From: Hyphomicrobiales bacterium
Lineage (GTDB): Bacteria; Pseudomonadota; Alphaproteobacteria; Rhizobiales; Rhizobiaceae
Direction of reading: 5' to 3'
NCBI GenBank assembly: GCA_021775495.1
Contig: JAJFHT010000253.1
Span: forward strand, 1-40,234
DNA: 40,234 nt
Every line of letters begins with the position of its first letter. Position 1 is the first letter of the stretch. A program made the translations under genes and the position numbers. The notes beneath the pieces were generated by a model. The model saw only the letters and a program-made list of their open reading frames with translations, did no database searches and had not been told where the DNA came from. Shown here in pieces: positions 1 through 40,234 of the stretch.

Positions 1-1446
1 GGATTGCTCGGCCAGAACGGCTCCGGAAAATCGACGCTGATCAAGATTCTCTCCGGATATCATGCGCCCGACGCAGGAGCGGTCTCAATCGATGGTGTGC
101 CGGTTTCGTTGCCGATTGCCGTTGGCAAGCATGAAGCGCTGGGACTTGCATTTGTCCATCAGAACCTCGGACTGTTTCCCGGAGGCACAGTGCTTGAAAA
201 CTTGATCGCGGGAGATCATGGCCGACTGAATCCCTGGAACATCAATTGGCGCCTTGAGGGCGAGCGGGCACGCGAGCTGTTCAGGTCCTTTCATCTGGAA
301 CTCGAACCAAACATGCCGGTTGAGCAACTGCCGCAGGTAAAACGGGCGCAACTGGCGATTGTCCGGGCGGCCGATCGAATCCAGCAACACGGTACCTACG
401 CCGGGCCTGGATTGTTGGTACTTGACGAACCGACGCCGTTTCTGCCCATGGAGGATGTGCGCGATCTTTTTGCGATGATGCGACGTCTGGCCGGTTCGGG
501 CGTCAGCATCGTTTTTGTATCCCACGACATAGATGAAATCATCGAAGTGACAGATCGTGCCACGGTATTGCGCGACGGAAAGACCATTGGCAGTTTCGAT
601 ACTGCATCGAAATCACGGTCTGAAATCGTCGAGATGATCGTCGGTCGTTCTCTCAAGTCGAATCGTTCGGCAGCTGACACGCTTACCGCGGGAAGTGATG
701 CCCGGGTCCGGGTCTCGGTCTTGTCGGGCAGCATGGTGAAAGACCTGTCATTTGACGTACATCCCGGCGAGATTCTTGGCCTGACCGGCCTGATCGGATC
801 CGGTTACGACGAAGTTCCTTACCTCCTCAGCGGTGCCTCGGAAGCATTGAGCGGAAGATTGGCAATCGATGGAATTGAGATGGACATTGTCGGATTGTCA
901 CCTGCTGCATCGATGAAATCCGGGATCGTTCTCATTCCGGCTGACCGGCAGAGAACTGCAGTCGCGCCCGAATTGTCTATTCTCGAAAACATCAGCCTGC
1001 CCGTGTTGGGAAGCATCGGCAGCGCCGGCATGATCAACCATGGCCGGCTGCGGGACAACGCAACGCGCCTGATCGAACGGTTTGGCGTCAAGGCGCAGGG
1101 ATCAAACCAGCAGGCGAATGATCTTTCCGGCGGCAATCAGCAGAAAGTTGTCCTGGCGAAGTGGCTGCAGTTGAACCCTGTATTCGTGCTGCTGGACGAA
1201 CCGACGCAAGGCATCGATGTTGGCGCGCGAGCGGAAATCTACGAGATTTTGGGTCAGTTGTGTGCGGCAGGTGCTTGCATTCTCTGTGCGACGTCAGAGT
1301 TTGAACAGCTCGAGGCGATCGCTCACCGTGTGTTTGTCTTTGACCGCGGCCAGGTTGTTGCCGAACTTGCCGGGTCGGAAGTAACGAAGTCAAACATCGC
1401 AAAGGCGTGTTATTCCGAGGCGGTATCCGATCATGGGCAAGCTTGA
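1..1446 (+). CDS. Sugar-type ABC transporter ATPase (RbsA family), 5' end outside window
   Basis: Energises uptake of a small solute, probably a sugar or nucleoside-like compound, on the cytoplasmic face of the inner membrane. The reading frame is open from base 1, so the true start lies upstream; 481 residues are visible and about 30 are missing compared with the usual ~500. Two ATPase halves are seen. The first has an intact Walker A (GQNGSGKST) and Walker B (LLVLDEPT) but a degraded signature (LPQVKRAQ in place of LSGG-like). The second has a degenerate Walker A (GLIGSG), a good signature (LSGGNQQK) and Walker B (VLLDEPT), the usual asymmetry of RbsA-type proteins. The stop overlaps the permease start by 14 bp, so translation is probably coupled. 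The substrate cannot be read from the sequence; the downstream carbamoyl-amino-acid hydrolase hints at a nitrogenous compound. Confidence 0.93.
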   Translation, partial: GLLGQNGSGKSTLIKILSGYHAPDAGAVSIDGVPVSLPIAVGKHEALGLAFVHQNLGLFPGGTVLENLIAGDHGRLNPWNINWRLEGERARELFRSFHLELEPNMPVEQLPQVKRAQLAIVRAADRIQQHGTYAGPGLLVLDEPTPFLPMEDVRDLFAMMRRLAGSGVSIVFVSHDIDEIIEVTDRATVLRDGKTIGSFDTASKSRSEIVEMIVGRSLKSNRSAADTLTAGSDARVRVSVLSGSMVKDLSFDVHPGEILGLTGLIGSGYDEVPYLLSGASEALSGRLAIDGIEMDIVGLSPAASMKSGIVLIPADRQRTAVAPELSILENISLPVLGSIGSAGMINHGRLRDNATRLIERFGVKAQGSNQQANDLSGGNQQKVVLAKWLQLNPVFVLLDEPTQGIDVGARAEIYEILGQLCAAGACILCATSEFEQLEAIAHRVFVFDRGQVVAELAGSEVTKSNIAKACYSEAVSDHGQA

Positions 1447-2395
1447 CATCAAATATGAAGCCGAACGTTTCGGTCTGGTTTTTGTCTGGATCGCACTTGT
1501 GCTGCTTTTTGGCGCAATGCGACCCGACACCTTTCTGACCTGGTCGAATTTTTCCACCATATTCGGTTCGGAGGCAGTGCTGGTTATCGTTACGCTCGGG
1601 TTGATCATTCCGTTGACAGCGGGTGATTTTGACCTGTCGATCGCACAGGTTCTTACTCTGGTGTCTATGTCGACGGCGATCCTCAACGTCAAATTGGGGT
1701 ATTCCCTGTCCGTGACAATACCGATCGTGCTGCTGATCGGTGTGTTCATCGGAGCAGTCAACGGGATGATCACCCTGTACTTCAGGGTTCACTCATTGAT
1801 CGTGACCCTCGGTGTCGGCACGTTCCTGCATGGCGTCACGCTGTGGATCAGCGACTCCCAGACGATAGCCGGCGTATCCACATCGCTGATCAATTATGTC
1901 ATCGTCACCCGGATCCTGGGCATTCCAATCGGCTTCTACTACGCCATTATCCTGTGCACGATCATCTGGTACGTATTCTCCTTCACTGCCTATGGACAAC
2001 ATCTGCTGTTTACCGGCCGGGGCAGGGAGGTCGCGCGGTTGACAGGTGTGAATGTTGGTGCGGTACGCCTGTGCTCGTTCATCGCTTCCGGTCTGATGGG
2101 AGCAATCGCCGGGGTTCTCTATACAGGCACAACCGGATCGGCCAATCCGAGTTCTGGAACATTCCTGCTATTGCCGGCTTTCGCGGCTGCCTTCCTTGGT
2201 GCAACCTGCATCAAGCCCGGGCGATTCAACCCATGGGGTTCGGTTATCGCCGTCTATTTCCTGGTTACCGGCATCAACGGGCTTTCGGTGCTCGGTTTCA
2301 GAACTTTTGTTCAAGATCTGTTCTATGGCGGGGCACTTGTTGTCGCTGTCATGGTTTCCCAATTGATCAGCGGACGCAAAGCAAGGTCTTTCTAG
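1433..2395 (+). CDS. ABC transporter permease (RbsC / BPD_transp_2 family)
   Basis: Membrane channel partner of the upstream ATPase. At 320 aa it has the family's usual length and is mostly hydrophobic, with a short cytoplasmic N-terminus (about 1-12) and roughly eight to ten membrane segments. The RbsC-type coupling region is recognisable: a GREVARLTGVNV stretch around residues 200-210 followed by a Gly/Ala-rich segment. It starts inside the ATPase gene (14 bp overlap) and its TAG stop is directly followed by the ATG of the hydrolase gene, so the three genes form one tight operon. No substrate-binding protein is in view; it could lie upstream of the window. Substrate unknown. Confidence 0.93.
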   Translation: MGKLDIKYEAERFGLVFVWIALVLLFGAMRPDTFLTWSNFSTIFGSEAVLVIVTLGLIIPLTAGDFDLSIAQVLTLVSMSTAILNVKLGYSLSVTIPIVLLIGVFIGAVNGMITLYFRVHSLIVTLGVGTFLHGVTLWISDSQTIAGVSTSLINYVIVTRILGIPIGFYYAIILCTIIWYVFSFTAYGQHLLFTGRGREVARLTGVNVGAVRLCSFIASGLMGAIAGVLYTGTTGSANPSSGTFLLLPAFAAAFLGATCIKPGRFNPWGSVIAVYFLVTGINGLSVLGFRTFVQDLFYGGALVVAVMVSQLISGRKARSF

Positions 2396-3670
2396 ATGCC
2401 TCCATCCAGTCAAGATCAGGCACTGCAACACAAGCACCAGAATCTGCGGATCAACGGCGAGCGGCTTTGGCAACGGCACATGGCCATGGCCGAGATCGGA
2501 GCCATTGAGGGCAACGGCAATTGCCGGCTGTGTATGACCCCGGAAGATGGCGAGGCGCGCGACTTATTTCGCTCCTGGTGCGAGGACGCCGGGCTGCGGG
2601 TCAAAGTCGATCTGGCCGGAAACATGTTTGGAATTCGGCCCGGAACCGATCTTTCTGCTCCGATGATCCTGACAGGCAGCCATCTTGATACACAGCCCCA
2701 TGGTGGCCGGTTTGATGGAGTGTCAGGCGTTTTGACGGCATTGGAAGTCATTGAAACGCTGAATGATGCAAATGTGGAAACGAAGGCACCGATTGCGGTG
2801 GTAAACTGGACCAATGAGGAAGGCGTGCAGTATTCGCCGGGACTTATGGGGTCGTCATGGTTTGTCGGCAGGCTTTCCGATGCCGACATACTCGGGGCCA
2901 CGTCCAGGGATGGTGTCAGATTTGAAACCGAAGCCCGGTCTCGAGGCTATCTCGGAGATCAGCGCCCGGAGAATTTTGACATTGGTGCCTATTACGAACT
3001 CCACATAGAGCAGGGCCCGATTCTTGAGAACCAGGATCGGCAGGTTGGCGTCGTCGAGGCGGTGCAGGGTTTGCGCTGGCTAGATGTTTCCGTCACCGGA
3101 ATGGATGCGCATGCCGGAACCACGCCGATGGATCAGCGTCAGGACACCATTCAAGCAAGCGCGCGTATCCTTACCGCTCTCAATGATCTTGGCCATGAGC
3201 ATGCGCCGGACGCGCGCATCTCGGTCGGCTATTTCAGGCCGCTCACCGATGGTGCAAGCACCATTGCCGGTCAAACGGAATTCGTCATCGATATCCGGCA
3301 TCCGGACAAAACGACACTCGACAATCTGACGGAGACTTCCGGTAAGCTGTGTGTTCGCGAGGCTGAGAAACAACGATGCAGCGCTGACGTCGCACAACGC
3401 ATCGCCGTGCAGCCGGGGATATTTGATGTCACATGTGTCGGCCATGTCGAGAGTGCCACCCGCGCGCTGGGCTACCGGTACAAACGCATGGCCAGCGGCG
3501 CGCTTCACGACGCCTGCAACATGATGACGGTGGTGCCTTCTGCGATGATATTTGTGCCGTGCAAGGACGGTCTGAGCCACAATGTCAATGAAAGTGCCAA
3601 ACCGGAGGATCTGGCCGCCGGTTGCAATGTGCTGCTGCACGCGGTTCTTGCATCGGCTGAATCAGTCTGA
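2396..3670 (+). CDS. M20-family N-carbamoyl-L-amino-acid hydrolase / ureidopropionase / allantoate amidohydrolase
   Basis: Dinuclear metal-dependent amidohydrolase expected to cleave an N-carbamoyl (ureido) group, releasing ammonia, CO2 and an amino acid. At 424 aa it has the usual family length. Metal-ligand motifs are present in order: GSHLDTQ (His97), GGRFDGV (Asp107), the NEEG pair (Glu141-Glu142), LHIEQGP (His203), and the dimerisation/substrate motif MDAHAGTTPMD (His239), with the late SGALHDA motif near residue 380. The gene starts on the base after the permease stop. Exact substrate (hydantoin-derived carbamoyl amino acid, ureidopropionate or allantoate) cannot be separated by motif reading; coupling with an ABC importer suggests scavenging of an external ureido compound. 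No signal peptide, so cytoplasmic. Confidence 0.9.
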   Translation: MPPSSQDQALQHKHQNLRINGERLWQRHMAMAEIGAIEGNGNCRLCMTPEDGEARDLFRSWCEDAGLRVKVDLAGNMFGIRPGTDLSAPMILTGSHLDTQPHGGRFDGVSGVLTALEVIETLNDANVETKAPIAVVNWTNEEGVQYSPGLMGSSWFVGRLSDADILGATSRDGVRFETEARSRGYLGDQRPENFDIGAYYELHIEQGPILENQDRQVGVVEAVQGLRWLDVSVTGMDAHAGTTPMDQRQDTIQASARILTALNDLGHEHAPDARISVGYFRPLTDGASTIAGQTEFVIDIRHPDKTTLDNLTETSGKLCVREAEKQRCSADVAQRIAVQPGIFDVTCVGHVESATRALGYRYKRMASGALHDACNMMTVVPSAMIFVPCKDGLSHNVNESAKPEDLAAGCNVLLHAVLASAESV

Positions 3671-3806
3671 TCCGTTCCGGCAGGTCGCTGCCGCCGGTTC
3701 TGAGGGCAAATTTTCCAATTCCGATGTCTCTTTTGGAATCAGATTCGAACTTCTCCGCCACACGCGCAATCACATGCGCTGATCCCGGATGGCCAGCATC
3801 CTAAAA

Positions 3807-3827
3807 TCGGCTGTTTTTTGCAGCCGA
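3807..3827 (+). other. Hairpin in leader of yeeE-like gene
   Basis: A perfect 7-bp stem (TCGGCTG at 3807-3813, CAGCCGA at 3821-3827) encloses a loop of six T and one G. Its 3' arm touches the weak Shine-Dalgarno sequence (GAGGT, 3826-3830) of the transporter gene starting at 3839. It may influence translation; the rest of the 168-bp gap holds the palindrome GAATCAGATTC (3736-3746) and no gene. Function is inference only. Confidence 0.4.
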
Positions 3828-3838
3828 GGTAAAATGAC

Positions 3839-4939
3839 ATGGATCTGGTCTGGTTGATCGATTGGGTTGACGAGCCCCTTGCCAAGCTGGTGGTCGGACT
3901 GGCGATAGGGGCCGCATTCGGAATTCTTGCCCAGCGTAGCGCGTTTTGCACGCGCTCTGCGGTCATCGAACTGTTCTCCGGCACGATCGGCAGGCAATTG
4001 CCGCTGTGGCTGGCCGCATTCGCAACCGCAATTGCCGGCATGCAGTTCCTGATCCATTCCGGTGCGATCGATGTCAGCGAAACTCGTTTCTTCTCTTCGC
4101 CTCAAAGCCTGTCCGGCGCCATTGTCGGTGGCGGGTTGTTCGGCCTCGGCATGATCCTCGCACGCGGTTGCGCCAGTCGGCTCCTGGTGCTGGGCGCCGG
4201 TGGCAATCTCAGGGCGCTGTTTTCTGTTGTTCTGCTTGCGGCTACCGTTTTTGCCGCATTGGAGGGTCCGCTCGCTCCGATGCGTTCCGCCATCGCATCG
4301 TCATGGAACACCGGTGCCATTGGCGGGAACGATCTGTTGTTAAGCGTCGGTGCAACGTCATTTGTGGCGGTTGCAGTTGCATTGGCAGGATTATTGGCAG
4401 GTTTGCTGTTTGCCATCAGGCGACAATTGCCTGTTTCCTATATCGTTGGCGGATTGGCGATCGGTGCATTGATCCCGGCGGCCTGGTACCTGTCCTGGTC
4501 ATTGTCGACCCAGGTTTTCGACCCGTTCCAGCCCGACGGGCTGTCTTTCATTCGTCCGTTCAGCGGATCAATTGAACTGCTCGCCAGCGGCGGGTCGCAA
4601 GACCTGTTTTCCATCGATGTCGGTCTGGTGGGCGGTGCAATTGCCGGGGCGTTTGTTGCTGCTATCCTGTTTGGTGACTTCAAGGTCCAGACATTCAAAA
4701 CGGCAGGCAGCGCACCAATTTGGCGTTACGCCACCGGAGCGCTTCTCATGGGCTTTGGCGGCGTTCTTGCAGCCGGCTGCACAATTGGTGCCGGCTTCAC
4801 CGGCGGTTCCGTGCTGGCCATTTCCTCATTGCTGTCGCTATCGTCGATGATCCTTGCCGCCGGCATCTCACATCGTCTGATGGACGCCCGCGTCTCGGCA
4901 CATATTCAGCCGACACCACATCCATTGCCGGCGGAATAG
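3839..4939 (+). CDS. YeeE/YedE (TsuA-like) sulfur-compound transporter
   Basis: Predicted inner-membrane carrier for thiosulfate or another sulfur compound. 366 aa with about nine to ten hydrophobic segments and the three cysteine motifs of the family: FCTRS (Cys37), ARGCASR (Cys111) and AAGCTIG (about residue 315). In the structurally studied thiosulfate transporter TsuA three such cysteines line the path, so conservation here supports transport activity. A weak GAGGT sits about 9 nt before the ATG at 3839. The gene is followed after 165 bp by an exported DsrE protein and faces the sox operon, so a role in sulfur supply or export linked to Sox is likely. A paralogue (soxT) lies at 16702. It could equally be called SoxT; direction of transport is unknown. 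Confidence 0.88.
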   Translation: MDLVWLIDWVDEPLAKLVVGLAIGAAFGILAQRSAFCTRSAVIELFSGTIGRQLPLWLAAFATAIAGMQFLIHSGAIDVSETRFFSSPQSLSGAIVGGGLFGLGMILARGCASRLLVLGAGGNLRALFSVVLLAATVFAALEGPLAPMRSAIASSWNTGAIGGNDLLLSVGATSFVAVAVALAGLLAGLLFAIRRQLPVSYIVGGLAIGALIPAAWYLSWSLSTQVFDPFQPDGLSFIRPFSGSIELLASGGSQDLFSIDVGLVGGAIAGAFVAAILFGDFKVQTFKTAGSAPIWRYATGALLMGFGGVLAAGCTIGAGFTGGSVLAISSLLSLSSMILAAGISHRLMDARVSAHIQPTPHPLPAE

Positions 4940-4965
4940 GAAGCCTCCATCCATTTCAGCAGCAA

Positions 4966-5066
4966 AGTTGCGCAACTGGTTCTGCTGATTGGTGGAACGC
5001 AAGCGGCGGTCGGCGATGGCATCGTCACGAGAAGTTGTCATTGCGCAACCGAACACATCGTATAAT
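4966..5066 (+). promoter_or_regulatory. Candidate promoter/operator region of dsrE-like gene
   Basis: The octamer palindrome TTGCGCAA occurs twice, at 4968-4975 (inside the 12-bp perfect palindrome AGTTGCGCAACT, 4966-4977) and at 5041-5048, exactly 73 bp apart, about seven helical turns. A perfect -10 hexamer TATAAT lies at 5061-5066; TTGTCA (5035-5040) or TTGCGC (5041) could be the -35, though neither spacing is ideal. Two GAAT half-sites (5069-5072 and 5077-5080) follow directly, resembling the motif in the sox gaps. Assignment as promoter and operators is inference. Confidence 0.45.
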
Positions 5067-5104
5067 CTGAATGTGTGAATAAGACAAAGAAACAGGAGGA
5101 AAAC

Positions 5105-5548
5105 ATGAAATTTCTGGTGAGATCGATTCTGACGGTGTTCGCCGCATTGGCGATCATGGTTCCGGCAATTGCTGCCGATGGAGTTCACAAGCTGGTCCTG
5201 CAGATCAGTGACAACAACCCGCAAAAAATGAACACCGTGCTCAATGTGGCGGCAAACGTCTCACGTCACTACACCGATATGGGTGAGGAGATCGATATCA
5301 AGATCGTCGCCTTCAATGCCGGACTGCACATGCTTCGTCCGGATACCTCACCGGTCAAGGACAGGATGATGTCGTTTGGGCAGAGCATGCCGAATGTCGA
5401 GTTTCAGGCTTGCAACAATACCCGCCACGCCATGCAGAAGAAATCCGGCAAGGATGTTCCGCTTTTCGAGTTCGCCGAAGTCGTTCCAGCCGGAGTGGTT
5501 TCGATCATGGAACTTGATGAGGCCGGGTATTCGGTGGTGAGACCGTAA
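5105..5548 (+). CDS. Exported DsrE-family protein (single-cysteine, periplasmic)
   Basis: 147 aa. Residues 1-24 form a clear Sec signal peptide (MKFLVRS, hydrophobic core, AIAAD cleavage region), so the mature protein should be periplasmic. The rest matches the DsrE/DsrF-like fold: a beta strand (KLVLQISDN), a helix with KMNTVLNVAANV, IKIVAFNAGLHML, and the family motif VEFQACNNT with the only cysteine, Cys103. DsrE-type proteins carry sulfur as persulfide on such a cysteine; most known ones are cytoplasmic. ATG 5105 was preferred to 5075 because AGGAGGA ends four nt upstream and the signal peptide then starts normally. It lies between a sulfur transporter and the convergent soxF, so a sulfane-sulfur carrier role is likely but unproven. 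Confidence 0.85.
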   Translation: MKFLVRSILTVFAALAIMVPAIAADGVHKLVLQISDNNPQKMNTVLNVAANVSRHYTDMGEEIDIKIVAFNAGLHMLRPDTSPVKDRMMSFGQSMPNVEFQACNNTRHAMQKKSGKDVPLFEFAEVVPAGVVSIMELDEAGYSVVRP

Positions 5549-5588
5549 ACCGTTCTGGCGCAAGCATCTTAATGAACCCACAGAAATC

Positions 5589-5624
5589 CCCTGCCTTGAT
5601 GGGGTACTATCCATAGAGGCAGGG
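5589..5624. terminator. Bidirectional rho-independent terminator
   Basis: Perfect 8-bp stem CCCTGCCT (5589-5596) with AGGCAGGG (5617-5624); the 20-nt loop can itself pair ATGG with CCAT. AATTTT follows on the plus strand and a GATTTC-type run on the minus strand. It lies between the convergent dsrE-like gene and soxF and probably ends both transcripts. Confidence 0.8.
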
Positions 5625-5650
5625 AATTTTCTCGGCAGATTGGCAGCCGG

Positions 5651-6916
5651 TTAGCCGAACATATCCGTCGTGATACCTTTGTACCAACCTTCCGATTCCT
5701 CGTAGGTCGCCTTGCGCACAGCCTCGTCTTCACCGGTTTTGGAGATGAACTTGTCGACAACTTCGATCTTTTCAGATCCTGCACCGTAATTGGCGCCGAC
5801 TTTCACCCCGTCATCCGTTGCGATCAGGCTCCAGCAGGTGTTGGAAAAACGCGCCGGAAACACCTTTGATCCGGTCAGCTCGCCGCGGATCGCATTTGCC
5901 GCGACCTTGGCCTGGCTGTTGGCCGAAAAACCTGATTTCGGCATCGCCGCGGCAATGGACGCGTCTCCGAGCACATAGATGTTTGGATCGCCCTTCGCCT
6001 GCATGCTTGCCGGGACTATGGGTGCCCAATCGCCGTCGGTAACCCCCGCCGCCATTGCGATCGAACCGGCCTTTTGCGCCGGCACCACGGACGCCGCGTC
6101 CGCCTTGAAGGTCTCAAGGTCCGTTTCGATTTCCATCGTGTCCGGATTGACGTTCTTGATGCCGCCGTGAATATCCGGTCCCAGCCACTCGATCATATCG
6201 GGATAGTGCGCTTCCCAGCCTTCCTGAAACAGGGCCTGCTTGGAGAATTTCGGCTTGGGATCGACAACGATGATTTTTGCCGACGGATTCTTCTGTTTCA
6301 GTATATGCGCGATCATCGAAATCCGTTCATATGGCCCGGGCGGACAGCGGAACGGATTGGGCGGCGGGACCATGACGAAGGTTCCGCCCTCGCGCATGTT
6401 TTCGACCTGGGATCGGAGTTGCTGAACCTGCGTGCCCGATTTCCAGGCGTGCGGCATTCGGCCCTGGGCTTCGGCCGAGTAACCGGGAACGCTGTCATAT
6501 TTCATGTCAATGCCCGGAGAAAGCACCAGCCTGTCGTAGCTGACCGACGCACCTGATGCGAGCATGATTTTTTTTGCTCCGGCGTCGATGCCGGTAGCCC
6601 AGTCATGCACGACGTTCACGCCATGATCGGCCGCAAGAGTATCATAGCCATGGCCGATTGAAGCATAATCACGGAATCCGCCCAGATAGAGATTGGAAAA
6701 GAAGCAGGTATAGTACCGTTTGCTGGCCTCGATAAGCGTGACGGCGATCTTACCTTTGCTGTCCTTTGCAATATAACGTGCGGCGGTCGCGCCACCGGCA
6801 CCGCCGCCAATCACCACGACCTTCGGCTTGGCCTGGCCAAGGCCGAGAGACGGCATTGCCAGCGTCGCCACACCGGCTCCCGTTGCCGACAGGAAATGTC
6901 TTCTGTTGAGTTTCAT
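5651..6916 (-). CDS. soxF: Flavocytochrome c sulfide dehydrogenase flavoprotein subunit (SoxF / FccB)
   Basis: FAD protein that oxidises sulfide (or persulfide) to sulfane sulfur in the periplasm and passes electrons to a cytochrome c subunit. 421 aa from the chosen start. Residues 1-28 are a Tat signal (NRRHFLS), followed by the dinucleotide-binding motif VVVIGGGAGGATAARY (33-48). FccB signatures are seen: YYTCFFSN (Cys71), NPFRCPPGPYER (Cys191), the VLGDASIAAAMPKSGF flavin region (315-330) and FSNTCWSL (Cys361). ATG 6916 is preferred over an upstream in-frame codon because GGGAGG precedes it by a few bases and the Tat signal then begins normally. It follows the diheme cytochrome gene by 25 bp, its likely electron acceptor. 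Covalent FAD attachment and the redox cysteine pair cannot be assigned with certainty here. Confidence 0.93.
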   Translation of the reverse strand: MKLNRRHFLSATGAGVATLAMPSLGLGQAKPKVVVIGGGAGGATAARYIAKDSKGKIAVTLIEASKRYYTCFFSNLYLGGFRDYASIGHGYDTLAADHGVNVVHDWATGIDAGAKKIMLASGASVSYDRLVLSPGIDMKYDSVPGYSAEAQGRMPHAWKSGTQVQQLRSQVENMREGGTFVMVPPPNPFRCPPGPYERISMIAHILKQKNPSAKIIVVDPKPKFSKQALFQEGWEAHYPDMIEWLGPDIHGGIKNVNPDTMEIETDLETFKADAASVVPAQKAGSIAMAAGVTDGDWAPIVPASMQAKGDPNIYVLGDASIAAAMPKSGFSANSQAKVAANAIRGELTGSKVFPARFSNTCWSLIATDDGVKVGANYGAGSEKIEVVDKFISKTGEDEAVRKATYEESEGWYKGITTDMFG

Positions 6917-6941
6917 CGTTTCCTCCCTTGGTTGAGACATG

Positions 6942-7706
6942 TCATTTGTGCTTGAGCGTTGCGAAATAGGCGGCAAGCGCCGCCATTTCTTCGTCGCCGA
7001 GACGGCTCGTCACTGTCTGCATGACCGGATTTGCCCGCAGTTTGTTTTTGTATTCGACCAGAGCGTGGATGAAATTCTCCTTCGGCCATCCGGTGATCGA
7101 AGGGATTCCGTCCTCCTTTCCGGAGATCTGGTGGCAGGTGACACATTCGCCGGCGATATATTCGCCATATTCCGGGTCGCCCTCCAATGCCGAGGCCGAA
7201 GCGCCAAGAAGTTCGGTTTTGTCGCTGTTGGCCATGCTTCCGGCCTTGCCATCGGCAGAAAACCCGATCAGCCAGGCGACCAGCTCCGCCAATTGATCGG
7301 GGTCCTTCATGCCGGCAAAACTCATGCGTGTACCTTTCAGGAACGCGCGTGGTTTCCGCAGATATTCGGTCAATGTCTCCGCGTTCCAGCGCAATCCGCC
7401 CCCGCCGGCCTTTTTGACGGCCCTGGAATATTTGTAGCGGTCAACGGTCCCAGCCGTTCGCCCGTCCAGGCCGTTCAGATGCGGTCCGACCTTGTTGCGG
7501 GCATTTGTACCGATCTCGTGGCACACCGCGCACTTCTTGAACAGGTCATGAGCCCCGGCGGCGTCCTCTGCCAGCACCATCGGCGCGGGCAGTCCGATCC
7601 CTCCAGCCAGAAAGACAAGGAATGACAGGAACTTATGAATCGGCCTTGGGCCGGTTTTTTCGAGCGGTCGCATCTGATCAGTCGACCGGGCCCGCACCTT
7701 CTCCAT
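6942..7706 (-). CDS. soxE: Diheme cytochrome c, SoxE / FccA-like
   Basis: Exported electron carrier with two c-type heme sites: CAVCH (59-63) and CVTCH (188-192) in a 254-aa product. Residues about 24-47 form the signal peptide. The first heme domain closely resembles the first domain of the adjacent SoxD (shared KKC..CH, ARNKVGP, LNGL/LNDLFGR and KPR.F.KGT.M.F.G motifs), pointing to a tandem duplication. The second domain resembles the FccA-type cytochrome. The start is uncertain: ATG 7706 has GGAGG at good spacing but overlaps soxD by 29 bp; ATG 7673 would start four bp after the soxD stop with no clear ribosome site. Position directly before soxF makes it the likely cytochrome subunit of the sulfide dehydrogenase. 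Confidence 0.85.
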   Translation of the reverse strand: MEKVRARSTDQMRPLEKTGPRPIHKFLSFLVFLAGGIGLPAPMVLAEDAAGAHDLFKKCAVCHEIGTNARNKVGPHLNGLDGRTAGTVDRYKYSRAVKKAGGGGLRWNAETLTEYLRKPRAFLKGTRMSFAGMKDPDQLAELVAWLIGFSADGKAGSMANSDKTELLGASASALEGDPEYGEYIAGECVTCHQISGKEDGIPSITGWPKENFIHALVEYKNKLRANPVMQTVTSRLGDEEMAALAAYFATLKHK

Positions 7707-8775
7707 CATCACCCTCCGGCGTCACGTCCAGCACCCGGGCCCGCATGATGACTTTCACCGGCCCAGGCTTGCAGTCGCTCATGCAGGCCTCGGAATTTTT
7801 TGCGTAGTGCGGTTCATCCTTGCGTGTATCGGCGGTGAAATTGGCTTCGTTCGGCAGCCGGATGTCAGAGAAATTGTCCCGCGACAGCTCAAATTCCTCG
7901 TCGGTGACGATATCGTTCACGTAAAGCAGATAGGCGGTCAGGGCGTAGACATCGTCATCACTCAGCGATCGGGCATCGCCGAATGGCATGGCCCGGCGGA
8001 CATAGTCGAACACGGTGGAAAGATATGGCCAATAGGAGCCTATGGTTTTGACCGGGCGGTCTTCCTTCAAAGTGTCGTGGCCTCCCGCCAGTACCGGCCA
8101 GCGGTCAACGCCTTCGCCAAAATCTCCGTGGCAGGACGCACAATTCTCGGCGAAGAGCGGCTCGCCGTCTGCCACGGTTCCGCGTCCCGGTGGCAGGCCG
8201 GCGCCATCAGCCCTGATGTCGATGTCCCAGGCATTGACTTCTTCGGGCAGCGCCTTGCGGCCAAGGTGAAACACGCCGTGTTGTGGAATTGGAAGATTCC
8301 GCGACGACGGCGCGGCTGTTACCGTCGTAGCAGCCTTCTCCGGCTGATCATCGGTTTTTGTTTTCGCGGCATCAGCCGTTTCGGAACCGGTCGAGAATGT
8401 CTTCAGGTAGGCAATGATATTGTTTCGGTCTTTTTCTTTCTTCAAACCGCCAAACGCCATCTTTGTGCCTTTGATGAACTTGCGCGGTTTGGTGATCAGT
8501 TCGGCGACCGTGTCATCGGTCCACACAAGTCCTTTCTCGGCAGCCGCCTTCATGGCCTTCGAATATTTGAACTTTTCAATTGATCCGGCTGACCGGCCGA
8601 ACAGATCGTTCAGTTGCGGCCCGACCTTGTTCCTGGCATCCGGGCCAACAGCATGGCAGGCAACACATTTCTTGAACAGCTTTTTGCCGGCCCCGACATC
8701 CTGCGCCAGTGCAGGTGCAATCCCGGCCGACATCACGACGGCGGCCACAACCGCAAGATTACGAAACTTCGACAT
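7678..8775 (-). CDS. soxD: SoxD, diheme cytochrome subunit of sulfane dehydrogenase
   Basis: Electron-accepting partner of SoxC in the sulfane dehydrogenase that oxidises SoxY-bound sulfane sulfur by six electrons. 365 aa: signal peptide 1-24 (ending ALAQD), first cytochrome domain with CVACH (37-41) and candidate Met ligand in KGTKMAF (106), an Ala/Thr-rich linker (about 128-158), then the SoxD-specific part and second heme CASCH (212-216) in the motif FAENCASCHGDFGEG. ATG 8775 is chosen because GGGAG lies eight nt upstream; a GTG three codons earlier is less likely. The start overlaps the end of soxC by 17 bp, as expected for coupled subunits. Confidence 0.93.
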   Translation of the reverse strand: MSKFRNLAVVAAVVMSAGIAPALAQDVGAGKKLFKKCVACHAVGPDARNKVGPQLNDLFGRSAGSIEKFKYSKAMKAAAEKGLVWTDDTVAELITKPRKFIKGTKMAFGGLKKEKDRNNIIAYLKTFSTGSETADAAKTKTDDQPEKAATTVTAAPSSRNLPIPQHGVFHLGRKALPEEVNAWDIDIRADGAGLPPGRGTVADGEPLFAENCASCHGDFGEGVDRWPVLAGGHDTLKEDRPVKTIGSYWPYLSTVFDYVRRAMPFGDARSLSDDDVYALTAYLLYVNDIVTDEEFELSRDNFSDIRLPNEANFTADTRKDEPHYAKNSEACMSDCKPGPVKVIMRARVLDVTPEGDDGEGAGPVD

Positions 8776-10054
8776 TTTCCGCACTCCCGTCAGCTTTCAC
8801 GTGCCAGGTCTGAATCCCGTTATTGTGGTAAATCGAGTTCTGGCCGCGCGCAGCGCGCAACTCGTTTTTGGTTGGCTGAATATTCCCGGCCTCGTCAATT
8901 GCACGCGATTGCAGCAGCAACTCGGAGCCGTCCCAATTGAAATCGTGATAGAAACGGTGGAGCGATTTCGACAGGCTCGGACCATCCAGACGCGCAGTTT
9001 CCCAGTTGCGACCGCCATCGATCGAGACATCGACACGTTTGATCTTGCCATGCCCGGACCAGGCGACGCCGGTCACCACCGTCTGGCCTTTGCCATGGGT
9101 GATCGGCGCCTGCGGGCTCGGATTTGTAATCACCGACTTGACGTCCATGGTCCAGGTAAAGCGGCGCGCCTTGCCGTCCTCCATGAGGTCCGTGTATTTC
9201 GAAGTCTCTTCGCGCATCTGCCAGGGCTGGTCGCCGATCTCGATACGGCGAAGCCACTTGACCCACATATTACCTTCCCAGCCGGGAACGACGAGACGGA
9301 CCGGATAGCCTTGTTCCGGGCGCAGTGCTTCGCCGTTCATCTTGAAGGCGACAAGGCAATCGTCGAGCGCCTTTTCAAGCGGAATGGAGCGGGTCATGCC
9401 TGAAGCGTCCGCGCCCTCGGGGAGTATCCACTTGCCGCCTGACTTGATGCCAGCCTCGTTGAGAATATGTTTGAGCGGCACGCCCGTATACATGACATTG
9501 TGCACCATGCCGTGGGTGTACTGGCAGCCATTCAATTGCGCGCCGCGCCATTCCATTCCCGAATTTGCGGCGCATTCCAGGAAGTAGACCCGGTTTTCGC
9601 GCGGAAACCGCTTCAGGTCTTCCATGGTGAAGACCAGCGGCGTGTCGACCATGCCGTTAATCATCAACCGGTGTTGCGCGGGATCAATATCGGCAATGCC
9701 GCCGTGATGGCGCTCGAAACAAAGGCCGTTCGGTGTGATGATGCCATCAAGCTCGTGCAGGGGGGTGAAATTGACCGAGGATTTCGGGTCGGCCGTGAGC
9801 CAGGAGACACTGCGCCGAACGACCTCTTTCTCATGTTCTGATGGAAAACCGTAGGGACGTTCATCGACGCCATCGCCGAGATAGCGGTTCCAGTCCTGGA
9901 TCTTGGTTATGGCGGGATCCGGGGCGGCTGCGGCCGCTTGCCGTCCACCGATCGCCAGTGCCGCAGCGGCACCGCTTGCGGCGAGACCGCCTGCAAGCAA
10001 TTTACGCCGTGCGGGATTGCTGATCTCAGTTTCCGGTTTCTTCCGGTTGTTCAC
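8759..10054 (-). CDS. soxC: SoxC, molybdenum-cofactor subunit of sulfane dehydrogenase
   Basis: Sulfite-oxidase-fold molybdoenzyme that, with SoxD, oxidises the sulfane sulfur left on SoxY after SoxB action; its presence predicts complete thiosulfate oxidation to sulfate rather than sulfur deposition. 431 aa. Residues 1-45 carry a Tat signal (ARRKLLAGG then an Ala-rich core). The molybdenum-ligating cysteine is Cys161 in YFLECAANSGMEW, followed by the family's MVHNVMYTGVPL and the VRLVVPGWEGNMWVKWL region. Translation starts at GTG 10054, eight nt after GGAGG; an in-frame ATG alternative is not available because the nearby ATG hits a stop. It is separated from soxB by 124 bp holding a possible internal promoter. 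Confidence 0.96.
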   Translation of the reverse strand: MNNRKKPETEISNPARRKLLAGGLAASGAAAALAIGGRQAAAAAPDPAITKIQDWNRYLGDGVDERPYGFPSEHEKEVVRRSVSWLTADPKSSVNFTPLHELDGIITPNGLCFERHHGGIADIDPAQHRLMINGMVDTPLVFTMEDLKRFPRENRVYFLECAANSGMEWRGAQLNGCQYTHGMVHNVMYTGVPLKHILNEAGIKSGGKWILPEGADASGMTRSIPLEKALDDCLVAFKMNGEALRPEQGYPVRLVVPGWEGNMWVKWLRRIEIGDQPWQMREETSKYTDLMEDGKARRFTWTMDVKSVITNPSPQAPITHGKGQTVVTGVAWSGHGKIKRVDVSIDGGRNWETARLDGPSLSKSLHRFYHDFNWDGSELLLQSRAIDEAGNIQPTKNELRAARGQNSIYHNNGIQTWHVKADGSAENVEVS

Positions 10055-10178
10055 CGTCGCATCCTCCCAGATGGGTTTAGATAAACATTCAAATATTCAT
10101 ATATATCAACATGAGATCGGGTGCAATCGGTAACAGGTTAAAGAAAGTCCCGCATTGCCGTTCGTTTTTTCCGAAGTA
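10055..10178 (-). promoter_or_regulatory. soxB-soxC gap with candidate operator / internal promoter
   Basis: An AT-rich patch (10081-10106) in otherwise GC-rich DNA contains ACATTCAAATATTC (10085-10098) followed by ATATATAT. The ATTC half-site is repeated with an 8-bp period (10087 and 10095). The same ACATTC-type motif occurs in the soxS-soxV and soxW-soxX gaps. It may give a separate SoxR-controlled start for soxCDEF. Inference from motif similarity only. Confidence 0.45.
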
Positions 10179-11882
10179 TCAGATGCCGACAACCTTGACG
10201 GCGCGATTTTCCGGCGCCGAAACCGTTCCCAGATTGCTGATATGCGTTTCCATCAGGTCATAGATCGCCGGACCTTCGACATTTTCATTGATCGAGGCCC
10301 AGCCACCGACCACATAGGATTTTCCCGCTTCGATCGGTTCGCCGGTTTTCAGCAGCATCATGTCCGAAATCCGGCTGCCGATATCCTGTTTGGGCGCGCA
10401 GGTGTAGCTCATGCCGCCGACCCGGACCATGTCGCCACCTTGCTGGAAAAACGGATCCTTGTTGAAGAGATTGTCGCAGACGTCTTCCAGGATATCCTTC
10501 AGCTGCTGGCCGGTGAACTCCAGTCGGTAGACACTGGGATAATTCATCGATGTCTGCGTGTAGAGGTCGTCGATGGTGATGTCTTGCCCGGGCAGCAGCG
10601 TTGTTCCCCAGCGGAACCCCGGGCTCAGCGATATCTCCGTGTCGCGCTCGGTTAGGATTCCCTGGCAGATCAGATCATCCCAGCTGCCGTTGAAGTTGCC
10701 CCGGCGGTAGAGCAGTCCTTCAGACTTGCCGATGACCCGGGTAGCTTCGCTTTCATACGGCGCCCGGACTTCGGCGATCTTTGCCGCCATTTCGGCGTCC
10801 GGTTCGATGACATCGGCAAAAATCGGAATGAGGTTTGACGAGAAGCCCGTCACCTTGCCGCCGCTGACCTCCAGATCGATACGGCCGAGATATTTTCCGT
10901 GCGACCCTGACGACAACAGCAGCGTGTCGTTTATCTCGATCGCCCGCGGAACGGCATCGTGGGTGTGGCCGGTCAGAATGACATCAATGCCGTTGACGAC
11001 GGTTGCCAGTTTCTGGTCGACATCGAAGCCGTCATGCGACAGCAGCACCACCACTTCGGCACCTTCGTCACGGGCCTTGTCGACATTGGTCTGAAGCACT
11101 TCAGGCCGGATGCCGAATGACCAGTCGGGAATCATCCAGCGCGGATTGGCAATCGGTGTATAGGGCATCGCCTGGCCGATCACCGCAATTTTCACACCGC
11201 CTTTCTCAAAATAAGCGGTGCTTTCGAAGACCGGTTCATCCCACTCATTGTCGAATATGTTGGAGGCCAGAAACGGATATCCCATATCCTCGACGATCTC
11301 GAGGACACGGTCCGCGCCGAAGGTGAACTCCCAATGGCCGACCATCGCATCGGGTTTGAGAAGTTTCATGCAATCGACCATGTCCTGGCCGTTGGTTTTC
11401 AAGGACGTATAGGAGCCCTGCCAAGTGTCGCCGCCATCGAGGAACAGCACCTTGTCCTCGCCGCGTTCGGCGCGGATCGCCTTGACCAGCGTCGCCGTCC
11501 GGTCAAGGCCGCCTAGCTTTCCGTAGCTGCGGGCAAGATTGACGTAATCGACCATCGTATGGGCGTAGGCGAGGGGGGTGCCGGCTTCGATATCGAAATG
11601 CGACAGGAATTCCTCGCCGACCAGATGTGGGGGAATACCTTCAAAATTGCCGACCCCGATATTGGTGTCCGGCGGCCGGAAATAGACTGGATTCAATTGA
11701 CCGTGAATATCGGTCAGATGAAGAAGCGTGATCTGGCCTTTCGAATCGAAGCGCAGCAGATCGTCCTGTGAGAGCTTTTGCTGTGCCAGCGCGCGGGTGA
11801 GGCTGCCGCCGCTCCCGGCAGACAAACCTGCGGTCAGACCGGCGACCGCCCCGAACTGCAAGAACTCACGTCGCGAAACCAT
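10179..11882 (-). CDS. soxB: SoxB, thiosulfohydrolase
   Basis: Periplasmic dimanganese enzyme that hydrolyses the sulfone group from SoxY-cysteine S-thiosulfonate and related adducts, releasing sulfate. 567 aa, the usual SoxB length. N-terminal Tat signal (SRREFLQFGAV, ending near residue 34). Metallophosphoesterase (5'-nucleotidase-like) motifs are in order: HLTDIHGQ, FLDGGDTWQG, the SoxB-diagnostic GHWEFTFG, LLSHDGFD and LTGHTHD. The C-terminal nucleotidase-type domain follows (about 385-560). ATG 11882 has a GAGGA element about five nt upstream. Lies 128 bp after soxA on the same strand; that gap shows no gene. Confidence 0.97.
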   Translation of the reverse strand: MVSRREFLQFGAVAGLTAGLSAGSGGSLTRALAQQKLSQDDLLRFDSKGQITLLHLTDIHGQLNPVYFRPPDTNIGVGNFEGIPPHLVGEEFLSHFDIEAGTPLAYAHTMVDYVNLARSYGKLGGLDRTATLVKAIRAERGEDKVLFLDGGDTWQGSYTSLKTNGQDMVDCMKLLKPDAMVGHWEFTFGADRVLEIVEDMGYPFLASNIFDNEWDEPVFESTAYFEKGGVKIAVIGQAMPYTPIANPRWMIPDWSFGIRPEVLQTNVDKARDEGAEVVVLLSHDGFDVDQKLATVVNGIDVILTGHTHDAVPRAIEINDTLLLSSGSHGKYLGRIDLEVSGGKVTGFSSNLIPIFADVIEPDAEMAAKIAEVRAPYESEATRVIGKSEGLLYRRGNFNGSWDDLICQGILTERDTEISLSPGFRWGTTLLPGQDITIDDLYTQTSMNYPSVYRLEFTGQQLKDILEDVCDNLFNKDPFFQQGGDMVRVGGMSYTCAPKQDIGSRISDMMLLKTGEPIEAGKSYVVGGWASINENVEGPAIYDLMETHISNLGTVSAPENRAVKVVGI

Positions 11883-12010
11883 AATTGTCCTCGTATCAAA
11901 GGATGACCTTATCCATCCGGGCGGAATCAGGAATCCCGCCCGTCAAATCGTTTCATGTTGCCTTCGGTTGGCGTGGCTACACCAGCGTCCAAAGCCGGGT
12001 CTTGTTGCGT

Positions 12011-12868
12011 TCAGTTCCGGACCGACGGAACTTCCACCGACAATCCCTTGCCGCGCGAGGCGACATAGAGTTCCAGAGCGATGAACTCGTCCGAACCGCG
12101 TTTGAACGGTGTCGCACGAATGTTCTGCATGCAGCCCTTGAACCGACGATGGATCGATCCGAGACCGCCCCATTTCAGCCGGTAAACCGGAAATCCGTTG
12201 ATATGGCCCTGGCTCAGATGGTCGGCCCGGATCATCTTGCCGTAATTGTTTTCATGGCAATGGGCACATGACATGTCGAGCTGTCCGACGCGGGTGTAAT
12301 AGAGTTCCTTGCCTTTTTCCCAGACCGAGGCCATGGGGCCACCGGTTTCGACAGTCACCGGCATGCCGCGCGATTGCAGCCCGATCAACGCGGTCATGTT
12401 CAGCATCTCCTGTGCCTCCCATTTCCAGGCTTTCGCTCCCATCCGCTCGGTACGACATTCGTTGATGATGTGCTCCAGCGTCTCGGGTTTGCTCTTGGCT
12501 TCGTCCCAGCGTGGCAGGTTGGGGCGCAGGCCCTTGAAATCTGACACATCCGCATGACAATCGGCACAGGCTTTGCCCTCCGATCCATCCACCATTGCGA
12601 ACTGATCGATTGCCTGTTCAACCGCCACCATGCCGGGATTTTCGAAATCATCGGTTTGCAGAGACTGGGTCTCGCTCGCCCTGAAACGCCAGCCTGAATA
12701 GAGATGTTCGAGTGGCGAGTCTGCGGGCGCCTTGACATCCGTTACAATCGTCTCGCCTTCAATCGCCAGGCTGTTTTCATCCGGATCCCCGGCACTATGT
12801 GAAGCCAGTCCGATCGTCAGTGCAAACGCCCCTGCGATCACGGCAAGTTTTTTTCCGGTTCTATGCAT
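12011..12868 (-). CDS. soxA: SoxA, diheme cytochrome c subunit of SoxXA
   Basis: With SoxX forms the c-type cytochrome that oxidatively couples thiosulfate to the SoxY cysteine. 285 aa from ATG 12868, chosen because AGGAGG lies four nt upstream and a signal peptide (about 1-26) follows; an upstream in-frame start would add 14 unlikely residues. Two heme sites are present, CADCH (101-105) and CAHCH (201-205), so this is the diheme type. The heme-ligand/active-site cysteine is Cys246 in HRRFKGCMQNIRA, the position known to carry a persulfide in characterised SoxA. It lies 47 bp downstream of soxZ on the minus strand. Confidence 0.96.
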   Translation of the reverse strand: MHRTGKKLAVIAGAFALTIGLASHSAGDPDENSLAIEGETIVTDVKAPADSPLEHLYSGWRFRASETQSLQTDDFENPGMVAVEQAIDQFAMVDGSEGKACADCHADVSDFKGLRPNLPRWDEAKSKPETLEHIINECRTERMGAKAWKWEAQEMLNMTALIGLQSRGMPVTVETGGPMASVWEKGKELYYTRVGQLDMSCAHCHENNYGKMIRADHLSQGHINGFPVYRLKWGGLGSIHRRFKGCMQNIRATPFKRGSDEFIALELYVASRGKGLSVEVPSVRN

Positions 12869-12915
12869 ATGTCCTCCTCCCGATGGTGCGCCGACGGCGC
12901 TTCCATCCAAATCGC

Positions 12916-13239
12916 TTAGCCGACGGTGATCTTCTTCTCAGTTGTGTATTCCGATCCGTCATCGTCGACCCAGAGAAACTTGAACGTGCCGCTCTCATTC
13001 ACCTTGACGCGAAATTCCAGATAGGGATTGGCCGAGACCGCCGGATCGATATCCGCAGAAAACACCTCGGTTCCGTTGAAGGTCGCGGCAAATCTGTTGA
13101 TGATTTTCCGCGGAATCTTCTCACCTTTTTTGTTCTTGCGCTGGCCCGATTCCATCTTGTGGCTGATCAGCGTCTTGATGGTGATGATGTCACCGGCTTT
13201 GGCCTTTTTAGGGACCTTTACACGGGGTTTTGAAGCCAT
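12916..13239 (-). CDS. soxZ: SoxZ, sulfur carrier complex subunit
   Basis: Partner of SoxY in the periplasmic SoxYZ carrier on which all Sox intermediates are bound. 107 aa with no signal peptide, as known for SoxZ, which is exported together with Tat-targeted SoxY. Family motifs include the Lys-rich start (KPRVKVPKKAKAG), LISHKMESGQRK, PRKIINRF, the NPYLEFRVKVNESG strand and FKWVDDDG-like LWVDDDGSEYT. The start is ATG 13239 with AGGAG upstream. It follows soxY by 19 bp. Confidence 0.97.
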   Translation of the reverse strand: MASKPRVKVPKKAKAGDIITIKTLISHKMESGQRKNKKGEKIPRKIINRFAATFNGTEVFSADIDPAVSANPYLEFRVKVNESGTFKFLWVDDDGSEYTTEKKITVG

Positions 13240-13258
13240 TTCATTTGTCTCCTGTCAA

Positions 13259-13714
13259 TCAGCCGCCGCAGCCGCCGATGGTCACCTTGACCTGGTTCTT
13301 CGCCATATGGACGGAACCGTCGCTCATTTTTGCCACCGCGATGACATTCTGCGTTTTCGCCAGCCGGATGCGGGTCTTGGCCGTTGCAACACCGCTTGCC
13401 GCCGTGAAATTGAAGGTGATGACCTCCGGATTGGGGTTGCCGTCCGCAAGCACCATGACCGATTTCACGTGGTTGTCTTCTGTCATCGGGCTGTCGACCT
13501 CGACCGAGATCGGCACAGTATTGCCGTTTTCGGCGATTTCAGGCGTTGTCAGGCTGACCTGGCCTTCGCCGATCTCTGCACCCTCGGCGAATGCCTTGAG
13601 TGCTGCGTCGATCTCTTCCGCGCTGGCATGGGCACGGTTGATCCGTGAACCGAACACGGCAAACAACGCGCCAGCTGTCCCGAGCGCCATTGCCTTTCTT
13701 CTGGTGATTTTCAT
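13259..13714 (-). CDS. soxY: SoxY, sulfur-carrier subunit with C-terminal GGCGG
   Basis: Covalent carrier of sulfur intermediates. 151 aa; residues 1-31 form a Tat signal (TRRKAMALGTAG) and the protein ends in the diagnostic GGCGG, with Cys149 as the swinging-arm attachment site. ATG 13714 is chosen over a codon 21 nt upstream because a GAGG element precedes it and the Tat motif begins normally; the upstream codon would overlap the end of soxX. Sits between soxX and soxZ in the canonical XYZ order. Confidence 0.97.
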   Translation of the reverse strand: MKITRRKAMALGTAGALFAVFGSRINRAHASAEEIDAALKAFAEGAEIGEGQVSLTTPEIAENGNTVPISVEVDSPMTEDNHVKSVMVLADGNPNPEVITFNFTAASGVATAKTRIRLAKTQNVIAVAKMSDGSVHMAKNQVKVTIGGCGG

Positions 13715-13734
13715 GGAATCGCCTCGCATGTGCA

Positions 13735-14205
13735 TTATTCCTCTTTCAGAGTCTTGAGATAGGCCAACACGTCCTCGACCTGTTCCGCCGACAGGATCGT
13801 CTTGCCGTCAAACTTGTCCATTGTCCGCGCCCCGTTTTTCAACCGGTAGAACGACGGCATTATGGTATCTTCGCTGAGTGCTATTTTTGAATTGATCAGG
13901 ATCGCCCGCAATTCCGGTTCCTCCCAGCGATCGGCGACTCCGTCCAGCGTCGGGCCGACCTCGCCATGAAACGGCTGCTCGGACAGGTCCTTGTTCATGT
14001 GGCAGGCAAGGCAATTGCCTTGTTTCCGATTGGCAAAGACCTTGCGACCGTTCTCCGGGTTGCCGGCAGATCCCGTAAGGGATTTGGCAACCTCACCGTC
14101 ATCGATCATCACGGCATCGGGCAGGACCACTTCGGCAGTTGCATAAGGTGCGGTGATCGCCAGCATGCCTGCCACGAGCGAAAGCGCAGCCAGTTTCTTG
14201 GTCAA
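13735..14205 (-). CDS. soxX: SoxX, monoheme cytochrome c subunit of SoxXA
   Basis: Takes electrons from SoxA during thiosulfate conjugation to SoxY. 156 aa; signal peptide 1-24 (ending ATAEV), one heme site CLACH (65-69) and a candidate Met axial ligand in DTIMPSFYR near residue 115. Translation appears to begin at TTG 14205: AGGAGG sits five nt upstream and no ATG or GTG in frame would keep the signal peptide, so a rare start codon may lower the amount of the first gene of the XYZA block. Preceded by a 142-bp gap with hairpins and a candidate operator. Confidence 0.95.
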   Translation of the reverse strand: MTKKLAALSLVAGMLAITAPYATAEVVLPDAVMIDDGEVAKSLTGSAGNPENGRKVFANRKQGNCLACHMNKDLSEQPFHGEVGPTLDGVADRWEEPELRAILINSKIALSEDTIMPSFYRLKNGARTMDKFDGKTILSAEQVEDVLAYLKTLKEE

Positions 14206-14347
14206 TTCTTCCTCCTGATTTTTCTTAATCGGCGCAAAAAACGGCGCCGACCTCCCCTTTCGGGGACGCTAAAGCGGAATCAATTCACAATCAATAGATT
14301 TATTGTAATTTTTGAATGTATCCAGCTTCGACTGACCGCGAGGCGCT
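14206..14347 (-). promoter_or_regulatory. soxW-soxX gap: candidate operator, promoter and leader hairpins
   Basis: No gene. An AT-rich patch holds the inverted repeat CAATA-GATT-TATTG (14292-14305) and, overlapping it, ATTG-N8-GAAT (14302-14317), one mismatch from the ATTC-N8-GAAT pattern reported for SqrR. Read on the minus strand it gives ACATTCAAA, identical over nine bases to the soxC-upstream site. Downstream toward soxX are two hairpins: TCGGCGC/GCGCCGA (14229-14250, 8-nt loop) and CCCC-TTTC-GGGG (14254-14265). Published work on a related sox cluster places SoxR binding in this gap; the exact site here is inference. Confidence 0.5.
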
Positions 14348-14932
14348 TCAATCGGTGTTTTCCTGTCCTGCATCGCTGCGCTCGCGTATCCGGCGCGCGT
14401 GGTATTGTTGGAAGCCCTCGTCTCCCGAGTAGCCTTTCTCGTTGACCCAGTTGAACATGTCCAGAAACGTTCCCTTGTGGAATGCCCCCGGCATGGCGGC
14501 GACGGCCGACTGCCGTGCGTTCTGCCCATCGACCGGAGCTTCGGGCATGAACAGGATCGTCGGAGTGAACAACACGCCCCATTTGCGCGCCGCGGTTTTT
14601 TCGGTCAGTTCCTCGCCATCGGAATCGATGACCTCCTCGTCGCCGTACAGATTGTACTGCACCACCACAAAATTGTCCCTGATGAAGTCGCGCACCTGTG
14701 GATCGGTCAGCACCTTTTCGTGGACTTCCCTGCAGTAGATGCAGCCGCGTTGCTCAAATATCAGGGCCAGTCGTTTGCCCTGTTCCTCGGCCGCGACAAT
14801 GTCCTCGGCAATGTCGCGAAAGGTGATGGTGAACCAGTCCTGCTTGTGCAGCCCGTCCTCGCCGATTTCCGCTCCGATGGCCGGGATGGCAACAATGCTG
14901 AGCAGCAGAGAAACGATGAATACACGGATCAT
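14348..14932 (-). CDS. soxW: SoxW, periplasmic thioredoxin
   Basis: Thiol-disulfide protein kept reduced by SoxV and thought to keep SoxYZ or SoxS active in the periplasm. 194 aa; signal peptide 1-20 (ending AIGAE), thioredoxin fold with the redox motif GCIYC (Cys64, Cys67) and the cis-proline context FTPTILF. The C-terminal tail (about 165-194) is charged and probably flexible. Lies 9 bp downstream of soxV, its predicted electron donor. Confidence 0.9.
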   Translation of the reverse strand: MIRVFIVSLLLSIVAIPAIGAEIGEDGLHKQDWFTITFRDIAEDIVAAEEQGKRLALIFEQRGCIYCREVHEKVLTDPQVRDFIRDNFVVVQYNLYGDEEVIDSDGEELTEKTAARKWGVLFTPTILFMPEAPVDGQNARQSAVAAMPGAFHKGTFLDMFNWVNEKGYSGDEGFQQYHARRIRERSDAGQENTD

Positions 14933-14941
14933 GATGGCCTC

Positions 14942-15676
14942 CTATCCTATTGTGGCAAATCCCGGGAACGTGTCCAGCAACCATTGTGCGATGTAGGACA
15001 TCGAACCCGTGATGAAGAGAATTCCGGTAACAATCAGCAGCAGACCCATGGCGATTTCGATCTTGCGCATATGCCGTTTGAACCGGCTGGCAAATCCCAG
15101 GAACCGGCCGGCAAAGACCGCAGCCAGCATGAATGGAATGCCGATGCCGAGCGAATAGACCGCCAGCAGCATCGCGCCGCGCAGAGCCGTTCCCTCGGCG
15201 CCGGCAACGAACAGAATGGCCGCCAGCACCGGCCCGACACAAGGAGTCCATCCGAACGCGAAGGCCAGCCCCATCACATAGGCGCCGGCATACCCGACAT
15301 TGTTGTTTTGCACGTCGAATCGGGCTTCGCGATAGAGCAGGCCAATGCGGAACAGACCGACAAAATGCAACCCCATCACGATGATGATGACGCCTGCGAT
15401 AATTGCCAGCGTATCGAAATATTGCGCCACGGTCTGGCCGATGACACTGGCCGTGGCGCCCAGCGCAACAAAGACCGAAGTAAATCCCAGAACGAAGAAC
15501 AGCGATGACAGAATGATCCGCCGCGCCATGCCCGGTGCCAGATCCTCGTCACCGAGCTCGGAAAAACTGATACCGGCAAGATAAGCAATATAGGGCGGGA
15601 CAATCGGCAGCACACAGGGCGAGATAAAGGAGAGCAGCCCGGCAAGAAGTGCCGCGCCGATACTGACATCAAGCAT
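14942..15676 (-). CDS. soxV: SoxV, CcdA/DsbD-type membrane thiol transporter
   Basis: Inner-membrane protein that moves reducing equivalents from cytoplasmic thioredoxin to the periplasm for SoxW and SoxS. 244 aa with six hydrophobic segments and the two conserved cysteine-proline motifs of CcdA: SFISPCVLP (Cys21) and GWTPCVGP. First gene of the minus-strand sox operon; it is transcribed divergently from soxS. A general CcdA for cytochrome maturation is the alternative, but the location beside soxW and soxS makes SoxV much more likely. Confidence 0.92.
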   Translation of the reverse strand: MLDVSIGAALLAGLLSFISPCVLPIVPPYIAYLAGISFSELGDEDLAPGMARRIILSSLFFVLGFTSVFVALGATASVIGQTVAQYFDTLAIIAGVIIIVMGLHFVGLFRIGLLYREARFDVQNNNVGYAGAYVMGLAFAFGWTPCVGPVLAAILFVAGAEGTALRGAMLLAVYSLGIGIPFMLAAVFAGRFLGFASRFKRHMRKIEIAMGLLLIVTGILFITGSMSYIAQWLLDTFPGFATIG

Positions 15677-15801
15677 TCCCGCTCCTCACCTTGATGCGGC
15701 TTGTACACTCGGCACGTTCCGCAAATAATCGTGCTGGAAAACATTCGCTATTTGCTATATGTATGGTGCAGCTTGCCTGTTTGGCAATGGTCGATGGGGA
15801 A
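15677..15801. promoter_or_regulatory. Divergent soxV-soxS control region with candidate SoxR operator
   Basis: Contains the perfect inverted repeat GCAAATA (15721-15727) / TATTTGC (15749-15755), centres 28 bp apart, and the ACATTC element (15741-15746) that recurs upstream of soxX and soxC. It should carry promoters for both transcripts; no consensus -35/-10 pair stands out. Published SoxR of a related species binds the corresponding gap, which supports but does not prove the site. Confidence 0.5.
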
Positions 15802-16197
15802 ATGAGTTTGAATTGGCTTAAACACAAGGCCTGCAATATCGCGCTTTTGACATCGCTGTTTTTTGCCGCGGCAACACCCATGTCCTTTGCAGCGGAATTG
15901 CTGATGCTTGAGCGCGAGGGCTGCGAGTGGTGCCAGAGATGGCATGCCGAAATCGGCCCGATCTATCCGAAAACCGAGGAAGCCCGGATCGCGCCGTTGA
16001 CGCTTGTCGATATCGACGATCCATGGCCCGAGCGACTGGCTGGAATACGGCGCGAGGTTTTCACGCCAACGTTTGTCCTGGTGGAGGATGGGGTCGAAGT
16101 GGGTCGGATCAGGGGCTATACCGGTGATGAATTTTTCTGGTTCCTGATAGGCGAAATGATCGACAAACTGCCGCAGACCGACAATCCTTCCGGCTGA
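15802..16197 (+). CDS. soxS: SoxS, regulatory periplasmic thioredoxin
   Basis: Thioredoxin-like protein that in Paracoccus reactivates SoxYZ by reducing a mixed disulfide. 131 aa from ATG 15802; signal peptide 1-30 (ending SFAAE), redox motif EGCEWC (Cys41, Cys44) and a cis-proline region FTPTFVL. Earlier in-frame starts (15691, 15763, 15787) exist, but they would put the divergent operator inside the gene and add residues before the signal peptide; GGGGA just before 15802 supports the later start. Followed by soxR after 41 bp. Confidence 0.88.
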   Translation: MSLNWLKHKACNIALLTSLFFAAATPMSFAAELLMLEREGCEWCQRWHAEIGPIYPKTEEARIAPLTLVDIDDPWPERLAGIRREVFTPTFVLVEDGVEVGRIRGYTGDEFFWFLIGEMIDKLPQTDNPSG

Positions 16198-16238
16198 GAC
16201 GCTGCACACAACGATCGCTACCGAAAGCAAGATTACCA

Positions 16239-16586
16239 ATGGCCCTTCCAAAATTATCCGCTGAAACGACACCGGAGCAGATGCTCGATCTGTTCGAACA
16301 GGCCCGCAAGGCGAGCGACCTGTTGAAGGCGCTCTCGCATGAGACGCGCCTGCTGATCCTTTGCCTGCTGACCGAAGGGGAAAAATCCGTTTCGGAACTG
16401 GAAGAGATCATGTCGATGCCGCAGGCTGCAGTCTCGCAGCAGCTGGCGCGCTTGCGTTTCGACAGGCTGGTGACAACCCGGCGCGATGGACGGATGATCT
16501 ACTACCGGATCTCGAACGACGAAGTGACCAATATTGTCGGGCAACTCTACGAGATGTTCTGCACGCCGGTTCGTCAGGCTGACTAG
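16239..16586 (+). CDS. soxR: SoxR, ArsR-family repressor with persulfide-sensor cysteine pair
   Basis: DNA-binding repressor expected to control the sox promoters in response to sulfur compounds. 115 aa, all winged helix: helix-turn-helix about residues 48-72 (SVSELEEIMSMPQAAVSQQLARL), wing near 80-90 (RRDGRMIYYRI). Only two cysteines, Cys42 (LILCLL) and Cys108 (MFCTPV), almost exactly matching Cys41/Cys107 of the SqrR sulfide sensor; the BigR/YgaV branch has the same pair. In those proteins a polysulfide bridge between the cysteines releases DNA. It is sandwiched between soxS and soxT, probably cotranscribed and autoregulated through the soxS-soxV gap. The ribosome site is weak. Confidence 0.92.
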   Translation: MALPKLSAETTPEQMLDLFEQARKASDLLKALSHETRLLILCLLTEGEKSVSELEEIMSMPQAAVSQQLARLRFDRLVTTRRDGRMIYYRISNDEVTNIVGQLYEMFCTPVRQAD

Positions 16587-16701
16587 GCCCGATCACAGCA
16601 GCACTGCGTACGATTGTTGGATCGGACGAGAAGGAACCGGCTGGCGCGATAATCAATAATAATGACGCGAAAAAATCGCGCTTTATGGAGGATGGAAAGC
16701 T

Positions 16702-17775
16702 ATGGAGGCGGCACAGGTCGTTCTGCCTGCTGCCGGATTGGCGGCGGGGACGGTGCTTGGATTTGTAGCCCGGCGCAATTTTTTCTGCACGCTCTCAGCG
16801 CTGGAACAGCACTGGTACGGCAACAATTCAAACGGACTGAGAAGCTGGGTACTGGCCGCGGTCGTTGCGGCCATTCTGACACAGACAATGATAGCGGCCG
16901 GGCTTGCCGACACCAGCTCCAGCTTTTATCTGACCACCTCGTTTTCCTGGCTCGGTGCCATCGTCGGTGGCCTTGCTTTCGGTTTCGGAATGGCGCTGGT
17001 TGGAACCTGCGGTTATGGCGCACTCGTAAGGCTCGGTGGAGGCAGCCTGAAAAGCCTTATGGCCGTGCTTGTTCTAGGCATAACTGCCCTGTCGACCCAA
17101 CGCGGCCTGCTTGGCCTCGGCCGCGTCAATATTAGTGATCAGTTCCAACTGGATTTTTCGCTAGCCGGTGACCAGTCGATACCATCCCTTGTGAATGCGG
17201 TCTCTTCGGTCAATCTATCCGCTGTAACGATCGTTGTACTGCTGGCTGTTCCGCTGATCTGGATTTTTCGCGACCGTGCCTTTCGGACCGATCGCCGCGG
17301 GATCGTCACGGCGCTTGTCGTCGGATGCGTAGTTGCCTTCGGATGGTTCGCCACTTCGCGCTTGGCCGGAACATCCTTTGTCCCGATACAGGTGGAATCG
17401 GCCAGTTTTGTCGTGCCCCTGGCCGACGTGATCCTCCATTTCGCGGCCTTTACCGGTACGGGACCGGATTACGGTGTCGGAATGGTATTTGGCACCGTCT
17501 TCGGATCAGCGCTGGCGGCGCGGATGGCAGATAATGTCCGTTGGGAGGCCTGTGATGATGCACGCGAACTCAGCCGCCACATCATCGGCGCCGCGCTGAT
17601 GGGATTTGGCGGCGTGCTCGCGCTCGGCTGTACCATTGGTCAGGGCATCAGCGCCGCCTCACTGTTGGCGGTGTCGGTACCCGTCACCATGATCTCGATC
17701 GGCTTCGGCGCGCGCATGGGGCTGGCTTTTTTGCTTGAGGGCTCGGCGATGGCGCCGTTCAGAAAGTTCAGTTGA
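16702..17775 (+). CDS. soxT: SoxT, YeeE/YedE-family sulfur-compound transporter
   Basis: Polytopic inner-membrane protein, 357 aa, of the same family as the gene at 3839 but clearly diverged from it. Conserved cysteine motifs: NFFCTLS (Cys29), GTCGYGA (Cys103) and ALGCTIGQG (about residue 312). Third gene of soxSRT; 115 bp separate it from soxR, with a small hairpin (CGCG around an A-rich loop near 16667-16681) and GGAGG upstream of the ATG. In related bacteria the soxT product is proposed to move thiosulfate or pass a signal to SoxR; substrate and direction remain open. Its 3' end lies 13 bp from the convergent metallohydrolase gene. Confidence 0.87.
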   Translation: MEAAQVVLPAAGLAAGTVLGFVARRNFFCTLSALEQHWYGNNSNGLRSWVLAAVVAAILTQTMIAAGLADTSSSFYLTTSFSWLGAIVGGLAFGFGMALVGTCGYGALVRLGGGSLKSLMAVLVLGITALSTQRGLLGLGRVNISDQFQLDFSLAGDQSIPSLVNAVSSVNLSAVTIVVLLAVPLIWIFRDRAFRTDRRGIVTALVVGCVVAFGWFATSRLAGTSFVPIQVESASFVVPLADVILHFAAFTGTGPDYGVGMVFGTVFGSALAARMADNVRWEACDDARELSRHIIGAALMGFGGVLALGCTIGQGISAASLLAVSVPVTMISIGFGARMGLAFLLEGSAMAPFRKFS

Positions 17776-17788
17776 AAACACTTCGGCG

Positions 17789-18724
17789 TTATCGGTCCTG
17801 GACAAATCGATAGGCAGTGCCGTCGCGTTCGGTTCTGCCAACCCCGCCATTCGGCAGATGAAAACCAATGATCGTCGATTTATCGGTGACAAGACGATCG
17901 AGCAGCTTCAGCCGTGTTTCGATGCCGGCCTGAGGGTCCTGATCGGAACCGGATGGCCATTTCGGCCTGGCAAATGAAAAAGCATGATTGGTGACCGCAT
18001 CGCCGATGATCATCACACTGTCTCCACCGCCATGCACGGCAAAGGAGGTGTGTCCCGGAGTATGTCCGGACGTATCTACCGCTTCGACACCAGGAGCGAC
18101 TTCTTGTCCGGCATCGAAAAGCTCGATCTGGTCTTCCATTGCCGACAGCCGGTTCTGCGCTCCGACCACAAAGGCTTGCCGGGCTTCCGACATCTGGCTG
18201 ATGGCGTCATCGGACCGCCAGAAATCCCATTCCGTCCGCGGAAATCGCAAAGTCGCCTCCGGGAAGGCGATCTCGTCGAAATCGTCGAGAATGCCCCAGA
18301 GGTGATCGGGATGCCCGTGCGTGAACACGACATCGGTGATCGTATCGGCGCCGATGCCGGCGGCTTCGAGTGTTTCCGGCAATTTTCCGGCCGACGGCAT
18401 GAAATTGACGCCGGATCCGGCATCAAACAGAATGCGGCGATCGCCGTCTTCAAGCAGCGTCAGATTGCATTCCGGCGACAATTGTTTGCTGTCGAGTCCA
18501 TTTTCTTCAAGAAACGCTGTGCGCTCGGCCTCTGGCACATCCGGCAGCAGGAACGACATCGGCAACACCAGATTGCCGTCGCTGACCGTACGCAGTTTTT
18601 TGTCGCCCAGCGAGATAGTGGTCTTTGCATGCGCAGCTGCCGGGACAAAGCCGGCGGATGCTGTGGCGGCAATTGCCAGCATCGCATCTCTGCGGGTCAT
18701 TCTGGGTGTCGAGCCATGTTTCAT
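17789..18724 (-). CDS. Exported metallo-beta-lactamase-fold hydrolase, possibly SoxH-like
   Basis: 311 aa from ATG 18724 (GGAG seven nt upstream; an upstream in-frame codon would add 33 implausible residues). Tat signal in the first ~33 residues (MTRRDAMLAIAATA). Zinc-site motifs of the fold follow: THGHPDHLWG (HxHxDH), DTSGHTPGHTSF and IIGDAVTNH, so a dinuclear metal site is intact. Paracoccus sox loci carry soxH, a binuclear-zinc protein of this superfamily; position next to soxT and periplasmic targeting suit that, but the family is broad and could include quinoprotein-relay or lactonase types. AT-rich DNA (18777-18798, ATATAT around a T run) precedes it and may hold its promoter. Confidence 0.8.
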   Translation of the reverse strand: MKHGSTPRMTRRDAMLAIAATASAGFVPAAAHAKTTISLGDKKLRTVSDGNLVLPMSFLLPDVPEAERTAFLEENGLDSKQLSPECNLTLLEDGDRRILFDAGSGVNFMPSAGKLPETLEAAGIGADTITDVVFTHGHPDHLWGILDDFDEIAFPEATLRFPRTEWDFWRSDDAISQMSEARQAFVVGAQNRLSAMEDQIELFDAGQEVAPGVEAVDTSGHTPGHTSFAVHGGGDSVMIIGDAVTNHAFSFARPKWPSGSDQDPQAGIETRLKLLDRLVTDKSTIIGFHLPNGGVGRTERDGTAYRFVQDR

Positions 18725-18969
18725 ATCTTGTCTCCGATTGGTGCCGCCGATGTGCCCGCCGCACACTACACAACACATATATTTTTTTCTATATATTTTC
18801 AAACACTCAGCACTTGTTTCCATTTGAACTCGTTGATCGATGTCTCAATTGAGACGGGCCGTTGCTGCATCGGCAATCCAGTGACCGCTGACAAATCCAT
18901 CCGGCTTGGCTAAAAGAAGTCGAAGCAGAGCCGTCCCGGTGACCAACCGGGATCGTCGGGAAGGGACCC

Positions 18970-20130
18970 ATGGAACGATCAGTACTGGATGAAGGCCAGG
19001 ACGGCACTTTTGTTGGCCGCATCTGGCGGCCGGATGTCGCCGGCCCTGCCGTGGTGATCGTGCGGGACGGCGAAGTGCTCGATATCACGTCCCGCGACGT
19101 GCCGACCATGCGCGACCTGCTCGAGCGGGATGATCCCGCCGGCTTTGTCAACGCGACCGACGGTGAACGGCTCGGAACGGTTGACGAGATCGCGGCGAAA
19201 AGTACGGAAAGTGCCGGCGATGCAGGCCGGATGCATTTTCTCGCTCCCTGCGATCTTCAGGCCGTCAAGGCTTGTGGTGTCACCTTTGCCAATTCCATGG
19301 TGGAACGGGTGATCGAAGAGCAGGCGGCCGGTGATGCTTCCAAAGCCGAGGCCATCCGCGAACGTGTCGACGCCGCGATCGGTGACAGCCTCACCAACAT
19401 CGTGCCCGGTTCGCCGGAGGCGATGAAGGTCAAGCAGGCGCTGATCAATGAAGGCATGTGGTCGCAATATCTCGAAGTTGGCATCGGGCCGGATGCGGAG
19501 GTTTTTTCCAAGGCGCAGCCGCTGTCATCGGTCGGCTGGGGAGCGTCTGTCGGGCTGCATCCGATATCCAGTTGGAACAATCCCGAACCCGAAATCGTGT
19601 TGGCCGTTGACAGTCGCGGCGCCGTCAAGGGCGTGACACTCGGCAATGATGTGAATCTGCGCGACGTCGAGGGGCGCTCTGCCTTGCTGCTCGGCAAGGC
19701 CAAGGACAACAACGCCTCCTGTGCGATCGGTCCGTTTATCAGACTATTCGACAATACCTACGGCGTTGACGATATGCGCGCCGCCGAAATCGATCTTAAG
19801 GTCGAGGGCGAAGACGGTTTCGTCCTGCACGGCAAGAGTTCGATGGACCAGATCAGCCGCGATCCACTCGATCTGGTGGCGCAGACCCGTGGCCGACATC
19901 ACCAGTATCCTGACGGCTTCATGCTGTTTCTTGGCACCTTATTCGCACCGACAAAGGATCGCGGCACGCCCGGCGGCGGTTTCACCCACAAGATTGGCGA
20001 TGTCGTGACGATATCAAATGCCGACCTGGGCGCGCTGACCAACACCGTGCGGCTGTCCACCGAATGCCCCGAATGGACTTTCGGGACATCTACACTGATG
20101 CGTAATCTTTCTGCGCGCAACCTGATTTGA
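18970..20130 (+). CDS. Fumarylacetoacetate-hydrolase-family enzyme
   Basis: 386-aa cytoplasmic protein. The C-terminal half (about 170-350) has the FAH metal-site pattern: WNNPEPEIVLAVD (two Glu ligands) and GNDVNLRDVEG (Asp ligand), with downstream KSSMDQISRDP and GTLFAPTKDRGTPGGGFTHK. The N-terminal ~120 residues form the extended domain seen in long members of this family that act on 2-keto-3-deoxy sugar acids. Being followed 25 bp later by an aldehyde dehydrogenase suggests a dehydratase making alpha-ketoglutarate semialdehyde, which the dehydrogenase would oxidise; a C-C hydrolase is the alternative. GGGAAGGGA precedes the ATG. It begins a five-gene operon. Confidence 0.82.
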   Translation: MERSVLDEGQDGTFVGRIWRPDVAGPAVVIVRDGEVLDITSRDVPTMRDLLERDDPAGFVNATDGERLGTVDEIAAKSTESAGDAGRMHFLAPCDLQAVKACGVTFANSMVERVIEEQAAGDASKAEAIRERVDAAIGDSLTNIVPGSPEAMKVKQALINEGMWSQYLEVGIGPDAEVFSKAQPLSSVGWGASVGLHPISSWNNPEPEIVLAVDSRGAVKGVTLGNDVNLRDVEGRSALLLGKAKDNNASCAIGPFIRLFDNTYGVDDMRAAEIDLKVEGEDGFVLHGKSSMDQISRDPLDLVAQTRGRHHQYPDGFMLFLGTLFAPTKDRGTPGGGFTHKIGDVVTISNADLGALTNTVRLSTECPEWTFGTSTLMRNLSARNLI

Positions 20131-20155
20131 ATTGAACAGACCGGAAGGGACCAAC

Positions 20156-21589
20156 ATGACCATCCATCCAAATCTTATCGACGGCGAATGGGTTCTGGGC
20201 GAGGCCGCCCCGAACATCAACCCGTCGAACACCGACGACATTGTCGGCGATTACACGAGGGCCTCTTCTGACGAGGCCAAGCAGGCCATCGCCGCGGCAC
20301 GCGCGGCTGCCCCGGGCTGGTCCCGTTCCGGACTGATGGAGCGCCATGCCGTGCTGCGCAAGGCATCTGACGAAATCCTGGCCCGCAAGGAAGAACTCGG
20401 GCGGCTGCTGTCCCAGGAAGAGGGCAAGACCCTTCCCGAAGGCATCGGCGAGACAATCCGTGCTGCGCAGGTATTTGATTTCTTTGCCGGCGAAGCATTG
20501 CGCCTGTCCGGTGAAACCGTGCCGAGCGTAAGGCCCGGAATCGGGGTTGAAATGACCCGCGAGGCGGTTGGGGTGGTCGGTATCATCACACCTTGGAATT
20601 TTCCCATTGCCATTCCTGCCTGGAAGATTGCGCCGGCGCTTTGTTACGGCAACGCCATTGTTTTCAAACCAGCCGATCTGGTGCCGGGCTGCGCCTGGGC
20701 CATTGTCGATATTCTGCATCGCGCCGGCTTGCCAAAAGGTGTCCTCAACCTGATCATGGGAAGGGGATCCGTTGTCGGCCAGACCATGCTTGACAGTCCC
20801 GATATCGATGCGATCACTTTCACCGGATCGGTGGCCACCGGCAAACGCGTTGCGGCCTCCTGCGCCGAGCACATGCGCAAGGTGCAACTTGAAATGGGTG
20901 GCAAGAACCCGCTGGTCGTGTTGGACGATGCTGATCTCGGGACCGCGGTCGAATGTGCAGTCAATGGTGCGTTTTTCTCCACCGGCCAGCGTTGCACCGC
21001 ATCGTCACGGCTGATTGTCACCGAGGGAATTCACGACAACTTTGTTGCCGCGGTTGCCGAGCGGCTGCAATCGCTGGTGGTCGATGACGCGCTGAAGGAT
21101 GGAACCCATATTGGTCCGGTTGTCGACGAGAGCCAGTTGAGCCAGGATGAAGAATATATTCGCATCGGCCAGGACGAGGGCGCCAAACTGGTATTTGGCG
21201 GCGAACGGCTCGAGCGCGGGTCGCCGGGTTTTTATCTGCAGCCGGCGCTTTTTGTCGAAGCCAGCAACGACATGCGCATCAGCCGTGAGGAGATATTTGG
21301 CCCCGTCGCCAGCGTTATCCGCGCCAAAGACTACGACGAGGCGCTGAGCCTTGCCAATGACACGGTATTCGGCCTGTCTTCAGGCATCTGCACCCAGGGC
21401 CTGAAACATGCCACCCACTTCAAGCGCAATTCCGAAGCCGGCATGGTGATGGTCAATCTGCCGACGGCGGGGGTCGATTTCCATGTTCCGTTTGGCGGTC
21501 GCAAGGGCTCCAGTTATGGCCCGCGCGAGCAGGGCAGTTATGCGAAGGAATTCTACACGACCGTGAAAACCGCCTATACAGGCATGTAG
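20156..21589 (+). CDS. NAD(P)-dependent aldehyde dehydrogenase, likely alpha-ketoglutarate-semialdehyde type
   Basis: Oxidises an aldehyde to the acid in the cytoplasm. 477 aa. Family motifs are complete: TPWNFPIAIPAWKIAPAL cofactor region, FTGSVATGKRV, the catalytic base in LEMGGKNP, the nucleophile in FFSTGQRCTASS, and the late EEIFGPVASV and PFGGRKGSS motifs. ATG 20156 with GGAAGGGA upstream is preferred over a TTG 24 nt earlier. The FAH-family gene just before it suggests the substrate is 2-oxoglutarate semialdehyde from pentose or sugar-acid breakdown; family membership is certain, substrate is inference. Confidence 0.9.
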   Translation: MTIHPNLIDGEWVLGEAAPNINPSNTDDIVGDYTRASSDEAKQAIAAARAAAPGWSRSGLMERHAVLRKASDEILARKEELGRLLSQEEGKTLPEGIGETIRAAQVFDFFAGEALRLSGETVPSVRPGIGVEMTREAVGVVGIITPWNFPIAIPAWKIAPALCYGNAIVFKPADLVPGCAWAIVDILHRAGLPKGVLNLIMGRGSVVGQTMLDSPDIDAITFTGSVATGKRVAASCAEHMRKVQLEMGGKNPLVVLDDADLGTAVECAVNGAFFSTGQRCTASSRLIVTEGIHDNFVAAVAERLQSLVVDDALKDGTHIGPVVDESQLSQDEEYIRIGQDEGAKLVFGGERLERGSPGFYLQPALFVEASNDMRISREEIFGPVASVIRAKDYDEALSLANDTVFGLSSGICTQGLKHATHFKRNSEAGMVMVNLPTAGVDFHVPFGGRKGSSYGPREQGSYAKEFYTTVKTAYTGM

Positions 21590-21637
21590 TCCCGATATAT
21601 GGATTCCGCCGGGGCTAAATCTCGGCGGAAACCATCC

Positions 21638-22018
21638 ATGCGCTTTGTCAATCCGATCCCGTTCGTTCGCAACATCGACGTGTCGCGCCGGTTTTATTGC
21701 GAAATCCTTGGTCTTCGGATTGAGGAAGACCATGATAATTTCGTCCGATTTTCCTCCGGACTTGCGATCCACGAAGGGTCTTCGCTGGAACAGACGATCT
21801 GGGGTGCTTCCGGCGATCATCTCGACAAATACGGCCGACGAAATCTAGTTCTGTATTTCGAGGACGACGATATCGATGCCGCTTTTGGTAGAATTGGCCC
21901 CAAGGTTGAGCTGGTTCATCCGGTCGAACGGCAGGCCTGGGGGCAACGCGTTTTCCGCTTCTACGATCCCGACGGGCATGTGATAGAAATCGGCGAGCCG
22001 ATGAACTCGACGGATTAA
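21638..22018 (+). CDS. Glyoxalase/bleomycin-resistance (VOC) fold protein
   Basis: Small cytoplasmic protein, 126 aa, with one complete pair of beta-alpha-beta-beta-beta modules: FVNPIPFVRNIDVSRRFYCEILGL at the N-terminus and FRFYDPDGHVIEIGEP at the C-terminus, the usual VOC ends. The ending DPDGHVIEIGE provides the typical C-terminal Glu metal ligand. ATG 21638 is preferred because family proteins begin just before the first strand; a codon 39 nt upstream lacks a better ribosome site. It lies 48 bp after the aldehyde dehydrogenase and 10 bp before the next gene. Specific reaction not assignable. Confidence 0.8.
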   Translation: MRFVNPIPFVRNIDVSRRFYCEILGLRIEEDHDNFVRFSSGLAIHEGSSLEQTIWGASGDHLDKYGRRNLVLYFEDDDIDAAFGRIGPKVELVHPVERQAWGQRVFRFYDPDGHVIEIGEPMNSTD

Positions 22019-22028
22019 ACGCTGAACC

Positions 22029-22682
22029 ATGATCGAAACTGGCATCCGCAAGGCAGCCGAAACTCTGTGGTGCTACCATTGTGTCTACGATCCCCCGGTC
22101 CGATGTGACGCCATAATCGGTCTTTGCAGCTATGACCTGCGTGTCGCGGATCGGTGCACCGAGTTGTTCCGTCAAGGATATGCCGAACGGGTGATTTTTA
22201 CCGGTGCGTCCGGCAACTGGACGAGCGGACTCTACCCCAGTTCCGAAGCTGCGGCCTTTGCTGGGCGGGCCGCGGAAATCGGCGTTCCCGAAGACGCCAT
22301 CACTCTGGAAGAAACGGCAACCAATATCGGCCAGAACATTGCCCGCAGCGCTGAAGTCCTTGGCGGATCAGGGCGTTCCGTCATCCTGGTGACCAAACCG
22401 CAGACGCAAAGGCGCTGCCATGCGACAGCAAAAAAACAATGGCCCGACGCCTCGACAATGACGACCGCACCGCTGCACGAATTTGCCGAACAGCCGGTCG
22501 AACCTTTCGGGATGGACCATCTCATCAATGAAATGGTGGGAGATCTTCACCGCATCCTGACCTATCCGGACGCTGGCTTTCAGATCGCGCAAGACGTGCC
22601 CGACGATGTTACAAAGGCATACAAAGCGCTGATCGATGCCGGGTTTACCCGGCATCTGCCTGATGGGAGCAGTGAAACATGA
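22029..22682 (+). CDS. YdcF/ElyC-SanA family (DUF218) protein
   Basis: 217 aa. The DUF218 core is recognisable: CDAIIGLCSYDLRVADRCTELF near the N-terminus, VIFTGASGNWTSG, the acidic SEAAAF and the TATNIGQNIARSAEVL segment, ending with SVILVTKPQTQRR. No membrane segment or signal peptide is seen, so unlike SanA/ElyC-type proteins it should be cytoplasmic; this resembles E. coli YdcF, reported to bind S-adenosylmethionine. Its function is unknown. Its ATGA stop/start overlap with the oxidoreductase gene shows tight coupling in a catabolic operon, an unusual setting for this family. Confidence 0.78.
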   Translation: MIETGIRKAAETLWCYHCVYDPPVRCDAIIGLCSYDLRVADRCTELFRQGYAERVIFTGASGNWTSGLYPSSEAAAFAGRAAEIGVPEDAITLEETATNIGQNIARSAEVLGGSGRSVILVTKPQTQRRCHATAKKQWPDASTMTTAPLHEFAEQPVEPFGMDHLINEMVGDLHRILTYPDAGFQIAQDVPDDVTKAYKALIDAGFTRHLPDGSSET

Positions 22683-23785
22683 GCTGCAAACTGCGCGATC
22701 GGTTTGAGGTGACGCCCGGTTCGGCAACCATGAAGGCCGTGGTCACGACCGGCAATGGCGGATATGACCAACTGGTCTGGCGCGATGTTCCGAAGCCTGT
22801 ACCCGGGCCTGGAGAGGTGCTGCTGCGGGTGCTTGCCGCCGGCGTCAACAACACCGAGATCAATACGCGGCTCGGCTGGTATTCCGCATCGGTCAGCCAG
22901 GGGACCGGCGCTTCTGCCGAGGCGATCGACACCGAAACAAAACCGGACGGTGGCTGGAACAGTCCAACACCGTTTCCCTTTATCCAGGGCACGGACTGCT
23001 GCGGCCGGGTGGTCGCGGTCGCACCCGGCGGAGACGCCGGGCTTGTCGGCTCACGCGTGCTGGTGCGCGCCTGCATGCGTCCGGCTGGTTTCGCCAGCAG
23101 GGAAAATGTCTGGATGGGCTCCGATTTTGACGGGGCGTTCGCCGAATATGTCGCGGTACCGGCCGGCGAGCTGTTTGTTGTCGATTGCGACTGGTCTGAT
23201 GCCGAACTGGCAACTATTCCCTGCGCCTACGGAACGGCGGAGAACATGCTGCATCGCGCTCGGGTCGCGGAGGGGGAGCAGGTCCTGATAGCGGGCGCAT
23301 CTGGCGGCGTCGGTTCCGCCGCAGTGCAACTCGCCAAACGGCGCGGCGCGTATGTCGTCGCGATTGCCGCAGCGGCAAAATCTGACCAGGTGTTGGCGGT
23401 CGGCGCAGATCGGGTGATCTCGCGTGATGACGATCTCCGTGCCTGTCTTGGTGAGAGCCGCATTGACGTGGTTGTCGACAATGTTGGCGGCGACGGCTTC
23501 GGCGCGATGTTGGACGTTCTGCGGCGCGGCGGCCGTTATGTCTCTTCCGGAGCCATCGGCGGGCCGGTTGTCGACCTTGACCTTCGAACCTTCTACCTGA
23601 AGGACCTGACCTTGATCGGATGCACCGGCTGGGATGAGCCGGTTTTCCCGAACCTTGTTTCCTACATAGAGCGGGGTGAAATCCGTCCGCTTCTGGCAAA
23701 AACCTTTCCGCTTGAGCACATTGCCGCCGCGCAGGCGGAGTTTCTTGAGAAAAAACACGTGGGGAATTTTGTGTTGTTGCCGTAA
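22679..23785 (+). CDS. Zinc-type / quinone-oxidoreductase MDR-family dehydrogenase
   Basis: NAD(P)H-dependent oxidoreductase of the medium-chain superfamily, 368 aa. GroES-like domain with GTDCCGRVVAVAPGG and DGAFAEYVAVPA; Rossmann domain with GASGGVGSAAVQLAKRRGA (about residues 202-220) and VDVVVDNVGGDG. The typical zinc-ADH catalytic motif is not evident, so a quinone-oxidoreductase-like or crotonyl-CoA-type reductase is likelier than a classic alcohol dehydrogenase. The start overlaps the upstream stop by 4 bp, with GGGAG nearby; MKAVV at 22730 is the usual family start and is possible. Last gene of the operon; no clear terminator follows. Confidence 0.82.
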   Translation: MSCKLRDRFEVTPGSATMKAVVTTGNGGYDQLVWRDVPKPVPGPGEVLLRVLAAGVNNTEINTRLGWYSASVSQGTGASAEAIDTETKPDGGWNSPTPFPFIQGTDCCGRVVAVAPGGDAGLVGSRVLVRACMRPAGFASRENVWMGSDFDGAFAEYVAVPAGELFVVDCDWSDAELATIPCAYGTAENMLHRARVAEGEQVLIAGASGGVGSAAVQLAKRRGAYVVAIAAAAKSDQVLAVGADRVISRDDDLRACLGESRIDVVVDNVGGDGFGAMLDVLRRGGRYVSSGAIGGPVVDLDLRTFYLKDLTLIGCTGWDEPVFPNLVSYIERGEIRPLLAKTFPLEHIAAAQAEFLEKKHVGNFVLLP

Positions 23786-23929
23786 CCCGGCAAAGTGTCC
23801 GGCTCCGCCGATGTCATGAACCAGCGATGATCGGTGTGATAGTATTCGACAGCGGGTAGTATGCTTCAGGTCTAAAGTTGTTTCGGCACCGGTTTGACGG
23901 GGAATCAGAGCAACAGGGGAGCGGGTTGA

Positions 23930-25042
23930 ATGTGGTCCTACGGAAATCCGGTCGATATACGGTTTGGCGCGAACAGCTTTGATACCGTCGCCTCAGTTTT
24001 GAATGGACGTCGGTATGCGCTGGTCACCTATCCCGAGCCGGCCTTCAGAGGTCTGACAATGCGACTGGCCCAATCCGCTGGCGATGCGGCCCTTGTGATA
24101 AAGGATGTCGCGCCCAATCCCGATTTTGTGTTGCTCGCCGAACAGTGCGCTCGGTTTGCATCACTTGACCGGGCGGTCGAGGCAATCGTCGCGATCGGCG
24201 GTGGATCGGTCATCGACTCCGCAAAGGTTTTTGCTGCCGCATCCGGAAATTTTGGCAATGTCCGGCGTTTTATCGAACAAAAGACTGACGGCGAAAAATT
24301 ATCGGCCATTCCGACAATTGCGGTTCCGACAACTGCGGGAACCGGCAGCGAAGTGACATGCTGGGCTACCGTCTGGGACAAGGCCGAAAAGCGAAAATTT
24401 TCATTAGCCCGGACCAATCTCTATCCGGAAACGGCGATTGTCGATCCCGCGCTGATGCTGGCAAAACCCCGTGATCTGACATTGACCACCGGTCTGGACG
24501 CGCTTTCGCATGCGCTGGAAAGCATCTGGAACAAAAATGCCAATCCGGTGTCCGCATGTTTCGCCGAGACCGCGGCCCGCGACATTTTTGAGTGCCTTCC
24601 CAAACTGGTTAGCGATCTGGGCAATCTCGAGCTGCGCGAACGCATGGCAAAAGCCGCGCTGCTGGCAGGGCTGGCATTCTCAAACACCAAAACCGCCATA
24701 GCCCACAATATCTCCTACCCGCTGACGCTGGAATACGAGGTCCCGCATGGTATTGCCTGTTCTTTCACATTGCCGGCAATTCTTCGAAGCGTCGGTGGGA
24801 TCGGCGGATTTCGCGAGGTGTCGCTGCGAAAGATATTTGATCGTGACCTACTCTCCGCCTCCGAGTGGTTCAGCCACTTTCTGGCAGATCTCGGCGTGCG
24901 GACCGATCCGTCGAAATATGGCGTGCGACCGGGAGAGTGGAAGCGAATAGTCGAAGACGCATTCGACGGTGAACGCGGCCTGAACTTTGTCGGTGACAAG
25001 ACCCGGTTCTACGAATCGCAGTGGGCGCTTCAGCTGCTTTAG
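23930..25042 (+). CDS. Iron-containing (group III) alcohol dehydrogenase, phosphonoacetaldehyde-reductase-like
   Basis: NAD(P)H-dependent aldehyde/alcohol oxidoreductase, 370 aa. Nucleotide-binding motif IGGGSVIDSAK (about 88-98) and TTAGTGSEVT are present. The iron ligands fit the family pattern: Asp and His in GLDALSHALES, then two His in AHNISYPLTLEYEVPHG. The overall reading, including the start WSYGNPVDIRFG, is closest in my memory to the phosphonoacetaldehyde-reductase subgroup, but no other phosphonate gene is nearby, so substrate is uncertain. GGGGAGCGGG precedes the ATG. A short hairpin (AGGCTG-GAA-CAGCCT, 25041-25055) begins at its stop codon and may weakly terminate transcription. 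Confidence 0.85.
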   Translation: MWSYGNPVDIRFGANSFDTVASVLNGRRYALVTYPEPAFRGLTMRLAQSAGDAALVIKDVAPNPDFVLLAEQCARFASLDRAVEAIVAIGGGSVIDSAKVFAAASGNFGNVRRFIEQKTDGEKLSAIPTIAVPTTAGTGSEVTCWATVWDKAEKRKFSLARTNLYPETAIVDPALMLAKPRDLTLTTGLDALSHALESIWNKNANPVSACFAETAARDIFECLPKLVSDLGNLELRERMAKAALLAGLAFSNTKTAIAHNISYPLTLEYEVPHGIACSFTLPAILRSVGGIGGFREVSLRKIFDRDLLSASEWFSHFLADLGVRTDPSKYGVRPGEWKRIVEDAFDGERGLNFVGDKTRFYESQWALQLL

Positions 25043-25091
25043 GCTGGAACAGCCTGGCTAGATTTGCGGGCGGTCGCGCGTAACAAAATTA

Positions 25092-25110
25092 TATAACTAG
25101 AAATATAGTT
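25092..25110 (+). promoter_or_regulatory. Candidate ArsR operator upstream of arsR-like gene
   Basis: AT-rich inverted repeat AACTA (25095-25099) / TAGTT (25106-25110) in GC-rich surroundings, 34 bp before the regulator start. ArsR-family repressors usually bind such AT-rich dyads. A related element (GATAT-N11-ATATC, also containing AACTA on one strand) precedes the permease gene. Inference. Confidence 0.4.
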
Positions 25111-25143
25111 GCATTATTTGCACCGCGCGGTTATCCTGCTCGT

Positions 25144-25461
25144 ATGGATACAGGAAACATCGCCCGCACATTGGCTGAACTCGGCAACGAAACCAGGCTG
25201 GAGATATTCCGTCTTCTGGTGAAATCCGGTGCGGACGGAATGACCATCGGTGAGATCGGGCGACGGCTGGGTGTGCCGGCATCGACTCTGGGATTTCACT
25301 TGCGTGGATTGGTGACGGTTGGCCTTGTCTCGCAACAAAAGGACGGCCGCAGCGTCTATTGCCGGGCGGAGCTGCAGAAACTTAACGACGTGCTGCATGT
25401 GCTTGAAGCGGAATGCTGTATCGAACAGGGATCCGGCAGGATCGACAGCGACGTTGCCTGA
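25144..25461 (+). CDS. ArsR-family repressor with C-terminal Cys-Cys pair
   Basis: 105-aa winged-helix protein: helix-turn-helix at about 34-57 (TIGEIGRRLGVPASTLGFHLRGL) and wing near 66-73. It lacks the classical ELCVC metal site in the recognition helix. Instead it has Cys91-Cys92 near the C-terminus plus Cys73; a C-terminal vicinal cysteine pair is the arsenite site in Acidithiobacillus ArsR (Cys95/96/102), so metalloid or thiophilic-metal sensing is likely. No Shine-Dalgarno is visible upstream of ATG 25144. It is followed 58 bp later by an ArsP-like permease, presumably its target. Confidence 0.85.
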   Translation: MDTGNIARTLAELGNETRLEIFRLLVKSGADGMTIGEIGRRLGVPASTLGFHLRGLVTVGLVSQQKDGRSVYCRAELQKLNDVLHVLEAECCIEQGSGRIDSDVA

Positions 25462-25478
25462 GTAGAAGGCGTTTTTTT

Positions 25479-25499
25479 GATATAAAGAAACTACATATC
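25479..25499 (+). promoter_or_regulatory. Second candidate ArsR operator, before permease gene
   Basis: Inverted repeat GATAT (25479-25483) / ATATC (25495-25499) around an AT-rich core including AACTA, matching part of the dyad before the arsR-like gene. Located between regulator and permease, 20 bp before the permease ATG. Inference. Confidence 0.35.
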
Positions 25500-25519
25500 T
25501 AGGCATTTAGGAAAGAAAA

Positions 25520-26602
25520 ATGTCCCTCACGACACAAAATGTCCCCGACCTGCAGCCGGCCAATCGTGTTTCGGCGCGGCTTTCGGCTGTAGTCGATGTG
25601 ATCGGCGTTCCAATCATTATGTCTCTGGTCATCCTGGCGGTGTTGATGGCTCTTGTGCCGGCGCAGGCCGGAACCAGTTTGGTCTTTACCGCGGAAGCGA
25701 TCCTCAGCATCCTCCCCTATATTGTCCTGTCGGTCGGCGTCGCGGCGTCGCTCAAAGCCACTGGTGCCGACCAGCTGGTGGCAAAGGCTTTTGAAGGGCG
25801 GCCGATGCAGGCCATCATGCTTGCGTCGGTTTTTGGCGCTTTGTCGCCTTTCTGTTCCTGTGGTGTGATCCCGCTGGTCGCGGGCCTGTTGGCTGCCGGA
25901 GTACCGATTGCTCCGGTGCTGGCATTCTGTATTGCCTCACCGATCATGGACCCGGAAATGTTCATTCTGACGGCTGCGGGTCTTGGGCTCGAATTTGCCA
26001 TGGTCAAAACTGCCGCGGCCATGCTGATGGGTATGATGACGGGATACGGGACCTTGCTGATCACCCGGACCGGAGCGCTGGATGACGTCCTGAAACCCAT
26101 AGCAAGGCCATCCTGTGCCAGCCCGAAATGTTCCGGATCCGCGTCCAGGACGGTCGCCCCGGTCTGGGCTTTCTGGCGCGAACCCGGACGCCGTGGTCTG
26201 TTCTGGCGCGAAGCCGGCACGGCTGGACTGTTTCTCGGCCGCTGGCTGGCCTTCGCCTTCCTGCTGGAAAGCCTGATGATTGCCTATGTGCCGGGTGAAA
26301 TGGTCGCCGTCTGGTTGGGCGACGGCAATCCTTTTGCCATTCCAATTGCCGTCCTCGTCGGTGTTCCCGCCTATCTCAACGGTTATGCCGCCATTCCACT
26401 CGTCAGGGGGCTGATCGATCTCGGCATGTCGCCGGCGACCGGGCTTGCCTTCATGCTAGCCGGCAGCGTGACAAGCATTCCCGCTGCCATTGCCGTGTGG
26501 TCGCTGGCAAAGCCGCGGCTGTTTGCGCTCTATCTCGGATTTGCCGCGCTTGGGGCGCTGATAAGTGCTGTCGCCTATTCAGCTTTGAAAACCATTGTCT
26601 GA
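25520..26602 (+). CDS. ArsP/UPF0718-type permease (predicted metalloid efflux)
   Basis: 360-aa inner-membrane protein with about eight to ten hydrophobic segments. The family's hallmark loop FGALSPFCSCGVIPLVAGLLAAGVP is near residues 107-131, followed by FCIASPIMDPEMF; a second copy of the fold is visible later (VGVPAYLNGYAAIPLVRGL). The central cytoplasmic loop (about 190-240) is Cys- and Trp-Arg-rich with a short internal repeat (FWREPG / FWREAG). ArsP exports trivalent organoarsenicals; related permeases have been linked to other metals, so the substrate is open. AGGAAAG precedes the ATG. The ArsR-type gene upstream supports metal(loid)-inducible efflux. Confidence 0.85.
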   Translation: MSLTTQNVPDLQPANRVSARLSAVVDVIGVPIIMSLVILAVLMALVPAQAGTSLVFTAEAILSILPYIVLSVGVAASLKATGADQLVAKAFEGRPMQAIMLASVFGALSPFCSCGVIPLVAGLLAAGVPIAPVLAFCIASPIMDPEMFILTAAGLGLEFAMVKTAAAMLMGMMTGYGTLLITRTGALDDVLKPIARPSCASPKCSGSASRTVAPVWAFWREPGRRGLFWREAGTAGLFLGRWLAFAFLLESLMIAYVPGEMVAVWLGDGNPFAIPIAVLVGVPAYLNGYAAIPLVRGLIDLGMSPATGLAFMLAGSVTSIPAAIAVWSLAKPRLFALYLGFAALGALISAVAYSALKTIV

Positions 26603-26641
26603 GCGATCCATTGGCGCCGGCGAATTGCAGGAAAACACCGT

Positions 26642-28042
26642 TCAAATCCCACATGGTGGACGAGGTAATTCCGGAATGGTTGCCGACAGTTTTCCCGCCA
26701 TGTCGAGCAGAGCCCATTCCTGGCCACGTTTGCCGACCAGTTGTGCGCCGATCGGCATGCCACGATCATCAAGTCCAAGAGGCAGGGTGACGACGGGATT
26801 GCCGATCAGTGAAACCGGTGTCGTAAAACAGGTCAGGGCGTCGAGGTAGCTGACGTTGCGGTTTCCGATTTCAAAACCCTCGGCATAGTCGCGCACTCCG
26901 TTTCGATCGGAGGCCGGCTTGCGATGTTCAAACGCTCCGACCGCGCAGACCGGCAGCAGCACGGCATCGACATCGCCAAACTCGTCGTCAAACGCCTGCT
27001 GTGCAGATTTTCGGCCCGAAATAGCCAACTGATAGGCCTTGGCATCGCGCTTGTAGCCAGACAGAACATGAGCAAGAAATAGCGGCGAGCGCCGCGCCGC
27101 CGATCGGCCAAACAGGCGGGCGGCAAAACGGCCAACCGGTGGGATGAAGACGCCGGTCTCATATCCCATGATCTCACCGTAACTTTTGTAAGTCCCGTCA
27201 TTCAGCAGACTGTCAGCGCTGGTCTGCGAAACTGCGAATTTCGCCACCGTCAACAGTGATGCGACTTGGCTGAAGGCATCGGAAATACGGGTTTCTACCG
27301 GCGTGGACTCATCTGGCTGCCAAACCGCAATCCGCGCAGCGGAGATCGCGGTGTCCGGCATTGTGGTTCCTGAAAGATGTGTCCACGCCAAGGCCAGGTC
27401 GTCGACAGAACGGGCGATAGGCCCCAGCCTGGCAAAATGATCAAGACTGTTGTTGCCGACCATCAGACCCTTGCCGGACAGCGCGCCCTGGCTGGGCAGC
27501 AGGCTGAACACACCACAGAAAGCGGCCGGAATACGCAGCGATCCGCTGAGATCGGCGCCAATGTCGAGGTAACTCATCCCCGCAGCGACGGCTGCCGCAC
27601 CGCCACCCGAACTGCCGCCCGGTGTAAAGGCAGGATTCCACGGGTTGTTTGTCCGCCCGGCACGCGCATTGAAGGTTTGAAAATCCATCGCGTATGGGGG
27701 CAGGTTGGTCTTGCCGATTACGGTGACACCGGCATCCATCAATCTTTCAATGCCGGGCGCGGTATCCCGGCATGGTCCGTCCGTTGCCGTGTCCAGCCCG
27801 AAATGACAGGGTTGGCCCGCGACGTGAATCTGATCCTTGATCGAGATCGGTAATCCGCACAGCGGGCCCGACCGGGTCGGTGCCGGCTCCTGCGCGATGG
27901 AATCAAAGGCTTTGATATGTGGATCCACCTCGGCGCGGCGAGCCGCCAACGCTTCGATGACGTCAGGCAGGTCGATTTTGCCCTGCGCCAGGGCATCTGA
28001 GGTTTTGCGTGCTGTTCCATAGACTATTTGATTGTTGGACAT
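26642..28042 (-). CDS. Amidase-signature family hydrolase
   Basis: Cytoplasmic amidase, 466 aa, the usual length. The Ser-cisSer-Lys triad is visible: Lys in PISIKDQIHVAG (about residue 68), cis-Ser and nucleophile Ser in the Gly/Ser-rich GGSSGGGAAAVAAG and DLSGSLRIPA segments (about 143-172). C-terminal SLIGNPVVTLPLGLDDRGMPIGAQLVG is typical. Possible substrates range from aliphatic amides to allophanate or indoleacetamide; motif reading does not separate them. It is a GatA homologue by fold but too isolated from gatB/gatC to be the tRNA amidotransferase subunit. It is convergent with the ArsP-like gene, 39 bp apart. Confidence 0.87.
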   Translation of the reverse strand: MSNNQIVYGTARKTSDALAQGKIDLPDVIEALAARRAEVDPHIKAFDSIAQEPAPTRSGPLCGLPISIKDQIHVAGQPCHFGLDTATDGPCRDTAPGIERLMDAGVTVIGKTNLPPYAMDFQTFNARAGRTNNPWNPAFTPGGSSGGGAAAVAAGMSYLDIGADLSGSLRIPAAFCGVFSLLPSQGALSGKGLMVGNNSLDHFARLGPIARSVDDLALAWTHLSGTTMPDTAISAARIAVWQPDESTPVETRISDAFSQVASLLTVAKFAVSQTSADSLLNDGTYKSYGEIMGYETGVFIPPVGRFAARLFGRSAARRSPLFLAHVLSGYKRDAKAYQLAISGRKSAQQAFDDEFGDVDAVLLPVCAVGAFEHRKPASDRNGVRDYAEGFEIGNRNVSYLDALTCFTTPVSLIGNPVVTLPLGLDDRGMPIGAQLVGKRGQEWALLDMAGKLSATIPELPRPPCGI

Positions 28043-28120
28043 GTGCTCTCTCTTCCGTGTTTGAAGAGGGTCACTAACGAATGAAAAATGCCCGCGCTGT
28101 TCCGATCGTGCGAATCTTGC

Positions 28121-28996
28121 TCACGCTTCGATCGGAATGTGGACAATTGCCGATGGAACGGAAAAATCAATATTGTCGGGCGCCGCCAGATAGGTCTCGA
28201 ACGCCCAATCGTCCCGCATTCTCAATCCGCATGTGGGAAGCCAGTTCTGGCAAGCCCGGTTCCAGGTCAGATAGAGATGTTCATAGTGGCCGTAATGGTG
28301 GATCTGTGCCCATCTTGCCGCTTTGATGCGGTGCCACTCACCGCTCCACCGGAGCGTCTGTTTGTCCTGGAACAGTCCGCCGAAACAACCAATTGCAGCG
28401 TGATCGGTAAACCCGCGCGGGCCTTCGCGATACGCTCCGACCAGATACAGAAGGTTGGCCCCGGCCTGATGCCGCAGGTCGTCCAACTGTTGCTGCAGGC
28501 TGTCCTTGTCCGGAAAGAAGCCACCGGATTCCATCCCTTCCTGGCTACGGTACAACAGCCACATATCGGGTAGTTCGACAATTCGTGCTTCAATCCTCAC
28601 TGGTTTGTTCATGTTGGGCAGCAGGAAAGGGCGGCTTTTTCCGATCCCCTTGTTGACGTTGCCCCGCACGGATCTGAAGGCGGCGGGTGTCACGCCGAAA
28701 TGGGTCCGGAAGGCGCGCGAAAAAGCGCTGTGAGTCTCAAATCCGCATTCGAGTGCAAGATCGATCAGTCGTACGTCATGTTGTGCAAGCATGGCGTTTG
28801 CAGCCCGCTCAAGGCGCCTGCGTCTGATGTAGTCGGAAACGCTCTCGCCGACGGTGTCGAAAAAAAGTCGCTGGAAATGAAACGGTGACAGACAAATATG
28901 CTGAGCAATCCGGGAAATGGTCAACCGGTCGCCCAGCCTGGCTTCGATGAAAGCGGTGGCCCGGGCGATCTGTCTTTGTCGCAGCGGCGCTGCCAA
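28121..28996 (-). CDS. AraC-family regulator with GyrI-like effector domain
   Basis: 291-aa transcription regulator. Residues about 5-105 form the two AraC helix-turn-helix motifs (RLTISRIAQHICLSPFHFQRLFF and LIDLALECGFETHSAFSRAFRTHFGVTPAAFR). Residues about 130-290 form a GyrI-like small-molecule-binding domain (VRIEARIVELPDMWLLYRSQEG... ending FSVPSAIVHIPIE). Translation probably starts at TTG 28996: GGAGG lies seven nt upstream and the protein then begins directly before the first helix. Such proteins (Rob/SoxS-like with GyrI) respond to drugs or lipophilic compounds. Target unknown. Confidence 0.88.
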   Translation of the reverse strand: MAAPLRQRQIARATAFIEARLGDRLTISRIAQHICLSPFHFQRLFFDTVGESVSDYIRRRRLERAANAMLAQHDVRLIDLALECGFETHSAFSRAFRTHFGVTPAAFRSVRGNVNKGIGKSRPFLLPNMNKPVRIEARIVELPDMWLLYRSQEGMESGGFFPDKDSLQQQLDDLRHQAGANLLYLVGAYREGPRGFTDHAAIGCFGGLFQDKQTLRWSGEWHRIKAARWAQIHHYGHYEHLYLTWNRACQNWLPTCGLRMRDDWAFETYLAAPDNIDFSVPSAIVHIPIEA

Positions 28997-29052
28997 TTTC
29001 TAACCTCCAAAGAACCCGGCGCAACTGCGGCAAGCCAGTCCGATTGCATCGA

Positions 29053-30015
29053 TCAATAGGCCGTCCGACGCTCCTCCGACGGTGGCCGGCCGAATTGCAG
29101 CCGGTAGCTCTGGGCAAAATAGGAATGGGATGAAAATCCCGTGGCGATCGCCACGTCGAGGATCGGCATATTCGTCTGCCGGAGCAGTTCCCGGGCACGT
29201 TCCAGCCGCAACCGCATATAATAGCGTCCGGGTGTCGTGCTCAGATGGCGTAGAAACAACCGCTCTACCTGGCGTACCGACAATGAGGCGGATTTGGCCA
29301 GCTGGATTGCGGAGAAGGGTTCGTCGAGATTGTCGGCCATCAGTTCGACAATCTTGCGCAGCTTTTCCGACTTACCGGTCAGGTCGCGTTCCGGACCGAT
29401 ACGCTGGCGATCCCCGTCGGAGCGAATGCGTTCATGCTGGAACTGGTTGGCCACCTGGTTGGCCAGATTGCTGCCGAAATCGCGGCGGATGATTTCCAGC
29501 ATCAGGTCAATCGACGTCGTGCCGCCGGCGCAGGTATACCGCTTGCGATCGATCTCGAAGACATTGCCGGTGCATTCGATATCGGGGAATTGTTCCAGGA
29601 ACCCCGCCCGATTTTCCCAATGGATCGTGCAGCGGTGTCCTTCCAACTGACCGGCTTCGGCCAGCAATTGCGAGCCGATCGACAGAGCACCAAGCGCCGC
29701 ACCGCGCCGTCCCAGCGATCTTAGCGCGGCAAGAACTTTACTCTTCTGCGGAAATTCCGTCACCAGTCCGGCGCAGACGAATAATATGTCGACCGACGGA
29801 AGATCGCTCAGCGCGTAGTCGACCTTGACCTGAAACCCGTTGGACGCTGAGACCGACTCGCCGTCAGGCGATACGGTCGTCCAGCCGTAATGTTCGTAAC
29901 CCAGCAGATAGTTTGCCGTGCGAACCGTGTCGATGGCCGCCGACAGCGAGAACATTGAAAACTTGTCGGCCAGGAAAAACGCAAATCGTTGGCCATCAAT
30001 TTCCGGGTCGGTCAT
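29053..30015 (-). CDS. GlxA-family AraC regulator with DJ-1/PfpI domain
   Basis: 320-aa transcription regulator. Residues about 5-180 form a glutamine-amidotransferase-like (DJ-1/PfpI) domain: FAFFLADKFSMFSLSAAIDTVRTAN, then DILFVCAGL with a cysteine at the nucleophile elbow. Residues about 200-315 are the AraC DNA-binding domain (PFSAIQLAKSASLSVRQVERLFLRH and ILDVAIATGFSSHSYFAQSYRLQFGRPPSE). ATG 30015 with AGGA nine nt upstream is preferred over an ATG six codons earlier without a ribosome site. Known relatives regulate carnitine, choline, dimethylglycine or arginine catabolism; the target here is not evident from neighbours. Confidence 0.88.
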   Translation of the reverse strand: MTDPEIDGQRFAFFLADKFSMFSLSAAIDTVRTANYLLGYEHYGWTTVSPDGESVSASNGFQVKVDYALSDLPSVDILFVCAGLVTEFPQKSKVLAALRSLGRRGAALGALSIGSQLLAEAGQLEGHRCTIHWENRAGFLEQFPDIECTGNVFEIDRKRYTCAGGTTSIDLMLEIIRRDFGSNLANQVANQFQHERIRSDGDRQRIGPERDLTGKSEKLRKIVELMADNLDEPFSAIQLAKSASLSVRQVERLFLRHLSTTPGRYYMRLRLERARELLRQTNMPILDVAIATGFSSHSYFAQSYRLQFGRPPSEERRTAY

Positions 30016-30071
30016 CGCGTTGATTCCTACCATGAGCGCTGAACGTTACATGGCAGAACCGGCGGGCGATG

Positions 30072-31292
30072 TCAGCAGGTTGACGTATTTCCGAGATCTT
30101 TTTCGCTTGATGGACCAGTGAACGGGTTTGATACACACTTTCCGTTGTATTGACTTGGCTCTGTCGCAAACGGCGAAGATAACCGTGCAACGAGACCGAC
30201 AAACTCGATCTGGCTGTGGGTGTCGGTTTTTTGCAGCAAGGCTTGCATCTGGTTGCGCACCGTATTGCGGCTCAGGCCGATCCGTTCGCCATATTCCGGC
30301 AACGTCTCACCGCCAACTAAGGCGTCGGCGAGGCGCGCCTCCGCTGGAGAGCATCCGAATGCGCGGACAATCCGCCGGACGGAATAGTCCTCTCCCAATC
30401 CACCATGATCAGTTACCACCAATGCGCCGGAAACCGGGTCACTCCAGACCGCCTCGGGAAATGCTTGCGGCCCTTCGTCCGGAAAGATATGGGCATGCAG
30501 CATCCCCAATCCACCATTTGCCGTGGTTATCAATATTGGTGACGGAAGTTCATCAAATGCCTGCCTGGAGATTGCAGAAACGCAAAACTTGATTTGGTTG
30601 CGAACGTTCTCATCGGCGGAGGACAGACTATCGCCCTTGACGGAAAGGCCGTTTTGCCGCCGCAGCAATTCCACAGCCGCCTGGTTTCTGTATCCAATGC
30701 GGCCACTCCTGTGGATAAGCAGAACGGCAAAGCGGCTTGCCTCCAGGTGACGAGCCGAAACATTCGCTCCATCGGATAAGGTCGACGAAATATTGATCGT
30801 GCGAATGATATGCGGCGCCAGGAAACACAGAAGGTCCACCAGGCGCAGAAGGTCATCATCTGCCTCGGATGCCCGGCAGGCAGACCCCAGTGCGACAAAG
30901 TTCCTGTCGGATCGATGGCAGGTCATCGCCGCGCCGGCGATAATATTTTCCTGCGGCCGCAGCCAGTCATTGTAGTACTCGGTCTTGCAGAGATCCGAGC
31001 GCGGCATGGCGTGGTCGGATACGCCGATCTGGCCCGGCTTCGTTGCCAAATTCAGATCCATCCAGGGGTTCAGCTTGCCGTAATAGTCAAAATAGCTTTG
31101 CAGCCAGGCTTCGTCCCATCCGCCGGCGACAAAACCGAGGCTTTGGCCGGTATCCAGATCATGGCCGAACATTGTGATCGGATTGCCGGTGTGCTGGCAA
31201 AACCGCCGGCAAAACTGTTGCCACTCATCATTGTTGGCCACTGTACCGTACAGCGATGACAACAGAGTGTTTGAGCAAATCGCGTCGATCAT
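30072..31292 (-). CDS. LuxR-type HTH regulator with long N-terminal sensor region
   Basis: 406-aa protein. The C-terminal ~65 residues (about 315-380) carry a LuxR/GerE helix-turn-helix: CSPAEARLADALVGGETLPEYGERIGLSRNTVRNQMQALLQKT. The N-terminal ~300 residues resemble the PAS/GAF-like region found in many alphaproteobacterial regulators of this build (WQQFCRRFCQHTG..., a Trp/Tyr-rich middle with FDYYGKLNPWMD, and GYRNQAAVELLRR). Not an acyl-homoserine-lactone receptor by motif; no luxI-like gene is nearby. The ligand is unknown. A short unusable-looking gap of 38 bp separates its stop from the preceding glxA-type gene's start, so the three regulators may be expressed in sequence. Confidence 0.83.
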   Translation of the reverse strand: MIDAICSNTLLSSLYGTVANNDEWQQFCRRFCQHTGNPITMFGHDLDTGQSLGFVAGGWDEAWLQSYFDYYGKLNPWMDLNLATKPGQIGVSDHAMPRSDLCKTEYYNDWLRPQENIIAGAAMTCHRSDRNFVALGSACRASEADDDLLRLVDLLCFLAPHIIRTINISSTLSDGANVSARHLEASRFAVLLIHRSGRIGYRNQAAVELLRRQNGLSVKGDSLSSADENVRNQIKFCVSAISRQAFDELPSPILITTANGGLGMLHAHIFPDEGPQAFPEAVWSDPVSGALVVTDHGGLGEDYSVRRIVRAFGCSPAEARLADALVGGETLPEYGERIGLSRNTVRNQMQALLQKTDTHSQIEFVGLVARLSSPFATEPSQYNGKCVSNPFTGPSSEKDLGNTSTC

Positions 31293-31376
31293 CTCTAGCC
31301 GCCCCGGCTTTCAGACTGCAATAGTAGTCTGGGAGTGATCCCGTTGCAATCTGTCCCTCTGCCGGAGCATGCGATG

Positions 31377-31640
31377 TCAGATGGTTTCAGCCTGAACATT
31401 TGCGCACTCGGAATGCGCTTTGACGAACCGTTTTGTCGATGCAGGATTCCTCGAAAGGTGGTCGGCCGGACGAACCGGACGACGAACGAGTTCGCCGCCG
31501 CAATTGGGACAGATATATCCAAACCGTTCATCCGAGCAGTTTTCGCAGAAGGTGCACTCGAAGGAACAGATGCGCGCATCCAACGCTTCCGGCGGCAGAT
31601 CGGCGTCACAGCATTCGCAATTGGGTTTGAGCAGCAGCAT
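31377..31640 (-). CDS. DUF1272 small cysteine-rich protein
   Basis: 87 aa with ten cysteines, mostly in paired patterns: NCECCDADLP near the start, FECTFCENCSDE in the middle and YICPNCGGELVRRP, the conserved DUF1272 core, suggesting zinc ribbons. A less conserved tail of about 25 residues follows and contains a further Cys. Start ATG 31640 is chosen because GGAGG lies five nt upstream; an ATG four codons earlier would overlap that ribosome site. Function is unknown for the family. It follows the Bcr/CflA exporter on the minus strand across a gap of 44 bp, so it may be cotranscribed with it. Confidence 0.85.
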   Translation of the reverse strand: MLLLKPNCECCDADLPPEALDARICSFECTFCENCSDERFGYICPNCGGELVRRPVRPADHLSRNPASTKRFVKAHSECANVQAETI

Positions 31641-31684
31641 CGCGGCCTCCATTCGGCTTCGGCGGGTTGTGTTCCGGTCATCAC

Positions 31685-32893
31685 CTATGATGGCAGCTGG
31701 TCCGCCCCTTCAACTTGCGTCTTGCGCAGGACAATACGCGCAAGAATGAACGCCGCAATCGAACAAAGCGTGATGGCGGCGACCATCGGAAGTGCCGTGC
31801 CGTCAAAAAACGGTCCGGTGGCGGCAATCATGAATCCGCCCGTGAGCATCTGCAACGTGCCGCCAAGCGACGACGCGAGGCCGGCGATATCGCCGTGATT
31901 GTCGAGGGCCATGACCATGGTCGTCGGAATGACCAGTCCAAGGCACGCATTGGCAAGAAACAGGCAACCGACGATTACTTCAAGCGTGCCATATCCAGTT
32001 GTTACCAGCGCCAGCAGCAGCAATGAAAAGCACAGAAAACCGGCTACCGCGGCGGAGACCACGCGGGTCGCGCCGTACCGTTCGCCAAGGACCGCGGCAA
32101 ATTGGGATGCAGAAAAGAAGCCGATTGCATTGATGGCAAAAGCCAGGCTGAAACCAAGCGGCGACAAGCCGAACTGGCCGGTATAGACAAACGAGGCACT
32201 GGCAATGAACACAAAGAAGCTGGCCATCCCGAATCCGCCGATAAAGGTCAATCCCATGAACAGCGGGTCCGACAGCAGGATGCGCGATCCGCGCAGCAGG
32301 GATGTGCCGTTTACCGCGACACGGTTCCCGGGCGCCAGGGTTTCGGGCAACTTGAAACCCGTAATCAGCAGGCTGGCCGCTGCCGCAGCGCACAAAGCCC
32401 AGAAGATCGCTCGCCAGCTCCACAGTTGGATGATGCCGCTGCCGGCCAGCGGTGCCAGCATCGGAGACACACTGATGACCATCATGATCATCGCCATCAG
32501 TCGGGTCGCTTCCGTCCCGGTGTGAAGATCGCGGATAATGGCGCGGGGCACCACCATGACGACGGCTCCGCCAACGCCCTGCAGGAAGCGTGCGGCAATC
32601 AGCCAGCCGATTGACGGGGCGAGCGCGCAGCCGATGGATCCGGCAATGAAAATCAGCAGGCCGACATAGATCGGTGGCTTGCGCCCCACCTGATCGGCGA
32701 TTGGCCCGTACGCAAGCTGCGCCACGCCAAAGGCGATAAAAAATGCCGTCAATGTCATCTGCGTCGCCGCAACACCGGCGTTCAGGTCGGCCGCGATTGC
32801 CGGCATGGCGGGCAGGTAGATGTCAATCGAAAACGGGCCGACACAGGATAACAGACCAAGTATTGCGGCCGACCGGAACAATCCACTGGACAT
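31685..32893 (-). CDS. Bcr/CflA-family MFS drug exporter
   Basis: 402-aa inner-membrane antiporter with twelve predicted helices. DHA1/Bcr motifs are seen: FSIDIYLPAMPAIAADL in helix 1, the cytoplasmic loop GPIADQVGRKPP between helices 2 and 3, and RFLQGVGGAVVMVVPRAIIRDL in helices 4-5. ATG 32893 is used because the family begins just before helix 1 and AGAGG lies nine nt upstream; the open frame extends far upstream into the neighbouring gene without family similarity. Expected to export an unidentified drug-like or metabolic compound. Confidence 0.9.
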   Translation of the reverse strand: MSSGLFRSAAILGLLSCVGPFSIDIYLPAMPAIAADLNAGVAATQMTLTAFFIAFGVAQLAYGPIADQVGRKPPIYVGLLIFIAGSIGCALAPSIGWLIAARFLQGVGGAVVMVVPRAIIRDLHTGTEATRLMAMIMMVISVSPMLAPLAGSGIIQLWSWRAIFWALCAAAAASLLITGFKLPETLAPGNRVAVNGTSLLRGSRILLSDPLFMGLTFIGGFGMASFFVFIASASFVYTGQFGLSPLGFSLAFAINAIGFFSASQFAAVLGERYGATRVVSAAVAGFLCFSLLLLALVTTGYGTLEVIVGCLFLANACLGLVIPTTMVMALDNHGDIAGLASSLGGTLQMLTGGFMIAATGPFFDGTALPMVAAITLCSIAAFILARIVLRKTQVEGADQLPS

Positions 32894-33009
32894 TGAGAAC
32901 AACCTCTTTACGCGGCAAGCACCGCACGGTTCCGGCAGGCGCCAGTCCGGCGCTTGCCGATATTCATTGAACTTCCATCGCCAGATGTTAGATAATCTGG
33001 CGGCGTCGC

Positions 33010-34035
33010 TTAAGTTTTTCCGAGTTCTGCGCGCAGCAGGGCGGCGCCATCCCCGAGTGCCTTGAGTTTGCCTTCCGCTACATGGCGCGGCAGGGGTGCC
33101 ATGCCGCAATTGGTGCAGGCGATCATGCGTTCAGGATCGACAAACTCCATTGCCGCGCGAAGTGTCGCTGCTACTTTTTCCGGTGTTTCCACTGTTTGAC
33201 TCGCGACGTCGATGGCTCCGACGAGAATTTCCTTGTCCTTGAGCAAACCAAGCACCGAAAGCGGTACTCTGGAATCGGCGCATTCCAATGAGACTTGGTC
33301 GATGCGGCTGTCGTTCAAAGCAGGAAAAAACGTCTCATATTGGCGCCATTCATCGCCAAGGCTCTCTTTCCATTCAATGTTTGCCTGAATGCCGTAGCCA
33401 TAGCAGATATGCACCGCCGTTTTGCAGGTCAGACCGTCTATGGCTCGGTGAAGGGCATCAACACCCCAAATCGGAACCTGATCCATGAAAGCGTTGAATG
33501 CCGGTTCGTCAAACTGGATGACGTCAATCCCACGAGCCTCAAGCTCGAGCGCTTCCTCGTTCAAAAGAGCGGCAAATGCCATGGCCATTTCGGGCCGGCT
33601 TCCATAATGGTCGTCAGCGATCGTATCGCAGATTGTCATTGGCCCGGGCAGGGTGAATTTTAGCTGGCGATCGGTATGTCTACGGCAGAAACCGGCCGCT
33701 TCGCCGTGAACGGATTTTTTGCGCCGAACGGCCGATGTGACCGTCGGGACCTGCGCATTGTAGCGGTCATCACGAATCCCCATTGTGGTCATGCGTTGCC
33801 AGTCGATACCGTCGATTTCCTCCAGAAATCCGTGCACAAAGTGCCTGCGGAATTGCTCGCCGTCGCAGACGATGTTGATACCGGCATCTTCCTGGATTTT
33901 GATCCAGGCGAGTGCGGCATCCTGCTGGCCCTCGCTTAAGGAAGGTCCCTTCAAACGCCAGGGCGCCCAGAGTGTCTCCGGCTCTGCCAGCCAGGATGGT
34001 TTCGGCAAGCTGCCGGCTATCGTTGTTGCGATCAT
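33010..34035 (-). CDS. mesD: MesD-like core methionine synthase (short MetE)
   Basis: 341-aa cytoplasmic zinc methyltransferase making methionine from homocysteine. It covers only the catalytic C-terminal domain of MetE (full MetE is ~750 aa). Zinc-ligand motifs: HICYGYG (His-x-Cys), SLECADSR (Glu) and TNCGMAPLP (Cys); IQFDEPAFN is also conserved. N-terminal TIAGSLPKPSWLA and the general sequence recall MesD proteins of proteobacteria, which act with partner MesX (DUF1852). No MesX gene lies beside it. ATG 34035 begins the conserved part; the upstream open frame has no family features. The call of MesD over other COG0620 enzymes is from memory of the family. Confidence 0.82.
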   Translation of the reverse strand: MIATTIAGSLPKPSWLAEPETLWAPWRLKGPSLSEGQQDAALAWIKIQEDAGINIVCDGEQFRRHFVHGFLEEIDGIDWQRMTTMGIRDDRYNAQVPTVTSAVRRKKSVHGEAAGFCRRHTDRQLKFTLPGPMTICDTIADDHYGSRPEMAMAFAALLNEEALELEARGIDVIQFDEPAFNAFMDQVPIWGVDALHRAIDGLTCKTAVHICYGYGIQANIEWKESLGDEWRQYETFFPALNDSRIDQVSLECADSRVPLSVLGLLKDKEILVGAIDVASQTVETPEKVAATLRAAMEFVDPERMIACTNCGMAPLPRHVAEGKLKALGDGAALLRAELGKT

Positions 34036-34541
34036 GACAATCTCTCTGGAACGCTGCCCGATCGGCCAGCCTGAAGTGATTGATAAAGCATGACGGGTCT
34101 TTGATCCACAGTGGCGACCTGCACTACAAACCATCGATCGGCTTACGCAAGCCTGAACCTGGCGGACTTCTGTGCCGCGCCGGCGAACCGCTCTCGCCGA
34201 ATTATTGTAGCAAGAAGACCAAGCAGAAGAGAAACGAACACCATGCTCCGTTTCGTCAGCCACGCAACCGCGGCAATACGGCGACTGTCTTCAAATACGG
34301 CTTTCCCGTCGGACGCGTGGTCGTGAACTTCGCCAGCGCGAATGATGCGGCAAAGCTGAATCGCCCCTGATCATTCGGCTTCGCCGGACTTGGGATGGTT
34401 TCCGTGGTCCGTTTTTCTTCGGCAATCACATAGTAATAAACATTGAAATGTCTGTGATCCGCTGCCGTTACCCAGCCGTAGAGAGTTGTGCTTGCAAGCA
34501 AGAACACACCCAACCCTCAAACAATCATCGGGAGAACATTT
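34036..34541. other. 506-bp region without a convincing gene
   Basis: Divergent gap between the mesD-like gene (minus) and the fasciclin gene (plus), so it should hold both promoters. I see no consensus promoter, tRNA or riboswitch fold that I can support. One minus-strand frame, 34256-34513 (85 codons, starting TTG after GAGGG), has a leader-like hydrophobic beginning and natural-looking composition, but I recognise no family and would not annotate it as a gene. A direct 8-bp inverted repeat CTTGCAAG lies at 34491-34498. Confidence 0.5.
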
Positions 34542-35021
34542 ATGTTCCGTCGTACCCTTCTTGCTGTCCTTACCACAATTCCACTTGCACTCGGAAGCGT
34601 CGCTGCAAAAGCGGCTGATATTGTCGAAACCGCGATATCCGCGGGTAGTTTCAAGACGCTTGTCGCCGCCGTTGAGGCCGCCGGCCTCGTCGATACGCTC
34701 AAGGGTGAAGGTCCTTTCACCGTTTTTACGCCGACAGATGACGCCTTTGCAAAACTCCCCGCCGGTACTGTCGAGGATCTTTTGAAACCGGAAAACAAGG
34801 ACAAATTGGTGGCCGTCCTGACCTATCATGTCGTTCCGGGCAAGATCATGTCCGGAGACATCGCGGGCAAGACATCAGCCGTCAAAACCGTCCAGGGAGG
34901 CGAGCTGACTGTTGATGCCACCGATGGCGTCAAAGTCAATGAGGCGAGCGTGGTCACCGCCGATATCGAAGCCTCGAACGGCGTCATTCACGTCATCGAC
35001 GCCGTCGTTCTGCCTAAATAA
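34542..35021 (+). CDS. Secreted fasciclin (FAS1)-domain protein
   Basis: 159 aa: Sec signal peptide about 1-24 ([16 protein letters not shown], ending AAKAAD) and a single FAS1 domain covering the rest. FAS1 hallmarks: [25 protein letters not shown] (H1 region), [10 protein letters not shown], and [13 protein letters not shown] (H2 region) at the very end. FAS1 proteins mediate adhesion or matrix interaction; the sub-function is unknown. ATG 34542 with GGGAG upstream begins the signal peptide directly. Ends before a strong hairpin terminator. Confidence 0.92.
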
Positions 35022-35036
35022 AATTTGATCCGAAGC

Positions 35037-35067
35037 GTGAAGGGCCGGCCCCATGTCGGCCCTTCAC
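35037..35067. terminator. Bidirectional terminator hairpin
   Basis: Perfect 11-bp stem: GTGAAGGGCCG (35037-35047) pairs with CGGCCCTTCAC (35057-35067), 9-nt loop, followed by ATTTCAT. Lies 16 bp after the fasciclin stop and 20 bp before the convergent LysE-family stop, so it likely serves both. Confidence 0.82.
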
Positions 35068-35086
35068 ATTTCATCAGGCCCAGATT

Positions 35087-35710
35087 TCAAACCCTGCGCA
35101 AATCAGCGGTCGCAAGCCCTAAGGCAAAGACCAGATAGGTCGAACCGGTGATGCGGTCGAACCATAGTTTCCGGTGACCGGAGAAAAGCCGGTTTACACC
35201 CAAACCAATCGCGCAATAGCCGACATAGACAATGATTGTGACGAGCAATGCAGATGGCGCAAGAACCAGGAGCTGTGGCGTCAACGGAATTGTCGCATCA
35301 ACAAATTGCGTGAACACGGCAAGCCAGACAAAGATGGCTTTCGGATTGCTAAGCGAGATCAGGATTGCTTTTTGCACCAATTGCGACGGTGACCGATCTT
35401 GCGATCCCTTCTGGATACGAAATGCACCCCCCGTACGCAGCATCGAAATGCCGAGCCAGGCGAGATAGGCGACACCTGCCCATCGCAACAGATCAAAAAG
35501 CGCCGGATTGGCATTGAGAAACGCTGACATGCCCGACAGGGCGAGCGTCATGTGAAGCGTACTGGCAAGAAAAAGACCGGCAACACTCCACAACCCTTTT
35601 GCAAAACCGTGTGTGGCCGATGCGGAAATGCAGTTCATGGCATTCGGACCGAGGGGAATACTCGCGACGGTCCAGATCGCCATGAAAACCAGCCAACTCT
35701 CCAAGCTCAT
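35087..35710 (-). CDS. LysE/RhtB-family amino-acid exporter
   Basis: 207-aa inner-membrane protein with six hydrophobic segments. Family motif near the N-terminus: ASIPLGPNAMNCISASATHGFAKGL (the GPN...G..G pattern), and AGVAYLAWLGISMLR in the third segment. Exports amino acids or homoserine-lactone-like compounds; exact substrate unknown. ATG 35710 with AGGAG about ten nt upstream is chosen because a longer frame would add 42 residues without similarity. Divergent from the beta-propeller gene at 35854. Confidence 0.9.
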   Translation of the reverse strand: MSLESWLVFMAIWTVASIPLGPNAMNCISASATHGFAKGLWSVAGLFLASTLHMTLALSGMSAFLNANPALFDLLRWAGVAYLAWLGISMLRTGGAFRIQKGSQDRSPSQLVQKAILISLSNPKAIFVWLAVFTQFVDATIPLTPQLLVLAPSALLVTIIVYVGYCAIGLGVNRLFSGHRKLWFDRITGSTYLVFALGLATADLRRV

Positions 35711-35853
35711 GCCGTTCTCACTCCTAAAATGCCCGGCGGCGCCCGGTTCATGATGCACAAAATGCAATTGTTTGCACCGGTACTTGTGATTGCCCGGACA
35801 ATAGGCGATGGACGGAGCCTGACGAACCTCATGCAAGTGCTTTGGAGCAGGAC

Positions 35854-36942
35854 ATGAAAAAACTCCTTGGCCCGGCCGCCGCGCTGGTCCTGATCGGCCT
35901 GGCCTATCTGTTGCTCTGGCCGGTTCCGATCGAACCGGTGGCCTGGCAGGCGCCAGAGGACAAGGGATATGTCGATGCGTTTGAGAGCAACAACCGGCTG
36001 AGTGCTCTGAAATTTGTCGATCTCGGCGATGACAGCGGCCCGGAAGATGCGGCGATGGGCCCTGATGGGAACGTTTACGTTCCGACCCATTCCGGCAAGA
36101 TATTGAGTATTGACCTGGAAACCTCTGTTGTTTCGGAATTTGCAGATCCTGGAGGCCGGGTGCTGGGCTTGGAATTTTCAGATCGTGGCGAGCTCTTTGC
36201 TGCCGACGCCTATCGCGGTCTGCTCAAGATCGCTGCAGACGGAAACGTAACCGTGCTTGCCGACAGCACCAAAGACGGCTTGCCCATTCTCTACGCCGAT
36301 GATCTGGACATCACCCGCAACGGAACCGTCTATTTCTCGGACGCCTCGACGAAGTTCGGCGCAAAGGCCAATGGCGGAACCCTGCCGGCCTCCCTGCTGG
36401 ACCTGATGGAGCACGGGCCGAATGGCAGGGTCCTGAAATATGATCCGGTCAGCGGCGAGACCACCACCATTCTGGACGGCCTGAGTTTTGCCAATGGCAT
36501 CGCGCTTTCACGTGACGAGACGTTTCTGCTGATTGCCGAAACCGGCACGTACAGCGTGCTGAAACACTGGTTGTCCGGCGACAGGGCCGGCCAGACGGAA
36601 AAGCTGATTGAAAACCTGCCGGGATTCCCGGACAACATAAATGACAACCCTGATGGCACATTCTGGATGGGCCTTGTCAGCCCGCGCTCGGCCCCGGTCG
36701 ACGGCATGTCGGACAGCCCGTTTTTACGCAGCATCGTGATGCGGCTGCCCGCCGCGATGCGGCCGAAGCCGCAACGCTATGGGTTTGCCGTCCGGTTCGA
36801 TGCAGATGGAACCATTCTCGACAACCTGCAGGACCCGTCGGGGGACTATGCACTGGTGACCGGCGCGATAGATGCTGGTGACGGCAATGTCGTCGTCACC
36901 AGTCTGACGGAACCAAGGCTGGGTTATCTTCCAAAACCCTGA
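35854..36942 (+). CDS. Membrane-anchored SMP-30 / strictosidine-synthase-like beta-propeller
   Basis: 362 aa. Residues about 4-25 are one membrane anchor or uncleaved signal (LGPAAALVLIGLAYLLLW), after which the protein should be periplasmic. The remainder shows six-bladed propeller repeats typical of strictosidine synthase / gluconolactonase relatives: GPEDAAMGPDGNVYVPTHSGKI, YADDLDITRNGTVYFSDASTKF, LSFANGIALSRDETFLLIAETGT and PDNINDNPDGTFWMGLVSPRS. Such proteins hydrolyse lactones or esters or act as arylesterases; the substrate is unknown. ATG 35854 with GGAG six nt upstream is used; a TTG four codons earlier is less likely. Confidence 0.87.
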   Translation: MKKLLGPAAALVLIGLAYLLLWPVPIEPVAWQAPEDKGYVDAFESNNRLSALKFVDLGDDSGPEDAAMGPDGNVYVPTHSGKILSIDLETSVVSEFADPGGRVLGLEFSDRGELFAADAYRGLLKIAADGNVTVLADSTKDGLPILYADDLDITRNGTVYFSDASTKFGAKANGGTLPASLLDLMEHGPNGRVLKYDPVSGETTTILDGLSFANGIALSRDETFLLIAETGTYSVLKHWLSGDRAGQTEKLIENLPGFPDNINDNPDGTFWMGLVSPRSAPVDGMSDSPFLRSIVMRLPAAMRPKPQRYGFAVRFDADGTILDNLQDPSGDYALVTGAIDAGDGNVVVTSLTEPRLGYLPKP

Positions 36943-36951
36943 CCGGGCGTT

Positions 36952-37455
36952 TCAGCTGTTTTGTGCCTGCAACTCTGAAAACAGCTCATCAAGTACCGCG
37001 TATCCCTTGCCCCAGCCGTTATCCATACCGGCCATTGCGTCGGCAAAACAGGCGATTTCGGCTTCGGTTGCCTCTATCGGCACCATTGTCATCCGCACCT
37101 TGGTTGTTGAGCCCGCATCCTCGAATGTCACGGTTGTCAGCAGCACGCGGGGCCAATCCGGCATCATCGGGTTTGTGGTGATGTTCCAGTCGGCGTCCGA
37201 TGAAGAGTGATGCCAGACGAGCTTTTCCTGCGGCACGATTTCCTGGAACACCATTTTACTGAGATCGGATTTGTCGCCCCATTTCATCTCGTTGCGCCAT
37301 TCCCCGCCGGGGTTCAGATCGAACTTGTGGATGATGGTGTCCACGCCAGGTCCGTACCAGCGCGCCAACAGGTCCGGATCCGTCCAGGCGCGCCAGACCA
37401 TTTCACGCGGCGCGTTGAAGACTCGGTCCAGTATGTACTCGGGCAGTTCACTCAT
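36952..37455 (-). CDS. SRPBCC (AHSA1/START-like) family protein
   Basis: 167-aa cytoplasmic protein with an AHSA1-type lipid/hydrophobe-binding fold: ILDRVFNAPREMVWRAWTDPDLLARWYGPG at the N-terminus, LNPGGEWRNEMKWGD, the EIVPQEKLVWHH strand and a final helix with GMDNGWGKGYAVLDELF. Family members bind small hydrophobic ligands; no specific substrate is known. Its start overlaps the end of an ArsR-type gene by 8 bp, the common SRPBCC-ArsR pair, so the two are translated together. It ends 9 bp from the convergent beta-propeller gene. Confidence 0.9.
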   Translation of the reverse strand: MSELPEYILDRVFNAPREMVWRAWTDPDLLARWYGPGVDTIIHKFDLNPGGEWRNEMKWGDKSDLSKMVFQEIVPQEKLVWHHSSSDADWNITTNPMMPDWPRVLLTTVTFEDAGSTTKVRMTMVPIEATEAEIACFADAMAGMDNGWGKGYAVLDELFSELQAQNS

Positions 37456-37819
37456 TTTCGCTATCCCTTGTTTCGGCTTGTTTCATGTGGAGGAGAACAT
37501 CGTCCAGCTGATCAAAGCTTGTCCCCCAGAAAGCTCTGAATTCGGTAAGCCAGTCGACTGCCGCTTCCATGTTCTCAGCCTTCAGTCTCGCCGGCCGTCG
37601 CTGTTCATCAACGCCCCGCTCAACCAATCCCGCCCGTTCCAGCACCTTCAGATGCCTCGACACCGCCGGTTGGCTGATTTCGAACGGCGCTGCGATTTCA
37701 TTAACCGAAGCCTCACCTTCGGCGAGGCGTGACAATATTGCCCGCCGGGTAGGATCGGCCAACGCCGCAAATACCGCATCGAGATTCGGTTGTGGATTTG
37801 TATAACAGAGTTGTTCCAT
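37448..37819 (-). CDS. ArsR-family regulator paired with SRPBCC gene
   Basis: 123-aa winged-helix repressor: LDAVFAALADPTRRAILSRLAEGEASVNEIA then ISQPAVSRHLKVLERAGLVERGVDEQRRPARL. No metal-binding cysteine pattern is evident (one Cys near the start), so another ligand or none is likely; this subgroup typically regulates the adjoining SRPBCC gene. No ribosome site precedes ATG 37819, but a TATAAC hexamer ends nine nt before the ATG and TTGACA lies 14 bp further up, which could give a leaderless transcript. The start is chosen because the longer frame adds 23 residues of repeat-derived sequence. Confidence 0.88.
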   Translation of the reverse strand: MEQLCYTNPQPNLDAVFAALADPTRRAILSRLAEGEASVNEIAAPFEISQPAVSRHLKVLERAGLVERGVDEQRRPARLKAENMEAAVDWLTEFRAFWGTSFDQLDDVLLHMKQAETRDSENE

Positions 37820-37855
37820 AATAATATGGTTATATAAAGTTGAACCGGTGTCAAT

Positions 37856-37882
37856 GGGATTCCCGGGATTCCCGGGATTTCG
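37856..37882 (+). repeat. Short tandem repeat of GGGATTCCC
   Basis: The 9-bp unit GGGATTCCC occurs twice directly followed by a third partial copy (GGGATT). It sits between the ArsR-type gene and the IS5 scar, at the junction where the transposase similarity ends. May be a chance slippage repeat. Confidence 0.6.
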
Positions 37883-37886
37883 GATC

Positions 37887-38012
37887 ACCGGAGCGTAATA
37901 CCCCGAAAATACCGTTCAATGCGCGTCGGTCATCGACGCGCGAGGCGCCACGAGATTTGTTGGGAACAACAGACTGAATGACATTCCATTCGCCGTTAGT
38001 GAGGGTTTGCCG
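37887..38012 (-). pseudogene. IS5-family transposase N-terminal remnant
   Basis: A stretch of about 42 residues (LRQTLTNGEWNVIQSVVPNK then RVDDRRALNGIFGVLRSG) matches the well-known start of IS5-family (IS427-type) transposases, but several positions are altered and the similarity stops abruptly after RSG, where the sequence runs into the GGGATTCCC repeat. The rest of the enzyme, and the terminal repeats of the element, are absent here. Transcribed direction minus. This is a dead scar, not a working element. Confidence 0.75.
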
Positions 38013-38019
38013 CAAAGTC

Positions 38020-38309
38020 GAAGTCTGATTTTGAAGCTGGAACCACGAGCCCAATGCATTTCTAACAGATATGGGAACGTCCGATATTGCCCAAAGATCG
38101 GACCTTTTCAACTTGAATGGTAATGTCGAAGTTTGACCCAAAACGGTCATGAGCATGCGATTTGAAGCGTCGATTTGCGACACCAACTGCACCGCAAATA
38201 TGCACCACGGCCACAGCCCGGAATTCCTGAAATTGCCCAGTGGCTGTTATGTCATGAATTGCGCACCACTCACGGCTCAAAGCGCTCTCAACGACAAAGG
38301 TGTCGGTCT
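38020..38309. other. Non-coding patch with possible dispersed-repeat debris and a doubtful small frame
   Basis: Base and codon use differ from the surrounding genes. Around 38060-38160 the sequence, read on the minus strand, resembles shadow-translation pieces (HDRFGSNFDI, VLGQT) I associate with interspersed intergenic repeats of Hyphomicrobiales. A minus-strand frame 38062-38313 (83 codons) starts with ATG overlapping the lysR stop by 4 bp, but its second half is the repeat-like sequence; I would not call it a gene without support. Weak recognition only. Confidence 0.35.
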
Positions 38310-39221
38310 TCATATTTCAACACGCTCCAGCCATCTCTGCAGGGAATTCAAGACTGTCTCGGTGGCTTTGGTCAGGTGGCTGCCCGGCGGTCTCAATGCG
38401 TAAACAGAATAGCGAGGCTTGTTGGCAGCTGGCAATAGGCGGACAAGGCGCCCTTCTTTGATGGGCCGTGCCACCAAGAATCTTGGCAGTAATGCGATAC
38501 CTGCGCTTCCCAATACAGCAGCTCGAAGGGCTAATCCGCTGTCGGATCGAACGGGCCCGGATATGTGAATGCCCTGAGGTGCCGAGGCGTCGGTAACGTC
38601 CCAAAAACCTTTGCGCTCGTGATCAAATGCAGCAGCGAACCAAATGCAAGGCAATTCGGCAAGATCTATCACCCGATCTGGTTGGCCGTTCTTACCTATC
38701 CAAGCCGGACTGGCGCAAAGTTCAACCACCCCACTGGCAAGTTTTCTCGCGAGTAAGTCGCTATCCAGGAGTTGACCGGTGGCGGCAAGCCGTAAAGCGA
38801 TATCAAATCCTTCAGCGATCAGATCAACACGCCGGTCTGTCAATGCGACGTCGACCTGCAAATCAGGATGCGCTTCGAGTAAATCGGGTAGCGCCTCGCT
38901 CATATAAGCAAAACCAAGGCTTGTGGGCAGCGAAAGGCGAACTCTGCCCCTCGCAGTCTCCTTACCCGCCCGCACCATCTCGGTCGCATCATCGGCAATT
39001 TCCAACGCTTCGAGCGCGCGGGCGTGAAACTGCCTTGCGCTGTAGGTTGGTTGGACATGGTGCGTGTTCCGAAAGAACATTTGCGTACCCAACGCATCCT
39101 CAATGCGCCGGATTGCCTTACTAACGGCAGAACGAGTAACCCCCAGTTTGCGGGAGGCTTCGGAAAAATTTCCCTCGCGCATTACAGCGTCGAGCGCGCG
39201 CAGATCGTCAAGTGACCACAT
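38310..39221 (-). CDS. LysR-family transcription regulator
   Basis: 303 aa. N-terminal winged helix (about 1-60): LDDLRALDAVMREGNFSEASRKLGVTRSAVSKAIRRIEDALG, then the LysR substrate-binding domain (about 90-295) with VRLSLPTSLGFAYMSEALPDLL and VDLIAEGFDIALRLA. ATG 39221 starts the family's normal N-terminus; an upstream codon at 39260 would put a 17-bp palindromic operator inside the gene. It is divergent from the exported beta-propeller gene at 39382, its likely target, and two copies of a palindrome lie between them. The effector is unknown. Confidence 0.92.
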   Translation of the reverse strand: MWSLDDLRALDAVMREGNFSEASRKLGVTRSAVSKAIRRIEDALGTQMFFRNTHHVQPTYSARQFHARALEALEIADDATEMVRAGKETARGRVRLSLPTSLGFAYMSEALPDLLEAHPDLQVDVALTDRRVDLIAEGFDIALRLAATGQLLDSDLLARKLASGVVELCASPAWIGKNGQPDRVIDLAELPCIWFAAAFDHERKGFWDVTDASAPQGIHISGPVRSDSGLALRAAVLGSAGIALLPRFLVARPIKEGRLVRLLPAANKPRYSVYALRPPGSHLTKATETVLNSLQRWLERVEI

Positions 39222-39229
39222 TTGCTTTT

Positions 39230-39246
39230 GGTTCCAATTTGGAACC
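39230..39246. promoter_or_regulatory. Perfect 17-bp palindrome, candidate LysR recognition site
   Basis: GGTTCCAA-T-TTGGAACC, perfect 8-bp arms with a central T, nine bp before the lysR start. A diverged copy occurs 98 bp away (39328-39344). Placement fits a LysR autoregulatory/recognition site. Confidence 0.6.
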
Positions 39247-39327
39247 ACCATATATCTCAAAAAGTATCTATGGCAAACACAGTTATGGACTTATTGTCGC
39301 GAGATAGAGCGATGGATTGAATATTGA

Positions 39328-39344
39328 GGTTCTCAAATGGAACC
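39328..39344. promoter_or_regulatory. Imperfect copy of the palindrome, candidate LysR activation site
   Basis: GGTTC-TCAAAT-GGAACC keeps the outer arms (GGTTC / GAACC) of the perfect copy. It lies 38 bp before the beta-propeller ATG, where a LysR activator site near the -35 would be expected. Confidence 0.5.
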
Positions 39345-39381
39345 AACACTGCTCGCATCTGCCGCAACAAGAGGAGTTACC

Positions 39382-40234
39382 ATGACACGGTTTAAGTCGG
39401 CACTCGCGGCGGTCACAATGAGCGTTTTGGCTTCAAATGCTCATGCACAATCAAATGCTGGGGTCATTAATCTGCCCGAAGGCATGATGTTTCCTGAGGG
39501 TATTGCAGAAGATGGCAGTGGATCGCTTTATGTGAGCGTATTTGGGAGTGGCGCGGTTTTGCGAATCGACGAGACCGGCCAGTCAGAAGTGATCAAATCG
39601 TCGGGCCAAGATGGCATGGCGGCACCCGTTGGCGTGGCGGTAGATGCGGCCAGAGATCGGCAATGGGTTGCCAGCATCAATCCTGAGACATTCATGAGTA
39701 AATTACATTTGTTCCGGCTAAGCAGCGGAGAATTGATCGAGAGCGTGGATGCGCCAAAAGAGAAGGGACCGCACTTTTTCAATGAGATTGTCATCAATAA
39801 GGACGGCGGCGTTTACATTTCGGACACGCTCCAACCGCGAATTTGGATGGCTACTCCGGAGTTGGAGTCATCTCTGAAAGAGTTTGTGGTCGACCCGCTT
39901 CTTACAAATCCCGACCCTAAGCGGATGCTTGGCATGAATGGCCTTGCAATGACGCCGGATGGGAAATTTCTGATAGCATCGATTATGGACCGGATGTCTC
40001 AGGGCGGTGGTCGTCTCGTCCGAGTCGATATCAACGATCGTAGCGTTCAGGATGTTACATTGATTGGCGATCTCGCCGAGTTTGGCGGTTCTGACGGAAT
40101 GTTCTTCGCACCTGGTGGGAAACTATTGATGGTAAACATCACACCGCCATCAGCTCTGGTCACCGCCACTTTCTCAAATGCCTATGCGCAGGCTGAGATT
40201 TCCAATTACGTTGTCACAGATGACATTGCAGATC
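39382..40234 (+). CDS. Exported SMP-30-like beta-propeller protein, 3' end outside window
   Basis: The reading frame is open to the last base of the window; about 284 residues are visible. Residues 1-23 are a Sec signal peptide (RFKSALAAVTMSVLASNAHAQ). The mature part shows propeller repeats: LPEGMMFPEGIAEDGSGSLYVSVFGSGAVLRID, FNEIVINKDGGVYISDTLQPRIW, MNGLAMTPDGKFLIASIMDR and EFGGSDGMFFAPGGKLLMVN. ATG 39382 has GAGGAG five nt upstream. Likely a periplasmic lactonase- or esterase-type propeller of the gluconolactonase/SMP-30 class, controlled by the divergent LysR. Distinct from the anchored propeller at 35854. Confidence 0.85.
   Translation, partial: MTRFKSALAAVTMSVLASNAHAQSNAGVINLPEGMMFPEGIAEDGSGSLYVSVFGSGAVLRIDETGQSEVIKSSGQDGMAAPVGVAVDAARDRQWVASINPETFMSKLHLFRLSSGELIESVDAPKEKGPHFFNEIVINKDGGVYISDTLQPRIWMATPELESSLKEFVVDPLLTNPDPKRMLGMNGLAMTPDGKFLIASIMDRMSQGGGRLVRVDINDRSVQDVTLIGDLAEFGGSDGMFFAPGGKLLMVNITPPSALVTATFSNAYAQAEISNYVVTDDIAD

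Follow-up and report, generated by a model that had tools for sequence, protein, structure and literature searches.

A DsrE-fold protein with a signal-like N-terminus recurs in sox clusters and may carry periplasmic sulfane sulfur

The window analyzed here, a whole stretch of 40,234 nucleotides from a Hyphomicrobiales bacterium (contig JAJFHT010000253.1), contains a sox cluster that is complete and lies on the minus strand (5651-15676). Its low-coordinate end has a gene for a soxF-type flavoprotein (5651-6916; only generic flavoprotein models matched, none of them reaching the cut-off, and the assignment is from place and relatives) and a gene for a soxE-type dihaem cytochrome c (6942-7712; PF00034 in two stretches). 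Open reading frames and homologues then identify soxD (7678-8784) and soxC (8759-10054), soxB (10179-11882), soxA, soxZ, soxY and soxX (12011-14205), and soxW and soxV (14348-15676). The opposite end of the cluster is occupied by plus-strand genes in soxS-R-T order, namely soxS (15691-16197, start probably at 15802; recognized by homologues, without a Pfam match), a soxR-like gene for an ArsR-family regulator (16239-16586; PF01022, E 6.9e-13) and a SoxT1-type YeeE transporter gene (16702-17775; PF04143, E 2.9e-52). Beyond the latter lies a gene for a SoxH-like MBL-fold hydrolase (17789-18823, minus strand; PF00753), which has relatives close to the sox clusters of Labrenzia/Roseibium and Planktomarina. 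An ArsP-type permease gene (25520-26602, plus strand; PF03773) shows no visible link to sox. At the soxF end there are two further plus-strand genes, which open reading frames and translations place where the preliminary description had put them: a YeeE/YedE-family transporter gene (3839-4939) and, 165 bases downstream, a DsrE-like gene (5105-5548) convergent with soxF. At the bounds used, the nine further genomes sampled from the family of the window (f1) gave neither a soxB nor a DsrE match, and the sox region may therefore have been acquired.

The transporter, of 366 amino acids, had been called TsuA-like. Its family membership is clear, since its length is in the expected range of about 330-370 residues, PF04143 matches residues 33-341 over positions 1-308 of the 310 in the model (E 1.5e-44), and it has exactly three cysteines (Cys37, Cys111 and Cys314), as many as are described for TsuA and SoxT proteins (PMC11582611). 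However, its closest kin belong to another named group. In the same paper, the YeeE protein encoded in soxSRT order is named SoxT1 and a second YeeE flanking sox is named SoxT2. We used the second YeeE genes of the Paracoccus denitrificans (L081) and Ruegeria (L084) loci, where the sox genes are flanked by two YeeE genes as in the window, as SoxT2 reference points in a tree of 23 YeeE proteins. Open frames entered the tree from 250 codons upwards, and the Ciceribacter YeeE, which is broken into two frames, is represented by one piece. The window protein fell into a starred clade of six (100/100) beside those of locus L003, P. denitrificans, Ruegeria, Ciceribacter and a Sulfitobacter plasmid, and the YeeE gene at 16702 fell outside this clade; E. 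coli TsuA was on a long branch of unsure position. Because of this clade and the position flanking sox, at the end opposite soxS-R-T1, the gene at 3839-4939 is by sequence and place a SoxT2-type gene of a known kind, with a predicted transport function. The Sulfitobacter member adjoins cbb3 oxidase and nirK genes, and no sox gene is annotated in its 37-kb stretch, which is counter-evidence to the clade being exclusive to sox. In P. denitrificans, MBL-fold/soxH-like genes lie where the window has the DsrE gene before soxF. A perfect 7-bp inverted repeat (TCGGCTG-TTTTTTG-CAGCCGA, 3807-3827) is located about 11 bases 5' of the SoxT2 start codon.

For the DsrE gene, the ATG at 5105, which has AGGAGG upstream, was preferred as the start over an in-frame GTG at 5075. 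The product has 147 amino acids and begins with MKFLVRSILTVFAALAIMVPAIAADG, in which n, h and c regions can be distinguished as in a Sec signal peptide (predicted at about residues 1-23/24). It contains a single cysteine, Cys103. Both the Sec signal and the single cysteine thus agree with the preliminary description. A Pfam search with this protein returned no family, PF02635 being without a match even at E 1, although PF02635 did match 14 of the 22 sequences in its alignment (at 0.01). Using phmmer, we found the archaeal protein MTH1491 (1L1S) at 4.2e-6, with similarity over residues 43-147 and ACNNT aligned on ACSNT. An AlphaFold2 model made from 14 sequences (pLDDT 81, pTM 0.70) was closest in fold to MTH1491 (Z 16.3), with other DsrE-like proteins at Z 11-14, chain C of DsrEFH (2HY5) at Z 12.3 and chain A of TusBCD (2D1P) at Z 11.6; the next unrelated row scored far lower, at 7.7. 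The predicted structure thus assigns the 5105-5548 product to the DsrE fold.

In the model, Cys103 is located at the end of a strand that is followed by a helix. Only N51, C103, G130 and G141 are invariant in the 22-sequence alignment, which reaches down to 24% identity. In the wider set, every one of the 79 rows has one or more cysteines among its final 125 residues, and 72 rows have the motif C-x-[NI]-[TS]; the seven rows lacking it include two that are cut and one that is badly composed. The window protein also passes a permissive signal-peptide heuristic, as do 74 of the 79 rows; among the controls, FkpA passes it, and so do two of nine E. coli proteins that we took to be cytoplasmic. The five misses comprise the cut rows L027 and L058, the badly composed L070, L021, and L048, the last of which looks signal-like by eye. 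Judged from these N-termini, export looks like a family trait of this DsrE branch.

This result qualifies the view that an exported DsrE protein is an exception. DsrEFH and TusBCD proteins act in the cytoplasm, and compared with them the view holds; within the present branch it does not. These sulfurtransferases share the fold of the window protein at 9-12% identity and have partner subunits, whereas tblastn with E. coli TusB, TusC and TusD found no match in the window at E 1, a search that a diverged partner could escape. The active-site cysteine of TusD corresponds to Cys78, and hhalign comparison of the profiles of the window protein and E. coli TusD gave no alignment, so that a match of Cys103 to the active-site cysteine of TusD/DsrE is at most putative; by eye, Cys103 stands in a strand-Cys-helix arrangement. 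MTH1491 shares fold, sequence similarity and a cysteine in register with the window protein, but its solved chain has 113 residues and is aligned from residue 3, so that there is no room for a signal peptide. DsrE3A of Metallosphaera cuprina, which works with TusA, is not known to be exported, unlike the window protein with its predicted signal. DsrE3A carries oxidised sulfur as Cys-S-thiosulfonate (PMC4175335). The active-site cysteine of DsrE is given as Cys78 (PMC13047784), and the TusA-DsrEFH relay is placed in the cytoplasm in a source that also presents a proposed DsrEFH type II relay (PMC13293266).

The DsrE gene had also been described as having its own TATAAT and as ending at a terminator shared with soxF. 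TATAAT is indeed present at 5061-5066, but our promoter scan lists no site there, that is, no TTGACA-like hexamer 16-18 bases upstream, and the evidence for a promoter at this position is thus suggestive at most. TATAAT is enclosed by an exact inverted repeat, ACACAT-N12-ATGTGT (5053-5076), which occurs once in the window; the pattern was chosen post hoc, and the repeat is a possible operator or -10 region of the DsrE gene. Between the stop codons of the convergent DsrE and soxF genes the sequence 5589-5624 can form a strong hairpin (about -24 kcal/mol; z -4.2 on the plus and -4.7 on the minus strand). It may be a weak bidirectional terminator, although it has weak U tracts and is absent from the output of the terminator scan. 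A shared operator of the form ATTC-N8-GAAT was rejected, because 13 matches with at most one mismatch were found against 22 expected by chance.

We analyzed the co-occurrence of the DsrE gene with soxB in two samples. Among 249 genomes of the order, 36 have the DsrE gene, 88 have soxB and 33 have both (Fisher 3e-14); among 385 genomes of the class, the corresponding numbers are 19, 39 and 16 (Fisher 4e-15). These figures ignore the relatedness of the genomes, and the two counts are not independent, because genomes G000 and G361 are in both samples and loci L043 and L006 are one contig obtained via two collections. The DsrE gene occurs without soxB in three of its 36 order genomes and three of its 19 class genomes. 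For comparisons within the order, we used 80 soxB genomes, leaving out seven with partial soxB (G400, G409, G430, G454, G477, G521 and G594) and G584, which is 74% complete; three of these eight (G400, G409 and G477) have the DsrE gene. It was missing at E 1e-10 from 50 of the 80, and is therefore not essential to Sox.

Next to this overall association, we considered a tie to one Sox module, and rejected it, since SoxC was found in 18 of 30 DsrE-positive versus 35 of 50 DsrE-negative genomes, which is not significant. The differences were also not significant for a SoxF-like gene (25/30 versus 43/50) or a T2-like YeeE (13/30 versus 24/50). When only the close DsrE branch of the window is considered, a T2-like YeeE is found in nine of 10 genomes versus 28 of 70 (p 0.005, uncorrected, over five families), and SoxC in nine of 10 versus 44 of 70 (p 0.15). 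The bounds were about 1e-150 for SoxC (search at 1e-100), 1e-45 for T2-like YeeE and E 1e-60 for the close branch, and all three were fixed after the lists had been seen.

The DsrE gene is also linked physically to sox. Of 13 relatives obtained by contig search, 11 are in sox clusters, all on the soxCD strand, and 10 of these are the next recognized gene after soxD; the other two of the 13 are on contigs shorter than 6 kb. Of the 16 class genomes with both genes, 11 have DsrE no more than 10 kb from a sox gene. In those of the order, it is within 20 kb of sox in at least 15 of 33, a lower bound because it was obtained from soxB coordinates and fetched loci of about 10 kb on each side. DsrE is on a contig other than that of soxB in 16 of the remaining 18 order genomes and more than 250 kb away in two (G463 and G525). 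Left out were the loci of G381 (class), where DsrE has two internal stops and is 98 kb away from soxB, and of G477 (order). We then mapped linkage within 10 kb onto a DsrE tree with 79 rows from 75 loci, 36 of them sox-linked; no row was removed for length, so that the tree includes the cut rows L027 and L058, two rows for L070, and the long second copy of L037. Linkage requires 14 changes on this tree, at least eight of them on well-supported (starred) branches. Shuffled labels required 26 changes on average, and none of 500 shufflings was as low as 14. Sox linkage is thus clustered on the tree and has also been gained or lost repeatedly, and the changes on starred branches indicate that it does not reflect a single inherited cluster. 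Recurrence beside sox in other genomes, on which the preliminary description had staked its proposal, is therefore found by co-occurrence, linkage and tree alike.

The position within the cluster varies. DsrE follows soxD in L004, L006-L015, L040 and L043, follows soxB in L031, L037, L053 and L073-L076, lies beside soxW/soxV in L028-L030, and is convergent with soxF in the window, L022 and L023. In all, it abuts soxEF or soxF in the window, L004, L022, L023 and L040. On the Methylosinus plasmid pOB3b1 (L037), soxZ-soxB-DsrE-DsrE-DUF302 are on one strand. Tandem pairs are found here (5950-6831) and in L053 (9777-10730), directly after soxB, and in L057 (9326-10288), after a YeeE gene; the members of each pair come from different tree branches. 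The expected YeeE neighbour is rare, in that a YeeE gene is directly beside DsrE in only three of 75 loci, namely the window, L003 (convergent) and L057, where one YeeE gene is upstream on the same strand and one is convergent, neither belonging to the SoxT2 clade of the window gene. For this reason, we rejected YeeE-DsrE as a fixed two-gene unit.

DUF302 genes were considered as obligate partners. They adjoin DsrE in nine of the 13 relatives (L003 and L007-L014 among the loci concerned) and in L063 and L037 (6861-7439), but the window has no DUF302-like stretch, a single match being at chance level (E 0.98), and the idea was rejected. DUF302 has been noted in other sox operons (PMC5037610), and in Ruegeria (L084) a soxF-like gene is followed by DUF302 (14274-14708) and 5-aminolevulinate synthase. 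By eye, the non-sox DsrE relatives in L019, L020 and L021 are preceded, about 1-2 kb upstream, by a possible TAXI/TRAP-type periplasmic receptor gene, and a small, exported-looking GlcG/HbpS-like protein is encoded 1.8 kb from DsrE in L002 (2097-2627) and directly before it in L016 (9288-9788).

Based on these results, we propose that the 5105-5548 product is a periplasmic, single-cysteine DsrE-fold carrier of sulfane sulfur (as persulfide or thiosulfonate) for Sox, a reading to which we give an even chance. Its computed basis is the predicted fold, the signal-like N-terminus, the conserved cysteine, the co-occurrence and linkage with sox, and the SoxT2 kinship of the neighbour; the persulfide chemistry, the donors and the acceptors are what we infer from it. 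The protein would be exported by Sec to the periplasm, where Cys103 would accept sulfane sulfur, either from SoxYZ or from polysulfide made by SoxEF, and would pass it back to SoxYZ/SoxCD for oxidation. Alternatively, the sulfur might be delivered at the entrance of a SoxT transporter, to be imported or to signal to SoxR. The preliminary description was thus right in its observation and half right in its interpretation, since the partner appears to be Sox and not YeeE.

It had proposed that the exported DsrE takes sulfur from SoxEF products and hands it to the adjacent SoxT2 for import. Such a relay is possible but not favoured, and we think it rather unlikely. It is consistent with the adjacency of the SoxT2, DsrE and soxF genes in the window, with the four other loci where DsrE abuts soxEF or soxF, with L057, where a YeeE gene lies directly before two DsrE genes on the same strand beside sox, and with SoxT1A of Hyphomicrobium denitrificans, for which sulfur delivery into the cytoplasm has been demonstrated (PMC11582611). 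However, across all branches DsrE tracks neither the SoxF-like gene nor T2-like YeeE, YeeE is seldom its neighbour, and the L057 transporters are outside the T2 clade. The link to SoxF products is therefore not supported, although DsrE abuts soxEF in some loci, and the transport idea is kept alive, without being favoured, by the co-occurrence of the close branch with T2-like YeeE. In addition, no gene for a cytoplasmic acceptor is adjacent, the sole TusA above the family cut-off being on another contig (C400). A Sox system with soxCD carries out full oxidation in the periplasm under the known scheme, and since the window has soxCD, import would be unnecessary.

A signalling accessory outside the oxidative flux, in which the carrier would load SoxT1 or SoxT2 and thereby let SoxR sense sulfane sulfur in the periplasm, appears improbable to us. 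The cluster does hold soxR and two SoxT genes, and SoxT1B acts in SoxR signalling, with SoxS proposed as a possible periplasmic donor (PMC11582611), but 75 of the 80 order soxB genomes have YeeE (1e-20) and just 30 have the DsrE gene. We hold it equally improbable that the protein is a scavenger that mops up periplasmic polysulfide or persulfide and shields cytochromes and thiol enzymes with no directed transfer. Exported-looking copies outside sox clusters and the tandem copies in L037, L053 and L057 would suit this role, whereas the strong co-occurrence with soxB and the repeated placement in sox clusters are more in keeping with a part of the pathway. Finally, the gene could be sox-associated with no part in sulfur transfer, through small-molecule binding, SoxCD/cytochrome assembly or hitchhiking. 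Not every DsrE fold is a proven sulfur carrier, and the closest relative with a solved structure, MTH1491, bears the title of a protein of unknown function; against this stand the conserved cysteine in a DsrE fold and the sulfur-oxidation genes alongside, and we regard this explanation as very improbable.

Related genes have been encountered before. In two Sulfitobacter strains, soxB and soxC have a 'DsrE family protein' gene, orf2, between them, DUF302 and YeeE genes lie between soxF and soxH in several clusters, and the DsrE, DUF302 and YeeE genes are called genes of unknown function there (PMC11034169). YeeE also occurs together with TusA and DsrE-like proteins in the YTD cluster (PMC13293266, PMC13047784). 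In the open-licence literature, we found no paper on a DsrE protein described as exported, periplasmic or extracytoplasmic, either by phrase search or among the matches listed, and reports elsewhere are possible.

The route of periplasmic sulfane sulfur from Sox into the cytoplasm has been called "still a mystery" (PMC10451225), and SoxS and DsbA are discussed as possible periplasmic donors to SoxT (PMC11582611). It is conceivable, though we consider it unlikely, that the whole extracytoplasmic DsrE branch, which spans many families of the class, is the missing periplasmic Sox carrier, leading from SoxYZ/SoxEF to SoxT as DsrEFH/TusA do inside. While the function of the DsrE protein is putative, the family-wide pattern is more interesting than a single oddity. 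Because the same kind of gene recurs in the sox clusters of other bacteria, the DsrE protein may be an unrecognized sulfur carrier of Sox, and its recurrence there with a predicted signal peptide makes it a concrete candidate, with a single residue as the target for mutation.
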